Part shown: positions 1 through 64,000 of the stretch, in pieces
Layout: each line of letters starts with the position of its first letter
How positions within the stretch are numbered: position 1 is the first letter of the stretch
Source: Tridacna crocea
Lineage: Eukaryota; Mollusca; Bivalvia; Cardiida; Cardiidae
Length of the DNA: 64,000 nucleotides
Direction of reading: 5' to 3'
NCBI GenBank assembly: GCA_943736015.1
Contig: OX031061.1
Location: forward strand, 58,968,192-59,032,191
Notes under the pieces: model-generated
Seen by the model: the letters and a program-made list of their open reading frames with translations, nothing else
Told to the model about the DNA's origin: nothing
Database searches by the model: none
Made by a program: the position numbers and the translations under genes

Positions 1-707
1 GACAAATCGACAAATGAAAAATATGGTTACTCTGTAGAAGAATGTATTGCCCAATTAAAGAGAAGAGTTTAAAAAGGACCTGTATATGTATGTACCTGCT
101 GTCACCAAACATGGTTTCAACACTCCGTTGATTTGGAAAATAATGTAGTGAAACAGATTGAGCCTGAATTAGTGAATACCTGCTTCACAGGGTATTGCTC
201 AGTTGATGACAAAGAGTGAATATGTAGAACATGTTCTGAAACATTACGAAAAGGACAAGTACCTCGTCTTTCAGTTGCAAACAAAAATTCTTTTCCAACA
301 AAACCAAAAAAACTCGAACTACATCAATTAAAAGAAAGACTTGTATCTCTCAGAATACCTTTCATGCAAATACGTGTACTTCCAAAAGGTGGTCAGTTGT
401 GTATCAAAGGCAATGTTGTAAATGTTCCAATTGACATTCAACCTGTTATATCAAGTCTACCAAGACCATTTGACTCACATGTGACAATTCCTGTACGATT
501 GAAGAAAAGACTCTGTCACAAGAAATGTGACTTTTACTGAAAATGTGCGTCCATTACAAGTTCTATCAGCTCTGCATTGGTTAATGAACCATAGTAAGCT
601 TTATAGAGATTCGGGTATTTCATTTGACAAGGAGTGGATTAAAAGACTGAATGAAGAAAGCGCAGAAAATGTAAGAGTTTTTGGAAATAAATGAAACATC
701 AACCATA
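1..707 (+). pseudogene. Helentron N-terminal zinc-finger region (DUF6570-like), broken
   Basis: Frame 1 reads through CTCC and CRTC cysteine pairs and then a block with RIPFMQI, LPKGGQ and GNVVNVP. This is the pattern of the conserved domain upstream of Rep in many animal Helitron proteins. In-frame stops lie at 70-72, 217-219 and 538-540. After about 530 the homology moves to another frame (VRPLQVLSALHWL, then a SGISFDKEW stretch) and reaches a further stop near 690. The stops are isolated and the flanking protein sequence is still recognisable, so decay is moderate. The function in Helentrons is not settled; nucleic-acid binding is a guess from the cysteine pairs. Confidence 0.8.
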
Positions 708-998
708 CACGGCGGGGAATCACTTGACACAACAACAAAAACAATGACCGACATTTGAAGAAATTCCCCGACTTTAATATCATTTGTTTGCTCGTCAGTA
801 CCTTTTTATCAGATGTTGTTTAAAAAATCTAACACATCAAGCAAATCCCTGGAATCCTTCCGCCTTCTCTGCTTCAAACCAAATTCCAATCGGTCATGTA
901 TTAATGGAATTATTGAAGATTTTCTTACCTGAAGTCGGGGAATTTCTTCAAATGTCGGTCATTGTTTTTGTTGTTGTGTCAAGTGATTCCCCGCCGTG
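708..998. mobile_element. MITE with ~70-bp terminal inverted repeats, inserted in the Helentron
   Basis: The left end starts cacggcggggaatcacttga and the right end is its exact inverse (tcaagtgattccccgccgtg). The inverted match continues for about 70 bp, through a gaccgacattt segment on each side. The 6-bp sequence accata lies immediately outside both ends (702-707 and 999-1004), as expected for a target-site duplication. The central ~150 bp has no convincing coding potential. Six-bp duplications occur in a few DNA transposon superfamilies (for example IS3EU or Dada types), but I cannot assign one. The insertion is younger than the Helentron. Confidence 0.9.
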
Positions 999-1733
999 AC
1001 CATAGGTACTGAACAAGCACTGAACTATATACAGGATGATAAAAGCCAAAATAGCGCTACAAAGGTAAATGAGGTAGAAGATTCTGAAAATTCCAGTGAA
1101 ATTGATGAAACTGAGAAGATTAATGGTAACAGTGACACAATGATAGATTCAGCTTATCCTGTCACAAATTCTGTCTACACCTTTGCCCCTGGTGAGGGTC
1201 AAATACCAATGAGTCTATATGAAGATGTAAATGCAGAATACATGTCTTTTCCTACCCTGTTTTGTGGTCAAACACGCGTTTCGAATGCAGAAAGAATTGT
1301 ACCTGTCCACTGCAGTGATATCTGTAAGCTTGAGCTTAGACATGTAGAAAGACGAATAGCAACAAATGTTCCAAATATTTTCTTTAAATTGAAAAAAACA
1401 CAGCTGAAGCAGATATCAGACCGTGTTCACCTTGTTCTAAAAAGATTCAAAACTGAAGGAAAGAAATTGACCGTATCAGAAGTTTTAAGTGCAGATTGCC
1501 AGAGCAAATTAGTGAATTTGGATGAAGGATGTTATATATTTCGTACATTAAGAGACTCACCACCATACTTAGAAGCTCGGAAGAAAGATTTATTTGCCAT
1601 GATTAGACAGTTAGGCTTGCCTACATGGTTTACTTCTATATCATCAGCAGATACAAGATGGTCAGACGTACTGAAAATTCTGGCAAACTACATGATGGAA
1701 AAGATCTTAATGATGAAGATATTAAAAAAATGA
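999..1733 (+). pseudogene. Helentron Helitron-like N domain segment
   Basis: A 245-residue open stretch. Its apparent start (GTG at 996) lies inside the end of the MITE and is an artefact; the true protein came in from upstream of 708. The recognisable part begins around FPTLFCGQTR and runs through conserved Helitron_like_N features: FFKLKKTQLKQI, YIFRTLRDSPPYLEARKKDL and WFTSISSADTRW (usually an FFTLSAADTRW-type block). The frame is lost near 1640, and the next segment continues in another frame from about 1733. The acidic, low-complexity first 60 residues are typical of the variable linker. Confidence 0.85.
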
Positions 1734-2672
1734 ACTGGTCTGAGAAAACAAAACTTATTCAAAGTGATCCAGTCACATGTGTTAGGTATTTTGATCACCG
1801 TGTTCAGGAGTTCATCAACACTGTACTTAAAAGTAACCATGCACCACTTGGCAAAGTAAAGGACTATTTTTATCGCGTGGAATTTCAACAAAGAGGATCT
1901 CCTCATATACATATGCTTATTTGGATTGAAGGGGCCCCTATTTATGGTGTAAATAGTGGATGAGATACAGTACATTGACAAATATGTATCATGCTCAAAG
2001 GTAGACTCTCCTCTCCTAGAATATCAAGTTCATAGGCATTCAAAATCATGTAGGAAAAGGGAAAAGCTATATGCTGATTTGGTTTCCCCATCCCACCAAT
2101 GAAACAAACTGTTGTTCTAGAACCTTTAGTTGATGATCCTGTTGAAATTAAGAAATACAGCAAAACGTTTGAAATGATTCAAAAGCATATGCATAATCTT
2201 AAAGATTGCAATATTTCATATGAACATTTCTTTGCTGATTTAAATTTAGATGAAGAAAACTATATTAAAGCTATTCAAAGCTCTCTGAATGGACCGAAGG
2301 TTTTTTCTAAAAAGAAGTGTAGCAGAGATTAGAATAAATGCTTATATGAAACCAATATTAGAGACTTGGGGAGCCAACCATGATCTCCAGTTTGTTCTGG
2401 ATGCTTATGCATGTGCTGTTTATATTGTATCATACATTAGTAAGGCCCAAAGAGGGATGAGTTTACTTATGAATGAAGCATGTAAAGAGGCAAGAAGGGG
2501 AAATATGGATTTAAAGAAACAAGTAAGACATATTGGAAACAAATTCCTTAATAGTGTAGAAATGGGTGCACAGGAAGCATGCTATCTTCTTCTTCAACTC
2601 CCACTAACTAAATGCACAAGAGAGGTAGCTTTCATCAACACATTCCACCAGAAAGTCGTACATTCCTTTTAA
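1734..2672 (+). pseudogene. Helentron Rep nuclease segment with HUH and tyrosine motifs
   Basis: Three overlapping frames carry the Rep endonuclease. The metal-binding HUH motif is in RGSPHIHML, with its two histidines at 1904-1906 and 1910-1912. Next come IQYIDKYVSC, a C.R.FGFP.PP-like stretch split by frameshifts near 1960-2100, and then YIVSYISK in the third piece, which fits the paired catalytic tyrosines plus lysine of Y2 Rep proteins. Family knowledge: this domain nicks and joins single strands in rolling-circle transposition. Frame changes near 1955, 2095 and 2330 make it non-functional as it stands. Confidence 0.88.
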
Positions 2673-3498
2673 AGTCCAGAGAATCCCTTGAGAAGTTAAC
2701 AGGAACATCTACAGATATTGAAGCAGGTAATGCAATTTAAATACACTCCAAGAGACCATAACAGCTTGAACACTGGTGTCTTGCTGATTACATGTCTAAA
2801 CTGGATGTCATTTGTCCATCTGAAAAAAAAACTTATGAAGATGAAGATCAGAATGATGATGAAAAGCAATATACAGGTCCAAAAATTTCCAAAGAAAGAA
2901 ATATTGAAACTTTTTCAGCAGATAATTTTAAAGTCACATTGAAAAGTGGTATTGTAATAAAGACTAGAGCAAACCCAAGAGTTGTTCGTTATGTCAGATT
3001 TTCCAAAAAAGTAGACAAAGAGAATTATTACAGACAGAGACTGCTACTTTTTCATCCATGGAGAAATGAAAGTACAGATCTACTGGGTGCTTTTCCTGCA
3101 TATGAATCACACTATCAGACTAAAAAGAATTTCATTGATCATAAAGCAAAGGAATATGAAAAAAATATGGAACAACTGATACAGGCTCTTGAGAAAGCAG
3201 AAGATGATGTAGATTATGATGACATTGCACCGATGACAGAACAAGCAGAAGCTGATTCTATCCTAGAGGGAACTTCAGAAAGTGAGCAGTTTGTCTATTT
3301 CGACCCAGATCGTCCACATGGACATTGTCATTCTGATATAGGAAGTGATTTAGGATCTTCAGTGGCATATGTTGATATTTCAGTTAACACAAAAAGAATG
3401 TCAGATGACATGTTTAGATCTCTGGTCCAGTCATTTAATAAAAACAGTCAGAGTTCTTTCAACATGTTCTTCAGACAGCTGAGGACAAAAAAGAACCC
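2673..3498 (+). pseudogene. Helentron Rep-helicase linker segment
   Basis: After a stop and frame change near 2670-2790 the protein resumes with an LEHWCLADYMSKLDV stretch, which matches the usual segment just before the helicase. It continues with YRQRLLLFHPWRNE and a long acidic, coiled region up to 3495. Two adjacent frames near 2718-2942 and 2792-3502 overlap; the second is the real one because it contains the FHPWR block. No enzymatic motif is visible here. It joins the helicase after one more frame change at about 3499. Confidence 0.8.
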
Positions 3499-4897
3499 GT
3501 GAATCTGTTCTTAACAGGAGGTGCTGGTGTCGGTAAATCTATTCTGATATCTGTTTTGCATGAACCCCTTTTGCGACATTTATCTGCATCTGCAGGGTAT
3601 AATCCTGAGTCATGTAAAGTTCTATTATGTGGACCTACTGGTAAAGCAGCTTTTAACATTGGAGGTCAAACTGTACATTCAGCATTTCGTATTCCTGCAA
3701 GTCAAGGTTACTCATTGAAACCTTTGGACAGTGATACTTTGAATTATCTGCGAACCAAGTACAGGGATCTGTCTGTTGTCATTATAGACGAAGTATCTAT
3801 GGTGGGAAATAACATGCTGATGTTAATGAATCAACGGTTGCAGCAAATAAAAGATTGACTTTCATATTTTGGTGGTGTTCATGTGATTTTGGTGGGTGAT
3901 CTCTTTCAGTTAAAGCCAGTTATGGATGGTTGGATATTTGAAAATTAAAAAAAAAACAACTTTGGACCTCTAGCTACTAATTTATGACATGAGTTGTTTA
4001 CCATACATGAATTAACAGAAATAATGAGACAAAAAGGTGATAAGAACTTTGCAGAGGTATTGAACAGATTGCGAGAATGAAACCAAAGTGAAGAAGACAT
4101 TGAGATTTTGAAAACGAGTAAAAACACCATCAGAATTATCAAATTGGACTCATGTTACCCATCTCTTCAACACAGATTCCAGTGTAGACACTTTCAATAA
4201 TAATGCCTTTCAATCATCATCAAATCAAAAGGTAGTTGTCACAGATATTGATGAGGTAGTTGGAAATGATTCCAAAGAGACAAAACAGCAGGTTATTGCT
4301 AGAATACCGAGTGATTCTTCAAAAACAGCAGATTTGTCAAAAAAACTGGGTATTGCAGTTGGAATGACTGATGATCTTTGTGCTAATCTTGATGTGAATG
4401 ACGGACTTGCCAATGGATCTAGTTGCTGTATTAAGTTTATTGAACACAAACAAGTAAATACTGACAGAACAAGTATTGTTTGGGTGCAGTTCAGTGATGA
4501 AAAAATTGGAATGGAGTGGCGGTTCAAGTACAAACACCTTTATCACAGACCTATCAGGCAGTCTTGGACACCCATTTTTGATGTGAAGAGAAACTTTGTT
4601 TATTTACGCAAAACTTTTATCAGGATACAGCTGCCTCTTCGTCAAGCAACGGCAAAAACCATACATAAATCCAAGGGAGACGCTTTGAATGAAGTTGCGA
4701 TTGACTTGTCTGGATCTCGTGTTTTTCCACATGCACATTATGTTGCTCTCAGTAGATCTAAGTCTTTATTAGGTCTCCATTTATTGAACTTAAATGAGAA
4801 CAAAATTTCAGTTTCACAAAGGGTCAAAGAAGAAATGACCAGGTTGCGCAAAGAAAAAAACTTTGAAGCTATGTTATGTTCCATTGTACACTGTTGA
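3499..4897 (+). pseudogene. Helentron PIF1-like superfamily 1 helicase
   Basis: Helicase motifs appear in order: Walker A GGAGVGKS near the start, LCGPTGKAA, Walker B VVIIDEVSMVG, then ILVGDLFQLKPV (motif III), ELTEIMRQ (motif IV), ATAKTIHKSKG (motif V) and HYVALSRSK (motif VI). These define the PIF1/RecD-type helicase of Helitrons, which unwinds DNA 5' to 3' during rolling-circle transposition (family knowledge). The open stretches are 3499-3858 and 4334-4897. Between them are stops (such as tga near 3856 and taa near 3946) and frame changes. The two outer pieces are well preserved and the middle is worst. Confidence 0.92.
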
Positions 4898-5552
4898 AGA
4901 TGTTTTGTTGAAGGTTGTTTATTTAAATACAAGGTCATTGATACCTCATGTAAAAGAAATATTTACAGAACCAAACATTCAAGCTTCAGATTTGATTTGC
5001 CTGGTTGAAACCTGGCTGACCAGTAGAGATGCTATGGCAACAATAAATATGCCTGGATATCGATTATTCCGTGCAGATGGGTATCACAAAGGAAATGCTA
5101 TACCTCACAGAGGAATTGCTGTGTACACCAAGGAGAGTATTCATGTTTTGTGACAGAACTCACACAATGGTGAAAAAATTGAATATACTGTTACAGAGAT
5201 TTTCATTGGTACAAGAAATATTGTAATTGTAACTTTGTATATGGCCCCAGCATGTCCTCTTACATCCTTGAAAAACTTAATCAAAAAACATTTGACCCCG
5301 TTTATTTCAGGGAATGAGTTCATTATGCTTCGGGACTTTAATTCAAATGCCCTGGAGGAAAATGATGCAACCTGTAAATATATTGAAAAAGAGCTGCATT
5401 GTAACCAGATTGTACACAAACCAACCCTTGAATCTGGATCTCTCCTAGATCATGCATAATCAAATACTGAAACTGCCAAGTCGGGTGTAATTGAATGTTC
5501 ATGGTCAGACCATTCAATCATATGTTGCTTTCTACAAGATAATATAAACTGA
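4898..5552 (+). pseudogene. Helentron C-terminal EEP (AP-type) endonuclease domain
   Basis: Downstream of the helicase the reading continues with VVYLNTRSL, DLICLVETWL, a GIAVYTKES block, LRDFNSN, SLLDHA and finally WSDHSIICCF. These are the landmark motifs of the endonuclease/exonuclease/phosphatase fold in their usual order: the N of the first block, E of ETW, D and N of DFN, and the terminal SDH histidine. In Helentrons this domain is fused behind the helicase (family knowledge). A stop at about 5151, frame changes near 5230 and a stop at 5457-5459 disrupt it. The last recognisable residues end at a tga at 5550-5552. Confidence 0.88.
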
Positions 5553-6012
5553 TAATAATTTCAGCCTTAAAACTCTGCTGTATCCTTTTTGAATCATGTT
5601 TGCAGAATGGATTGGTTTATCTCAACTATTGTTATGCTAATGAAACTTGCAGACTTTGTAAATCTTATAAAACAGCTTCAACCTAATTGATTTTGAAAGA
5701 AATCCAACACTATGGGAAAAGTAGCCATTTCAAGTTGAAAGATTTCATTTTTTGTTTGTCTTTTTGCATCATGAATTCATAATGTATGCTAGCATAAAAG
5801 CAAGATTTAATTCCCTGCCAGTAGAGCATATTCAGGCCCTTCAGGGCCTTCTAGTTGGTAATTCTGGTAACTAGTATTCATTCGTTTTACTACAATGTTT
5901 CTATATTCACTGATCTTTCAAAGGCAAAATCCATCACTTCACCCTTATTTGTTTTGTTGTCAGCGATTGCTTCCGATTTGTACGAGTCTAAAAGTTATTA
6001 TACGGTAGATAT
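5553..6012. other. Post-Helentron spacer with a GC hairpin
   Basis: No gene is seen. A 7-bp-arm hairpin lies at 5834-5849 (aggccct, loop tc, agggcct), followed at 5850-5873 by an imperfect inverted repeat starting ctagtt and ending aactag. Helitron-type elements often carry a GC hairpin just inside the 3' end, so the Helentron terminus may lie near 5850-5875. This is inference and no empty site is available. Confidence 0.4.
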
Positions 6013-6227
6013 TTAACCCTTTACTCCATAGATACTCATTTCTACGCATTGTTTGTGGGAGCCTTTGGAAATCATTGTGGCAAAAGGTGAAATTGCTCGT
6101 GACGAGCAATTTCACCTTTTGCCACAATGTTTTCTACACTATCAAAAGGTGTCATATACTTCATCCTTGCTGTTATTTAGGGTCAGTTAGAGATATCATA
6201 GAAATGCCTTATGGGGTAAAGGGTTAA
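6013..6227. mobile_element. Palindromic TTAA MITE, family A, copy 1
   Basis: Starts TTAACCCTTTACTCCATA and ends with gccttatggggtaaagggTTAA. The centre is a long perfect foldback around gaaattgctcgtgacgagca, with arms running out to acattgtg-type sequence on both sides. The TTAA ends and CCCTTT terminal bases suit a piggyBac-type non-autonomous element; no transposase is present. Further copies lie at 18932-19139 and 53100-53328. Confidence 0.85.
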
Positions 6228-6744
6228 CTCACTACCTTGTAAAACAATTTTTCAGCATAATAAATTCGGATACATAGTTTTGTAAGGTATACATAAACAA
6301 CCTTTTATGAATCGGTGTCTGACGCTTTACCAGACGGCAAATATCCAGACTGGTTCAACTTTGAAAGCATTTGCAGACAAGAAATAGTGTTGCTCGAGTG
6401 ATAGGAGTTTACATATAAAGGGTTAGAAAACAATTTCGAAAAAGAAGAACATGAGGGTTATTGGCAATTTCTCCATTTCCAATATAGTTTCAAAATATCT
6501 TTTGACTAAGATCTTTAAAACTTGGGAAAAGACTGTCATAGGGTAATTGATATGGAAACATTTCCAAAACCTTGCGGCATAAGCAAAAGATTGATTTTTT
6601 TCAATAATTTATCATTTTAGCAGTATATTAAAATTTTTAGACACACCATTGCTTCTAGAGATAGAGAGAGAGAAAGAGGGAGATAGAGATTTGCACAAGA
6701 TAATGAGTTCGATATTTATCATTGCTTTATGCTCATCTTCTTAG
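6228..6744. other. Spacer or intron 5' of the first Ig exon
   Basis: No coding signal was recognised. A short GA-rich microsatellite lies at about 6656-6690. No leader exon for the Ig receptor was found between the Helentron and the first Ig exon, so its 5' exons are either upstream of the window or undetected. Confidence 0.5.
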
Positions 6745-7059
6745 TTTCGCCTGAGTCAGTGAATTTAACGGTGTCCAAACTAGAACCTTCCGGCAGAGGA
6801 AGTTTTCTACACACTTTGCGATGTACGATTATTAACGCCAATCCAGCATGCAGTGTAACATGGAATCTTCCCTATGAAGCTAATGTAATCACCAGGATAC
6901 AAAAGAGGACAAGACCAGCGGGACAAGGAGGGTATACCACTGTGTCAGAACTACTACTGAATGGAGGTATGGAAATTGATGGAAGGGAAATAGAATGTCA
7001 GCCTGTCTGTGATGTATTCGAGACGAATGATACAGCCACACTTACAATACGTATCCCAT
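6745..7059 (+). CDS. Ig-superfamily receptor, exon encoding Ig domain 1
   Basis: The exon is bounded by an acceptor (cttcttag) and a donor (cat|gtaaga), both in phase 1, the usual symmetry of single-exon Ig domains. The 105-residue product begins SPESVNLTVSKLEP and has B-strand LRCTI, a tryptophan in SVTWNL, and a second cysteine in IECQPVC followed by TATLTIRIP. Extra cysteines (ACSVTW, QPVC) could form a second disulphide. The domain would be extracellular, and the NDT sequence is a possible N-glycosylation site. An open frame continues into the intron to 7202 but lacks Ig features. The leader exon upstream is not identified. Confidence 0.75.
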
Positions 7060-7364
7060 GTAAGAAAAAATATTTTTATATGCCTTCAAATGAAATTATT
7101 GCACCATTTAATTCTGCGACAAAAATTACTTTTCAAAATAGCTCAAACTATGCGACAGTTGGATATTTTTGCGAATTTGTTCTATTGAATAAAATTTTGT
7201 AAAACTATTTTTTGTATCAGACAGGTACAAAAATCCTTTCAAAACACTGTTTCCTATCATGTTGGACTATCTTTACCGATTTCGAAATGGACGCTGGTAG
7301 GTGCATTCAATTTGAAGAATTTGACATATATTGCCAGATCTAGAGCGGAATTTTCTCGTTTCAG

Positions 7365-7640
7365 ACCCGCCTACTGTGTCAATTAATACATCTCAGAGTA
7401 GCTGGAGAGCTGGGGATACAGTAATATTTGTGTGCAGTGTAAACAGTTACTCTCCGGTCAATGTCACGTGGTACACCTCACAGAACCAATCACTAGACAG
7501 CTTTGATTGCGGTGAGGGAGCTGTCTGTTTGCAGTTCCACCGAATACAGGAAGAAGATTCCGGTACTTATGTTTGTAAAGCGGCTACGGAATATTTCAAC
7601 ACGGCCATCGCATGTTTAGTATTAAATATTGCATCTACAG
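7365..7640 (+). CDS. Ig-superfamily receptor, exon encoding Ig domain 2
   Basis: Acceptor tttctcgtttcag and donor acag|gtaaga give a 276-bp phase-1/phase-1 exon. The domain has B-strand VIFVCSV, WY in NVTWYTS, and the classic EEDSGTYVCKA before the F strand, so the core disulphide and tryptophan are intact. A second cysteine pair (FDCGEGAVC) lies between the sheets. NTS, NVT and NQS are possible N-glycosylation sites. It follows Ig domain 1 in the same orientation and in matching phase. The overall architecture resembles invertebrate I-set/V-set surface receptors; no orthologue can be named. Confidence 0.88.
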
Positions 7641-7910
7641 GTAAGAAGTTAAAACTGAAGCTGCTGAAGTGTCTGTGAAGCTTAAGCACGGAACTTGCGG
7701 CCTGACCTTGATATACACTTTTCAATCAGGAGGTATTCTTTACAAAAATACATTGAAAAAGCATATTTGTGTTATTCTCTGTCTTGAAAATTTTCATTTC
7801 TCTAATTTAGTAGGTGAAGACTTAAGTGTTAAATTATCTTAGACTGATGTTGTCCAGATTATTAATTCGGCGCTGTAAGGATTAATATTTACTGGCATTC
7901 AATTATTCTT

Positions 7911-7934
7911 GAGCAAAACAATTTTGTTTTGCTC
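7911..7934. repeat. 24-bp palindrome in an intron
   Basis: gagcaaaacaattttgttttgctc reads the same on both strands and could form a hairpin. It lies in the intron between the second Ig exon and the membrane exon. Confidence 0.7.
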
Positions 7935-8102
7935 CGGCAACTTTAGGAGTACCTTCGGGCAAGACAATACTTCATAAAAGACCTAGTAAAATGGAAGGAA
8001 TACATGTACATTAGTAGGTGAATTGTCATCCTGATATTACTGAAATGCCTATGAAAGAAGTGTATTTTCATTCAACATATTTCACAAATATAATTTTACC
8101 AG

Positions 8103-8246
8103 CAAGAGATAGACAAATCTCTGAGAGCAGGGAGAAGACTCTTCCATGGAAATATATTGGTATCGGTGCTGCAGCGGGAGTTGTCTTTCTTGTACTAATG
8201 GTCATTTTGATGATAAAGAGAAGAAATACTGATAGACATAAAACAG
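8103..8246 (+). CDS. Ig-superfamily receptor, juxtamembrane and transmembrane exon
   Basis: Acceptor attttaccag and donor aaacag|gttggt define a 144-bp exon, again phase 1 on both sides and so in frame with the preceding Ig exon. It encodes a short polar stalk (DRQISESREKTLPWK), a hydrophobic segment of about 22 residues (IGIGAAAGVVFLVLMVILMI) and a basic stop-transfer KRRNTDRHK. This predicts a type I membrane protein with the Ig domains outside and the later exons inside. The hydrophobic segment is glycine/alanine-rich at its outer end and has no charged residue, so no built-in partner such as an ITAM adaptor is predicted. Confidence 0.85.
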
Positions 8247-8763
8247 GTTGGTTTAGTGAAAAAAAGTTAGGTCTTCGCAATCAGTAGTGACATAGCTTGA
8301 AAAAAGAGGGTTACTTGTTCAAAACCCAAAATCGGCCGATTTGTTTTTCGAAGATTGATGTTAGTCATTACAAGATTCATAGATCCCTCAACGTTGATAG
8401 CTGTTCGCGATGTAACAACGCACAACCAGTTAATCAACGAATTTTCTTACCTTACACAAGCTTGAGATAAGCATTTAGTGATGTCATATGTGACGTCATT
8501 TTATACCCCGTTAAAGAAAGTGAATCGGGTTTTATTAATGGAAACTACCGTGTATGAATACTTTGTTTGCACATTCTGACCAAAAGTTTGTGATATAGTG
8601 TTTTGTGAGAAAAAAAAGGCATTCTACGGCTTTTGAGATATCGTATTAAAAAAACGAACGAGCCCAATGGCTCGTTCAAGGACAATACTCTTGAATGATC
8701 TAATAAAATATCATCCTTGCTGATGTCAGATCCTAATTACATGTATGTCTTCGAATGTTTCAG
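8247..8763 (+). other. Intron of the Ig receptor
   Basis: Runs from gttggt to a tttcag acceptor. It contains a short hairpin at about 8652-8676 (acgagcc / ggctcgt arms) and otherwise nothing recognised. Confidence 0.6.
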
Positions 8764-8926
8764 GCAGTGAAGATATTCCTATGAATGCTCCTAATGTTCC
8801 TGCTACAAGCAACGAACCGAGAGATGAACAAAATGGGCAAGTTCATAGATACAGTTCACGAATTGCATTTATTGAATATTTATTTCTAAACCTTTTAACT
8901 AAAAACACAGGCTCCAATCACGGACG
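8764..8926 (+). CDS. Ig-superfamily receptor, cytoplasmic exon (3' border uncertain)
   Basis: After a clear cag acceptor (8761-8763) the phase-1 frame reads SEDIPMNAPNVPATSNEP and then RDEQNGQ, a polar, proline-containing tail without hydrophobic segments. The open frame continues to 8948. The donor at 8926/8927 (gacg|gtatag) leaves phase 2, which joins in frame to the mini-exon at 11140. The last ~80 bases are AT-rich and look intronic, so an earlier donor or an additional split is possible. No tyrosine motif is obvious in the certain part. Confidence 0.5.
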
Positions 8927-11139
8927 GTATAGATCAATATCAGACTGAACAATAAGTGCAGTCTGGATCCGTATTTATAGATCATTCTTAACCTTTAACC
9001 TGTTGTATATATCAAATAAAACGTTCAAAACGACTGTAAAAACACAGTATGTGGTACGAAATGTCGCAATAAAATAGACATGGATGAATTGTATGCACAG
9101 GTAAAAGTCCATAAGCAAGCTCTAAAGTATTGTTGTTGATTTTTTTACGGTCAAATGGACACAATGTCTTTAAGATTGCCATCCTATAATTGTGACAAAA
9201 ATACAATTCAGCAGTTTTGAGCGAACTAAAAAGAATTCCTAGCGAAAAACAATTCAAAACCAACCATGAAAGACATTCGAGTCTAAGTGTAAGGTGGTTT
9301 CGAACAGGTATCTCAACAGAAGCGGTATAAAGCATGAAACCATGCCGAATCACAACTGAAAACAAATTTTCGATAACAGACATCATGTAAGAGAACATTG
9401 GATAAGTCATTTTAGTAATTGAATGAAACTGACAGAAGTGATATCTAAAGTAAGGCATGGATTTATATTATTTATCTAAAGTAAGGTATAGATTTATGTT
9501 ATCTAAGGGAAAAACGGGGTCTCATATTCTAACAGAAGTGAGGTTTATCTAGTAATGTTTGCTGTTCTGTTCACTGTGCAAAACCATCGGAGAAGGTTAA
9601 GCTTCAGATCAAAAATTTAAGATCTCAGTAAAGTCCAACTGAATAAACACCTGTTTATAAAATAAAATTAAATTTCATATTTACCGTTTAAAAATATGAC
9701 GATTATTATGACTCACACGATATATAGAGGTGCAGTTTGTAAAAGTTCCAGGCAATGGCAGGAAAAAAGAACGTTGAAACTAAAACAATTCCAACCATGC
9801 CGCATTATTTGTTTGTTAACATCAATGACCGACCGTGATTAACAGACTTTTCGTCGTAAATCTCTGCACTGACGTAATATTGAGGTAAGCACCACATGAT
9901 CACTCAAAGCGTTGAACTGCCATTCACTTGATCGTTTTGTACCTATTCGAGGCTTGAAAAACGTGAGTTTATCGACATTGTAAACAAAACGACTACACAG
10001 GCTGATCATCGCTCATTTATTTACCATCAATACAGGAAGTGTTTATTACGTCTAAATAAGAACACAGGTTCAGAATGCGCAGTTTAATTCTCGGATAACA
10101 TTCTCTTGGAAGTGTAAACAGTATTTCTGTGTAGCACTAATGAGATGCAATGATGTCACGTGAAATTCTCGAAGACATAGTTCGAATATACACGAACGAT
10201 AAAGAAAGTTGTCTAGATCAATGGCCTCCCTGAAACCGACGGGCTTCTATATGCATTTTCGCACCCGTATATCACGGCAACCAATGCAGTAACTGACACG
10301 TTTTTTCCCCCGATCTTACACGTGTGTGTTGTTATGTGATGTGATGGGTTATCCGATATATTTTCGAGTTATAAATGGTAAAAAATACTTATTTTGGACT
10401 GTACAGGAGCTGTAACATTACTGGAATGGGCAAATTACAGTGGATCCCTATGAACCTAAAACTACCTATACATCAAGATTTAGTCTGTAGTAGTACAAAA
10501 TAGACTGTGTGGATCAATAATTCTGTGTTGACTTGCTTTCTTGGTAGAGTGCATCACGGACAGCAGATTATTGATCATATATAAGACAATGTGTCCAGCT
10601 GTGTTAATTATGTTAATTATCAAACGCGATCTCACAGACATTTGTCGGTCTTCCTCACATTTTCTTTAAGACTTGAATCGACAAAGTCTTTACTTACCGT
10701 GTTCGTGATATGTGGGTGATCCAGGTCGAGCAAAACCTTTATGTTGCAGTAAGTCATCGGTAACAGTAACAGATTAAAAGTAAAATTTCCCTAGGCAATT
10801 CTAAATCAGTAAGCGTACTTTATCAGAAATATTACCTTGCTGTAATGTCGTCTCTTGGATCCTGAGGGCCACGATGTTAACCAGTAGCTATTGCTGTTTT
10901 TCTACATGTCTTTTGTACATGCATGTCTCGATTAGGTTTCTATTCACGTCTCTCTGTTGTGGGATATATGCTATAATCTTGGCGTCGTCTATGCATTATA
11001 CTGCATAGATCTATGTGAATAGCAGTGGAATGAAAACAAGGGTAACAAGAATCTGATAAAATGTCGGTTGGTGCAAGTTAAGATGTTGCTTTGTCATGGT
11101 TCTTAAACAATCTTTTTAAATTCATCTTCTATATTTCAG
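8927..11139 (+). other. Large intron of the Ig receptor containing a dispersed repeat
   Basis: No exon was recognised. A ~30-bp tandem duplication (tatctaaagtaagg repeat) lies at about 9441-9502. A long dispersed repeat occupies about 9810-10420 and is listed separately. The rest is AT-rich without clear structure. Confidence 0.5.
9810..10420 (+). repeat. Dispersed repeat family C, copy 1
   Basis: About 600 bp here match the reverse complement of 31910-32530. Shared landmarks include gatcgttttgt, gcttgaaaaa, gtttatcgacatt, tcaatacaggaag, acgaacgataa and gtaactgacacg. No open frame or terminal repeat was recognised, so its class is unknown. Confidence 0.75.
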
Positions 11140-11165
11140 GTCCGATGCCTATGACTCCATTATTG
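11140..11165 (+). CDS. Ig-superfamily receptor, candidate 26-bp cytoplasmic mini-exon
   Basis: It lies between a strong polypyrimidine acceptor (atatttcag) and a strong donor (g|gtatgt). In the frame compatible with the neighbours (phase 2 in, phase 1 out) it encodes DAYDSII, a tyrosine with an aliphatic residue at +3, which fits an SH2-binding tail motif. The next exon then opens with VATYANADD. The assignment rests on splice sites and phase only. Other phases of this tiny exon do not join the following exon in an open frame. Confidence 0.45.
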
Positions 11166-11657
11166 GTATGTATTTCAATATTTATTGATCTTCGTGTTCA
11201 AGACTGGCAGAACAGCACCTCTTCAATCTAGTTCTAGTTCATTCTAATCTCCCACCAAGTTTACTGTAAAAGTGTCGGAGTAACCTAGTGGAAGATTGTA
11301 TTAAATGAAAATAAAGAGCACATGAAGACGAACGGGTCTTTTTTTTTTAAACATATAAGTAAAAACCGTTTAACCCGTACAAAGTAAAGTACCGTAGCTT
11401 GTAACAACATTTCCACGAGCAAAATTTAATGAAATAATGTGTATCATATGGATGTAAAATACTTTTTAAAATCGGAATGAATAAAACAAGATAAATTAAG
11501 TCACTGTATTATCAACTTTCTGCTACTGTATTTTTTAGGATTTTTTTCTCTCAAAACTATTGAAGTTGACAATATCAGAAATTGAGAACAATATAGCAAC
11601 TTAATTCATAGTGTTGAAGTACTAGTTCTACACGAAAATCATGTGACTTTTTTATAG

Positions 11658-11806
11658 TGGCAACCTATGCAAATGCAGATGATAGAGATAAATGTAGCGA
11701 AAACGTCAAAACTGCTGGACCTAGTTCCCTGAAAGCCGAAGCAAATGCTTCTGAGCCGGTGCCCATACCAGAGGAACAAGGTGTGGATCTAAGAGGCACT
11801 GAAACT
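11658..11806 (+). CDS. Ig-superfamily receptor, cytoplasmic exon with TYANAD motif
   Basis: Acceptor tttttatag and donor act|gtaaga bound a 149-bp exon. Only phase 1 is open, giving VATYANADDRDK and then a polar stretch rich in E, P and S ending near VDLRGTET. There is no membrane segment or cysteine-rich domain, consistent with an intracellular tail. The donor leaves phase 0, whereas the last exon needs phase 1 input. A further exon, an alternative donor or alternative splicing must therefore lie between 11806 and 14019. Confidence 0.55.
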
Positions 11807-12504
11807 GTAAGAAAAAGTTTTATTTGTAGTCTAATTGGCCTGAATGTTTCACTTTATTTCTTATCCGACATCTAAGGAACCATCAGCTTCTTCATTCATA
11901 TTTAGATTGCGTGGTTATATGCTTTAAAAAATCATGTATTCTCCAACCATTCTAAATGGCAGTAAAACTACTTCTGGAAACAATTTTTAATTCCTAAGTA
12001 ATTAGATAAGCAACTATACACATCTCGTACATATAGAATAATAGGCAATAAAATGATTTGTCATTGCCGACTCTGAACTGCTGGAAATTCTTAGTCCTAT
12101 GATATACCTGAAAAATTTCCGGATAAAATATCCCACGCAATAGAAAAAAAGTTCGTATCGACACAGAGTTAAATACGATTCCAAATATGGTATGATGACG
12201 AAATTTTGGCACCAAACACGCATGCATTGGTTTGCAGTTTTCTGTAACAAAATCGTACGCAATGATATTCATGCACCATCCATATTAACGAAGTTATTAT
12301 CGACTAATTCATTATTTTTTACACTTTGTTTATTGACTTCTTCATTTAACCTGCTACTGACCTTTATACTGAATATATAAGTAAGCATAAAAAAGGAACT
12401 AAATATTGACATTCGGAAAGTTATTCATACACGGAAAGGTGCTTGTATACAAAGGTAAGCAATTTAATGGTTTCAAAATTAAGAAATATTTGTGACTATT
12501 TCAG

Positions 12505-12537
12505 ACCTACCGAATGCCGCTCCGTGCGATGCTGAGG
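12505..12537 (+). CDS. Ig-superfamily receptor, candidate 33-bp exon
   Basis: Flanked by gactatttcag and g|gtaaaa. Read as phase 1 to phase 1 it gives DLPNAAPCDAE and would join in frame to the terminal exon (GSGWQPG). Its input phase does not fit the donor at 11806, so its place in the transcript is unproven. Confidence 0.35.
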
Positions 12538-12929
12538 GTAAAAATACAATTTTAATTTATGTAAATAATGTTGATCTGGGTAGGGTTAAAGAAGTAATAC
12601 CTTTTCCAATAAAATGTCACTAATTCGAATTCTTTGTCGTTGAAAGTTACAGTTAAATAATGAAAGTATTACAGTACAATATTGTAGAAACTTTTCTGGT
12701 GCTTGTAATTAACTTCTCGCAGTGTAAGAACATTTTTACATCTCGCGCGACCTTCGGTTTGGTGCCATATCAAATTTTCTCACTCTCCTCTAATCAAATA
12801 CAACGTCCAGGAAAATTGCTAAAACAGAATATTCCGTACCATTTCCTTAGCAAGACTCATATTCGTATCATGTGTATCTATCTATAAGATATTATAACGA
12901 TTATTAACCACATTATTTCTGTATATGGT

Positions 12930-13945
12930 ACTCATATTCGTTCCCATATACTATTACAGGTATAAGACGGCCGTTTTTATGTTCATTCTGAAGGGCAAAA
13001 TGCATGTTTTATTATCCGATCTATTATGTAAGATCCTTTTTTCTTCATCCGATTATTAATGTATGACACTTATTCGCATATTTGATTTCAGATCAATTTT
13101 GTGGAAAGCTCATTTTTATTCTCGGTTAATGTGTAAGATAGGCCTACTTGTTACAATGTCCAATAAATAGTATAAATTGCACGTTTTCTTTTTTGTATCA
13201 AGGGTAAAACGATGCTTTTTTCCATATCCAATTAATTGTGTAAGATTTTCATTTCCATGTTCGTTCCATGGTTCTAGGTTTACTTAAAACTGTAAGATGG
13301 TCTGTTGTATATGTGGTAAAGATAGTAGGATTCTCGTTCTCATATCAGATCAATGGACCAGTTTTTGTTTTCCACGTTCATTCAATACGTGTAAGATGCT
13401 TGTTTTTGTATTTGTTAAATTACTCGTTCTTAAATCAAATCCTGGGTGTATGATACTCGTATCCGAGATTAAAAATAATTCTAGATGGTAGTTTTCTTAT
13501 CCAAACAATGAAATATGATAGGTTTGTTCCTATCTGCAGGAAATAGTGCAAGAAACTCATTCCCAACTCCGACTAGAAGCTCGTTTAATCCTTTATTAGT
13601 TCAAAATGACCGCTTTCGAACCAAATAGTGAAAGGTGCTAGAATTCTTACTATTTACTTAATAGTTTCAGATCCTCGTTTCGTATTCATTAACACCGTAA
13701 AATACAAGTTTACATATCAAATCCTTAGTGTAAAATACTCGCTTCCGTGTCTTATAATGAGAGTATGATGCTTAATTCCATATCATATCTATAGTGTAAG
13801 ACACTCATCCCTGTAGCCTTGCAATGGCGAAAGATGCCAGTGAATGAGGTGGGGCAATTAATGGCGCACTGTTCCTTATACAATCAAATGTGTAAGATGT
13901 TTCTATGCTTAATCAATTATGTAGAATGCTCGTGAAGAGTTTTAA
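12930..13945. repeat. Highly degenerate ~35-40-bp minisatellite in an intron
   Basis: A loose unit resembling gtgtaagatgctcgttttca followed by tatccaat recurs throughout. Clear instances are near 13028, 13130, 13240, 13290, 13390, 13445, 13730, 13795 and 13890 (tgtaagat, tgtatgatactcg, tgtaaaatactcg and similar). Spacing varies and individual units are strongly diverged, so this is an old array. No coding potential is seen. Confidence 0.6.
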
Positions 13946-14018
13946 GCGTTAATTGTACATAATCAGTGAGACTTGATACGGAATAATTGACCGTCATTAC
14001 CTCTTATTCTATTAACAG

Positions 14019-14215
14019 GCTCAGGTTGGCAACCCGGAACCAAAGACGTTGTTTATGCTGATCTAGAACTTCAAACAGAAGGTGAAACAATTAGAATTTC
14101 CGCCGAGCCACACACCGAATATATTGTTTATGCTGATCTAGAACTTCAAACAGAAGGTGAAACAATTAGAATTTCCGCCGAGCCACACACCGAATATATG
14201 CATATGTGTAAATAG
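14019..14215 (+). CDS. Ig-superfamily receptor, terminal exon with duplicated ITIM-like motif
   Basis: After the acceptor ttctattaacag the only open phase (phase 1) reads SGWQPGTKDVVYADLELQ and later ends TEYMHMCK at a tag at 14213-14215. VVYADL fits the ITIM pattern V/I/L-x-Y-x-x-L, which when phosphorylated recruits SH2 phosphatases (established for vertebrate inhibitory receptors). The block is present twice because of a 75-bp tandem duplication (14051-14125 and 14126-14200), differing only at the last base. The two tyrosines are at 14054 and 14129. The final YMHM fits the YxxM motif for PI3-kinase SH2 domains. That this animal's receptor signals this way is inference. Confidence 0.75.
14051..14200 (+). 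repeat. 75-bp in-frame tandem duplication, two copies
   Basis: Both copies start gtttatgctgatctagaact and end gaatatat plus t (first) or g (second); every other base is the same. Each adds 25 residues including one ITIM-like tyrosine. Confidence 0.95.
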
Positions 14216-16680
14216 ACTTTAGTAAAGTTGGTGTACAACTGCCTGAACCGCCAGATATTGAATCAGAGATTATTTTCCCCCATCAGTAATATTTCGTAAT
14301 TGGGAATGTTATCTAACTTTAATTTGTAATCAAGAATTTAACGACCCTGGCGGAAATAGCTTTTGAGAACATTGTTGGAAAAGGGGAAAATGCTGGTCTC
14401 TTTTCCCACATCTTTCTCTAGTCTGGCACATGCAAAGTCTTAACACAGGAATCACATTTAATGTGTTGTTTGCAAATGCAGTCAGTATATGCGGCACCAA
14501 ATGTGCTGTTAAAAAATAGAGGAACACATGTCCTCAATTTTTATCACAAACATATTCTTTCAGTGCAAGACAATGCAAATAATGTTATTCAGTAAATAGA
14601 GTTCATTCAGTCCCAAACGATTTGGTTTGCATAGAAGATGTCAGGTAAGCGAGTATGTTGATGGTTTTCAGAGGACAAATACTGGATGTTCAGCACGATG
14701 ATATATTTGAACTGCTTTTTTGGCTGTTCCTTTGATATATCTGGGCAGTGTGCATATATGTTCAATATCATGTTCAACCCTAATTGATGGCTGAAAATTC
14801 AGTCCAATGAGACCGATTTTCATTATTGACTTAACAATTTGACACTAAAGATCTACGGCCAATTGCACATTCTATGCCTTCTGGATCTGTTTTCACCAAC
14901 CATTCTTAAAAATGTCTTAATCTTAAATATTTTCTTAACGAAATAGTTTAGGCATAAAAATACTTTCAAAGTTCAGGAAATTCTGGAGATTATGACAAAG
15001 AATTTTTCAAAGATTGGTCGGTGCATATGGACTCTGATCTTGATCTTAGCTCTCGTCAAATGTTCCTTTTTTTCCATGGTGATGAAAGGATAAAACTTTC
15101 GCAGGCGACAAGAAATAGACCTCTTATTAAAAAATTCATATGTTAACGACGACAAAATAACAGGGGAAATGTGCCTCAAGTGACGAAGATTGTGGAGTGG
15201 TAGGAGACACAATGGGAAAAAGAGAAAATGCTAAGTACATCTAGCTACGAGCAAAATTTGTGTAAGTTTTACGTAACTATAGTATAGTAGCATACATCTG
15301 CCACGATGTACGAGATAACTATAATGATGTAAACAAAAAAGACTATTGCGATGAATCAAAGTTTCTTGGAAATCTTATCTTATCATTTTATCTAAGCCAT
15401 TAGGTTTAGCCAATCAAAAGTCGTGTTACCTTGGGATGTTCGATAATAAGACACAGAAAGTTTTCAAGAATTGTCGGGTATACGGACCCTGGTAGGTGAT
15501 TCTCGTAAGAACAATATACTTTCTGTTTTTGTACTTTCCCTTGGTGAAAGTAACCATTGCGAAGAGTGCATGTGTATATGGCATTCGATACCCCTGGTGA
15601 TCCGGTGGTCCCTCGGCTGTATCCGATAGCTTGATACGCACCTACATGGTATGTTTCTTTGCCGGAAACACTCTGGTTTACCGATGTGAAAATTGTGGTT
15701 TATCAATTTCCGATTGAAGTTTTCACCGACAGATAGATAGATGTGAATAACTTCATCGAAGCTGTTTGTGTCGTTGCTACATGTAAATGACTTACAGTGG
15801 CGGGTTCATGTATAAGATCACGTGATTGGTAGTTCAGATGGAAACGTCGGTTAAACAGACGAGGTAAGATGTAGGTACAGAATCGATGAGTTGTGATGAA
15901 TGGTGTATATGGTAAACACCTGCCAAACTCAATCGAGAAGTACACAGGTCAATCTGTTTCCGGTTTTAGGATTTGTTAACTCAAGAACAGGGGAAACCGG
16001 TAAAAATATACATGAGCAATTCTTTGTGAAAAGGGGTTCTAAATCTTTTGCAAAAAGTATCGACTATTGTACGCCTGCGCAACCCGTTCAGGCTGACACT
16101 AGAAAACTTTTTGTGGCTCGTACATTTTTTGCATGTCAAAGGACTTTTCCACTTATGATTCAGTAGCTTGTTGCACAAAAAGAATCTTATGGATCCATAG
16201 TTATGTATAGTAGATAGTAATCAAATAATATTGTTGGATATGCAAAAGTGCAAATTTGAAGAGAACGCAAAAACTTATTCTATTAATCTAAGTAGAAACG
16301 TAGAGGTAAAGACAGCGTAAAAGATGTCTTCAAATCAAATCTACCGGTAAATTACTACAAAAGTCCAATAATGTGTTTCAATGACGAAGAATGTGTTGGA
16401 GAAAAGGATATTGCGGGAAAAGGAGAAAATGCCAAATTTGTGTCTGACTTTATGACATGTCCCTTTTGTAATTTTGTAGTTATGGTACTGTAATATTTTG
16501 TTGTTAATTAAGGTCTACGGTCCGTAACTCTCAAATCAAAAGACGGAAGCCAGCGAGATTGGCCGAATATCCTTGACAAAATGTTACATGACATTTACCA
16601 ATGAGTTAGCGAGTTTAAAGCCCCTCTCATAATAAAGACAAAACGACAAAATTTTGATAACCTCAAGATAACCAAAGATC
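14216..16680. other. 3' flank and spacer without recognised genes
   Basis: The first few hundred bases are the likely 3' untranslated region of the Ig receptor. Weak family B MITE relics are visible near 14330-14450 (gagaacattgttggaaaagg) and 16380-16440 (gggaaaaggagaaaatgcc). Several short open frames occur on both strands but none shows a known domain or convincing splice sites. Confidence 0.5.
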
Positions 16681-16726
16681 ACAATCTGTTGGACAAGCAA
16701 ATGATGCTAGTAAATAGACAACAATG

Positions 16727-17790
16727 GATAGTGACGTGCTGTGGCAGGGAAGGATATTCGTTGCATTCTGTGTCAGTGAGGGGGTCGTGTATTTGTCACG
16801 GTAATGTATTTTCTCTACGAATGTTTTTCAAAGTCGTTGTCTGCGCATGTCATTATTCCAAGATTCGACCTGTCTTATATCACGCATCACTCTCCCCAAA
16901 GTTTGGCGGATTGTAGTAATATGCAGTGTAAAGTAGCAATGGAAAAACGGTTTCTTATCAACACGTTAAAGGAGAAATCAGGCCTATTTTAGCTCATTAT
17001 GACTGACATTCATTTGCTGTTGCGTGTATATGTAAACATGTATGTGTTGCTAATTACAAGCAGTAGCCATTATAAGGGCAAATCTCATAAAGTCGTGTTT
17101 TATCATTAAAGAGTATCTTGTCTTTACTAGCTCTGCAATAAATACGGCTATCCAAAATGAATAGTAACGAGTTATTGCGGGGAAGGATATTCGTTGCTTT
17201 TTGTGTCAATGAAGCGGGGTGTGCATTTCTCATGGTAATATGTTTCTCTACGAAACGTGTTTCAACGTATGAACAAGTAAGCAATTTGAGAATAATTTAG
17301 CAGACCACCCACCCACCCTGGTACAAAATAACTTACGGCTCAATACCTGATTAAGGATTTTTTGAAATTACAGATGTTGGCAAATTTTTGTGGAATTACA
17401 CTTTTAGAGACTTGATGTTCGGCCAGTATTTTGAGGACCTGATGTCGTTTTTACAAGTTGAAACCCTTCAGAAAATCATAAAAAAATTATAAAAAGTAAA
17501 AAGTTTTTTAAGCCTTCTTCTGTTTCCCAAGGAAGACTTTACCATGTTTTTTTTTTGTTACCTGTTATTTGTATTATGTTTGCGAATAATTTGTAGCTTA
17601 TTTGGGGCTTTTGGGCTTTTTGGGGCTAGCTATTGACATTTGAGCAACCTGTTACGACTGACATTCATTTGTTGGTTATAAATGTTTTGTGTATATGTGA
17701 AGATGTATGTATTGCTGTTACAAGCCGCAGTCATTCTAAGGGCAAACCTCATTAAATCGTGCTTTATCTTTAAAGATTCTTTTGTTTCGA
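16727..17790 (+). repeat. Two pairs of diverged direct repeats, offset arrangement
   Basis: 16727-16838 matches 17160-17265 (shared gggaaggatattcgttgc, tttctctacgaa). 16995-17130 matches 17650-17790 (shared gactgacattcatttg, tacaag.cgcagt-like, aagggcaaa.ctcat). The order within the duplicated block is kept, pointing to an old local duplication of ~450-650 bp. A T-rich stretch without features separates them. Confidence 0.6.
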
Positions 17791-18931
17791 CTTCATCCCG
17801 AATAACCAGTATATTCTATCTTTACCAGTATGTTAAGTATACTTTCCCAGCCAAACAACAAATTTTCAGCTACTCTTAAAATGTCATCTGCAAAAGTTTT
17901 AATGTAGAAGGCCCTATTTTTTTCTTTTGGAAAGGATTTTGTAAATTGTTACCAAGATGGAAAACATTATGGAAAAGTAAAAAATTGTTGAATACCAGTA
18001 TTTTCTCCTCTTCCATCAATGCTTTCAAAAGTCTCTTCCTAAAGATTTTTAAGGTTAGTACTTGGATCTAAAAGGCCCAGGTTTTCACTGAAAAGAATAT
18101 TTCTAAAAACTCGTTACTCTCTCACTAAATTGTCTTTGGGACAAAATGGTAATTTACTTTCAAGAAATAAATCATCTCATAGTACAATTACCGTTTTAAA
18201 CCTATCATAATTGAATGCATTTCTAGGCTAGAACTGTTTATTTGGCCTAAATGTTGAACCCTGTCTTTAACCCGTTACCATACCTTTCCAAATGCTGTTT
18301 TAACAAGCCTGAGAAATAGTCCATTTAACTTATTGTTCGAAAAGGAGAAACTTTCTTGATTTTTAACACAAAGAAAAAAACTTCAGATTTGCCAAAATTG
18401 AATGCATTTTCGGACAACAATTTAGGCTTGGTTTCATCGATGGAACCTGTCTAGAATAGAATAAAAGAGAAAGAAAAGAGAGGAAAAAAAGAAAGTGTCA
18501 GCACAAAATTCACATTTTCCTACGAAAAGTTTATAAGCCTTCTACCTACAACTGTATAGGCTTTTAAACATCATTTTTGTGTTCTAAAGGACTAAATCTT
18601 AGTTTCTACACAATGCAAAAACATATACTGGTAAGTCGATACACTTTGCCATCATTTAAAAAATGCCATTCAAAACTGGTCTTCTTTGCACATATACATT
18701 GCACAATCCTATACACTTTGCTGTATCAGGACAGGCGATTAAAACTGAAGGAAAATGTAATTATTTTAAGATAATTCTAAAGTCGACTTCCAACGGCACT
18801 TTCAGTACTTTGAGTCCATTGCGCAGTTAGGCATTATGGGTGCTACACCTTTGAGTTTTCTATTACGAGTATTTCAGTAAAAAATGGTAAAAGCTCAAAT
18901 CGGGCCATGTCAGAGTTCTTTCTCCACTTGC
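17791..18931. other. Spacer with eroded family B MITE pieces
   Basis: Relics of palindromic MITE cores are visible around 17875-18060 (gaaaacattatggaaaag ... ccagtattttctcctcttcc) and at about 18270-18330 (ttaacccgttaccatacc). A purine-rich stretch (agaaaagagaggaaaa) lies at about 18455-18495. No gene is recognised. Confidence 0.45.
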
Positions 18932-19500
18932 TTAACCCTTCACTTCATAGATACTCGTTTCTACGCACTGCTTGTAGGAGCCTTTGGAAAACATTGTCAC
19001 GAGCAATTTCACCTTTTGTCACAATGTTTTCTACGCTATCAAAAGTTGTCATATACAGATAAAAAATTGCTTCATCCAGGCTGTTTTTTTCGGGTCAATC
19101 AGAGATGCCATAGAAATGCCTTGTAGGGTAAAGGGTTAAAGTGCGTTATACGTTATTTGTCCCTGTTCACTTTATAACTTCAGTCTTTTATAGCATAAAC
19201 ACACATGTTTTTGCATCGTCTAAGTTCTTTTTGTGGTTTAGATTTTCGCCATACTGGACCGTGCAGAGGAGACTGGCCCAACAGCTCAGCTACAAATCAT
19301 TAGACATGTGAACATCAATTCTCCGGCCACTTAGGAGTGCGGGTTCAATGCCCAAGGCTGACCAGCCATAATTACAAGAAAGTTTTTTTGCATGATACAC
19401 TAAAACTTATTCCGGTTTGATGATGCTATACACTGAGCACGATATAAAGCCAGGCGTGAGTAAGGATGTGTTTCATCTACAATTATCTTTTATCCTGAAT
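18860..19500 (+). mobile_element. tRNA-related SINE 1, copy 1, split by a MITE
   Basis: The segment shares its order and sequence with 28270-28720. The core has A-box-like agctcagct (about 19282) and B-box-like gggttcaatgcc (about 19341), followed by caaggctg and a variable tail. These boxes are the internal RNA polymerase III promoter of tRNA-derived SINEs (established). Copy 1 is interrupted by a family A MITE at 18932-19139 that copy 2 lacks. The 5' part upstream of the tRNA region (tgtttttgcatcgt, cgccatactgga) is also shared, so the unit is longer than a simple SINE. Confidence 0.65.
18932..19139. mobile_element. Palindromic TTAA MITE, family A, copy 2
   Basis: TTAA-bounded, starting cccttcacttcatagatac and ending ccttgtagggtaaaggg. 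One arm of the central foldback is partly deleted. It is inserted in SINE 1 copy 1. The uninterrupted copy at 28270-28720 has ctaa where this copy has TTAA, MITE, TTAA, which supports a 4-bp TTAA duplication. Confidence 0.85.
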
Positions 19501-19743
19501 TCGGGATTTCGGGAGTATTACCTGCAAACATTTTTGTTTTAAATACGGTGACGATGTCGGTTTGTGCTTTTCCAGATTTTCTTTTTACCTTTTCAAAGGC
19601 AAATCTTATTTTATTCTACCGCAAAGAAATCTCTCTTGATCTGATTGGATAAATGCCCTGAACATTTATATCATGTATACTGGCAAAACCAATGTTTCCC
19701 TTTCGAAGTGCCCGTATACTTAATTGCTCTATCAACACAACAT

Positions 19744-19850
19744 CCAAAATGGCGGCGTCGATCAAGATATGCATCAAGATAATGCGCCCAGCTGACGTTT
19801 TAGCACGTATTGCCAAGATTCAGTGACGTCAGTTCCCAATGACGTCAGTT
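19744..19850. promoter_or_regulatory. Possible promoter: YY1-type site plus two CRE sites
   Basis: caaaatggcggcg at about 19743-19755 matches the YY1 core found near animal transcription starts. Two perfect CRE palindromes tgacgtca lie at 19824-19831 and 19840-19847, 16 bp apart, in a duplicated gtcagtt context. Binding and activity are inference. The gene served, if any, is uncertain. Confidence 0.4.
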
Positions 19851-19985
19851 TTAATTGAACTGGGACATTCAGACGGGAAATTCTATTTCGTCAGCCTACT
19901 CAGTTTTTAAAGCTAAGAGCAGGTAAAATTCGCTGAACAAAAGTTTAAATGGGAAAACTTTGTAGTACAACAAATTCGTTGTACG

Positions 19986-20110
19986 GTCAGGTGGCAGGGG
20001 AAACTTGTTCACTGCTGTAGTTAACCATGCCGTCAGCTCGTCTTCGGTTCGGGGCGACATGAATCACCACAACCTTGAACAATTGTCCAAGTCCCTGCCA
20101 CCTGACCATC
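19986..20110 (+). repeat. Short inverted repeat, 15-bp arms
   Basis: ggtcaggtggcaggg near 19986 is the inverse of ccctgccacctgacc near 20095. Between them is the sequence containing the weak open frame MNHHNLEQLSK, starting at 20059. The arms are too short and lack a clear target duplication, so a transposon is not demonstrated. Confidence 0.5.
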
Positions 20111-20189
20111 AAAATAATAATGTAAATCCAATTGAGTTCACTGGTATACTATCTGTAGATGTCTTTGAAATGGTCCGATCTTCAATTTC

Positions 20190-20408
20190 TTCTTGTGGTG
20201 AAGGGTTTACATGGCTTAGTGGTAAACTGTAGGTATCTTAAACTAGAAATTCTGGGTTCGAGCCTCAGTGTACCTATCGGATTTTTAAGGGAATGCCACT
20301 TCAGACACTTTAGAGCTTTGGTTACTGGTGAAACCCAGATTAAACATGAATATGTAGATTGTTGCCTTAATAATGCTTGAAGTAGTGTTAAAAGTCGCAA
20401 AACCCCAT
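20190..20408 (+). mobile_element. tRNA-derived SINE 2, plus-strand copy
   Basis: A-box tggcttagtggt (about 20213-20224) and B-box gggttcgagcct are correctly spaced for a tRNA-derived polymerase III promoter. The body (cactttagagctttgg, actggtgaaaccca) is shared with minus-strand copies at about 29935-30140 and, in part, 26440-26560. Its 3' side runs directly into a family B MITE at 20409. Confidence 0.65.
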
Positions 20409-20686
20409 TTAACTCTTAACCAGGTGACAAAGTTTGACAAACAGACTTGATTCAAAAAGTAAACGTCTTTGGAGGAGAGAAATACGTTGTGGGTGCAGAA
20501 GAAAATGCTGCTTAAAACACCGAGAAAGGAAGAGAAAAATGCTGGTTCCCGGTATTTTTCCATTTACCGGCACAATTTTGTTTTCCGTCATAGACAAATT
20601 GCTTCGTTTGAGCCACATGTATTTTCTCCAGTGCAAATATTTTAATTTTGACAAGTCTTTAATTTTATCGTGTGGTAAAGAGTTAA
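20409..20686. mobile_element. Palindromic TTAA MITE, family B, diverged copy
   Basis: Ends are TTAACTCTTAACCAGGTGAC and tcgtgtggtaaagagTTAA. The foldback core (agaaaaatgctggttcccgg) is eroded. Family B elements typically read ttaaccctttaccacacaat ... gagaaaatgctggtaaccag ... cattttctcc ... gtctgcaaatgctttcaatt ... ggtaaagagttaa. Confidence 0.7.
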
Positions 20687-21384
20687 CAATGGTTAACAAC
20701 TGCTATTCATGTCTGCTATTTTAGAGTTTCTATGATTCTAGTCTTCTATCATAACGGTGTTATACAGCTTCTATGTCTCTATATCGCTATTTTAACAGTG
20801 TTTTACATTTTATCTCGCGATGCACCCGAGGTGCTTTTATGAGATCATTTGGTCTTGGAAGGGACAGGTGTGAAATAGTAGAAATAGTGTTTTTTTGAAA
20901 AAAAGAACAATTTTACATTGAAGAAAGAAATGGGACATCGAATCTCTCTCCATAAGGGAGGGGATCTCTTTTTTTTGCCCAGTGTAAGGCTTTCATGTAT
21001 TCTAGAAATGCAGGATTCATTGACGACTTACAAAACTTCCGCACGGGTTTGTCCATTTTAAAAAGGAGACACATAGACACCTTTACAGTGTTTTAAGAAT
21101 AATATTTTGTTTCACTTTACTTCTGGATGTCTTTATTCCTTGCAGCATATTGATTGAATTGAACGACTGAAAAACACTGAAATTGTGTCTTAATTTTGAA
21201 CGTACAGGTGTTTTATTCCCTCATTGAACATCAAACGCAAAGCCCTGGAAACCCATTTACAGAGGACAAATCCTGAAAATGATTCAAATTCAACTTTACC
21301 TTTTCATTTCAAACTGATACACGGAAATTCCAATTTCTAACTTGTGCAAAATCAGAAGTTCACCGTTTTTAGTTTGTTGGCGGA
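20687..21384. other. Spacer between SINE/MITE and Ngaro element
   Basis: AT-rich with short homopolymers. No gene, terminal repeat or split direct repeat of the Ngaro element was recognised, though its 3' terminal repeats may lie here. Confidence 0.4.
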
Positions 21385-21557
21385 ATCAGGCCACAGCTCC
21401 CAAAACTGCTCAAACAGTTGAGCCCTGGTGACAGAGACTCAAAAACTGCAAAGTCCATATTAGGTTTGAAACTGTCAGTAACTGTAATGAACTGCAACAG
21501 ACAAATTCCGATGGAGGTATTCTCCGCCACATGGCGAAGCCAACCGCCACCAGAATC

Positions 21558-22180
21558 TTAGAAAGTGCGGCCTGATGCACCATTGTCTGGATAAACTTTT
21601 CCATTGTTTGAGGTAAATTTGTTTAAACCCAGCTTGATATTTCCTAACAACAACATGTTTCCTCTATCTGACAGATGCTCCCCATCATCCAAAAAAGATA
21701 AACTATCTTTCTCTAGAATTTCGCGATATCGTAAATACTTCTCTCCTAAACCCAAAATAAAAGACGCAATCGCATTGTTGACCGTCTTCCTAACTCTTTC
21801 CACGGCCATGTGATTCATTTCTCCTCTCCAGCATACTCTGGGGAGGATTTGTGATCAGACGATAACACAGCCAGGGAAAAGATCCACAATCCGACCGACA
21901 TCCTTTTAATACATTCAATTAATGCAGTCGCTAATTGCCGTCCAATATCGTTTCCCCCACAATGAAAAATTAAAAAATCTGCCCTTCTTGAATAGTTGAC
22001 AGATGTTTCAATAAAGGTACTAATTGTTTCCATCGCAGGCCTCTTCTTCCTTGCCAAAAGATTTCTACTTCGTCTTCCAACCCAAGCTGTGAACCATTCC
22101 TACTGCAACCTCTGGCACAGCAAAAAGCCCTCTTTATTATGGACGAGCCAACAATCCAGACTAGGAATCGATGACATGTA
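21558..22180 (-). pseudogene. SGNH/GDSL hydrolase-like domain of the Ngaro element
   Basis: Reading on the minus strand from about 22170: VGSSI (block I, GDS-like serine), a WQGRRGLRW-type block, LIFHCGGNDIG (block III with the GxND asparagine) and finally DDGEHLSDRGN (block V, D-x-x-H). These four landmarks define the SGNH esterase fold. The domain is spread over at least three frames with stops, so it is a pseudogene. Such domains occur behind the recombinase in Ngaro elements of fish and invertebrates; their role in transposition is unknown. No toxin or host gene is implied. Confidence 0.75.
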
Positions 22181-22186
22181 AAAGAG

Positions 22187-23114
22187 TTAAGACCACTTTC
22201 AGGCAGTGCCTAAAGCAGGAAATTGGTATGAAATAAACTAATTCAAAGCTAGTGTCTCAGATGGAACTCTAATGTATGACTTAAAAGCACCAGAGTTCCA
22301 TCTACAAAAAAACCTTTATGCTTGCTTCGGACATGCCTCTCGAAAAAGTAATAGTGGCTGCTCCAATTCAAAGAGAGTGCCCCTTATAATTCGATGTCTG
22401 CCTCCCAAGTGCCTGAATTGACTTTTCTAAGACAGCTCCAAACTGATATCTTGTCAAGGGCATTTCATTCAAATGACAAAAAAGGTAACTACTCTTCAAA
22501 AACTTTCTTATCTCTAAATACTGCTTCTAATGTGAAACTGGGCATGTTGCTTTACCAGTCTTAGGAACTGATATAATAATTCCCTGGCCATTTTGATCAG
22601 TTTTTGATGATCCTAGATATATTTTTATACCTGAATTGTCAAATTCTATAGCAACATTCTCCTTTCTAATGGCATGTCCCCCACTATTCAAGCTGGAGAC
22701 AACAACTCTGAAAAATCCCAAAAATACAACTGTAAAGACTGCACTACAAAGCTTTGTATCATAAACTGAGTAACATACCATCGGTAAAATTGCAAGTATT
22801 TTACAAAGCATATCATGAGTAATAGGCAGTCTTGAATCAACTCTTTTGTGAACTTTAGAATAGCCATTCAACATTCTAGAATCAATAAAATTTGACGTTG
22901 TGTCTTTGAGACCTTTAATTTTGCACGAGAAAGCCAACCCTGATATACCGGTATATGATCTAGCTGTGGCTGGTGACATGTCTTTAAGTGACATAAATGC
23001 TATGAATTCTGAGATAACTTCAAGCGGCGGAGGCCAAATATCTTCAAGACCTTTTTGCACCCGAAATTCCACAAAAAGCTTTAAGGCAGATTCATATGCT
23101 GCTTTGGTAATCAT
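22187..23114 (-). pseudogene. Tyrosine recombinase of the Ngaro element
   Basis: The N-terminal half is a 195-residue open stretch (22527-23114) with the phage-integrase-like SAM-type helices (MSPATARSYTGISGLAF) and the first catalytic arginine in LGFFRVVV. After a stop at 22527-22529 the C-terminal half continues: TRYQFGAVLEKS, then HSL-stop-IGAAT where the HxxR arginine is expected. The stop is TGA at 22368-22370 and is one C-to-T change from CGA. Then in a shifted frame RWNSGAFKSY carries the nucleophilic tyrosine. The enzyme would integrate the element's circular DNA copy (family knowledge). With these lesions it is inactive. Confidence 0.82.
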
Positions 23115-23361
23115 TGAAATACTGTGATCAATTAAGAAATTGACTTCAGACTGTAAATCATGTGATGAAAAGAAACTGGAATTTCTTGCCCATGCTTCTG
23201 GGGCTGCCTCTCTAAAGCGCTGCCACTGACAACAAGAGAGAGAGACAAACAGCGAGAGTCTGCTTTAACATTAAACTTCCTTTAACATGAATTGCCTTAA
23301 ACTGAATGTTTTAATGCATACATATCAAAATAAGTGGACGTATCAAGTGCATCACAGGTTT

Positions 23362-24110
23362 TTATTTGGAAGTTTTCTTATTTAAGATGACTACAAGTGC
23401 CTGATTATCTATGTGTAGGATTATCTCCTTTTTCTTCAAACAAAGGCCCCAAACCATAAACGCCAAAACCACTGGGACTAGTTCCAAAAAAGTAATGTCT
23501 CTTAGCAAATGTAACTCATACCACTCCTTTGGCAACGGATAAAAAACCTTACTGCAACCAAATACAGCAGCACAACCCAAATCTGGGGAACCAGCACTAT
23601 CTGTGAAAGGATCCAGGGATGAAATACTTAACCAGTTCACTTCTGGAAAACTGCAGTAACCATTAAAGTGTTCTAGAAATGAAATACAGGTGCAAACATC
23701 TGCTTTCATAGGTGCTGATAACCTAACATGGTGAAAAGGTTGAACCAAACCTGCCATTGCGTCATAAAAACGCCTGTTGAAGGCCCGGGCTACAGGTATA
23801 GCCCTCGTGGAAAAATTCAATAAACCAACAAGCAACTGAAGTTCTTTAAGAATAACCTTTTTCTTGGTGAGAAACTTCAACATGGTTGATTTTAATTTGC
23901 TTATTTTTTCCATGGGGATTTGAATTTGAAACAAAACAGAATTAAGTTCCAGACCAAGAAAGACAAGCAGCACTTTTGGTCTTATAGTCTTATCATCAGC
24001 AAGGGGGATTCCCAATGCTGTACATAGATGTTCAAAATTGATCATTGTCTCAAGACAATTGTTTGTAAACTTTTTACCAAGAAATATCAAATCATCTAGA
24101 TGTGGTATAA
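23362..24110 (-). pseudogene. RT catalytic box, thumb and RNase H of the Ngaro element
   Basis: The reading begins just upstream of the LDD catalytic box (24091-24099; seen as HLDDLIFLG, where tyrosine is usual before LDD) and continues for 242 residues. FLGLELNS and a thumb-like stretch lead into RNase H, with its acidic residues in PFTDSAG, ELVPVVLAF and HIDNQALV. The piece ends in NKKTSK at a stop, as DIRS-type RT-RNase H proteins often do before the recombinase. It is separated from the fingers/palm piece by a frame change and stops at about 24110-24130. Confidence 0.85.
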
Positions 24111-24802
24111 ATTACTACCAGGGTGAAGAAAATTCAGTAACCATTCCAGAAAAGTTTTTCCCACAAAGCACAAGAAATTGCACAACCCATGGGCAGCATT
24201 TTGTCAACAAAGTATTTGCCTTGGAGACGAAAACCGAACAGAGAAAGATCTTCCTTGCGAACAGGTATCAACCTAAAGCCACTCTTGATATCCATTTTTC
24301 CCATTAGACAGTCATGCCCTAGATGAACTATTGAATCCACAACCTCATCGATAGAGGTATAGCGAACAGAGCATAGGCTAGGAACAATAAAATCATAGAT
24401 ACTTTCACCTGATGGGTACAGAATGTGGTGTATTAAACGCCATGTATTATCCTTTTTGGGAACCAAACCAATGCGAGAAAGCTTAAGATTATCAAATGGG
24501 CATGTATCAAAAGGCCCAGCTATCCTTCCACGAGAGACCTCCTTCATTACTCTCTCCCAAGCAATCTGAGGATTTTCCTTAACAGACAAAGGGTTATCGC
24601 AGACACAACTGGTTCTTGGACCTTCAAAATGCAAATCAAAACAATTGACAAAACCATCAGCTAAAATTGCAGCATCTTCAGTCAAAGTATACTGCTTTAG
24701 ATAATCCATCAACAAATCCACATAAAATGGAGTAGACCCCAATGACTTCAAATCAGTGTTGCAGCGATTGGAACCTTCTTGATGTTGATGAACCCTGCTC
24801 AA
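24111..24802 (-). pseudogene. Reverse transcriptase fingers/palm of the Ngaro element
   Basis: 222 open residues. GRIAGPFDTCPFDNLKLS then RIGLVPKK and WRLIHHILYPSG form the fingers of DIRS/Ngaro-type RT. GKMDIKSGFRLIPV is motif A with the first catalytic aspartate, and MLPMGCAISCALWEKL is motif B. The start overlaps the end of gag by ~50 bp in a different frame, an arrangement compatible with frameshift or re-initiation, although degeneration makes that uncertain. The catalytic LDD follows in the next frame downstream. Confidence 0.87.
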
Positions 24803-25694
24803 ATGGTACCCTGGGCTGTTGATAGGATGACCTAAAAGGTAATTTAGATTTATTATTTGAAATTAGGCAGGTTTTATATGGGTGGCTACCCCCACAACGG
24901 AGACATTTATGAGCATAAATGCAAGCTTTTCTTTGACAACTACCTTTATAATTATAGTCATAACAGTGCAACTGAGTAGGCTCAGGGTACAATAAGGGTT
25001 TCGGTCTACACATAAAAAGTAACCATAATTCCTGATTAACTTCGCCCCAAGACATGTCACTAGACTGTGACTTCTTTAAACGAATCTGCTCGTCATACGC
25101 TAACCAGCCATGCACTGGATAATGCTTAGCTCCTAACCGTATAATGTGCATATGCTTCAACATATTACGATACTGTTCAGGGTGAACATTACAATAAATA
25201 CCCATGTATATAATAAGTGCATCACTCCATGACTCAATGTTTAAAATCCGTTTATTGGTTTTAGGCAAAAGCCTAATTTGGCCATTGGAATCTAAGCTCT
25301 AAAATTGCCCTGAATTATCTATCGGCATTAACAGATTTGCAAAGTTAACGTATTCCCCATTAAGAACCTTTTGTTTAAGGTTTGCTGGAACTTGAGAAGA
25401 AATACCTCTACTTGGCTGCTGTACATGTATCTCACCTGACACTCCAACAGAGGGAGCTGTAAAGATGGCCTGGTTTTCAACAACTGGTGCTGGTATAAGT
25501 GGGGCATGCTGATCCGGTCTGGATGCTTTCAAAGGCGGGTTTCCGTGGGTTGCCCGGTGACTGGCCTGAGATGACCTTGTTCTTTTCCGTTCTTTTGGCA
25601 TTTGAACAGTCAATGAAGATAGCAAACTGAAATTAACAGGTGCAGTGAAACATAATTTGTAACCAATATGAATTAACCTGTAGTGTAACAACAT
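24753..25694 (-). pseudogene. Gag-like protein with CCCH and CCHC zinc fingers, one internal stop
   Basis: Two open stretches (25299-25694 and 24753-25268) are in the same frame, separated mainly by one TAG at 25299-25301, so gag was a single ORF of ~310 residues. The N-terminal part is basic and proline-rich (PKERKRTRSSQ). The middle has a helical region with LKHMHIIRLGAKH and VHGWLAYDEQIR. The C-terminal part has C-x8-C-x4-C-x3-H followed directly by C-x2-C-x3-H-x4-C (CLRCGGSHPYKTC), a CCCH finger and a knuckle. These features are typical of DIRS/Ngaro gag; RNA binding is expected. The start is the ATG at 25694 or one further in (PKERK). Confidence 0.75.
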
Positions 25695-25700
25695 TTATCG

Positions 25701-25895
25701 TTACAAAATTACATGTCATACACATCAGCATAATTTCACAGACACAAAACTGATGCAATGTGGTGACTGGTAAAAAGCCTGTTAAATCATAGAAATTGTT
25801 GAATGTCATTCAGCCTGCTGAGTTTAAACTCGATATTTGCCTAAAAGTTTTGTAATGTAAAATTGAAAATCAGTGTAGATCTATATTAATTACAA
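25701..25895. other. 5' flank of the Ngaro gag
   Basis: AT-rich sequence without coding signal. It is probably the leader or terminal-repeat region of the retroelement. Confidence 0.35.
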
Positions 25896-26069
25896 ATACC
25901 AGACACAAAGGACAAAATTGAAAATCACACATTGTAACAACACAATCTCATGATGTTCTTGGAAACAGGACAGGATACAATAAAATACCAGATACAAAGG
26001 ACAACATTGAAAAAACTCACATTGTAACAACACAATCTCATCATTTTGTTAGCAACAGGACAGCATACA
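25896..26069. repeat. ~89-bp tandem duplication upstream of Ngaro gag
   Basis: Copy 1 starts ataccagacacaaagg (25896), copy 2 ataccagatacaaagg (about 25985). Both contain cattgtaacaacacaatctc and end near caacaggacag or its variant aaacaggacag. It may belong to the retroelement's terminal structure. Confidence 0.75.
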
Positions 26070-27690
26070 GCCCCCACCCCACCCCCACCACAGATACACA
26101 CATACTTGGCAACATTATGAAATCATAAACAAGCAATTATTAACTTGTATCAAATTCTACATTGTACACTCTACAATAACAATACCTAAAACATATTGGA
26201 CACGCACTTAAAAGCAAATGGCAACCGCACATATATTTAGCGCTAAGCTAAAACACATGGGCAACCAGAAAAATGCAAGTGCCAACAACATAGAAAACAA
26301 ATCTGGCGCCTAGCAAATCACTCATGGTCAGGTGTTCCTGCCTTCCCAAAATATATTTCAGTTATTCAGTCACAATTTGTCGTCTACAAAAGCTTTTAAT
26401 ATAGACCAGTCTAAAATTTGTGGTTTGGTAAAGGGTTAAATGGTGTTTTACGACACTTTCATTATTACTGTAGTCAAATCGAAACAACGGCTCACATATC
26501 CGTACATGTATTTCTCTGTTTTACCAGTATGCCACGGATCTGAAGTATTTTGCTCCAAGTCCACTCTGTTAGATTAATAGGACATATACACTTACCTGTT
26601 TTTAGAATATTCTGGAAACAAAAGTCATTCATTGTTATTTCCATTGTGGTTATTTTTAGAAACAGGTTGTTAGTAAAGAAGCTGTTTACCAATTCATGTT
26701 GTCATCTTTCTAGAAAAGACTAATCTAGAATGCCCAAGCTGATATAGGAGTGACTTATTTGGTGATTTTGGAACATGAACTTAGACTTGTGGTTTTGAGA
26801 GTATAGAATAAGTGAAAAGGGTTGGATTTAAATTGGAATATAGGTCTGTTAGTTGGATTTATTTATTTTTTTAAACATGTTGCTCATATCTATAAATTTA
26901 CATGTAAAAGTATTGCTAATTTAGGTTTTAGGAACTAGAAATTTAATACTTATCATAGTCTTAATCCAATTCTTAATTTTGAGGGACTTTTTCCATTTCT
27001 TTTTTCTAAGGTTAATTGTTAAAGGCTTGTTGCTGGTTTTCATTCTCGTTATGCTGGGATCGTAATGTTTAACTCCTCACAGGGTGTCATTGGTCGAAAT
27101 CTTGTGCTAACTGCAAATTTTCCGCGTATCAAATAACAAGTCAACCTTATGACGTTGTCTTTAAATGTAATGAATAGGTTACCCATTAAACTTGTCTGTC
27201 TGTCTGAATGTTTGTTTGTCTGTCTTTCCTTTAGTCAGTTGTAAGGCAATAGATATTTTCTGGATCCATAATTATGTGATGACATGCTTTGTAAAAAGGT
27301 TCGCGGAGATGAGCAACTATTTAACACCCTTTTGACAGAGCGTGGCTAAAAGTTTGGTCAAAACATGGTGTGGAAAAAAACAACTCGCAAAAGACGATAT
27401 CTGTTTTACCCCATTAGGTTTCCAGTGGCCTAAGCAGGTTTTAAAAGAAAAATTGTGACGCACTCCGTTTATAGATTTCTATTTCGTTATAGACATTTCG
27501 ATATTTAACGCGTCTGCAAGAGATAATGTTTCGGGTATCAAAAAAAATTATGTCTGTCTTTGTAAACATAGAAAACGCTGTGAAAAGAGGAGGAAAACCT
27601 TATCACATGCATTTTCACCTTTTTCGACATTGTTTTCAAAAGGTCTTTGTCCCAAATTTGCTTAAAATGAGTTTATTTGATAAGAACTAA
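26070..27690. other. Spacer with MITE half and SINE 2 fragment
   Basis: 26345-26439 is the right half of a family B MITE (cagttattcagtc, gtctacaaaagcttttaa, ggtaaagggttaa). 26440-26560 continues into a SINE 2-like tail on the minus strand. A GTCT microsatellite lies near 27195-27230. No gene is recognised. Confidence 0.5.
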
Positions 27691-28061
27691 TTAAGGTAAG
27701 ACCTGTGCAATGGAAAACAGGTATTTCCACTAAAATATCATCCTGCAAAATTAGCTGTAATTAAAAATGAGTATTATTGAACTACTTTCAACAATTCACT
27801 TTTTCCATTTTTTTCTTTCTCTGAATTATCATTTATAAACCTAAAACCACTATATTCTCAATTCGAAAAGAGATAATAATTACCTCCCTTTCCAGAAAAC
27901 TGACAAAAGTATCAACAAATAATTTCAAGATAGACATAAACGGAATTTCTGATCCGTTAGAAATGAGCAGAAGTATTGTTTCTGCATAAGTTCTTATTTG
28001 TCCTTATTTATCAACCAATTAGAATTTTCACCGGAAGTGCATTACACAGGTCTTACCTTAA
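27691..28061. mobile_element. TTAA-bounded MITE, family D
   Basis: Left end TTAAGGTAAGACCTGTGCAATG and right end its inverse, with one mismatch (cattacacaggtcttaccTTAA). The element is 371 bp with ~20-bp inverted ends and TTAA on both sides. The interior is AT-rich without an open frame. The ends differ from families A and B. Confidence 0.8.
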
Positions 28062-28269
28062 TATGAATGACCTTTTTCTTTAAAATGGCACCTCCCTCAT
28101 GTTTTCCTTTCTACATACGCAGTTGCATATTTTGTGTTCTGGGCAATCTGCCCATGTATTCAATATTAATTCAGTCAACCCCCTACAAAAGAAATTAAAA
28201 TTAAAAGCACAAACATTGAAATGTTAAAGTTCTTTAAAGTACTTGCTTAATATCATGCGTTATGGGGGG

Positions 28270-28720
28270 CTACTACTTTCTGTTTTCTATTGCATTTCAG
28301 TCAAAAATAGTAAAGGTGCAAATGGTGCAATGTCAAAGTATTTTTCTGCATTTGCCTAAAGGGCATTATAGACCTTATGCCCTTGTGTGCTCTATGATTT
28401 TAGTGAATTATAGTAAAAACATATGTTTTTGCATTGTTAAGGTTCTTTTGGTGGTTTAAGATCTCGCCATACTGGACAATGAAGAGGAGACTTTAGCCCA
28501 AGTAGCTCAGCTGATAAATCATCAGATTTGTGAACATCTGTTTTCAGGATACATTAAGGTGGGGTACAATGCTCAAGGCTGGCAATCTAATATTAGAAAA
28601 ATGTTTTTCGATGAAACGTAAAACCTAACTTCCATGTGATGGAGTTATACATTGAGAACCTAAACGAGCCAGGTATAAATGAGGGTGGGATTCATCTTTT
28701 GTAGCATATATGCAAGCCTT
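28270..28720 (+). mobile_element. tRNA-related SINE 1, copy 2 (uninterrupted)
   Basis: A-box tagctcagctgat (about 28503) and B-box-like gggtacaatgctc (about 28562), followed by aaggctgg and gagccaggtataaatgagg. It aligns with 18860-19500 across the whole unit and lacks the MITE found in that copy. Confidence 0.65.
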
Positions 28721-28900
28721 ATAGTGGGCAAAAACTAGAGCTTTACAAAAATTGAGTGGTGTGTGAGAAGAGAAGAGAGAGATAGAAAGAGAGAGAGGAG
28801 GGTCTGGGAGAGCGCGCATTGTTCCTTTGAACAACGTACATTTTACATTTTGGTTGAATCTTATTCAAAATAGCATCAACCCTCAACCAACAGTTTGTGG

Positions 28901-29110
28901 CGGTGTAATGCAGAAAAATGACCCCCATTACAAGATGACCCATGGGTCATTTCTCTACATAGAATAATGACCCATTAGTCATTTTTCTGCGTAGTATAAT
29001 GACCCGGGTCATTTTTCTACGTAGTGAAATGACTTCTGGGGTCAATTTTTTTACGTAGAATAATGACCCGGGTCATTTTGTAGGGGAGGGTCACTCTCTG
29101 CATCACACCG
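28901..29110. mobile_element. Foldback element built of aatgacccgggtcatt palindromes
   Basis: The ends are inverted: cggtgtaatgcaga on the left and tctgcatcacaccg on the right (13 of 14 match). The interior is about four copies of a ~40-bp unit (aatgacccgggtcattt then ttctacgtag) that is itself palindromic. The paralogous copy at about 29768 has a single cg where this one has cg-element-cg, so it is a discrete insertion, possibly with a 2-bp duplication. No coding. Confidence 0.75.
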
Positions 29111-29360
29111 GACAAAGGAAGTAACCAGTATTCTGTCCTTTTTCTACAATGTTTTTAAGTGTGGTTTTGAAAGATCAATGAAGATCGTGATTGTTATTTA
29201 AAGGGTTAAAAAAGTTGCCTAGGGACAAACGAATGCTGAAATCAGCATTTTCTTCAATGTCCAAAATGTGTTCCCCCCCTCCAAAGACATTTCAGTTTTT
29301 TGAGTCATCTGCAAAAGCTTTCATTGTGAACCATTCAAAATTTTGTCATCTGGTAAAGAG

Positions 29361-29599
29361 TTAACCGTTTACCACACAATGACAACTTTTGACGATCCTG
29401 AGTTACAAGCCTTTTGAAGACATTGTTTGAAAAGGAGAAAATGCTGGTAACCAGCATTTTTTCCTTTATCCACAGTCTTTTCTACCTTTCCCCAATCAAA
29501 TTTTGATTTTTCAGTCAAATTAATTAAGTTCTATTTTGCTGTCTGCAAATGATTTCAATTTGGATCAGTCTATAAATTTGTCGTTTGGTAAAGAGTTAA
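29361..29599. mobile_element. Palindromic TTAA MITE, family B
   Basis: TTAACCGTTTACCACACAAT to tcgtttggtaaagagTTAA, with core gagaaaatgctggtaaccag and its inverse cattttttcc. A good full-length copy. Confidence 0.85.
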
Positions 29600-29647
29600 A
29601 AGGGGTTTTGAGGAACTTTTAACATTGCTTCAGTCATATCTAGAGAA

Positions 29648-29686
<39 letters not shown>

Positions 29687-29934
29687 CATTCTTCCTTCAC
29701 TTTAAATGTTACTTTTTGGTTAAATCCTACTCAAAACGGCATCACTCCCCCACCCAAAGTTTATGCCGGACAAAGGACATAACCAGTTGTCTGTCCTTTT
29801 TCCACAATAATTTTAAAAGTAATTTTTAAGGATCAATAAAAGTTGTGATTGTTGCACAAAGGGTGAAAATAGTTGACTTGGGACAAACGAATGCTGAAGA
29901 AGAAAATGCTCATCTGGTAAAGAGTTAACGGGGG

Positions 29935-30140
29935 TTTTGAGGAACTTTTAACATTGCTTAAGTCATATCTAGGCAACAGCTCACATATTTATGTATTGGC
30001 TGGATTTCATCAGTATGCAAAGGCTCTGAAGTGTCTTAGCAAAGGACAATTCCTTTAAAAAACCGGTGCGTACAGTTAGGCTCGAACCTGGAACTTTTAG
30101 TTTAAGAGCCCCACAGTTAACCACCTACCCAGGCAGGAAA
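29935..30140 (-). mobile_element. tRNA-derived SINE 2, minus-strand copy
   Basis: On the minus strand: ctgggtaggtggttaactg (A-box region), then aggttcgagccta (B-box) and cacttcagagcctttgcat. It matches the plus copy at 20190-20408. Confidence 0.65.
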
Positions 30141-30207
30141 ATATCTTTATTTCCGCACATGAAATAAAGATATTAATAACACTAAATAAATACTGATGAA
30201 ACCTAGC

Positions 30208-30261
30208 ATATCGTCGGTTTACTTCAAAAACCTCGAGGTTTTTGAAGTAAACTGACGATAT
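30208..30261. repeat. ~54-bp near-perfect palindrome
   Basis: atatcgtcggtttacttcaa is mirrored by ttgaagtaaactgacgatat around a central cctcgagg (30231-30238). A related, less perfect inverted arrangement follows at about 30350-30445, sharing cgtcagtttact and ggatatgagagctgttg. Confidence 0.85.
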
Positions 30262-30518
30262 ACTAATACATATATGGATATGAGAGCTGTTGGGCAGAGT
30301 TGGAGTGCCCGTGGGAAGTTTATATTCAGAGCCTTTGCCTACTGGTGAAACTTAGCATTTCGTCAGTTTACTTTAAAATCTTCGTAACTACAGCCAGTAA
30401 CAAGCTTTAGTTACTAGGTGTTTGAAGTAAACAGACAATATACTAGTACATGTATGGATATGAGAGCTGTTGCTTCGATATAACAAAAAGCAATAATGCA
30501 AATACCGTAAAATACCAT

Positions 30519-30670
30519 TTAATTCTTTACCAAACGACAAAGGTAAGACTGGTCACTTTTAAAGCTTTTGCATACGACAAATTGTGACAGAACAACTGAA
30601 ATATATTTTTGGGAGGCAGGATAAACGTTATCTCGCTGAAAAGGAGAAAACGGTGCTTACAAGTATTGCC
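30519..30670. mobile_element. Family B MITE, left half only, reversed
   Basis: Begins TTAATTCTTTACCAAACGAC and reads through cttttgcatacgacaa to ggagaaaacggtgcttac, then loses similarity at the palindrome centre. It is joined on its left to the SINE 2-like tail. Confidence 0.6.
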
Positions 30671-31325
30671 CAAAAGATATACATATAAATATAAATAAAG
30701 TAAAAACAGAAAATAGGATCAGGTTGGGACCTATAAAGGCCAATATAATCCAGGCTGTCTTAAAATACAATCACGAGATTGTTTTTAGATTTGTCTGCTG
30801 CAAAAGTTATTTCAACGGGAAGGGACAGGGGAAAGATAAGAAGTAAATAACCGCATGTACTTTGAACATTTACTACCCAACATAATAGAACAAGCGAAAA
30901 CTAACAATAGATTCATCCCTTTAGCCTGCTGAATCAGTTGAATGAAAGTTTGCAGGCTACAGTAAAATCCAAAATACTGCAATTTCAAAGTTACCTTTCA
31001 GGGTAAGATACCTCCTTTACGGATAGTGTAGATCAAGGATCAGACTGCATGTTCTGTGCAGTTTGATTTTGATCTACACTGGCCGCAGAAGCGCCTAAGT
31101 CGTAGCTAAGTTTTAGCGCCCGAGTTTAGCAGCTTGAAAATTCAAAAAAATGTTTTATGACTAACAATAGGCATCACTTATCCGGAAAAAAAAACAACGT
31201 TTAACTTTCGGATGTGATGTCTCATTATAATGTATTTTCTCTTGTCTGCTTGAATGTTCTTAACTCTCTTGCAGGCGACTGTGAAAATCCCAGTTCCATG
31301 TTTCCAATTTGCAGACGAATAACAG
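30671..31325. other. Spacer with a dispersed inverted motif
   Basis: 31020-31085 has a tagatcaaggatcagactgc / gcagtttgattttgatcta inverted motif that recurs in variant form at about 36495-36545, 52545-52590 and 54650-54700. Otherwise nothing is recognised. Confidence 0.45.
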
Positions 31326-31810
31326 TTAAGTCTTTACCAAACGACAAAGTCTCAGAGTTGTCCGAATAGAAAGTATATGCAGACCACAATTTACATGTGA
31401 CTTAAATGATTGAACTTTGTTTACGAAATGGAAGAAAACAATTTGTATGTGGATAAAAAGAGAAAAGCGTTTTTTTTCCTGTTCCTTCGTTGAAGGATTG
31501 AAGAGTTAAATTCTGCTAAACTGATGGGCATCCAGTTTGAAAATGAAGGAAAAACATTATGGGTAAATGAGAAAATGCTGGTTAGCTTACGAGCATTTTC
31601 TCATTTTTCCACAATGGTGTCTAGAATCTTATTTACCAGAGAGTCGATAAAGGTATGGATTGTAAGGCGAAGAATTCCCCTTTACCAAAACAGTCCCGAG
31701 ATATAGTGATCCTGAACCAGATGTCCTTTTGAAAACATTGTAAGAAAAGAAGAAAAATCCTCACTCCAACATTTTCTCATTTTCCTACATGGTTTTTTAC
31801 CTTGTCAAAG
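31326..31810. mobile_element. Three eroded family B MITE pieces
   Basis: TTAA-bounded piece at 31326-31509 (ttaagtctttaccaaacgac ... ttgaagagttaa). Palindromic cores follow at about 31548-31620 (gagaaaatgctggttagc / gagcattttctc) and 31730-31800 (aacattgtaagaaaagaag ... attttctcattttcc). Confidence 0.6.
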
Positions 31811-31909
31811 ACAACTTCCATCGATTGAACAACATATGTACTGTCAACTGCATACAATGCCACAAAATTTGTGTCTTGTTGAAATTTAAAGCATTTGCAA
31901 TTTCGCAGA

Positions 31910-32620
31910 CAGCAAAGATAAAATGACTTAAAGCCCATGTAAATTCCAAAAAATAAGTAATTTTCACCGATTATACATCGAAAATATAAAGGACAACCCA
32001 TCACAACACACATATGTAAGGTCGGAGAAAACTCGAACGTGTCAGTTACTGCATTAGTTGCCATGATATACGTGTGCAAAAAATGCATGGAGAAGCCCGT
32101 TAATTTCAGGGATGCCATAGATCGAGACAACCTTCGTTATCGTTCGTGTATATTTGAACGTCACGTGATAACATTGCATCTCATTTGTGTTATGACGTAG
32201 TACTGAGGAATATTGTCTACAATTCCAATATTATGTCATCGGAGAGTAAGATTGCTCACTCGGAACCTGATTTCTTATTTCGATGTCTTTAATTCTTCCT
32301 GTATTGGTGATAAACGAATAAACGACGTTCAGACTGTGTCCTCGTTTCTGTTTAGAATGTCGATAAACTTAATTTTTCAAGCCTAGAATGGGGACAAAAC
32401 GATCAAGTAAATGCAAGTTTAATTTCGACGTATCGAACTATCACATGGTGCGTACGTCATTATTACGTCACTGCGGAGATTTACGACAAGAAGTCGGCTA
32501 ATCATCAGCAATCATCCATGTAAACAAATATGATGCAACACCGAAATCAAGCGTTCTCCCAATAAGCTTTTCCCAATAAGAACAATAACGGTAACTCTGT
32601 ATTGACGATCACTGGACTAT
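31910..32620 (-). repeat. Dispersed repeat family C, copy 2 (inverted)
   Basis: The reverse complement matches 9810-10420. The extension at about 32535-32620 (gcgttctcccaataagcttt) is matched in inverse orientation at 51610-51695, giving a third partial copy. The open frame on the minus strand at 31777-32130 falls within it and is not conserved in copy 1. Confidence 0.75.
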
Positions 32621-33103
32621 TCGACCCAGGATCAGTTCGACACTAAATAAAATCGGCAAACAGCGATTTTGGCCACAATTTTGAGAAGGTAAGAGTGCTA
32701 TCACGAGTAAATTTGCCTATGCTTTATCTACTTCTGCACTACCATGTTTTACGCAAGCTTATTCATTGAAGAGAATGGTTGAATAAATTTAATTGTGGAT
32801 AGATCTGCTGCAGTGATTCTTATAAAGGAACAGAGTTAAGAATACCGGTAAATAGGCTCTTTCCTATCCATTTATGCCTACTATACGTCGAGTTTAGTTG
32901 AAATATATGCTTTCGAAAACTGTATAAAACACGAACCTCTGAATGTACACAATTATAATATGTTAATCAAATTTCAAATATTTATTCTTCCCCTACAAGG
33001 CTACATTCGGAGCGTGTGACGTTGTCATGACGTCATCTTCAAGAGATCTGATGTCACAATCATTATAGAAAGGCCCTAGAACGGTTAGCTTGATATCATT
33101 ATG

Positions 33104-33328
33104 TTAACCCTTTATCACACAATCCCAAGTTTTAACTTAATGAAGAAAAGAGGAAAACAATGTGTGAAAAGGAGAAAATGCTAGTAACCATCATTTTCTC
33201 TGATTTACACAATATTTTCTATATTGTAAAAAAAAACAAAAAACTATCAGCATTTAAGTCAAAGTTTCTCCTCTTCAGATGCTTTCAATATGGATTATTC
33301 TAAAATTTTGTAAGGTGGTAAAGGGTTG
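33104..33328. mobile_element. Palindromic TTAA MITE, family B
   Basis: TTAACCCTTTATCACACAAT at the left and aaggtggtaaagggtt at the right, where the final TTAA has mutated to TTGC. Core gagaaaatgctagtaaccat with its inverse. Confidence 0.8.
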
Positions 33329-33339
33329 CTTGTTATTTT

Positions 33340-33490
33340 GGACAAAAGAATAAAAACAAAGAATCTAGCTACTATAATTGTTGGCACTGTCCCACCAAAG
33401 ATTATTAGCACAATTCTGCAGGATACTTACTTTATGAACTGGGCTACAGGGGTAGGGGGCACAATCCCCATCAATGTTCTCAACCTGAGT
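33340..33490 (+). repeat. Isolated diverged satellite monomer
   Basis: Contains gttggcactgtcccacc, then tgaactgggctacaggggta and gggggcacaatccccatcaa. These parallel the satellite landmarks ggtggtactgccccac, tggactacaggggtaggtgt and cacaatcccaat. It lies more than 6 kb from the main array. Confidence 0.7.
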
Positions 33491-33545
33491 CATTTCATTG
33501 TAAATCTGCTAAATTATTAAGTAATAGTTAAACGCTAAGAAGTCA

Positions 33546-33765
33546 AAATTAAACGATTTAAACAGCCAAAAGGAGGGAGCGTAGTGACCGACTGTGGCTG
33601 TTTAAATCGTTTAATTTTGAACTATAATTTATAATTTGCTATTCTATAATTTGCTACTTGTAGATTAATGTAACTCCTTAGAAAGAGTAAACATTGATGA
33701 CTGGAAGCATCATCCCATCAATTATACGGGCGGAAAGGCCGCGAAGCGGCCTTGGAGCCCGTCTA
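33546..33765. repeat. Two GC/AT hairpins
   Basis: tcaaaattaaacgatttaaa at about 33543 is inverted at about 33600-33619 around a loop containing ggagggagcgtagtgaccga. At about 33727-33763, cgggcggaaaggccgcgaag then cggccttggagcccg forms a compact hairpin. Their role is unknown; they may be MITE-like. Confidence 0.7.
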
Positions 33766-34064
33766 TAGGTAACACGTATGTGTACCAGTCTACAAAATCC
33801 CACTAGGCTAGGGAAAAAAAAAATTCCGAGAAGTTGCAAAGACGTACAGGGAATATCTCGGTTTTCTAGGTGCGGTCACAATGGTAAAGTCACGCGCAAA
33901 TTTCTTTCGAAAAGGTGGGGGGGGGGGGGGGACCGTAAAATCACTCGGGAAATATCGGCCATTTGGTTTACACATATTGGACGTGTCTGGGATCTCTTGC
34001 ATATTCGAATATCTGTCCCCAAGTCAATGTAAATTTGCGCCACAGCAGTCATTTGTCATTAACA

Positions 34065-34256
34065 ATGGATAGAGAAATTTCTTTTGCCGAATTTAATGAA
34101 GTTTTGAGTAAAGTCAATTTACAGAATACGTGTTCGAGAGATTCCGGTTCATGTTACGGAATTGGCCGAGTGACGAGAGTGTTTACCAATAGATACGGGA
34201 TTTCCCAGAGCTTTCCTTACCGGCATTGCACTTCAGTAGCCCTTGGCCTTACCCAG
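34065..34256 (+). CDS. Candidate first coding exon of an unrecognised protein
   Basis: ATG at 34065 sits in a good context (aacaATGG). Then 64 codons run without a stop to a near-consensus donor cccag|gtaaga at 34256/34257, phase 0. The peptide begins MDREISFAEFNEVLSK and later has a cysteine-containing GSCYGIGRV and FPYRHCTSVALGLTQ. Composition and codon choice look protein-like, unlike the surrounding AT-rich repeats, and the upstream 300 bases are richer in CpG. No family is recognised and no second exon was found downstream, so a distant second exon or a dead fragment are both possible. Confidence 0.5.
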
Positions 34257-34539
34257 GTAAGATAAGAATGTCGGTGTTTTATCGTTTAACTTTCTAAATG
34301 TTTATTTTGCCACCGTCACTTTCATAAACATACGCGCCTGCAAACTTGCAAATATGTAAAGAAGGGAAGCGACTCTACGCAAATTATCTAATGACCACCA
34401 TTTTCTTACACGATATGTATTTTCCTATGTTGTTGCAACTACACGCTAGACTTGTGTAATTTCTGTAAGTAGAAAAAATGTAACACGATTATTGCAGTTA
34501 TTGCACTGTTTGCATAGGTACTGGCACTGAAGAGAACCT

Positions 34540-35140
34540 AGAGTTGATGACGGTATGAAATTGGTTTTCGTGCACAATGAAACACTGCTCAGGTCACCAG
34601 TTTTTTCTTCTTTACCCACAATGTTTTCATAAGCCTTCTCTCATAGGGTTATTTAAAGTCAGGGTTGTGTGGGGAAGGGGTTAAGAGTTTACATCTGCAC
34701 CAATCTGAATGTCTACAATTAAAAACATTGTGACAAGTACAGATAGGCCTACTATTTTCTCCTTTGTCACAATGTTTTCAATAAGGATGCAGAGACAGGG
34801 GGGGAAAAAAAAGCCATGGCTTGAATTTTGTTGATCTCCAAATAATTTTATAACTAGCCCAGGTTGATAAAATGATATTTTTTGTTTTCAAAGCCACCCC
34901 AAACTTCAATATCTCATGACTGAATATATATTTAGATCTGGTATGACTTTTTTTTAACTCTTTACCACACAATCCCGACTTTTCACTTCCCCAAGAGAAA
35001 AGCCTTTTGAAAACATTGTGGGAAAAGAAGAAAATGCTCTTTTCCAGACAAATTTCAATTTTTTAGCAACATTTATTTTGTTGTCTGCAAATGCATTCAG
35101 TTTTGGCTGTCTACAATTTTGTCATTTGGTAAAGAGTTAA
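34540..35140. mobile_element. Family B MITE fragments and one full copy
   Basis: 34540-34683 is a right half (tttcttctttacccacaatg ... ggggaaggggttaa) and 34684-34790 another core piece (aaaaacattgtgacaag ... tttctcctttgtcacaatg). 34954-35140 is a TTAA-bounded copy (TTAACTCTTTACCACACAAT ... catttggtaaagagTTAA) lacking part of one palindrome arm. Confidence 0.7.
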
Positions 35141-36246
35141 CAGTGTTTTCTGTCATTTTCAGCATTATTGAATATAGATCTAGTATGACATTCCTTTAAA
35201 AGTGTTTTATGCCATTTTCAACATTATTTCAGACATATAATGGTAACAGCTAACACATATGAAAGAGAAGTATGACAGAATTTATAGAATTGTATTTCCA
35301 TAAAGTGACAAAAATGCTGTTGAAAGTTGACAGAGGTAAGAATGGTTCAGAAGTAAGTCATGTAAACAGATAAAACACCAATATATATTGTTGTAACTTG
35401 TAAGGTATGAGGGATTTATCTTTGATTTAAAACCAGAGATGACAGCAGTCGTTTCTTTGATGACTGCAAGAAAATAAAATGCATTTTCTCTCCGACGTAA
35501 TCTGTGCAACCTTCAAACAGTTTGGGACAATATTTAGTATCAAAATACAAGTATAAAAAAAATATGAAATGGATTTAAAATGGCTGAAAAATTAGTGCAT
35601 GTTTACTCCTTTTCTAGAATCAGATTGGTTCAACTTGAAAGCATTTGCAGGTGACAAATGTGCCTCAAACAATTGGTTTTGTCATTGAAAGGATAGAAAG
35701 AAATTCATTTTCAGCAAATTAATTCAATTTTGACAAATCTCAAATTTTGTCATAAATTATAGTGAATAATTTACCATAGAAATGATTTGCAAAGGCTTGT
35801 TTGGGGATGTCACATGATCAGTTTTACATGTGGATTATGTGGGATCACATTCAAATAGTTACAGTGACGTTATTTTCTATCTCATGAAGGTAGACAGATT
35901 TCACGACTGAAAAATGACTGTCGCCTTATTCAACCTTTGAAGGGCTACACTCAGATTGCAATGCTAATGCAGAAAATTCAAAATGAGCAGTTTTATCTTG
36001 AATCCACAATTTGCTTCTTTGCTAAATATTATGGAAAAAACAGCTTTGAAATCACAGTATATGCAGCTTTAGTTGAGATGTAGAATATCCATTTTATTTG
36101 TTTAGCACGATCAATATTTCACAAGTAATTCCAACTTGCACTAGAAAAGTTAAATCTATACTAGTATGCATTGAGCTGCTAGGTTTTGGCAGTACATGTC
36201 TTATACTTAACCATAGTATTTTAACCATGCTGTCTGAAAAGGGGGA
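35141..36246. other. Spacer, SINE-tail-like start then unfeatured
   Basis: 35141-35260 resembles the tail that adjoins family B elsewhere (cagcattattgaatatagat, taatggtaacagctaacaca). The rest is AT-rich without recognised features. Confidence 0.4.
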
Positions 36247-36474
36247 TTAACCCTTTACCAAACTGCAAAATTTTGTATTGGTCCAAATTGAAAGCATTTG
36301 CAGACAACAAAATAAATGTGAATCAAACATTGAAAACTGATTCGGGTAGTGTATAAAACATTGTGGGAAAGGAGAAAATCCTGGCTACCAGCATTTTCTC
36401 CTTTTCCCATAATGTTTTCAAAGGTTTTCTTTCTCGGGGTCATTAAAAGTTGAGATTGTGTGATAAAGAGTTAA
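36247..36474. mobile_element. Palindromic TTAA MITE, family B, reversed copy
   Basis: TTAACCCTTTACCAAACTGC, aaagcatttgcagacaacaa, core gagaaaatcctggctaccag with its inverse, and tgtgtgataaagagTTAA. Confidence 0.85.
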
Positions 36475-37416
36475 TGCATCTACTAAAAGTATCGACCAAG
36501 GTCAGCCTACACAGTCTGTGCAGTCCTCGCAGGCTGACCTGGATTGAAACATTTTGCTATCAGTCAATTTTCAGCCTATCAACAGACCATTCTGCAATCT
36601 GATTTATTCAGTTGGTAGACAAAATTGGTTTTATGGATCCATAATCATGATATGACTTGTTTAGTTAAAAGGATCACAGAGAAGCATTAATCCTTCATCA
36701 AACATTCCCTGGTTTTATTGAAACTGGGGAAGAAAGTCTTTGAAGAAATTGTAGGTAAAGTAGAATTGCTTTCATCTTGGATATGTGCAAATCTTGTCAC
36801 TTGGAACAGTGTTTCTTTTGCCCGAATGATACATTTATTACAAACTATGCCATGAAAAATGTACCTCAGACATTTTTATTTAGAAAATCCAGTCTAACTG
36901 GAATTTTCTTTGACCAAAGTAAAAAGAAAAATAAAGGGTCAAGAAATCTTAATCTCTAAAAATATATGTAGAATATTGCTCACTTTTGTGAAATATGTAG
37001 TTAGATATATCTATACCAGAAAAAAAAAGTTTTTTTTTTTTTTTTTTAAGCAGGTAAACATAAGGAGAAGCTCACAGACAACCATGAGCTTTACACAATT
37101 ACATGCTGCTTCTCTAATATTTCAAAATTTTTATTTGTTTCAGGTGCTTGCATAAAATTACAAGTTTGAACATTCTGGAGGCTAGATAAAGAAACAGTCA
37201 ACTACCAGAGAGTTTGTGAAGTGAAAGTGATTATTGACTAATTAGCCACTAACTATATCATTAGTCAAATTGGACCTTCTTTTAGAACCCTAATCAAAAC
37301 TGTATGATAAAAGGAGCATTTGCTTGAATATACATTAAAAAGAACACACTGTAGTCCCTTTTCTCACAAATACTTTTGTTAGCTGTGTTGCAAATCACTC
37401 TTTACACAATTATAGC
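36475..37416. other. Spacer
   Basis: A dispersed inverted motif ggtcagcctacacag / ctcgcaggctgacct lies at about 36500-36542. A MITE-like scrap is near 36690-36760 and a long T run near 37029-37048. No gene is recognised. Confidence 0.4.
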
Positions 37417-37807
37417 TTAACTCTTTACCATATGGAAAATTATAGTCTTGTTCAAACTGAAACCAATTGCAAACATCAAAATAGATTAAACTCAACAACT
37501 GAAATTTCTTTGGGGAAGGGCAGAGAACAGTGTAAGAAAAGGAGAAAATGCTGATTACCAGCAATTTCTTCTTTTCACACAATGTTTTCAAGAGCCATCT
37601 TCCTTAGGGTCTGGGATTTTGCTGAACTGATTACCACACAATCCCTACTTTTGACAACATTGTGGGAACCAGCATTTTCTCCTTTTCCCACAATGTTTTC
37701 TACCCTTCACAAAACAGATTTCAAATTTTCATCCACTTTTATTTTGTTGTCTGCAAATGCTTTTGATTTGGACAAGTCTAAAATATTATTGTTTGGTAAT
37801 GGGTTAA
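37417..37807. mobile_element. Two family B MITEs back to back
   Basis: The first (TTAACTCTTTACCATATGG to about 37625, core gagaaaatgctgattaccag) runs directly into a second that starts near gattaccacacaatccctac and ends ggtaatgggTTAA at 37804-37807. The second lacks much of one palindrome arm. An extra ggTTAA follows at 37812-37815. Confidence 0.75.
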
Positions 37808-38399
37808 AGGGTTAATAGACTTCAACCGCAGAATATTGTAAAATTGCTGCAAAAGGAGGTACATGTAATGTTATTGTCAAAAGCAACTGCTCCTTTTCCA
37901 ATGTTTATGCAAATAGAATCATTGCAGATTATTTCTCACATGTGCTAAAAGATCTAGTTTGTGAGGCATAGTAGCCCATTGTGAGTGGAAGCTCTGTATT
38001 TTACCTGTACAGTGTGTACAGTAATGAGTTAAACTGTAATAACTGGAAACGAATTGGTCTGCATAATTCTATGTATCATTTAAGAACAAAAAAATGCAAT
38101 ATATGAAAGAAAAAGAAAGTTGGCTAATAGATTTTTATCTTAAACATGTCCTATTACTTTTTCAACCTTGCCCTTGCCTGTTTAACTCAAAGTCCCATGT
38201 TGAAGGTATCTGAAAATATTATGTCCTGGTTCAAAAGTAATAGAAGGCACATAGACATGGATGGTCAAAAAGACAAATTTACAGTATTGCTATCATGTGA
38301 TCTAAAACAAAAGGATTTGTCATAACCCAAATACAGTTTTACATGATCACAGCTACTCATGTATCAAAAACAGAAAATAATCATGTGTGGTGCATTTAA

Positions 38400-38712
38400 T
38401 TTCTGATCTGCAGACTTTCTCAATTTGGTTTAGTCCAAAATTTTATTGTTTGGGAAAGGGTTAAACAGTGCTTTTCCTTGTCAAACAATTTTTTCTACTG
38501 CAAGTTAATGGAGCCACATAATATCCCTTTACCTCACTATGATACTTTTAATGCCTCTGAAAGAGAATGCTAGTTAGCAGTATTGTCTCCTTTTTCCACA
38601 ATGTTTTGTACCCAATCAAAGAAAATATTTTTTATGAGCCAAACTGAAACTGTCATCTGCAAATGCTTTCAATTCAGACAAGTCTTAAATTTTGTAGAGT
38701 GGTAAAGGATTA
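38400..38712. mobile_element. Family B MITE fragments
   Basis: 38400-38464 is a right end (gatctgcagactttctcaat ... gggaaagggttaa). 38527-38712 is a longer eroded copy (cctttacctcactatg, core gaatgctagttagcag, right end gtggtaaaggatta). Confidence 0.6.
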
Positions 38713-39269
38713 GCTGTTAATGCTTTCGGTTTTGAACAGTCTAACATTTAGTTATTTTGTAAAAGGTTAGTGCGGAGTTGGTTTTTTTTTTCATTAGTAA
38801 ATGAATTGTAAAGCAGCAGCTGTTTGAAGTACTATAAGATATCATACTGAACTGTACAAAATAATTATTTTTAAATAATGAAAATATAAATCCCATGCAA
38901 AGTGATTTCATTTTGCAAAATGGAAGTTGTTTTCAGTTTGCAACATGGACATTTTTTGGCAGTATCATAATTTGTAGCATTTTAGTGTTAGATCTACTAG
39001 ATTCTAGTTCCAGGTCATTATAACATATGTATTTTTGTGATAGATTAATTGAATTCTAAAAATTGTTGATAAAGTGTGGAATCTAAAAAGGTAATTTTGT
39101 TTTGCCTTTCCGCCCGTGTTTAGGCTTTGCCTATTTTCATATTAATAGATCTACCTATCATAACACCTATTCTTTGAAAATTGGGCATTAGGATAGATGT
39201 CACAGAATACATTGAGTGGCCCTGGACAGTTTGTTTCAATCAATAAAATGGGAAAAAAAAACCCACAAA
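38713..39269. other. Spacer
   Basis: No feature recognised beyond AT-rich sequence. Confidence 0.4.
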
Positions 39270-39725
39270 ATTACATAACTAGTTACTACTCGTCTACCCA
39301 ACTAACCAAAGACCTTTCAAAAGGCCAAGAAACCGACAAACTATTTACCGATTAACTCTCGACCTAAAACCTACCTAACATATCTATCTGTCAACCGATC
39401 AACCCATCTACTGACAAATCTACTGACATACCTATCAGACAACTTACCTACCTACCTACCTACCTACCACCTTACCTACCCACCTGTATGACCTATCAAC
39501 TGATATACCAACCAAAAACCTACTTATCTATCAAATGACCAGCCTAGGCCTACATACCAATCCAACAACCTACCAACCAACCAACCAATCTGTCTACTAC
39601 CTATAGGCAAACCTACCTACCTACCTACTTACCAACTAACTGACCTATAACTCACTTATCTGCCTTCCTGCCTGCCTGCTTGTTTGCATGCATGCCTGGA
39701 TTCCTAACTACCTTTGTATGTACCG
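39270..39725. repeat. Degenerate CTAC-type tetranucleotide tract
   Basis: Long run of ctac/tacc, ccaa and ctat variants, with clean stretches such as acctacctacctacctacc near 39450. It borders the satellite array directly. Confidence 0.8.
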
Positions 39726-39739
39726 ACCCGGTAAGACCA

Positions 39740-41690
39740 TATTTCCTTGCTACTGACCACAACTAGGGGTGGGTATAACAATCCCAATGCTTGGGTTCCT
39801 GAGGGGTCAGTATAGATAATATGGTCATGTTTGTGATTTTTTTCCCAGGCTTTGAAAAACCAAAGTCTTTGGCTCGTGATACTGCCCAAAAAAAACTTAC
39901 TGTTTTGATTATCACTAATATCTACTGTATAGAATAAACCATAGGATTACGTGTCACAATCCCAGTAAAGGGGCTCAAGAGGGTTCGGTGAATGATAACG
40001 CTTTACATGTATTTGCAACTTTTCCACAGGGATAGAAAACAAAACAAATTCTTGTGTCTGGTGGTACTGCCCCAATATAGCTTATTGTTTTTATTACCCT
40101 TGATATCTACTGCAATTAAGGGGCTTCAAAGATACATGTAGATGTCGCAATCCCAATAATCCCAATAAATTGGCCCCCTAAGGGATAGGTCAAGAAGAAA
40201 TTTTGTGTGTCTTGTAGTACTGCCCCAATGACGCTTACTGTTTTGATAATCGCTAATAGCTACTGTATATAATAAGCTTTAGTGGTAGGTGTCACAATCT
40301 CAATAAAGGGGCTCCAGAGGGGTCGGCAAATGTTTCTGTTGACTTTCTAATAAATCCTTCAGAAAAAGAAACATAAAACAAACTTGTGTCTGGTGGTACT
40401 GCCCCACTGCAGCTCATTGTTCTTATTATCCCTGATATCCCGTGGAAATAATGGGTTACAAGGGAAGGTGTCACAATCCCAATGAGAGGGGCTGGTCATT
40501 AAACTCCTTAAAACTTTGCCTCAGATTCAGAATAAAAAAAAATCTGGTGTCTTGTGCTACTGCCCTAGTAAGGCTTATTATTTTTATTATCCCTGATATG
40601 CACTGTAAATTAAAAGCTGTTAAGATAGGTGTCACAATCCCTTAAAAGGGACTGCAGAAAGGTTGGTCAATAATTACCTTTTATCTGTGATTTTTATCTA
40701 ATGGATAAAAAGAAAAGAAAAAAAATGTGTCTGGTGGTACTGCCTCACTGAAGCTTACTGTTTTTATAATCCAAAATATCCACTGTACGCAATGCACAAC
40801 TGGGATAGGTGTCACAATCCCAATGAATTGGCCCAAGAGGGTTCGCTCATTAACAGCATCAAATTTGTTATTTTTTCCTGAGGTATATTGGAAATTTAAG
40901 AAAAATCATGTGTCTGGTGGTACTGCCCCACCCAATCATACTGCCTTTATTATCCTTGATATCTACTGTAAATAATGGATCATAGGGGTGGGTGTCACAA
41001 ACCCAATGGAGGGGCCTAAGAGGGGCTGATCAATAAGTATGTTAAATTTGTCTTGTAGCCTCAGGAATGCAATAAAGAAGGAAAAAAAAAACATATTGTG
41101 TCTGATGGTACAGTCCCTCTACAGCTTATCGTTTTTATTATCCTCACTATCCACTGTAAATAATGGACTACAGGAGCAGGTGTCATATTTGTTATCCCTG
41201 ATACCCACTCTAAAAAATGGGGTATAGGAGTAGGTGTCACAATACCAATGAAGGGGCCCTGAAGGGGCTGGTCAATAAGTATGTTAAATTTGTCTAGTTG
41301 CCTCATGAATGCAGAAACAAAGGGAAAAAAATCCTGTATCTGGTGGTACTGCCCCAATTACGCTTAGTATATTTTTCATCCCTGATAAACACTGTAAATA
41401 AAAATCTTTATGGGTTGGGTCACAATCCCTTAAAAGGGGCTTCAGAGGGGTCGGTCAAAAATTGTGTTTTATCTGCGATTTTTTCCGCTGGGATTGAAAA
41501 AGAAAAAAAATAGTGTGTCTTATGGTAATGCCCCACTAAGGGTTATTGTTTTTATTATCCTCAATGTCCACTGTAAACAATGGACTACAGGGGTAGGTGT
41601 CACAATCCCAAGAAATGGGCCAAAGCGGGGTCAATCAATAATAACATCAAATTTGTTTATTTGCCTCAATGACAAAAATATATAAGAAAA
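39740..41690 (+). repeat. Satellite array, left diverged zone
   Basis: Monomers of about 160-190 bp recognisable by ggtactgcccca, tatccactgtaaa-like and ggtgtcacaatcccaat landmarks. Units here differ much more from each other than those after 41690, and trimer order is not regular. Confidence 0.85.
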
Positions 41691-44600
41691 TTCCTATATC
41701 TGGTGGTACTGCCCCACTCAATCTTATTGCATTTGTTATCCCTGATATGCACTCTAAAACATGGGGTATAGGAGTAGGTGTCACAATCCCAATGAAGGGG
41801 CCTGAACGGGCTGGTCAATAAGTACATTTAATTTGTCTTGTTGCCTCATAAATGCAGAAACAAAGGAAAAACAAATCCTGTATCTGGTGGTACTGCCCCA
41901 ATTAAGCTTAGTATTTCTTTTATCCCTGATAAACACTGTAAATAAAAAACTGTATGGGTTGGTGTCACAATCCCTTAAAAGAGGCTTTAGAGGGGTCGGT
42001 CAATAATTACGTTTCATCTGTGATTTTACCGCTGGGATTGAAAAAGAAAAAAAATATTGTGTCTTATGGTACTGCCCCACTAAGGCTTATTGTTTATATT
42101 ATTGTCAATGTCCTCTTTTAATAATAGACTACAGGGTAGGTGTCACAATCCCAATAAATGGGCCAAAAAGGGGTCAATCAATAATAACATCAAATTTGCT
42201 ATTTTGCCTTAATGACAAAAAGACATAAGAAACTTCCTATGTCTGGTGGTACTGCCCCACTCAATCTTATTGCATTTGTTATCCCTGATACCCACTCTAA
42301 AAAATGGGGTATAGGAGTAGGTGTCACAATCCCAATGAAGGGGCCCTGAAGGGGCTGGTCAATAAGTATATTAAATTTGTGTTGTTGCCACATGAATGCA
42401 GTAACAAAGGGAAAAAATCCTGTGTCTGGTGGTACTGCCCAAATTACCCTTAGTATATTTTTTATCCCTGATATACACTGTAAATAAAAGTCTTTATTGG
42501 TTGGTGTCACAATCCCTTAAAAGGGGCTTCAGAAGGGTTGGTCAATAATTATGTTTAATATGCGATTTTTCCGCTTGGATTGAAAAAGAAAAAAAATATT
42601 ATGTCTTATGGTACTGCCCCACTAAGGCTTATTGTCTTTATTATCCTCAATGTCCACTGTAAAAAAATGGACTACAGGGGTAGGTGTCACAATCCCAAGA
42701 AATGGGCCAAAGAGGGGTCAATCAATAATAATATCAAATTTGCTATTTTGCCTCAATGAAAAAAAGACATAAGAAAATTCCTATATATGGTGGTACTGCC
42801 CCACTCAATCTTATTGCATTTGTTATCCCTGATATCGACTCTAATAAATGGGGTATAGGAGTAGGTGTCACAATCCCAATGAAGGGGCCGTGAACGGGCT
42901 GGTCAATAAGTATGTTAAATTTGTCTAGTTGCCTCATGAATGCAGAAACAAAGGGGAAAAATCCTGTATCTGGTGGTACTGCCCCAATTAAGCTTAGTAT
43001 ATTTTTCATCCCTGATATTTACTGTAAATAAAAAATTGTATGGGTTGGTGTCACAATCCCTTAAAAGGGGCTTTAAAAGGGTCGGTCAATAATTACGTTT
43101 TACTTGTGATTTTACCACTGGGATTAAAAAAAAAATGTGTCTTATGATACTGCCCCACAAAAGCTTATTGTTTTTATCATCCTCACTATCCACTGTCAGA
43201 GGGGTCGGTCAATAATTATGTTTTATCTGTGATTTTACCGCTGGGACTGAAAAAGAAAAAAAAATATTGTGTCTAATGGTACTGCCCCACTAAGGCTTAT
43301 TGTCTTTATTATCCTCAATGTCCACTGTAAAAAATGGACAACAGTGGTAGGTGTCACAATCCCAATAAATGGGCTAAAGAGGGGTCAATCAATAATAACA
43401 TCAAATTTGCTATTTTGCCTCAATGACAAAAAGACATAAGAAACTTCCTGTGTCTGGTGGTACTGCCCCACTCAATCTTATTGGATTTGTTATCCCTGAT
43501 ATCCACTCTAAAAAATGGGGTACAGGAGTAGGTGTCACAATCCCAATAAGGTGGTACTAAAGGGGCTGGTCAATAAGTATGTTAAATTTGTCTTGTTGCC
43601 TCATGAATGCAGAAACAAAGGAAAACAAAATCCTGTATCTGGTGGTACTGCCCCAATTAAGCTTAGTATATTTTTTATCCCTGTTATAAACTGCAAATAA
43701 AAATCTGTATGGGTTGGTGTCACAATCCCTTAAAAGGCGCCTTTAGAGGGGTCGGTCAATAATTATGTTTTATCTGTGATTTTACCGCTGGGATTGAAAA
43801 AGAAAAAAAAATATTGTGTCTAATGGTACTGCCCCACTAAGGCTTATTGTCTTTATTATCCTCAATGTCCACCTTAATAAATGGACTACAGGGGTAGGTG
43901 TCACAATCCCAATAAATGGGCCAAAGAGGGGTCAATCAATATTAATATCAAATTTGCTATTTTGCCTCAATGACAAAAAGACATAAGAAAATTCCTTTGT
44001 CTGGTGGTACTGGTCAACTCAATCTTATTGCATTTGTTATCCCTCATACCCACTCTAAAAAATAGGGTATAGGAGTTGGTGTCACAATCCCAATGAATGG
44101 GCCGTAAAGGGGCTGGTCAATAAGTATGTTAAATTTGTCTGGTTGCCTCATGAATGCAGAATCAAAGGGAAAAAAATCCTGTGTCTGGTGGTACTGCCCC
44201 AATTAAGCTTAGTATATTTTTTATCCCTGATATCCACTGTACATAAAAAGTTGTATGGGTTGGTGTCACAATCCCTTAAAAGGGTCTTTAAAGGGGTCGG
44301 TCAATAATTATGTTTTATTTATGTTTTTATCGCTGGGATTGTAAAAGAAAAAAAAAAATATTGTGTCTGATGGTATTGCCCCACAAAAGCCTATTACTTT
44401 TATTATCCTCAATGTCCACTGTAAAAAATGGACTACAGGGGTAGGGGTCACAATCCCAATAAATGGGCCAAAGAGAGGTCAATCAATTATAACATCAAAT
44501 TTGTTATTTTGCCTCAATGACAAAAAGACATAAGAAAATTCCTATGTCTGGTGGTACTGCCCCACTCAGTCTTATTGCATTTGTTATCCCTGATATCCAC

Positions 44601-47600
44601 TCTAAAAAATGGGGTATAGGAGTAGGTGTCACAATCCCAATGAAGAGGCCCTAAAGGGGCTGGTCAATAAGTATGTTAAATTTGTCTTGTTGCCTCATGA
44701 ATGCAGAAAAAAAGGGGAAAAAATTCTGTGTCTGGTGGTACTGCCCCAATTAAGCTTAGTATATTTTTTATCCCTGATATGCACTGTAAATAAAAAACTG
44801 TATGGGTTGATGTCACAATCCCTGAAATGGGGCTTTAGATGGGTCGGTTAATAATCACGTTTTATCTGTGGTTTTACTGCTGAGATTAAAAAGAAAAAAA
44901 AAATTGTGTCTGTTGGTACTGCCCCACTAAGGCTTATTGTTTTTATTATCCGCAATGTCCACTGTAAATAATAGACTACAGGGGTAGGTGTAACAATCCC
45001 AATAAATGGGCCAAAGAGGGGTCAATCAATAATAACATCAAATTTGTAATTTTGCCTCAATCACAAAAAGACATAAGAAACTTCCTATGTCTGGTGGTAC
45101 TGCCCCACCCAATCTTATTGCATTTGTTATCCCTGATATCCACTCTAAAAAATGGGGTACAGGAGTAGGTGTCACAATCCCAATGAAGGGGCCCTAAAGG
45201 GGCTGGTCAAAAAGTATGTTTAATTTGTCTTGTTTCCTCATGAATGCAGAAACCAAGCGGAAAAAACCTGTATCTGGTGGTACTGCCCCAATTAAGCTGA
45301 GTATATTTTTTATCCCTGATATACACTATAAATAGAAAACTGCATGGGTTGGTGTCACAATCCCTTAAAAGGTGCCTTTAGAGGGGTCGGTCAATAATTA
45401 TGTTTTATCTGGGATTTTACCTCTTGGATTGAAAAAGAAAAAATAATTGTGTTTTATGGTACTGCCCCACTAAGGCTTATTGTCTTTATTATCCTTATTG
45501 TCCAATGTAAAAAAATGGACTACAGGAGTGGGTGTCACAATCCCAATAAATGGGCCAAAAGAGCGGTCAATCAATATTAATATCAAATTTGCTATTTTGC
45601 CTCAATGACAAGAAGACATAAGAAAGTTCCTATGTCTGGTGGTACTGCCCCACTCAATCTTATTGCATTTGTTATCCCTGATATGCACTGTAAAAAATAG
45701 GGTATAGGAGTAGGTGTCACAATACCAATGAAGGGGCCCTGAAGGGGCTGGTCAATAAGCATATTAAATTTGTCTTGTTGCCTCATGAATGCAGAAACAA
45801 AGGAAAACAAAATCCTGTATCTGGTGGTACTGCCCCAATTAAGCTTAGTATATTTTTTATCCCTGATATACACTGTAAATAAAAAACTGTATGGGTTGGT
45901 GTCACAATCCCTGAAAAGGGGCTTCAGAGGGGTCGGTCAATAATTATGTTTTATCTGTGATTTTACCGCTGGGATTGAAAAAGAAAAAAAATTATTGTGT
46001 TTTATGGTACTGCCCCACTAAGGCTTATTGTCTTTATTATCCTCAATGTCCACTGTAAAAAATGGACTACAGGGGTAGGTGTCACAATCCCAATAAATGG
46101 GCCAAAGAGGGGGTCAATCAATAATAACACCAAATTTGCTATTTTGCCTCAATGACAAAAAGACTTTAAAAAAAATTCTTATGTCTGGTGGTACTGCCCC
46201 ACTCAATCTTATTGCATTTGTTATCCCTGATATCGACTCTAATAAATGGGGTATAGGAGTAGGTGTCACAATCCCAATGAAGGGGCCCGAAAGGGGCTGG
46301 TCAATAAGTATATTAAATTTGTGTTGTTGCTTCATGAATGCAGAAACAAAGGATAAAAAATCTGTATCTGGTGGTACTGCCCCAATTAAGCTTAGTATAT
46401 TTTTTATCCCTGATATATACTGTAAATAAAAAACGGTATTTGTTGGTGTCACAATCCCTGAAAAGGGGCTTCAGAGGGGTCGGTCCATATTTATGTTTTA
46501 TCTGTGATTTTACCGCTGGGATTGAAAAAGAAAAAAAAAATATTGTGTCTAATGGTACTGCCCCACTAAGGCTTATTGTCTTTATTATCCTCAATGTCCA
46601 CCTTAATAAATGGACTACAGGGGTAGGTGTCACAATCCCAATAAATGGGCCAAAGAGGGGGGTCAATCAATAATAACATCAAATTTGCTATTTTGCCTCA
46701 ATGACAAAAAGACTTAAAAGAATTCTTATGTCTGGTGCTACTGCCCCACTCAATCTTATTGCATTTGTTATCCATGATATCCACTCTAAAAAATGGGGTA
46801 TAGGAGTAGGTGTCACAATCCCAATGAAGGGGCCCGAAAGGGGCTGGTCAATAAGTATATTAGATTTGTGTTGTTGCTTCATGAATGCAGAAACAAAGGA
46901 TAAAAAATCTGTATCTGGTGGTACTGCCCCAATTAAGCTTCATATATTTTTTATCCCTGATATACACTGTAAATAAAAAACTGTATTGGTTGGTGTCACA
47001 ATCCTTGAAAAGGGGCTTCAGAGGGGTCGGTCAATAATTATGTTTTATCTGTGATTTTACCGCTGGGATTGAAAAAGAAAAAAAAAATATTGTGTCTAAT
47101 GGTACTGCCCCACTAAGGCTTATTGTCTTTATTATCCTCAATGTCCACCGTAAAAAATGGACTACAGGGGTAGGTGTCACAATCCCAATAAATGGGCCAA
47201 AGAGGGGGGTCAATCAATAATAACATCAAATTTGCTGTTTTGCCTCAATGACAAAAAGACTTAAAAAAATTCTTATGTCTTGTGGTACTGCCCCACTCAA
47301 TCTTATTGCATTTGTTATCCCTGATATCCACTCTAAAAAATGGGGTATAGGAGTAGGTGTCACAATCCCAATGAAGGGCCCCGAAAGGGGCTGGTCAATA
47401 AGTATATTAAATTTGTGTTGTTGCTTCATGAATGCAGAAACAAAGGATAAAAAATCTGTATCTGGTGGTACTGCCCCAATTAAGCTTAATATATTTTTTA
47501 TCCCTGATATATATTGTAAATAAAAAACTGTATGGGTTGGTGTCACAATCCCTGAAAAGGGGCTTCAGAGGGGTCGGTCAATAATTATGTTTTATCTGTG

Positions 47601-50600
47601 ATTTTACCGCTGGGATTGAAAAAGAAAAAAAATTATTGTGTTTTATGGTACTGCCCCACTAAGGCTTATTGTCTTTATTATCCTCAATGTCCACTGTAAA
47701 AAATGGACTACAGGGGTAGGTGTCACAATCCCAATAAATGGGCCAAAGAGGGGGTCAATCAATAATAACACCAAATTTGCTATTTTGCCTCAATGACAAA
47801 AAGACTTTAAAAAAAATTCTTATGTCTGGTGGTACTGCCCCACTCAATCTTATTGCATTTGTTATCCCTGATATCGACTCTAATAAATGGGGTATAGGAG
47901 TAGGTGTCACAATCCCAATGAAGGGGCCCGAAAGGGGCTGGTCAATAAGTATATTAAATTTGTGTTGTTGCTTCATGAATGCAGAAACAAAGGATAAAAA
48001 ATCTGTATCTGGTGGTACTGCCCCAATTAAGCTTAGTATATCTTTATCCCTGATATATACTGTAAATAAAAAACGGCATTTGTTGGTGTCACAATCCCTG
48101 AAAAGGGGCTTCAGAGGGGTCGGTCCATATTTATGTTTTATCTGTGATTTTACCGCTGGGATTGAAAAAGAAAAAAAAAATATTGTGTCTAATGGTACTG
48201 CCCCACTAAGGCTTATTGTCTTTATTATCCTCAATGTCCACCTTAATAAATGGACTACAGGGGTAGGTGTCACAATCCCAATAAATGGGCCAAAGAGGGG
48301 GGTCAATCAATAATAACATCAAATTTGCTATTTTGCCTCAATGACAAAAAGACTTAAAAGAATTCTTATGTCTGGTGCTACTGCCCCACTCAATCTTATT
48401 GCATTTGTTATCCATGATATCCACTCTAAAAAATGGGGTATAGGAGTAGGTGTCACAATCCCAATGAAGGGGCCCGAAAGGGGCTGGTCAATAAGTATAT
48501 TAGATTTGTGTTGTTGCTTCATGAATGCAGAAACAAAGGATAAAAAATCTGTATCTGGTGGTACTGCCCCAATTAAGCTTCATATATTTTTTATCCCTGA
48601 TATACACTGTAAATAAAAAACTGTATTGGTTGGTGTCACAATCCTTGAAAAGGGGCTTCAGAGGGGTCGGTCAATAATTATGTTTTATCTGTGATTTTAC
48701 CGCTGGGATTGAAAAAGAAAAAAAAAAATATTGTGTCTAATGGTACTGCCCCACTAAGGCTTATTGTCTTTATTATCCTCAATGTCCACCGTAAAAAATG
48801 GACTACAGCGGTAGGTGTCACAATCCCAATAAATGGGCCAAAGAGGGGGGTCAATCAATAATAACATCAAATTTGCTGTTTTGCCTCAATGACAAAAAGA
48901 CTTAAAAAAATTCTTATGTCTTGTGGTACTGCCCCACTCAATCTTATTGCATTTGTTATCCCTGATATCGACTCTAAAAAATGGGGTATAGGAGTAGGTG
49001 TCACAATCCCAATGAAGGGCCCCGAAAGGGGCTGGTCAATAAGTATATTAAATTTGTGTTGTTGCTTCATGAATGCAGAAACAAAGGATAAAAAATCTGT
49101 ATCTGGTGGTACTGCCCCAATTAAGCTTAATATATTTTTTATCCCTGATATATATTGTAAATAAAAAACTGTATGGGTTGGTGTCACAATCCCTGAAAAG
49201 GGGCTTCAGAGGGGTCGGTCAATAATTATGTTTTATCTGTGATTTTACCGCTGGGATTGAAAAAGAAAAAAAAATATTGTGTCTAATGGTACTGCCCCAT
49301 TAAGGCTTATTGTCTTTATTATCCTCAATGTCCACTGTAAAAAAATGGACTACAGGGGTAGGTGTCACAATCCCAATAAATGGGCCAAAGAGGGGGGTCA
49401 ATCAATAATAACATCAAATTTGCTGTTTTGCCTCAATGACAAAAAGACTTTAAAAAATTCTTATGTCTGGTGGTACTGCCCCACTCAGTCTTATTGCATT
49501 TGTTATCCCTGATATCCACTCAAAAAAATGGGATATAAGAGTAGGTGTCACAATCCCAATAAAGGGGCTCTAAAGGGCCTGGTCAATAAGTATGTTAAAT
49601 TTGTCTGGTTGTCTCATGAATGCAGAAACAAAGGGAAAAAATCCTGTGTCTGGTGGTACTGCCCCAATTAAGCTTAGTATATTTTTTACCCCTAATATCA
49701 ACTGTACATAAAAAACTGTATGGGTTGGTGTCACAATCCCTTAAAAGGGGCTTTAAAGGGGTCGGTCAATAATTATTCTTTATTTGTGATTTTACTGCTG
49801 GGATTGTAAAAGAAAAAAAATATTGTGTCTGATGGTACTGCCCCACAAAAGCCTATTATTTTTATTGTCCTCAATGTCCACTGTAAAAAATGGACTACAG
49901 TGGTATGTGTCACAATCCCATTAAATGGGCAAAAGAGGGGTCAATCAATAATACCATCATATTTGCTATTTTGCCTCAATGACAAAAAGACATAAGAAAA
50001 TTCCTATGTCTGGTGGTACTGCCCCACTCAGTCTTAATGGATTTGTTATCCCTGATATCCACTCTAAAAAATGGGGTAAAGGAGTAGGTGTCACAATCCT
50101 AATGAAGGGGTCTTAAAGGGGCTGGTCAATAAGTATGTTAAATTTGTGTTGTTGCCTCATGAATGCAGAAACAAAGGGGAAAAAAATCCTGTGTCTTGTG
50201 GTACTGCCCCATTTAAGCTTAGTATATTTTTTATTACTGATATACACTGTAAATAGAAAACTGTATGGGTTGGTGTCACAATCCCTGAAAAGGGGCTTTA
50301 GAGGGGTCGGTTAATAATCACGTTTTATCTGTGATTTTACTGCTGGGATTGAAAAAGAAAAAAAAAATATTGTGTCTTATGGTACTGCCCCACTAAGGCT
50401 TATTGTTTTTATTATCCTCAATGTCCACTGTAAATAATGGACTACAGGGGTAGGTGTCACAATCCCAATAAAAGGGCCAAAGAGGGATCAATCAACAATA
50501 ACATCAAACATGCTATTTTTGCCTCAATGACAAAAAGGCCTAAGAAAAAAATCCTGTGTCTGGTGGTACTGCCCCACTCAATCTTATTGCATTTGCTATC

Positions 50601-50730
50601 CCTGATATCCACTGCAAAAACTGGGATGTAGGAGTAGATGTCACAATCCCAATGAAGGGGCCTTAAAGGGACTGGTCAATAAGTAAGTTAATGTTGCCAT
50701 GTTGCCTCAGGAATGGAAAACAAAACAAAA
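41690..50730 (+). repeat. Satellite array, higher-order trimers of ~545 bp
   Basis: Three monomer types (~181 bp each) alternate. Type 1 follows ggtactgccccactcaatct (cttattgcatttgttatccc), type 2 begins aattaagcttagtatat, and type 3 begins actaaggcttattgtcttta. About 17 trimers are seen, the type-1 mark recurring near 41715, 42259, 42801, 43468, 44018, 44570, 45112, 45656 and so on to 50576. All share gtaggtgtcacaatccc. Open frames on both strands within it are by-products of the repeat. Confidence 0.93.
45880..49261 (+). repeat. 1641-bp tandem duplication inside the satellite
   Basis: Sequence from about 45880-47620 recurs nearly base for base at an offset of ~1641 bp (three trimers). For example, the block at 46097 recurs at 47738, 46701 at 48341 and 47248 at 48889. 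Only scattered differences are seen, such as a short deletion near 48040. Confidence 0.9.
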
Positions 50731-51420
50731 TCTTGTGTCTGATGGTACTGCCCCACAGAACCTTAGTGCTTTATGATCCTTGATAACCACTGTAAGGAAT
50801 AGCCTCTAGGCTAAGGTGTCACAATCCCACTTAAGGGCCACCAGAGTGTTTGTCATTATAACGTCATATTTGTCATGTTCCATGGGGAAAGAAAATTGAT
50901 ACAATAGAAAATAAAATTTGTGTCTCAAGGTATTGTCCAACTGAAGCTTATTATTTTAATTAATCAAACAACAATTTTCAAGTGGAAATGCCTCACTTAA
51001 CTATAGTTAACCATGCAAACTACAGTAATATTGAGCGATAAGGGTAGGTTTCACTGTCGGTACTCCTCTGAAAAAGACCGACCAGAGATTGTTTTATGCC
51101 AATTTATGTATTTTAATATTACATCACTGATGGTAAGAAAAAGTGACTTTCCAGTGACAGGCGGTATTGTGAATTTTGGGCTATTACAGTAAGTGATATA
51201 ATCTGCATATAGGAGCCTTAGAGAGTCATTTCAATTGTTTGTAGTGTTGTATCACAGATAGAAATAATAATATTAATAATATACATACCTATGACAGCAA
51301 GTTTTGTTCCTCTGAAGCTTCTGGGCAGAGTTAAATGCGATAACTACTGCAAAATTTGCACTTTAGGGGTAGTTATGGGCGATATTGGTAGGTGTCGTAA
51401 TACCTATGTATTCACGCGCA
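50730..51420 (+). repeat. Satellite array, right diverged zone
   Basis: One clear diverged monomer (50740-50930, gatggtactgccccacagaa) is followed by increasingly faint ones (gggtaggtttcactgtcggt near 51040, ttggtaggtgtcgtaatacc near 51390). Confidence 0.75.
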
Positions 51421-53099
51421 CTTTCAGACTAAATTAGATAAATTCTCCTAGATTTTTGTGTTTAACTGCGGACTTACAACCTTAGCGTAAAGCTTGACAA
51501 ATATTATGCAGAAATAGTAACCATGCTATTGTTTCCATGAAATTGTATGCCGAACGCCGTACGCGCTGATTTTGTTGTGGGTCGAAATGGTTATGGGCCG
51601 ATTTGTCCATTTACAGTCTATGCAGAGTTACCGTTATTGTCCTTATTGGGAGAAGCTTATTGGGAGAACGCTTGATTTTATCTGATGCAACATGGTAAAA
51701 TCGGTTCTAGTTTCAACATTCATTGAAACTGCACCTTTGCATAACGTTAAAGTATCAATAATTGCCATATTTTACATTTCACTTTCACCTAAAACTGAAT
51801 TTACTTTTATTTTATAAACGGGCCTTTTCATATTTGGACTTTACTGTAACTTTAATTCGGACTTTAAACTGTAGAAAATATTGCGGAAAAGGAGAAAATA
51901 TTGGTTACAAGCATTTATTCCTTTTTTTTTCAAAATTCGATTTCCATGGCGTCGTTATTTACGGCATTGATTGGAGTAAATGACAAAAGAATGAGAAGGA
52001 TTTCTGCCAAAGACCCAATTATCGCAATTTCTGAGAGGTGTAGTACTGAACTTGAGCTTCAGTATTCGCTAAATCGTGTTGAGCTGAGGTTTACAGCCAA
52101 TTGCCTAGGTACTTTATTAGTTTTAACACGGAGACAGTTAACTTATTTGCGAGTTCTTAAGATTTCACGAGTACTAAACCAGGGCTCTGCACCGTCTTAC
52201 CCTATAAAACTCTAACGCGAATAACGGTGCCAACATGGTGCAAGATTAGGCACCTGCAAAAGCTGCAATATACTGTTGGATCTACAATTGTTCAATAATT
52301 TCGTAATATATAATGTATCATAAACAGCTGTGAAATTACAATCTACCTATCTTTTCCACCGATTAAATCATTTGAGTTATGCTCTAACAAAAGGGGGTTA
52401 AATGCATTTCCACAATACATATTGCTAAGTTAGTCATCACATTATCATGAATCCTTAAATCATCTTTTTTTTTTTCAAACAACCGATTGAATCATGAGGT
52501 AGAATTATCATTTATCATGCAGACTGATTAAAGAAAGCGAAAAGTTTCCACCCATGTCAGTCTGCGCGGATTGAGCAGGCTGACATGCGTTGGTAGTGTT
52601 CACAAATGCATGAAACCCCCTTTTCACAGAGCCTGGCTCATTTATTCAGAAAGATATGCAATGTTTTAGTGTAAACTCTTCACCTAACATTCATGTGTTT
52701 TTAAAATCCCAAGGAAGACGGCTCTTAAAAACATCGTGGGCAAAGGGGGAAAATGCAGGTAACCTTTCTCCTTAACCCACAATGTTCCTTTACTATTAAA
52801 GACAAATACAATCATTTTAGGCACATCAATTTGAAGTTTGCAGATATTTTAGATGTAGAATTGAACTTACAAAATTCTATAGTCTAACATAGGGTAATCG
52901 CAATGGCTTCCATGAAATAACATCTTCATTTTTTTAAGGCTATTTTAAATACAATAACTATAATTGTATAGGGTATAGAAAGCTGATTAAGGCGAAGGAC
53001 GTAGATTCTTCACAGTCTATTCTGTGTACAAAAACGACCTCTGGCCATTTTAGTGTTGGCGAAAGGGTTCAGATGAAACAGTTTAACGTTAAGGGTCCA
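51421..53099. other. Spacer with eroded MITEs and a weak open frame
   Basis: Family B core relics lie near 51870-51940 and 52715-52785 (aacatcgtgggcaaaggggg). An open frame from ATG 51946 (MASLFTALIGV) to a stop at 52213-52215 encodes 89 residues with no recognised domain; I do not call it a gene. 52385-52690 shares order with the flanks of the signal-peptide exons further on (aagggggttaaatg, cagtctgcgcgg, gagcctggctcattta). Confidence 0.45.
51600..51700 (-). repeat. Dispersed repeat family C, short copy 3
   Basis: gagttaccgttattgtcctt, then attgggagaagcttattggg and gaacgcttgatttt are the inverse of 32535-32620. Confidence 0.75.
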
Positions 53100-53328
53100 T
53101 TAACCCTTTACTCCATAAATGCTCATTTCTACGCATAGCTCGTAGGAGCCTTAGGAAAACATTGTGACAAAAGGTGAAATTGCTCGTGACGAGCAATTTC
53201 ACCTTTAGTCACAATGTTTTCTATGCTATCAAAAGGTGTCATATACACATAAAAAATGGCTTCATCCTTGGTGTTATTTAGGGTCAATTAGAGATACCAT
53301 AGAAATGCCTTATGGGGTAAAGGGTTAA
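53100..53328. mobile_element. Palindromic TTAA MITE, family A, copy 3
   Basis: TTAACCCTTTACTCCATAAA ... gccttatggggtaaagggTTAA, with a nearly perfect central foldback around attgctcgtgacgagcaatt. Closest to copy 1. Confidence 0.9.
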
Positions 53329-54020
53329 CATCCTCTCCTTTATAAAGTTCTGTAACGTTAGTCAATGATGTGATTTACAATAACATTGTAGTGAAGTAAA
53401 TAAGTTGTATACACCTAAGCATCATCATACAGTGAATGATGGAGGATAGTTGTTTCTTTCAGAATAAGATCAAAATGTGATTTTAATGACTGACAACTGG
53501 AACATCGAATGTTTGTGTTCACGAATGAAATGATATTTGATAGCTCTTTATGTATACGACAAAACAAACGGTTTTTCCTTTTCTTGTAAAGAAAAAAAAG
53601 AAAAACGATTAAAATAATTATTTTAAACGTTCTACATAAAGAAATATTTTGTTGCACAACCGCCTCCATAGACGTTTTTGCGACATCTTCAAAGTATCTT
53701 AACTCTTAAACAAGCAATACCGTGCTTTACAAAAAAAAAAAAAAACGAAGACAGCCTTTAGAAATATTGTGGGAAATGGAGAAAATACCGGTGGCTAACA
53801 TTTTCTAAGTTTCCCACAATGTTTTCTTCCATACCAAAGAAATTTCAACGCATTACGTAATTTTCAATTTCTGGCCTGAAAAATGCTTTCAAGTTGACAG
53901 GCCTTAAGTTTTCTTTTAATTCACAGACTAGCATGTAAGAAACCGAATACAAATGAGCTATGCTATGGCAAAAGGAGGTTTAATGATTTCCATGATGCAT
54001 TCTTCCACGCCAAACCTCAC
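53329..54020. other. Spacer with a family B relic
   Basis: A family B relic spans about 53700-53910 (attgtgggaaatggagaaaa ... ttctaagtttcccacaatgt). The minus-strand open frame at 53415-53669 has no recognisable domain. Confidence 0.45.
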
Positions 54021-54248
54021 TTAACCCATTACCACACAATCCCTACTTTTGACGCCCCAGAGTAAAAAGCCTTTTCAAAACACTGTGGGAAAAGGAGAAA
54101 ATGCTGGTAACCAGCATTTTCTCCTTTTCCCACGGTGTTTTCTACCCTTCCAGAACAAATTTCAATTTTTCAGTCAGCTTTATTTTGTCGTCTGCAAATG
54201 CTTTGAATTTGGACCAGTCTAAATTTTTCTTGTGTGGTAATGGGTTAA
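54021..54248. mobile_element. Palindromic TTAA MITE, family B, best-preserved copy
   Basis: TTAACCCATTACCACACAAT ... ttgtgtggtaatgggTTAA, so even the outermost bases are inverted. The centre is a perfect foldback (gagaaaatgctggtaaccag then cattttctccttttccca). It lies 106 bp upstream of a signal-peptide exon. Confidence 0.9.
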
Positions 54249-54353
54249 TGCGTGGACAGCGCATACTAACCTGGATCTATACAATTTGTAGATGTATTTA
54301 ACCGCCTTTTCATATTTTTTATCTGTAGTAAAGGGATATTTTACAGTGTGAAA

Positions 54354-54417
54354 ATGATAGCTGGAATTATTTTTTATATTGTTGTATTTTGTGCTGAATC
54401 TTCCACTGGGCTTCTAG
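54354..54417 (+). CDS. Signal-peptide exon, copy 1, of a second Ig-type receptor
   Basis: ATG at 54354 opens 21 codons (MIAGIIFYIVVFCAESSTGL plus L) followed by one base and a donor g|gtaatt. A short N-region, a hydrophobic core (IIFYIVVFCA) and a small-residue cleavage region make a convincing secretory signal. The exon ends in phase 1, as expected before a phase-1 Ig exon. A second, very similar exon lies 435 bp downstream. The closest compatible exon found is the Ig exon at 61722. Whether this copy is transcribed is unknown. Confidence 0.7.
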
Positions 54418-54788
54418 GTAATTATATATTCTTTTACTAGATTTTTACACAATACAATTTATTATAATTTCAATTTCGACCCTTTTTCATTACAAAAGGG
54501 GGTTTAATGATCTCCATGGAGCATTCTTCCACGCCAGTCATCAGTTTATTACTGACCTATAAAATCTAGTTTATCCAACAATTGACTGAAACTGAAGGTA
54601 CAATGATCCTTTGACATGCAGAAATTCAACTGTAAGAAAAAAAAAGTTTCGACCCAAGTCAGCCTGAGTAGGCAAGGCACGCTGACCTGGTCGATACTTT
54701 TTGTAGATAAATTAAGACTTCTTTTAAAAAAGCATGGCACATATATTTTATCTGAAGTGAAATGGATAGCCTACTAATGGGTGTGACA

Positions 54789-54852
54789 ATGATAAGTGGA
54801 ATTATACTTTATATTGTTGTACTTTGTGCTGAATCTTCCAATGGGCTTCTAG
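54789..54852 (+). CDS. Signal-peptide exon, copy 2, of a second Ig-type receptor
   Basis: ATG at 54789, 21 codons (MISGIILYIVVLCAESSNGL plus L), then g|gtaaat: same length, phase and donor position as copy 1. Four of 21 residues differ, all conservative or in the cleavage region, so the coding function was kept after duplication. The flanking ~100-150 bp also match copy 1 (atttttatacaataaaattt, tttcgaccctt), so promoter-proximal sequence was duplicated too. Alternative first exons are one reading, two gene copies with lost bodies another. Confidence 0.7.
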
Positions 54853-56929
54853 GTAAATATATATTTTCATTGTAATAAAAATTTATACAATAAAATTTAT
54901 CAAACTTTGAATTTCGACCCTTCTTCACTGTAAACGATCGAAATAGCATCCTCCAAAAGTGAGTGAATTGTTTATCATATCAGTTTCGCATTCACAATGA
55001 TCTAAAAAATGAATGACTAGAGGAATGAGAAGGGTTCCCTGGCCAGTGAGGGTTGTGTAACGGGGATTTGTTACAAGTCACCTGGGCGTATCATTTTCAG
55101 ATCCATTCATACTTTTATGTATTGCGAAATAGAAATCAGTATTATGAACCTGATTTACATATAGGTCATATATAAGCAAGCATCATGTAGGTCACTTAAT
55201 TTACATATAAGCAAGCATCATGTACCTTATCAATGACATCTTGTACAGTCTATTGCTGTGAAAGTGGACAAGTTCAAATTGAGATGGTAGAGCTTCTGCG
55301 CTTTGAGTCAAAGTTGCCATATAATGACTGAATTAAGATTTCTAACAGTAAGGAGGTGTTTTTCTGTGAGGCAATTTCAGGCAACTGTGGATTTTTTTTG
55401 TTTATATTGAGTCTGGCTCAAACTGGATACCTATAGACTAGCTTAGCTCGGCTAAAAATTAATCATATAGCGCTGAGAGGATTGACGTGAAAACCTTGGA
55501 TATACATTCACTGAATACTTGCGACATACGCTCATTGTCAATATGAATTATCGTAGTCTGTTATTTGAAGAAACACATTTCCAATTTCAAAGACATTTTT
55601 TAAATAGCTCTGGATCTCGAAAGGCCTGGTTGTAAATCCTTTACGGAGTATTCTTGTATTTTAGCACCCTAGGGAATAATCCGTTTGGAAATGTTGTGGG
55701 AAAAGGACAATAAATTATGCTTGTAACCCAAAGTGTCCTTCTTCTTTTTCTCACAATAGTTTCTGCTTGTTCAAAAACTTATCTTTTCGATTGACCCACA
55801 TTTGATTTGTCAACTGGCAATGCTTTTAATATGGTTTTACATTTTGTCACATGATAAATATTTAAAGTATCGGAATTATAAACCGTATGTTTCAAGAAGT
55901 GTATTTAGTAGCCTCACAGTGGTGGAAACAACACATGTCTCTTGTCCCGGTACAAGTATTTATCTATTGATTGTTAGTAACTTAACTATGCTGCAGCGTG
56001 ACTAGTATACCATCAAACGTTGTGTATTATTGATTCAAATCAAATTAGTCTTTCCGTATTATGAAAAAAAGGGGTCCAATTAAAGAGAGAAATGGAACCG
56101 AAACAAAATGAAACCAAACTGAACGAAAAGCAACCAGACGGAAGGAATCGAAAAGATATGGAACAAAATTTAGCCTTGATTATTATTATCATTATCATTC
56201 TTACTTTACCATTTTTCTACTGTACCTTATATTACTGTATTATCCCACGTTTTATGTGAAGTACACAAGTAAAATTGCTGAAATTTTGAGGTTATTGTCA
56301 TTCGTGGTTGGCAGTATTGAAAATTCTGTCAGAATCGGAATTAGTCTAAACGGCAATCCATATCCAGGACCTGTGGTTTCGGAACATACACAAGCTCAAA
56401 TATTTGCTGTTTTTAAGAGTTTGGATAGAAAGGAAATTCTTTTGTCTTTCTATTCTTTTGTACATCCATTATTTTATTGCATTACTTTATCAAGGCCCAG
56501 GCATACATGAATGAAATAGAACTAGAATCCAAACCTTATCAGAAACATCAAAGGAAATGATAACGACCAAGTTTAGAAAAAAAAATATATATATATATTT
56601 TATAACTGAAGAAAAACACTCTTATCCGAATGATGGCTATGACTGACCCAGGCGTTCCGGGCTCCAGTATTTTTACATGTTGAAAAAAGGGGAACGTTTC
56701 GTAAAGTGAACAGGAAAAATTCTTTGTAACCTTTGAAATTTACACAGAGATATATGTGTGGTAAATTTAAATGCCGTTATAGTTTGCAAAAAAGGTCAGA
56801 TAATCCCCAGCTAAAAGACAGGTAGGCTTATTCAACGCATAGTTCGACTATCGGTGATTGTAAGGGATACACATATCAGGTCTGCATCTGATTGGAAGTA
56901 TTTATGTTAAGAATTCCAGAACAATTACT
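54853..56929. other. Intron/spacer with a MITE relic
   Basis: An eroded family B MITE spans about 55636-55863 (tgttgtgggaaaaggac ... ttttctcacaatag). An open frame at 56256-56510 contains SLNGNPYPGPVVSEHT, faintly like the start of an Ig domain, but its possible acceptor does not fit phase 1 and the key cysteine is absent. Confidence 0.4.
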
Positions 56930-57120
56930 GAGAGAGCCGTGTTGGAGGCCAACAACCAAGATGGTGCAGCCTCAGCGCAAATGGCTAGGAATCTTTGGAA
57001 GCAATATGGACAGACCGGCAAAACTACGCGTCACAAATCGAGCCTAAGACCACCATAGCGTGAATAAGTACCCATGAGACCGCTTTCGAACAGCAACAAC
57101 ACAAGCAGCTCGGGATCCAG
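56930..57120 (+). pseudogene. Possible Tc1/mariner-like transposase fragment
   Basis: One frame reads AQMARNLWKQYGQTGKTTRH and goes on through KSSLRPP. This resembles the helix-turn-helix end and the RLWxRYxQTG...RPRSGRP linker of Tc1-like transposases. Stops follow, and no catalytic DDE region was found. The similarity is short and could be chance. Confidence 0.35.
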
Positions 57121-58122
57121 TCAGTTCAGTTTTTTTCCTCTTCTATCATTCGGACGTTACTTTTTCAAGAATGAGTATAATTACGGAAGCAATAAGTTGT
57201 TTTGCCACATATCTGTATAGGCCCTCAAAGTGGACCGCGATAAGGAGTGAATTAAAGATTATTATCACCTTGACCGGTTTATAGCTACAGCTGCAGCTGC
57301 TGTCACATTTGGTACTCTCAACTGCCAGATTTACATCCAGCAAGTGTGGAGTCGTTTGGCTGATAACAGTTTGGAAGGATGTCGCCCTTGCTTCGGCTCG
57401 GTTTTGACGCTCTGTCATCGCTGTTATATAGGACAAAGGGTTTTGGAACTCGTAGACTGAACAAGACAGCGTTGTCAACGAAGACAATTGTTTTCCCTAA
57501 GAGTCGCAGTTTGTACTGTCTCGGTTAAATGGCCGTGTTTTCAACGACACTTTGCTCTCCCCCCATCCCCCAACCAAAATAAAAAATGCTTTTTTGTTGT
57601 TTGAAAGCATTTGGAAAAGAAAGACGATTATTCTAAATTTTATTGCAAAACCACATTTATTGAAATATAACTGAACGAACAACTTTCAAATACCAAGCTA
57701 TAACACACAGACATTCATAATCATTCAAACGAAAGGAGCAACAGGAAGAGGTACATTACATTTACAGCAACTAGTCATTCCGTTTCATAAATTAGTTGAC
57801 GTTTCGAGCATTATTCTATGGTTTTTGTTGTAATACTTATGAGAGGATTTATATTCTATTCTCTTTCACTAAGACGATTATGTATGACTGTTAATGGCAT
57901 TTCGCTTGGTTCAAACTATTGTTTGTTGTCTCCACTACGTTGATAAATAAACGTTCATTCCAAATCAGTGTAGTTCTTATAATCAACTCAAGTCACTAAA
58001 CATATGTCCATTACAAAGGTTTTCAGAACATACACCTGTAAAAAAAATGTTGGTAAACTATTTAAGTGATCACACACAATATAAATAATTAATTTTCATC
58101 CAATAAAGATAAAGGAGGTGTT
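57121..58122. other. Spacer
   Basis: A minus-strand open frame of 113 residues at 57146-57487 shows no known domain. Nothing else is recognised. Confidence 0.35.
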
Positions 58123-58319
58123 AATTAACGCTTTACCGGACAACAAAATATTAGATTCGTCTATTTTGAAAACATGTGCTGTCTACAATCTAGACGTTGC
58201 TGCAATTATCAGATTTGTCTTAAAAAGGGTATAACATATCTAAGGAAAATGAGAAAAAGTTTTCAAAAGTCTATCCATCAAAATCGGTAAAGCACGGGAT
58301 TGCATGGTAAAGAGTTGAA
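58123..58319. mobile_element. Family B MITE, eroded
   Basis: ttaacgctttaccggacaac at the left and gcatggtaaagagttgaa at the right. The palindromic core is largely lost. Confidence 0.6.
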
Positions 58320-58320
58320 T

Positions 58321-61300
58321 TGTTGTGGCGCCGCTTGAGCGGTGGCACTATATTTTTATTCGGTTTCGTAAAGTGCCTATGGAGGCAGCCATATTGAACT
58401 GGTTCCATGCTTTGTTTTACAATCCATCTTTATCTATTGTACTTTGATTACCAGATCGGGGCCCATATTAACTTTTTTATTTATTTGTGGAATTTTTTTT
58501 TCATATATAATATATTGTACTTTCATTGTTAGATGAATAAAAACCGGGATCGTAGACAAATTAACATTTTCCTTTCGAAAAATAATAAAGATGCATATCG
58601 AGAAGTCACGTGATAAAAGATTATCTGTCACAAATTTTCGAAGCCACCATTTTAAATATCTTACGCTGGAAGAGGTTAAGAGGTATTTTCAAGCTCTTTG
58701 ACCCTAGAGTACCCTATGTGGTACTTGTGACCCCAGTTATATTGTTGTTCTAGTATTGTATTGATTGTAAAAATATTGTTTTCCTTTCGCGATCGTGTTT
58801 TTAAGACCAGTTAACTGTAACTAGGTCAATGTTGTCCCAGTGTGCCTGACATGACTGGTATCAAACAACTCCTCTAGTCTATATAGATATACGGTATCAT
58901 ACAACTCTTCTAGTCTATATAGATATAATAAGAACTTCATTCAAGTCTTAATTATATCTATAAAGAGGGGTTGTATGATACCAGACATATATGTGTTAGA
59001 GTGTCAGATTTAGCACAATCCTGTAACAGACTTTTTCTTTCGTTAATGTATGGTAATTCTTTGGCGACAAATGTTTGTTTGCGTAGACAAAAATCTTAAA
59101 AGGGCGACGATTTTCTCCACATATACAAATATTGGATGGTAAACGTGACAAAATGAGTTACGTGATCAACAATGTGATTCCTACTGAGCTGTCAAACGAT
59201 CACGTGATTTCTATAAAGGGTTATTACGGCTCAATGTATTGTGCCCTGTTGCAGAAATAACTGGTTTGCGGCGCCATTGATGTTCAGCATCAATATTTTC
59301 TTGTATATACTTTTGATATGTTGTTGGCTGTCAAATTGACATGTAGTATACTGATGAAACGTCTTTAAAACTGTGCTCCTTTTTTCTTGCCGACAGCAAG
59401 CTACCTGCAATTTATTTCTATATGCTATGACCTAGCATGGAATTATGAACAAATTCGCACTCTTTATTAATATTATAACACATATTGTATTATTTGAGGT
59501 ATTTATGCTGGTTATGTTGCCAATCAAGTTTGAATTGATAAGAAAGTTTTGAAAAAGAAAAAAAATACTGGGGTACTTGAATCAAACAGAATCATCAGCT
59601 ATGATATCATTGAAATAAACTCTCTTCATGTTTTTCCGAAGCCCTTTTCTGATTTATTTGTTGGGCGCATCAACCAAATTACTGTTCCCAAGGAGGGCGT
59701 GCCAAACACGCAGAAAGGTCATTTGTTTCAGTGTATAATTGTTTCACATGAAAAAAAGAGGTTGAATGTAAATAGACTAAATGCAAGTACATACAAAAAA
59801 ATCTGACATTAAATGTTCCAGAGTGAATTGATTAAGGCGCTTTATAAACGGTAAATGATAATCAAATCATTGTTGTCCAAACAAGCATTCTGATTCTCAC
59901 AACAAAATGTGGACTTTTCGTACCCATCTTCTTAGCATCTAAGCTTGATTCAAAGGAGGAGGGGGGAAGGACTATCAAAAACAAAGCTATTAGATTTTAC
60001 AGTGTTTTGAAATTATTTTCACAACAGTTTTCGTGGAAATACTGGGACAAACATAATCCAGGCACCGAACTTTTAGCGTCACTGATAGCTGCTGTATAAT
60101 TGCAGAACATTAGAATGACGATAATCCAGTTTAACAGTAATAGGCACAATCTTCGTGCGTACATCTGTTATCAGATTCAGTACTTTTGCATTGATTGCAA
60201 TCACATGGGTGTTAAATTGTTTTTCTTTTATCTACTAGTCCGGCAGTGCGAGTCAGTGTAAAAAGGTAATTCACTCTGCAGAATTTTTAACTCGCTCCTG
60301 TTTTTTCTTTTCGTGAAATATTCATCCTATAAAAAAATAAATCATTGTTCCATTATACTTACGCGTAATTTTGATCTAAAATAAATCTCAAGAAATACGA
60401 TCATGTCTGATTTTTAGCTTCATTCAATTGCCTGTTAATCAATATCATGCCAAGAGAGGAATTAATTTTTGGAAGGGTAGACTAATGTAAACAAACAGTG
60501 TTCCCAACACCGCTACTGAAATAAGGTTATCTGCATTGTTAAATTTTCTGAGCACATAACTTACCGTTCGAGGGCAGAATCAACCTAACTTGTTTACGCA
60601 ATTATCTACATAACATTTTTTTTGCAATGCATCTATAGTGATTCAATCAATCTAATGAAAAATAGGTCATGCCCCTTCTTCGGTGTAGTTTTAGAAAAGC
60701 ACTGAACCAGTTTGGAATGCCATTGGCTATTCCCGCATAAAAAAGAAATACTAAAGCATGGACATTCGGATTTACTTCGAGTCATCCTGAAGTCGTTGCT
60801 GAATACCCAGTATATAATGCAAAATCATAGCGTGGCTTTCAGAAATTATGGGCGGCGACTAAATTTCGTACGTGATACCCGATTGGTTCTCTGTAGAGGT
60901 TTGATGCAGATTGGGCGTAGCGAAACTAACATTGTATTGTGTGTATGCATGTAATGGTTTGTAAATGGACAAAACATTAAACAAGAAAATTTTGATGAAT
61001 AACATCAATGGCACCGCAAATCAGTTGTTTCTGAAATAAGGCACATTACAGCATTTCAAATTGTGAAAAAATTGGTGAGAAATGAACTTAGAAGCCCTAA
61101 ACAATCCTTAGAATCCGACTTAAAACTTAAAAAAAGAAAGAGGCAATAATGGTAAGACGCAATCATAGCCATTCTTCGGCGAAATTTAACATAAGTTCAA
61201 TTGGAGCTGTGCACAAAAGCAGTTGTCTTTCGGCAAACATCAAAAGAAAATAGTTGTAAAGCTTGGTTCTACATTACCAAATTGATATTAAAAACTGGGT

Positions 61301-61528
61301 TATGAAATTACCAAAGTTGGTACAAAATGATCAAAGTTAGTACGAAATAACCAAAATAAAAAGTATAGGTGGGTAAGAATGACCAAAATTGTACGAAATG
61401 GCCTAGGTACGAAATGATCTTATTACGAAATGACTAGAAGCCGAGTAAACATTAAGGCTGCGTCCATAGGTACTTTTCAATAGCGAATAAAAATATAGTG
61501 CCGCCGCTCATGCGGCGCCACAATAACA
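58321..61528. mobile_element. 3.2-kb segment bounded by ~70-bp inverted repeats
   Basis: The left end ttgtggcgccgcttgagcgg, tggcactatatttttattcg and gtgcctatggaggcagcc is matched in inverse orientation at 61456-61528 (ggctgcgtccataggtac, cgaataaaaatatagtgccg, ccgctcatgcggcgccacaa). The match is roughly 85% by eye. Both ends contain a GC hairpin. The interior has small open frames (59549-59806, 60712-60954) without recognised domains and a foldback at 58857-58983. No target duplication is evident, so this may be a non-autonomous transposon or two inverted copies of a short repeat. Confidence 0.55.
58857..58983. repeat. Foldback with tandem-duplicated left arm
   Basis: ggtatcaaacaactcctcta and ggtatcatacaactcttcta are tandem ~36-bp copies that both continue gtctatatagatata. 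The inverse, attatatctataaagagggg then ttgtatgatacc, closes the foldback at about 58983. Confidence 0.8.
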
Positions 61529-61721
61529 GATGTAAAAGTCCGTTTGATTAGCAGTTCTCCGTCTGAAAATAAGGTTTTTATGAGCATGTTTGATACATAT
61601 ACACAAAGAAAAGCAGTATTCTGATTTTATTAAAATATATATGTACGTCATCAAAATCATCAAAAAATAATGCTTCGTCTTCATTCGAATATGTTACTTG
61701 TACTCTAATTTGATTTATAAG
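61529..61721. other. Short spacer before the Ig exon
   Basis: AT-rich, ending in a weak acceptor (tttgatttataag). Confidence 0.4.
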
Positions 61722-62078
61722 ATATGATCTTTAATGGTACCAAAAATACCTACTATTATCATATTCCAAACGGCTGTGGTATTCTTTACAAGGGACCAGA
61801 ACGGATAAAACCTGATCACGAAGTAGTGCTGAAATTTTACCCAACAAAAAGAGACGAATATATTCGACAACTAATAGATAAAACCGACGATTGTATGGGG
61901 CAATTTGGCTGTCCAGTTAACGAAGCGTGGTAAGAGGAAGAGTCTGCAGAGTACAATTCCGTGTACTTGTGTAGATTTAGAAATTTTTCGTCCAAAATGG
62001 AAGGGAAGTATCTGATCCAATGTACAAATAGGTCAAGTCATAACAATGCCACCAACGATGTCAAGCTTATTATATCAG
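61722..62078 (+). pseudogene. Ig-like exon with an in-frame stop
   Basis: Between acceptor ...tttataag and donor tcag|gtatga the phase-1 frame runs 119 codons with a single TAA at 61931-61933. Before the stop: IFNGTKNTYYYHIPNGCGIL and a DDCMGQFGCPV cysteine pair. After it, in the same frame: SVYLCRFRNFSSKMEGKYLI followed by QCTN, the F-strand tyrosine and cysteine of an Ig fold, then DVKLIIS. Splice phases match the signal-peptide exons at 54354 and 54789. The lone stop suggests a recent pseudogene, a null allele or a sequence error. Three or more N-glycosylation sites (NGT, NFS, NRS, NAT) suit an extracellular domain. Confidence 0.6.
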
Positions 62079-62202
62079 GTATGAGTGAAATCTGTACGCT
62101 CAATAAGTGAATATTAATCAATGAAATTATTTTCATAATATACTAATATGTACTATTACTCTATTTCCACTTACTCGAACAGCCTTGTCTCTAGAGTCTA
62201 TT

Positions 62203-62490
62203 CCCCCCCCCCCAGACAAATGGCCCCCGGACGACTACCCCCTGCCAATTCCCCCCGAGATAATTGCCCCAAGACAGTAGCCTCCCAGAGACAATTACCC
62301 CCTGGACCATTACCCCCTGGACAACTGTCCCCAAGACAATTACCCCCTGGACAACTACCCCCCGGATGATTGCCCCCCCGACAATTACCCCCAGGAACTT
62401 ACCCCCTAGGACAATTGCCCCCATGATAATTGCCCCCCAGACAACTTCCCCCAGACAATTATCCCCCCACCCCCATGGACAATTACCCTT
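62203..62490 (+). repeat. C-rich minisatellite, ~15-16-bp unit
   Basis: Units like gacaattaccccctg recur about 18 times with variation (gacaactgtccccaa, gatgattgccccccc). Strong strand asymmetry: runs of C on the plus strand, G on the minus. It starts from a run of 12-14 C. Open frames across it are repeat artefacts. Confidence 0.9.
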
Positions 62491-62859
62491 ACCAGGATGT
62501 TCATCCCATCATATGCATATAAGGAAATTTCATAGTGAAACTCGTCAAATTTGTGAGCACTTTTCCGAGGGTTTATAATTTCTTTTTCCCAAACCGTTCT
62601 TCCTTCTCACATTCTGAATCAGAGGATTATACCAACTGAAATATTTTTCCTCGAAATATCCGCAGAACATTACACATTTAAATGCTCCTGATCCTGATTT
62701 CCTTCCTAATCCCAGCCTTACCCTAAAACAATCCACGCTGCATAAAACATGACAGAAATGAACAGTCATTGTGGAGCTTCTATAATGATGGCTTCTCACT
62801 GTCCAGAACATGACTCCCAGTGAACACAAGAATATTAAATTTGTCAAATTCAACTCTAA

Positions 62860-63390
62860 CCGTGGATCCCTGAAATTGACAGAATCTGATTTTAAGACGG
62901 CGGTTCTGGTGGCCATATTGTAAATCGCAGCTAGGCCATTTTCTACAGGAACTCCCAACATACATAGAAAAAATCAATATGAAAAAAGATTTTCCCTGAA
63001 GTTTACGGAATATGATTTCAAGATGGCGGATCTGGCAGCGATACTGTAAATCACAACGCGGCCATTTCCGAAAGAAAATATCCTCTAATCACCCCGAAAT
63101 ACAAAAAATCAAGAAAGATTTATAAGATCGGACATTTGAGTCTTCATGAAATTGACGGAATCTGATTTCAAGATTGCGGTTCTGGCGGCAATATTTTCGA
63201 AAGGAAACTTCCTCTAGCAACCCAAACATTCACACAAAAAATCAATAAGTTCGGACGTACGGTTCTCACTGAAATTGATGGAATCTGATTTCAAGACTGC
63301 TGATCTGGAGGCCATAATGTAAATTGCGACGCGGCTATTTTCGAAAAGAACCTTCCTTTAGACACTCTAAAAAATACACACAAAAAATCA
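62860..63390 (+). repeat. ~120-150-bp tandem repeat, four copies
   Basis: gaaattgacagaatctgatt and variants start at about 62872, 62998, 63149 and 63270. Each is followed by caagatggcggatctggc-like, cgcggccatttt and acacaaaaaatcaa segments. Copies differ by small indels. Confidence 0.85.
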
Positions 63391-64000
63391 AATTGATTGG
63401 ACCAGCTGCTTCCTTTTAAATGATTGGAAATGGAGAGTTTATGGCGCGACGCCGACGACGGACGGACGTAACGGGTGACTCCATAATGCCCCGCTTCTTT
63501 TGAATCGGTGGCATAAAAATCATTTATGTCGGCCAACAGAGCTCATTTACGTTTATTTCCCATGTCTACAGTTATTGTACTTTTAACCACTGTCACATCC
63601 AGACATTGGTCAAATTACAATTATAATCTAATTAATTGTAATAAATCACCGGCCTATCCCTTTTTTTTTCTTTAATCTGCCACTGACTGGTGATAAGGGT
63701 CCAGTCTTTTGACATGTTTTGATTGATCAGACTGGCAGACTGACTGATCAGTCTATAATCTGTGTTTATACTACTTGTATATATGACCTATGGTAAAAAG
63801 TATTTGCTTTTGTTTTAATCAGGTTCACGCATTTGTCAATTATTCATTAACTTACGATTACCCTTTACTAGAAGTAAGCTACGACACTTCTAAATTTTTC
63901 ACTTCTATTAAGTCCAATTTTAAATTTATTTTTACATTCTCATTCATTCATGATGCTTCATTGTCCAATGGCAGCATCATTGAATGATTCATTGATGGAT
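63391..64000. other. Right-edge spacer
   Basis: A CpG-rich piece gcgcgacgccgacgacggacggacg at about 63442-63466 looks like a dispersed-repeat fragment, and short tgatcagactg inverted motifs lie near 63725-63755. No gene is recognised. Confidence 0.4.

Follow-up and report, generated by a model that had tools for sequence, protein, structure and literature searches.

A locus-specific 75-bp tandem duplication in a clustered immunoglobulin receptor gene of Tridacna crocea and its proposed route to a two-ITIM tail

The terminal exon of an immunoglobulin (Ig) receptor gene in Tridacna crocea raises the question of whether an inhibitory-type cytoplasmic tail has gained a second signalling site through an in-frame tandem duplication, and by which steps. 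The stretch of DNA analysed, hereafter the window, covers 64,000 nucleotides (C6:58968192-59032191) of a 1.05-Gb assembly of 31 contigs. The reading that we favour, at a probability of roughly 0.55, is that a locus-specific 75-bp tandem duplication in one of about 21 clustered receptors yielded a two-ITIM tail by ordered steps. We place high confidence in the sequence history and low confidence in the function.

The duplicated unit and the gene that carries it

The tandem duplication in the window sequence is real. As predicted for the terminal exon, TRF reported a 75-bp unit doubled head to tail at 14049-14199 (100% match, 2.0 copies), and self-comparison gave 76 consecutive identities at offset 75 within the same interval. 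The two copies had been described as differing at one of 75 bases; they are in fact identical, with 0/75 differences. The duplication lies in an open frame (13991-14215) whose translation is VVYADLELQTEGETIRISAEPHTEYI / VYADLELQTEGETIRISAEPHTEYMHMCK, then stop. The frame closing at 14215 reads ...KDVVYADLELQTEGETIRISAEPHTEYIVYADLELQTEGETIRISAEPHTEYMHMCK and stop, and the terminal exon of the window gene closes with TEYMHMCK: the YMHM motif claimed for the protein end is present, but the frame runs two residues beyond it. Each unit carries two tyrosines, in VYADL and in TEY, and both VVYADL and IVYADL, encoded behind the transmembrane exon, match the ITIM consensus ([ILVS]xYxx[ILV] in a cytoplasmic tail). 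The expected gain of a whole signalling tyrosine was thus borne out, as the duplication adds a strict ITIM; the count of one tyrosine per copy was not, as two are added, one of them an ITIM. The features of the window are as follows.

6745..7059, + strand: membrane-proximal Ig-like domain exon (C2-set-like), open, flanked by splice-like ends; homologous to 17 further exons in the cluster
7365..7640, + strand: last Ig domain exon (I-set); Pfam Ig_3 E=1.1e-11 and I-set E=1.1e-9, above cut-off
8103..8246, + strand: transmembrane exon with splice-like ends, among the 21 cluster matches of a paralogue's transmembrane exon
8764..8836, + strand: cytoplasmic exon C1, GC donor assumed; conserved in paralogues
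11140..11165, + strand: cytoplasmic exon C2 (26 bp), splice ends kept in 7/7 aligned genes
11658..11806, + strand: cytoplasmic exon C3 (149 bp), exon and donor conserved in the cluster
12505..12537, + strand: possible optional exon (33 bp), weakly supported; ends look splice-like in the window, P585 and P600 but not in P601
13400..22747, no strand assigned: stretch shared with the paralogue at C6:58.547 Mb, 96.4-100% identical per 300-bp chunk
14019..14215, + strand: terminal coding exon with stop codon, AG acceptor in 8/8 aligned genes
14049..14123, + strand: copy 1 of the duplication unit, VYADL ITIM then TEYIVY (TRF and offset identity)
14124..14198, + strand: copy 2 of the duplication unit, IVYADL ITIM then TEYMHM (TRF and offset identity)
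14199..14215, + strand: frameshifted end, 8 bp longer than in full-tail paralogues

That the exon forms the tail of an Ig receptor was likewise upheld, with Ig_3 and I-set above cut-off and a transmembrane exon present. In the joined two-Ig protein, the Pfam families Ig_3, I-set, ig, Ig_2 and C2-set_2 all scored above cut-off, the C2-set_2 match covering stretch 22-85; exon 6745..7059 scanned alone stayed below cut-off for this family (19.5 versus 21 bits). These profile matches place the predicted product in the immunoglobulin superfamily. By sequence, the best-matching solved chains include titin, SYG-2, MDGA1, CADM4 and the poliovirus receptor, matches that would say only that Ig-like domains are present. 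For the tail itself, Pfam yielded nothing above cut-off (SIT scored highest, 18.2 versus 27.6 bits), and no solved chain matched at E up to 10. Four more open stretches 5' of the window (about C6:58954583-58961213) are homologous to Ig-like exons of the paralogue P5960; scanned singly, three were without a Pfam match and the fourth matched C2-set below threshold, so that they are labelled Ig-like by look and place. A signal-peptide exon was not located for the window gene.

Several repeats lie in the window. A Helitron-like element in pieces (1607-1960 and 3442-3855; Helitron_like_N 1.2e-18, PIF1 6.6e-12) sits in a receptor-gene intron, between the 5' exons to the left of the window and exon 6745-7059; the frames beside it (4112-4894 and 4839-5150) gave no profile match. 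On the minus strand, 22527-25694 holds retrotransposon-like open frames, one with a sub-threshold RVT_1 match (28.5 bits, cut-off 29.6) and a second scanned frame with no reverse transcriptase match; we take the order of these frames to be DIRS-like. A satellite of ~183-bp units (~52 copies, 67% matches) forms two arrays at 41186-43095 and 43198-50837.

The window gene belongs to a cluster. The genome matches the transmembrane exon of one paralogue at 21 places, the window's included, all on the + strand of C6:58.468-60.180 Mb, and the membrane-proximal Ig exon at 19, of which 18 fall on the + strand of the cluster span and one, weak, lies elsewhere on C6. Terminal exons occupy 20 distinct places (21 rows, one exon being split in two), which with L002, the terminal exon of the P585 locus, makes 21; all these counts are lower bounds. 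As transmembrane and terminal exons alternate along the contig, they delineate some 21 Ig receptor genes arrayed head to tail on one strand (C6:58.47-60.20 Mb), most with an ITIM tail. No terminal exon was found for the transmembrane exon at 59362672, and the terminal exon at 58738207 is partial. Three members, P589, P5960 and P5966, are near-identical recent copies (98-99%). By its letters P600 is a decaying gene: its C3 donor is broken (AT for GT), its last Ig exon holds stops and its tail is frameshifted (L011, L031, L032). P585 looks damaged, its last Ig exon containing stops and the membrane-proximal Ig exon having no match in the 20 kb searched. The P600 locus also holds a 147-bp two-copy tandem duplication at 99% identity (L032 3065-3356, on C6). 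Elsewhere in the assembly, COX1 was located at G000:C31:26516-27850 (L041), beyond 26 kb on its contig, and read with code 5; we take the frame upstream of it to be ND1-like and the large mitochondrial genome to be bivalve-like.

Ancestral tail, frameshift and age of the duplication

Comparison with paralogues had been proposed as a way to establish the ancestral copy number, and it points to one copy. Terminal-exon letters were compared for 14 of the 21 genes (the window and 13 others, one of them partial), and all 13 others are single-copy; the remaining seven have a 78-aa open frame, the same as single-copy members of their type, two of them with an internal stop. The junction of the two copies, searched as an exact 30-base pattern on both strands, occurs once in the 1.05-Gb genome. 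When 274,000 bases (the window and 21 10-kb stretches from the cluster) were scanned for tandem duplications with units of 24-300 bp, the window duplication was the sole exact full-copy one with a unit above 33 bp. At a unit of at least 20 bp, fewer than 4 copies and at least 95% match, nine near-exact arrays were found in these 274 kb, 14049-14199 among them; three are a single 31-bp repeat seen in as many paralogues, and another has a unit of 147 bp (99%). Such events are therefore not rare here, and one duplication falling in frame in a tail exon is noteworthy, though not beyond chance after the fact. The original prediction of a single slippage step did not survive comparison of the letters: direct repeats were not found at the ends of the 75-bp unit, which have 1 bp in common. 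This end homology fits break-and-rejoin or template switch better than slippage between repeats.

The full tails (P601, P587, P594, the P586 type and the P589 type) have three tyrosine sites: (i) VYADL, VYAEL or VYTDL, (ii) TEYVSI, TEYVST, TEYLST or NEYMSI, and (iii) at the end, IYANQ, IYSNQ, IYVNQ or MYVNQ. In one of them, L016 (RVYTDL), the -2 residue departs from the strict ITIM. Across seven aligned tails, all from paralogues of the window gene, V12, Y13, L16, E34 and Y35 do not vary. The window and L002, and only these two among the 14, are 8 bp longer than P589-type tails, right after the second tyrosine. The extra 8 bp shift the frame into a stop, giving TEYMYMCK in L002 and TEYMHMCK in the window, and the former distal tail is recognisable behind that stop in the window (IIFPHQ for IIYANQ). 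In P600 the 8 bp are missing, and a frameshift and a stop disrupt the tail. On this comparison of letters, the YxxM end is not ancestral and stems from an 8-bp frameshift common to the window and its nearest paralogue.

The relation between these two loci was examined along the gene. The window and P585, 435 kb away, are 99.28% identical over 14124-17441 and 98.63% over 17435-22747, with ~4 kb of extra sequence in P585 opposite 17.44 kb, between the two aligned stretches. High identity begins at ~13.4 kb, in the last intron, and its 3' edge is the end of the compared stretch. From 11.3 to 13.4 kb the identity is ~91-95%, no higher than to P600, and the Ig region of the window gene is nearer to P589-type genes than to P585. 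This pattern indicates that the terminal exon and 3' flank were recently common to the two loci, shared through segmental duplication or exchange. Copy identity was taken at first as a sign of a very recent duplication or of gene conversion. By arithmetic, ~0.5 differences are expected in 75 bp at 0.7% divergence, and 0/75 has a probability of ~0.6 if the duplication is as old as the split from P585. Identity of the copies as such does not demonstrate that the duplication is much younger than this sharing between loci, conversion is unnecessary as its cause, and on these figures the copies do not date the duplication below the 0.7-1.4% divergence from P585.

We infer the order of events by parsimony. 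The ancestral tail would have held three sites, VYADL as the ITIM, the ITSM-like TEYVSI and, distally, IYxNQ. In the common ancestor of the window and P585 tails, a length change of 8 bp would then have shifted the frame, truncating the tail after the second tyrosine site, so that the ITSM-like motif and the third tyrosine were lost, and creating the YMxM end. After the loci parted, a 75-bp stretch of the window copy would have been doubled, its ends having 1 bp in common, leaving a tail with two strict ITIMs, whose tyrosines are 25 residues apart in the sequence, and TEYMHM.

Reading frame of the terminal exon and rival readings

Translated joins show how the ITIMs depend on splicing. Inclusion of C3 (11658-11806) puts the terminal exon in a frame that gives AQVGNPEPKTLFMLI and stop, with no ITIM and an early end; with C2 (11140-11165) joined directly to it, the terminal exon gives ...DAYDSIIGSGWQPGTKDVVYADL..., in the ITIM frame. 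Among six cytoplasmic joins and one shifted donor, the ITIM frame appeared in the three joins that omit C3 (C2-tail, C2-33bp-tail and TM-tail) and with the shifted donor, a weaker C3 donor 10 bp downstream. By these predicted joins, the ITIM form must have C3 skipped or use the weaker donor. A single model joining all eight visible exons was rejected, as the terminal exon drops out of frame. In P601, C3 and the terminal exon join in frame, and P587 and P594 (L018 letters) have the same tail phase; relative to P601, the window, P585, P600, P589, P5960 and P5966 lack one base at the start of the terminal exon. In the one P586-type gene examined, C3 had no match in 20 kb, and C2 and tail (L015) fit in phase like the window C2-to-tail join, letters being read by eye. 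We regard C3 skipping as the likeliest route to the ITIM form. Constraint on the paralogue tail frame seems only moderate: dN/dS is 0.32-0.82 in 8 of 9 pairs and 1.55 in the ninth, the pairs being drawn from paralogues, with the window tail outside them.

A tail that is neutral or decaying would account for the same letters, and we consider this possible, at less than an even chance. The main transcript would keep C3 and stop early, and the duplication, lying effectless behind the stop, would persist by drift, the cluster being fast-changing. Apart from P600, the genes of the cluster keep C3 and its GTAAGA donor, yet the window terminal exon is out of phase with C3, and the one-base shortening is found in five further genes. 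The defects of P585 and P600 and the nine near-exact arrays in 274 kb point the same way. Against it stand the P586-type gene, in which C3 is absent and the C2-to-tail phase is that of the window, and the tails of P589, P5960 and P5966, which, in the ITIM frame, run open as far as the ancestral stop, though these genes are recent copies of one another. Every located exon of the window gene is open as well.

An error of assembly or sequencing, with the genome really single-copy at 14049-14199, is very improbable. The sequence comes from one haplotype and from the assembly alone; the unit, however, is shorter than any usual read, the contig is 65.7 Mb long, and the window differs from single-copy P585 at 14035, 14037 and 14201, so that its copy is not a mis-joined piece of that paralogue. 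Somewhat less remote, and still unlikely, is an older duplication, either held identical by conversion between the copies or ancestral and lost in P585. The window-P585 tract, whether exchanged or duplicated, is recent and at least 9 kb long, so exchange between loci is active here; such a history nevertheless takes two steps against one, 0/13 other compared tails are double, and the identity is expected anyway. The favoured reading, a duplication specific to the window locus, can be extended into a fuller account, in which an inhibitory tail was rebuilt stepwise: loss of the ITSM-like and distal tyrosine sites by frameshift, exchange of the truncated tail exon with an edge in the last intron, a 75-bp duplication restoring a two-site phosphatase dock at 25-residue spacing, and C3 skipping deciding whether the protein has the ITIMs. 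We hold this extension to be doubtful, a little more so than the neutral tail.

Predicted signalling and known systems

Motifs of YxxM type bind p85, and by sequence TEYMHM in the window and TEYMYM in L002 conform to this pattern. The ITSM of PD-1 and SLAM type reads TxYxx[VI]; in the window tail TEYIVY and TEYMHM both fail it, and an ITSM-like TEYVSI is found in the paralogues P601, P587 and P594. As for a partner, C17:1121334-1133118 encodes on one strand, in order, SH2, SH2 and a short phosphatase piece (profile 40-82 of 234), the first SH2 being split into two pieces, of which one contains a stop within the stretch examined; this locus is a candidate SHP/corkscrew-type phosphatase gene. 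In published work, SHP2 activation is reported to depend on the spacing between two linked phosphotyrosines (PMC10231330), the PD-1 ITIM and ITSM tyrosines are Y223 and Y248, and a PD-1 ITIM-ITSM peptide needed ~1000-fold higher concentration than a doubled ITSM to activate SHP-2 (PMC7078208). Two sites at a 25-residue spacing thus need not suffice.

By analogy, the doubled ITIM at this spacing would suit a tandem-SH2 phosphatase. Ligand engagement would lead to phosphorylation of both ITIMs, which would dock both SH2 domains of an SHP/corkscrew-type phosphatase; the single-ITIM sister tail would dock it less well, and the terminal YMHM may bind PI3-kinase p85. Expression, splicing in the ITIM frame, phosphorylation, binding and polymorphism are what we infer here. 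If the exon is spliced in frame, L002 and the window allow one inhibitory site to be compared with two, a single natural step apart and on nearly the same tail; a three-tyrosine tail is present in the same cluster, and the one-ITIM tail of L002 is the natural one-site control, though the P585 gene looks damaged. Under the same condition, the evolution of signal strength in an inhibitory receptor would become testable outside vertebrates. The array of some 21 receptor genes, with its near-identical recent duplicates, is a candidate locus for immunity or recognition.

Tandem clusters of Ig receptors that differ in their number of ITIMs are already known, and ITIM-like tails occur in the Hydractinia allorecognition complex. 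Vertebrate ITIM/ITSM receptors (the PD-1 type tail; LILRB, CEACAM1, Siglec) likewise combine an Ig ectodomain, a single transmembrane segment and an ITIM tail, and paralogues of the window gene also have a TxYxxI site some 20-25 residues past the ITIM. The window tail differs: in place of ITIM and ITSM it carries a pair of identical ITIMs plus a YxxM. Homology of the tail to vertebrate receptors was not found among solved chains or above the Pfam cut-off for SIT. In the open-access literature, as far as titles and the starts of abstracts go, neither the cluster nor a tandemly duplicated mollusc ITIM is described among the matches listed. Closer in phylum, and likened by description only, are two oyster proteins. 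According to the review PMC11999971, CgIgIT2 is also a mollusc multi-Ig receptor with a tyrosine-motif tail (five Ig domains, a transmembrane segment and a tyrosine-based motif); it differs in that the motif is an ITAM and activates ERK. CgSiglec-1, named a Siglec homologue in PMC5877582, is also a bivalve Ig-domain protein, the ITIMs there being given for mammalian Siglecs. The Hydractinia allorecognition complex, with 41 Alr genes according to PMC11999971, is likewise an invertebrate Ig superfamily family gathered in one complex, in a different phylum and again compared by description only. Next to these systems, what is new here is the particular variant, together with the readable order of its steps.
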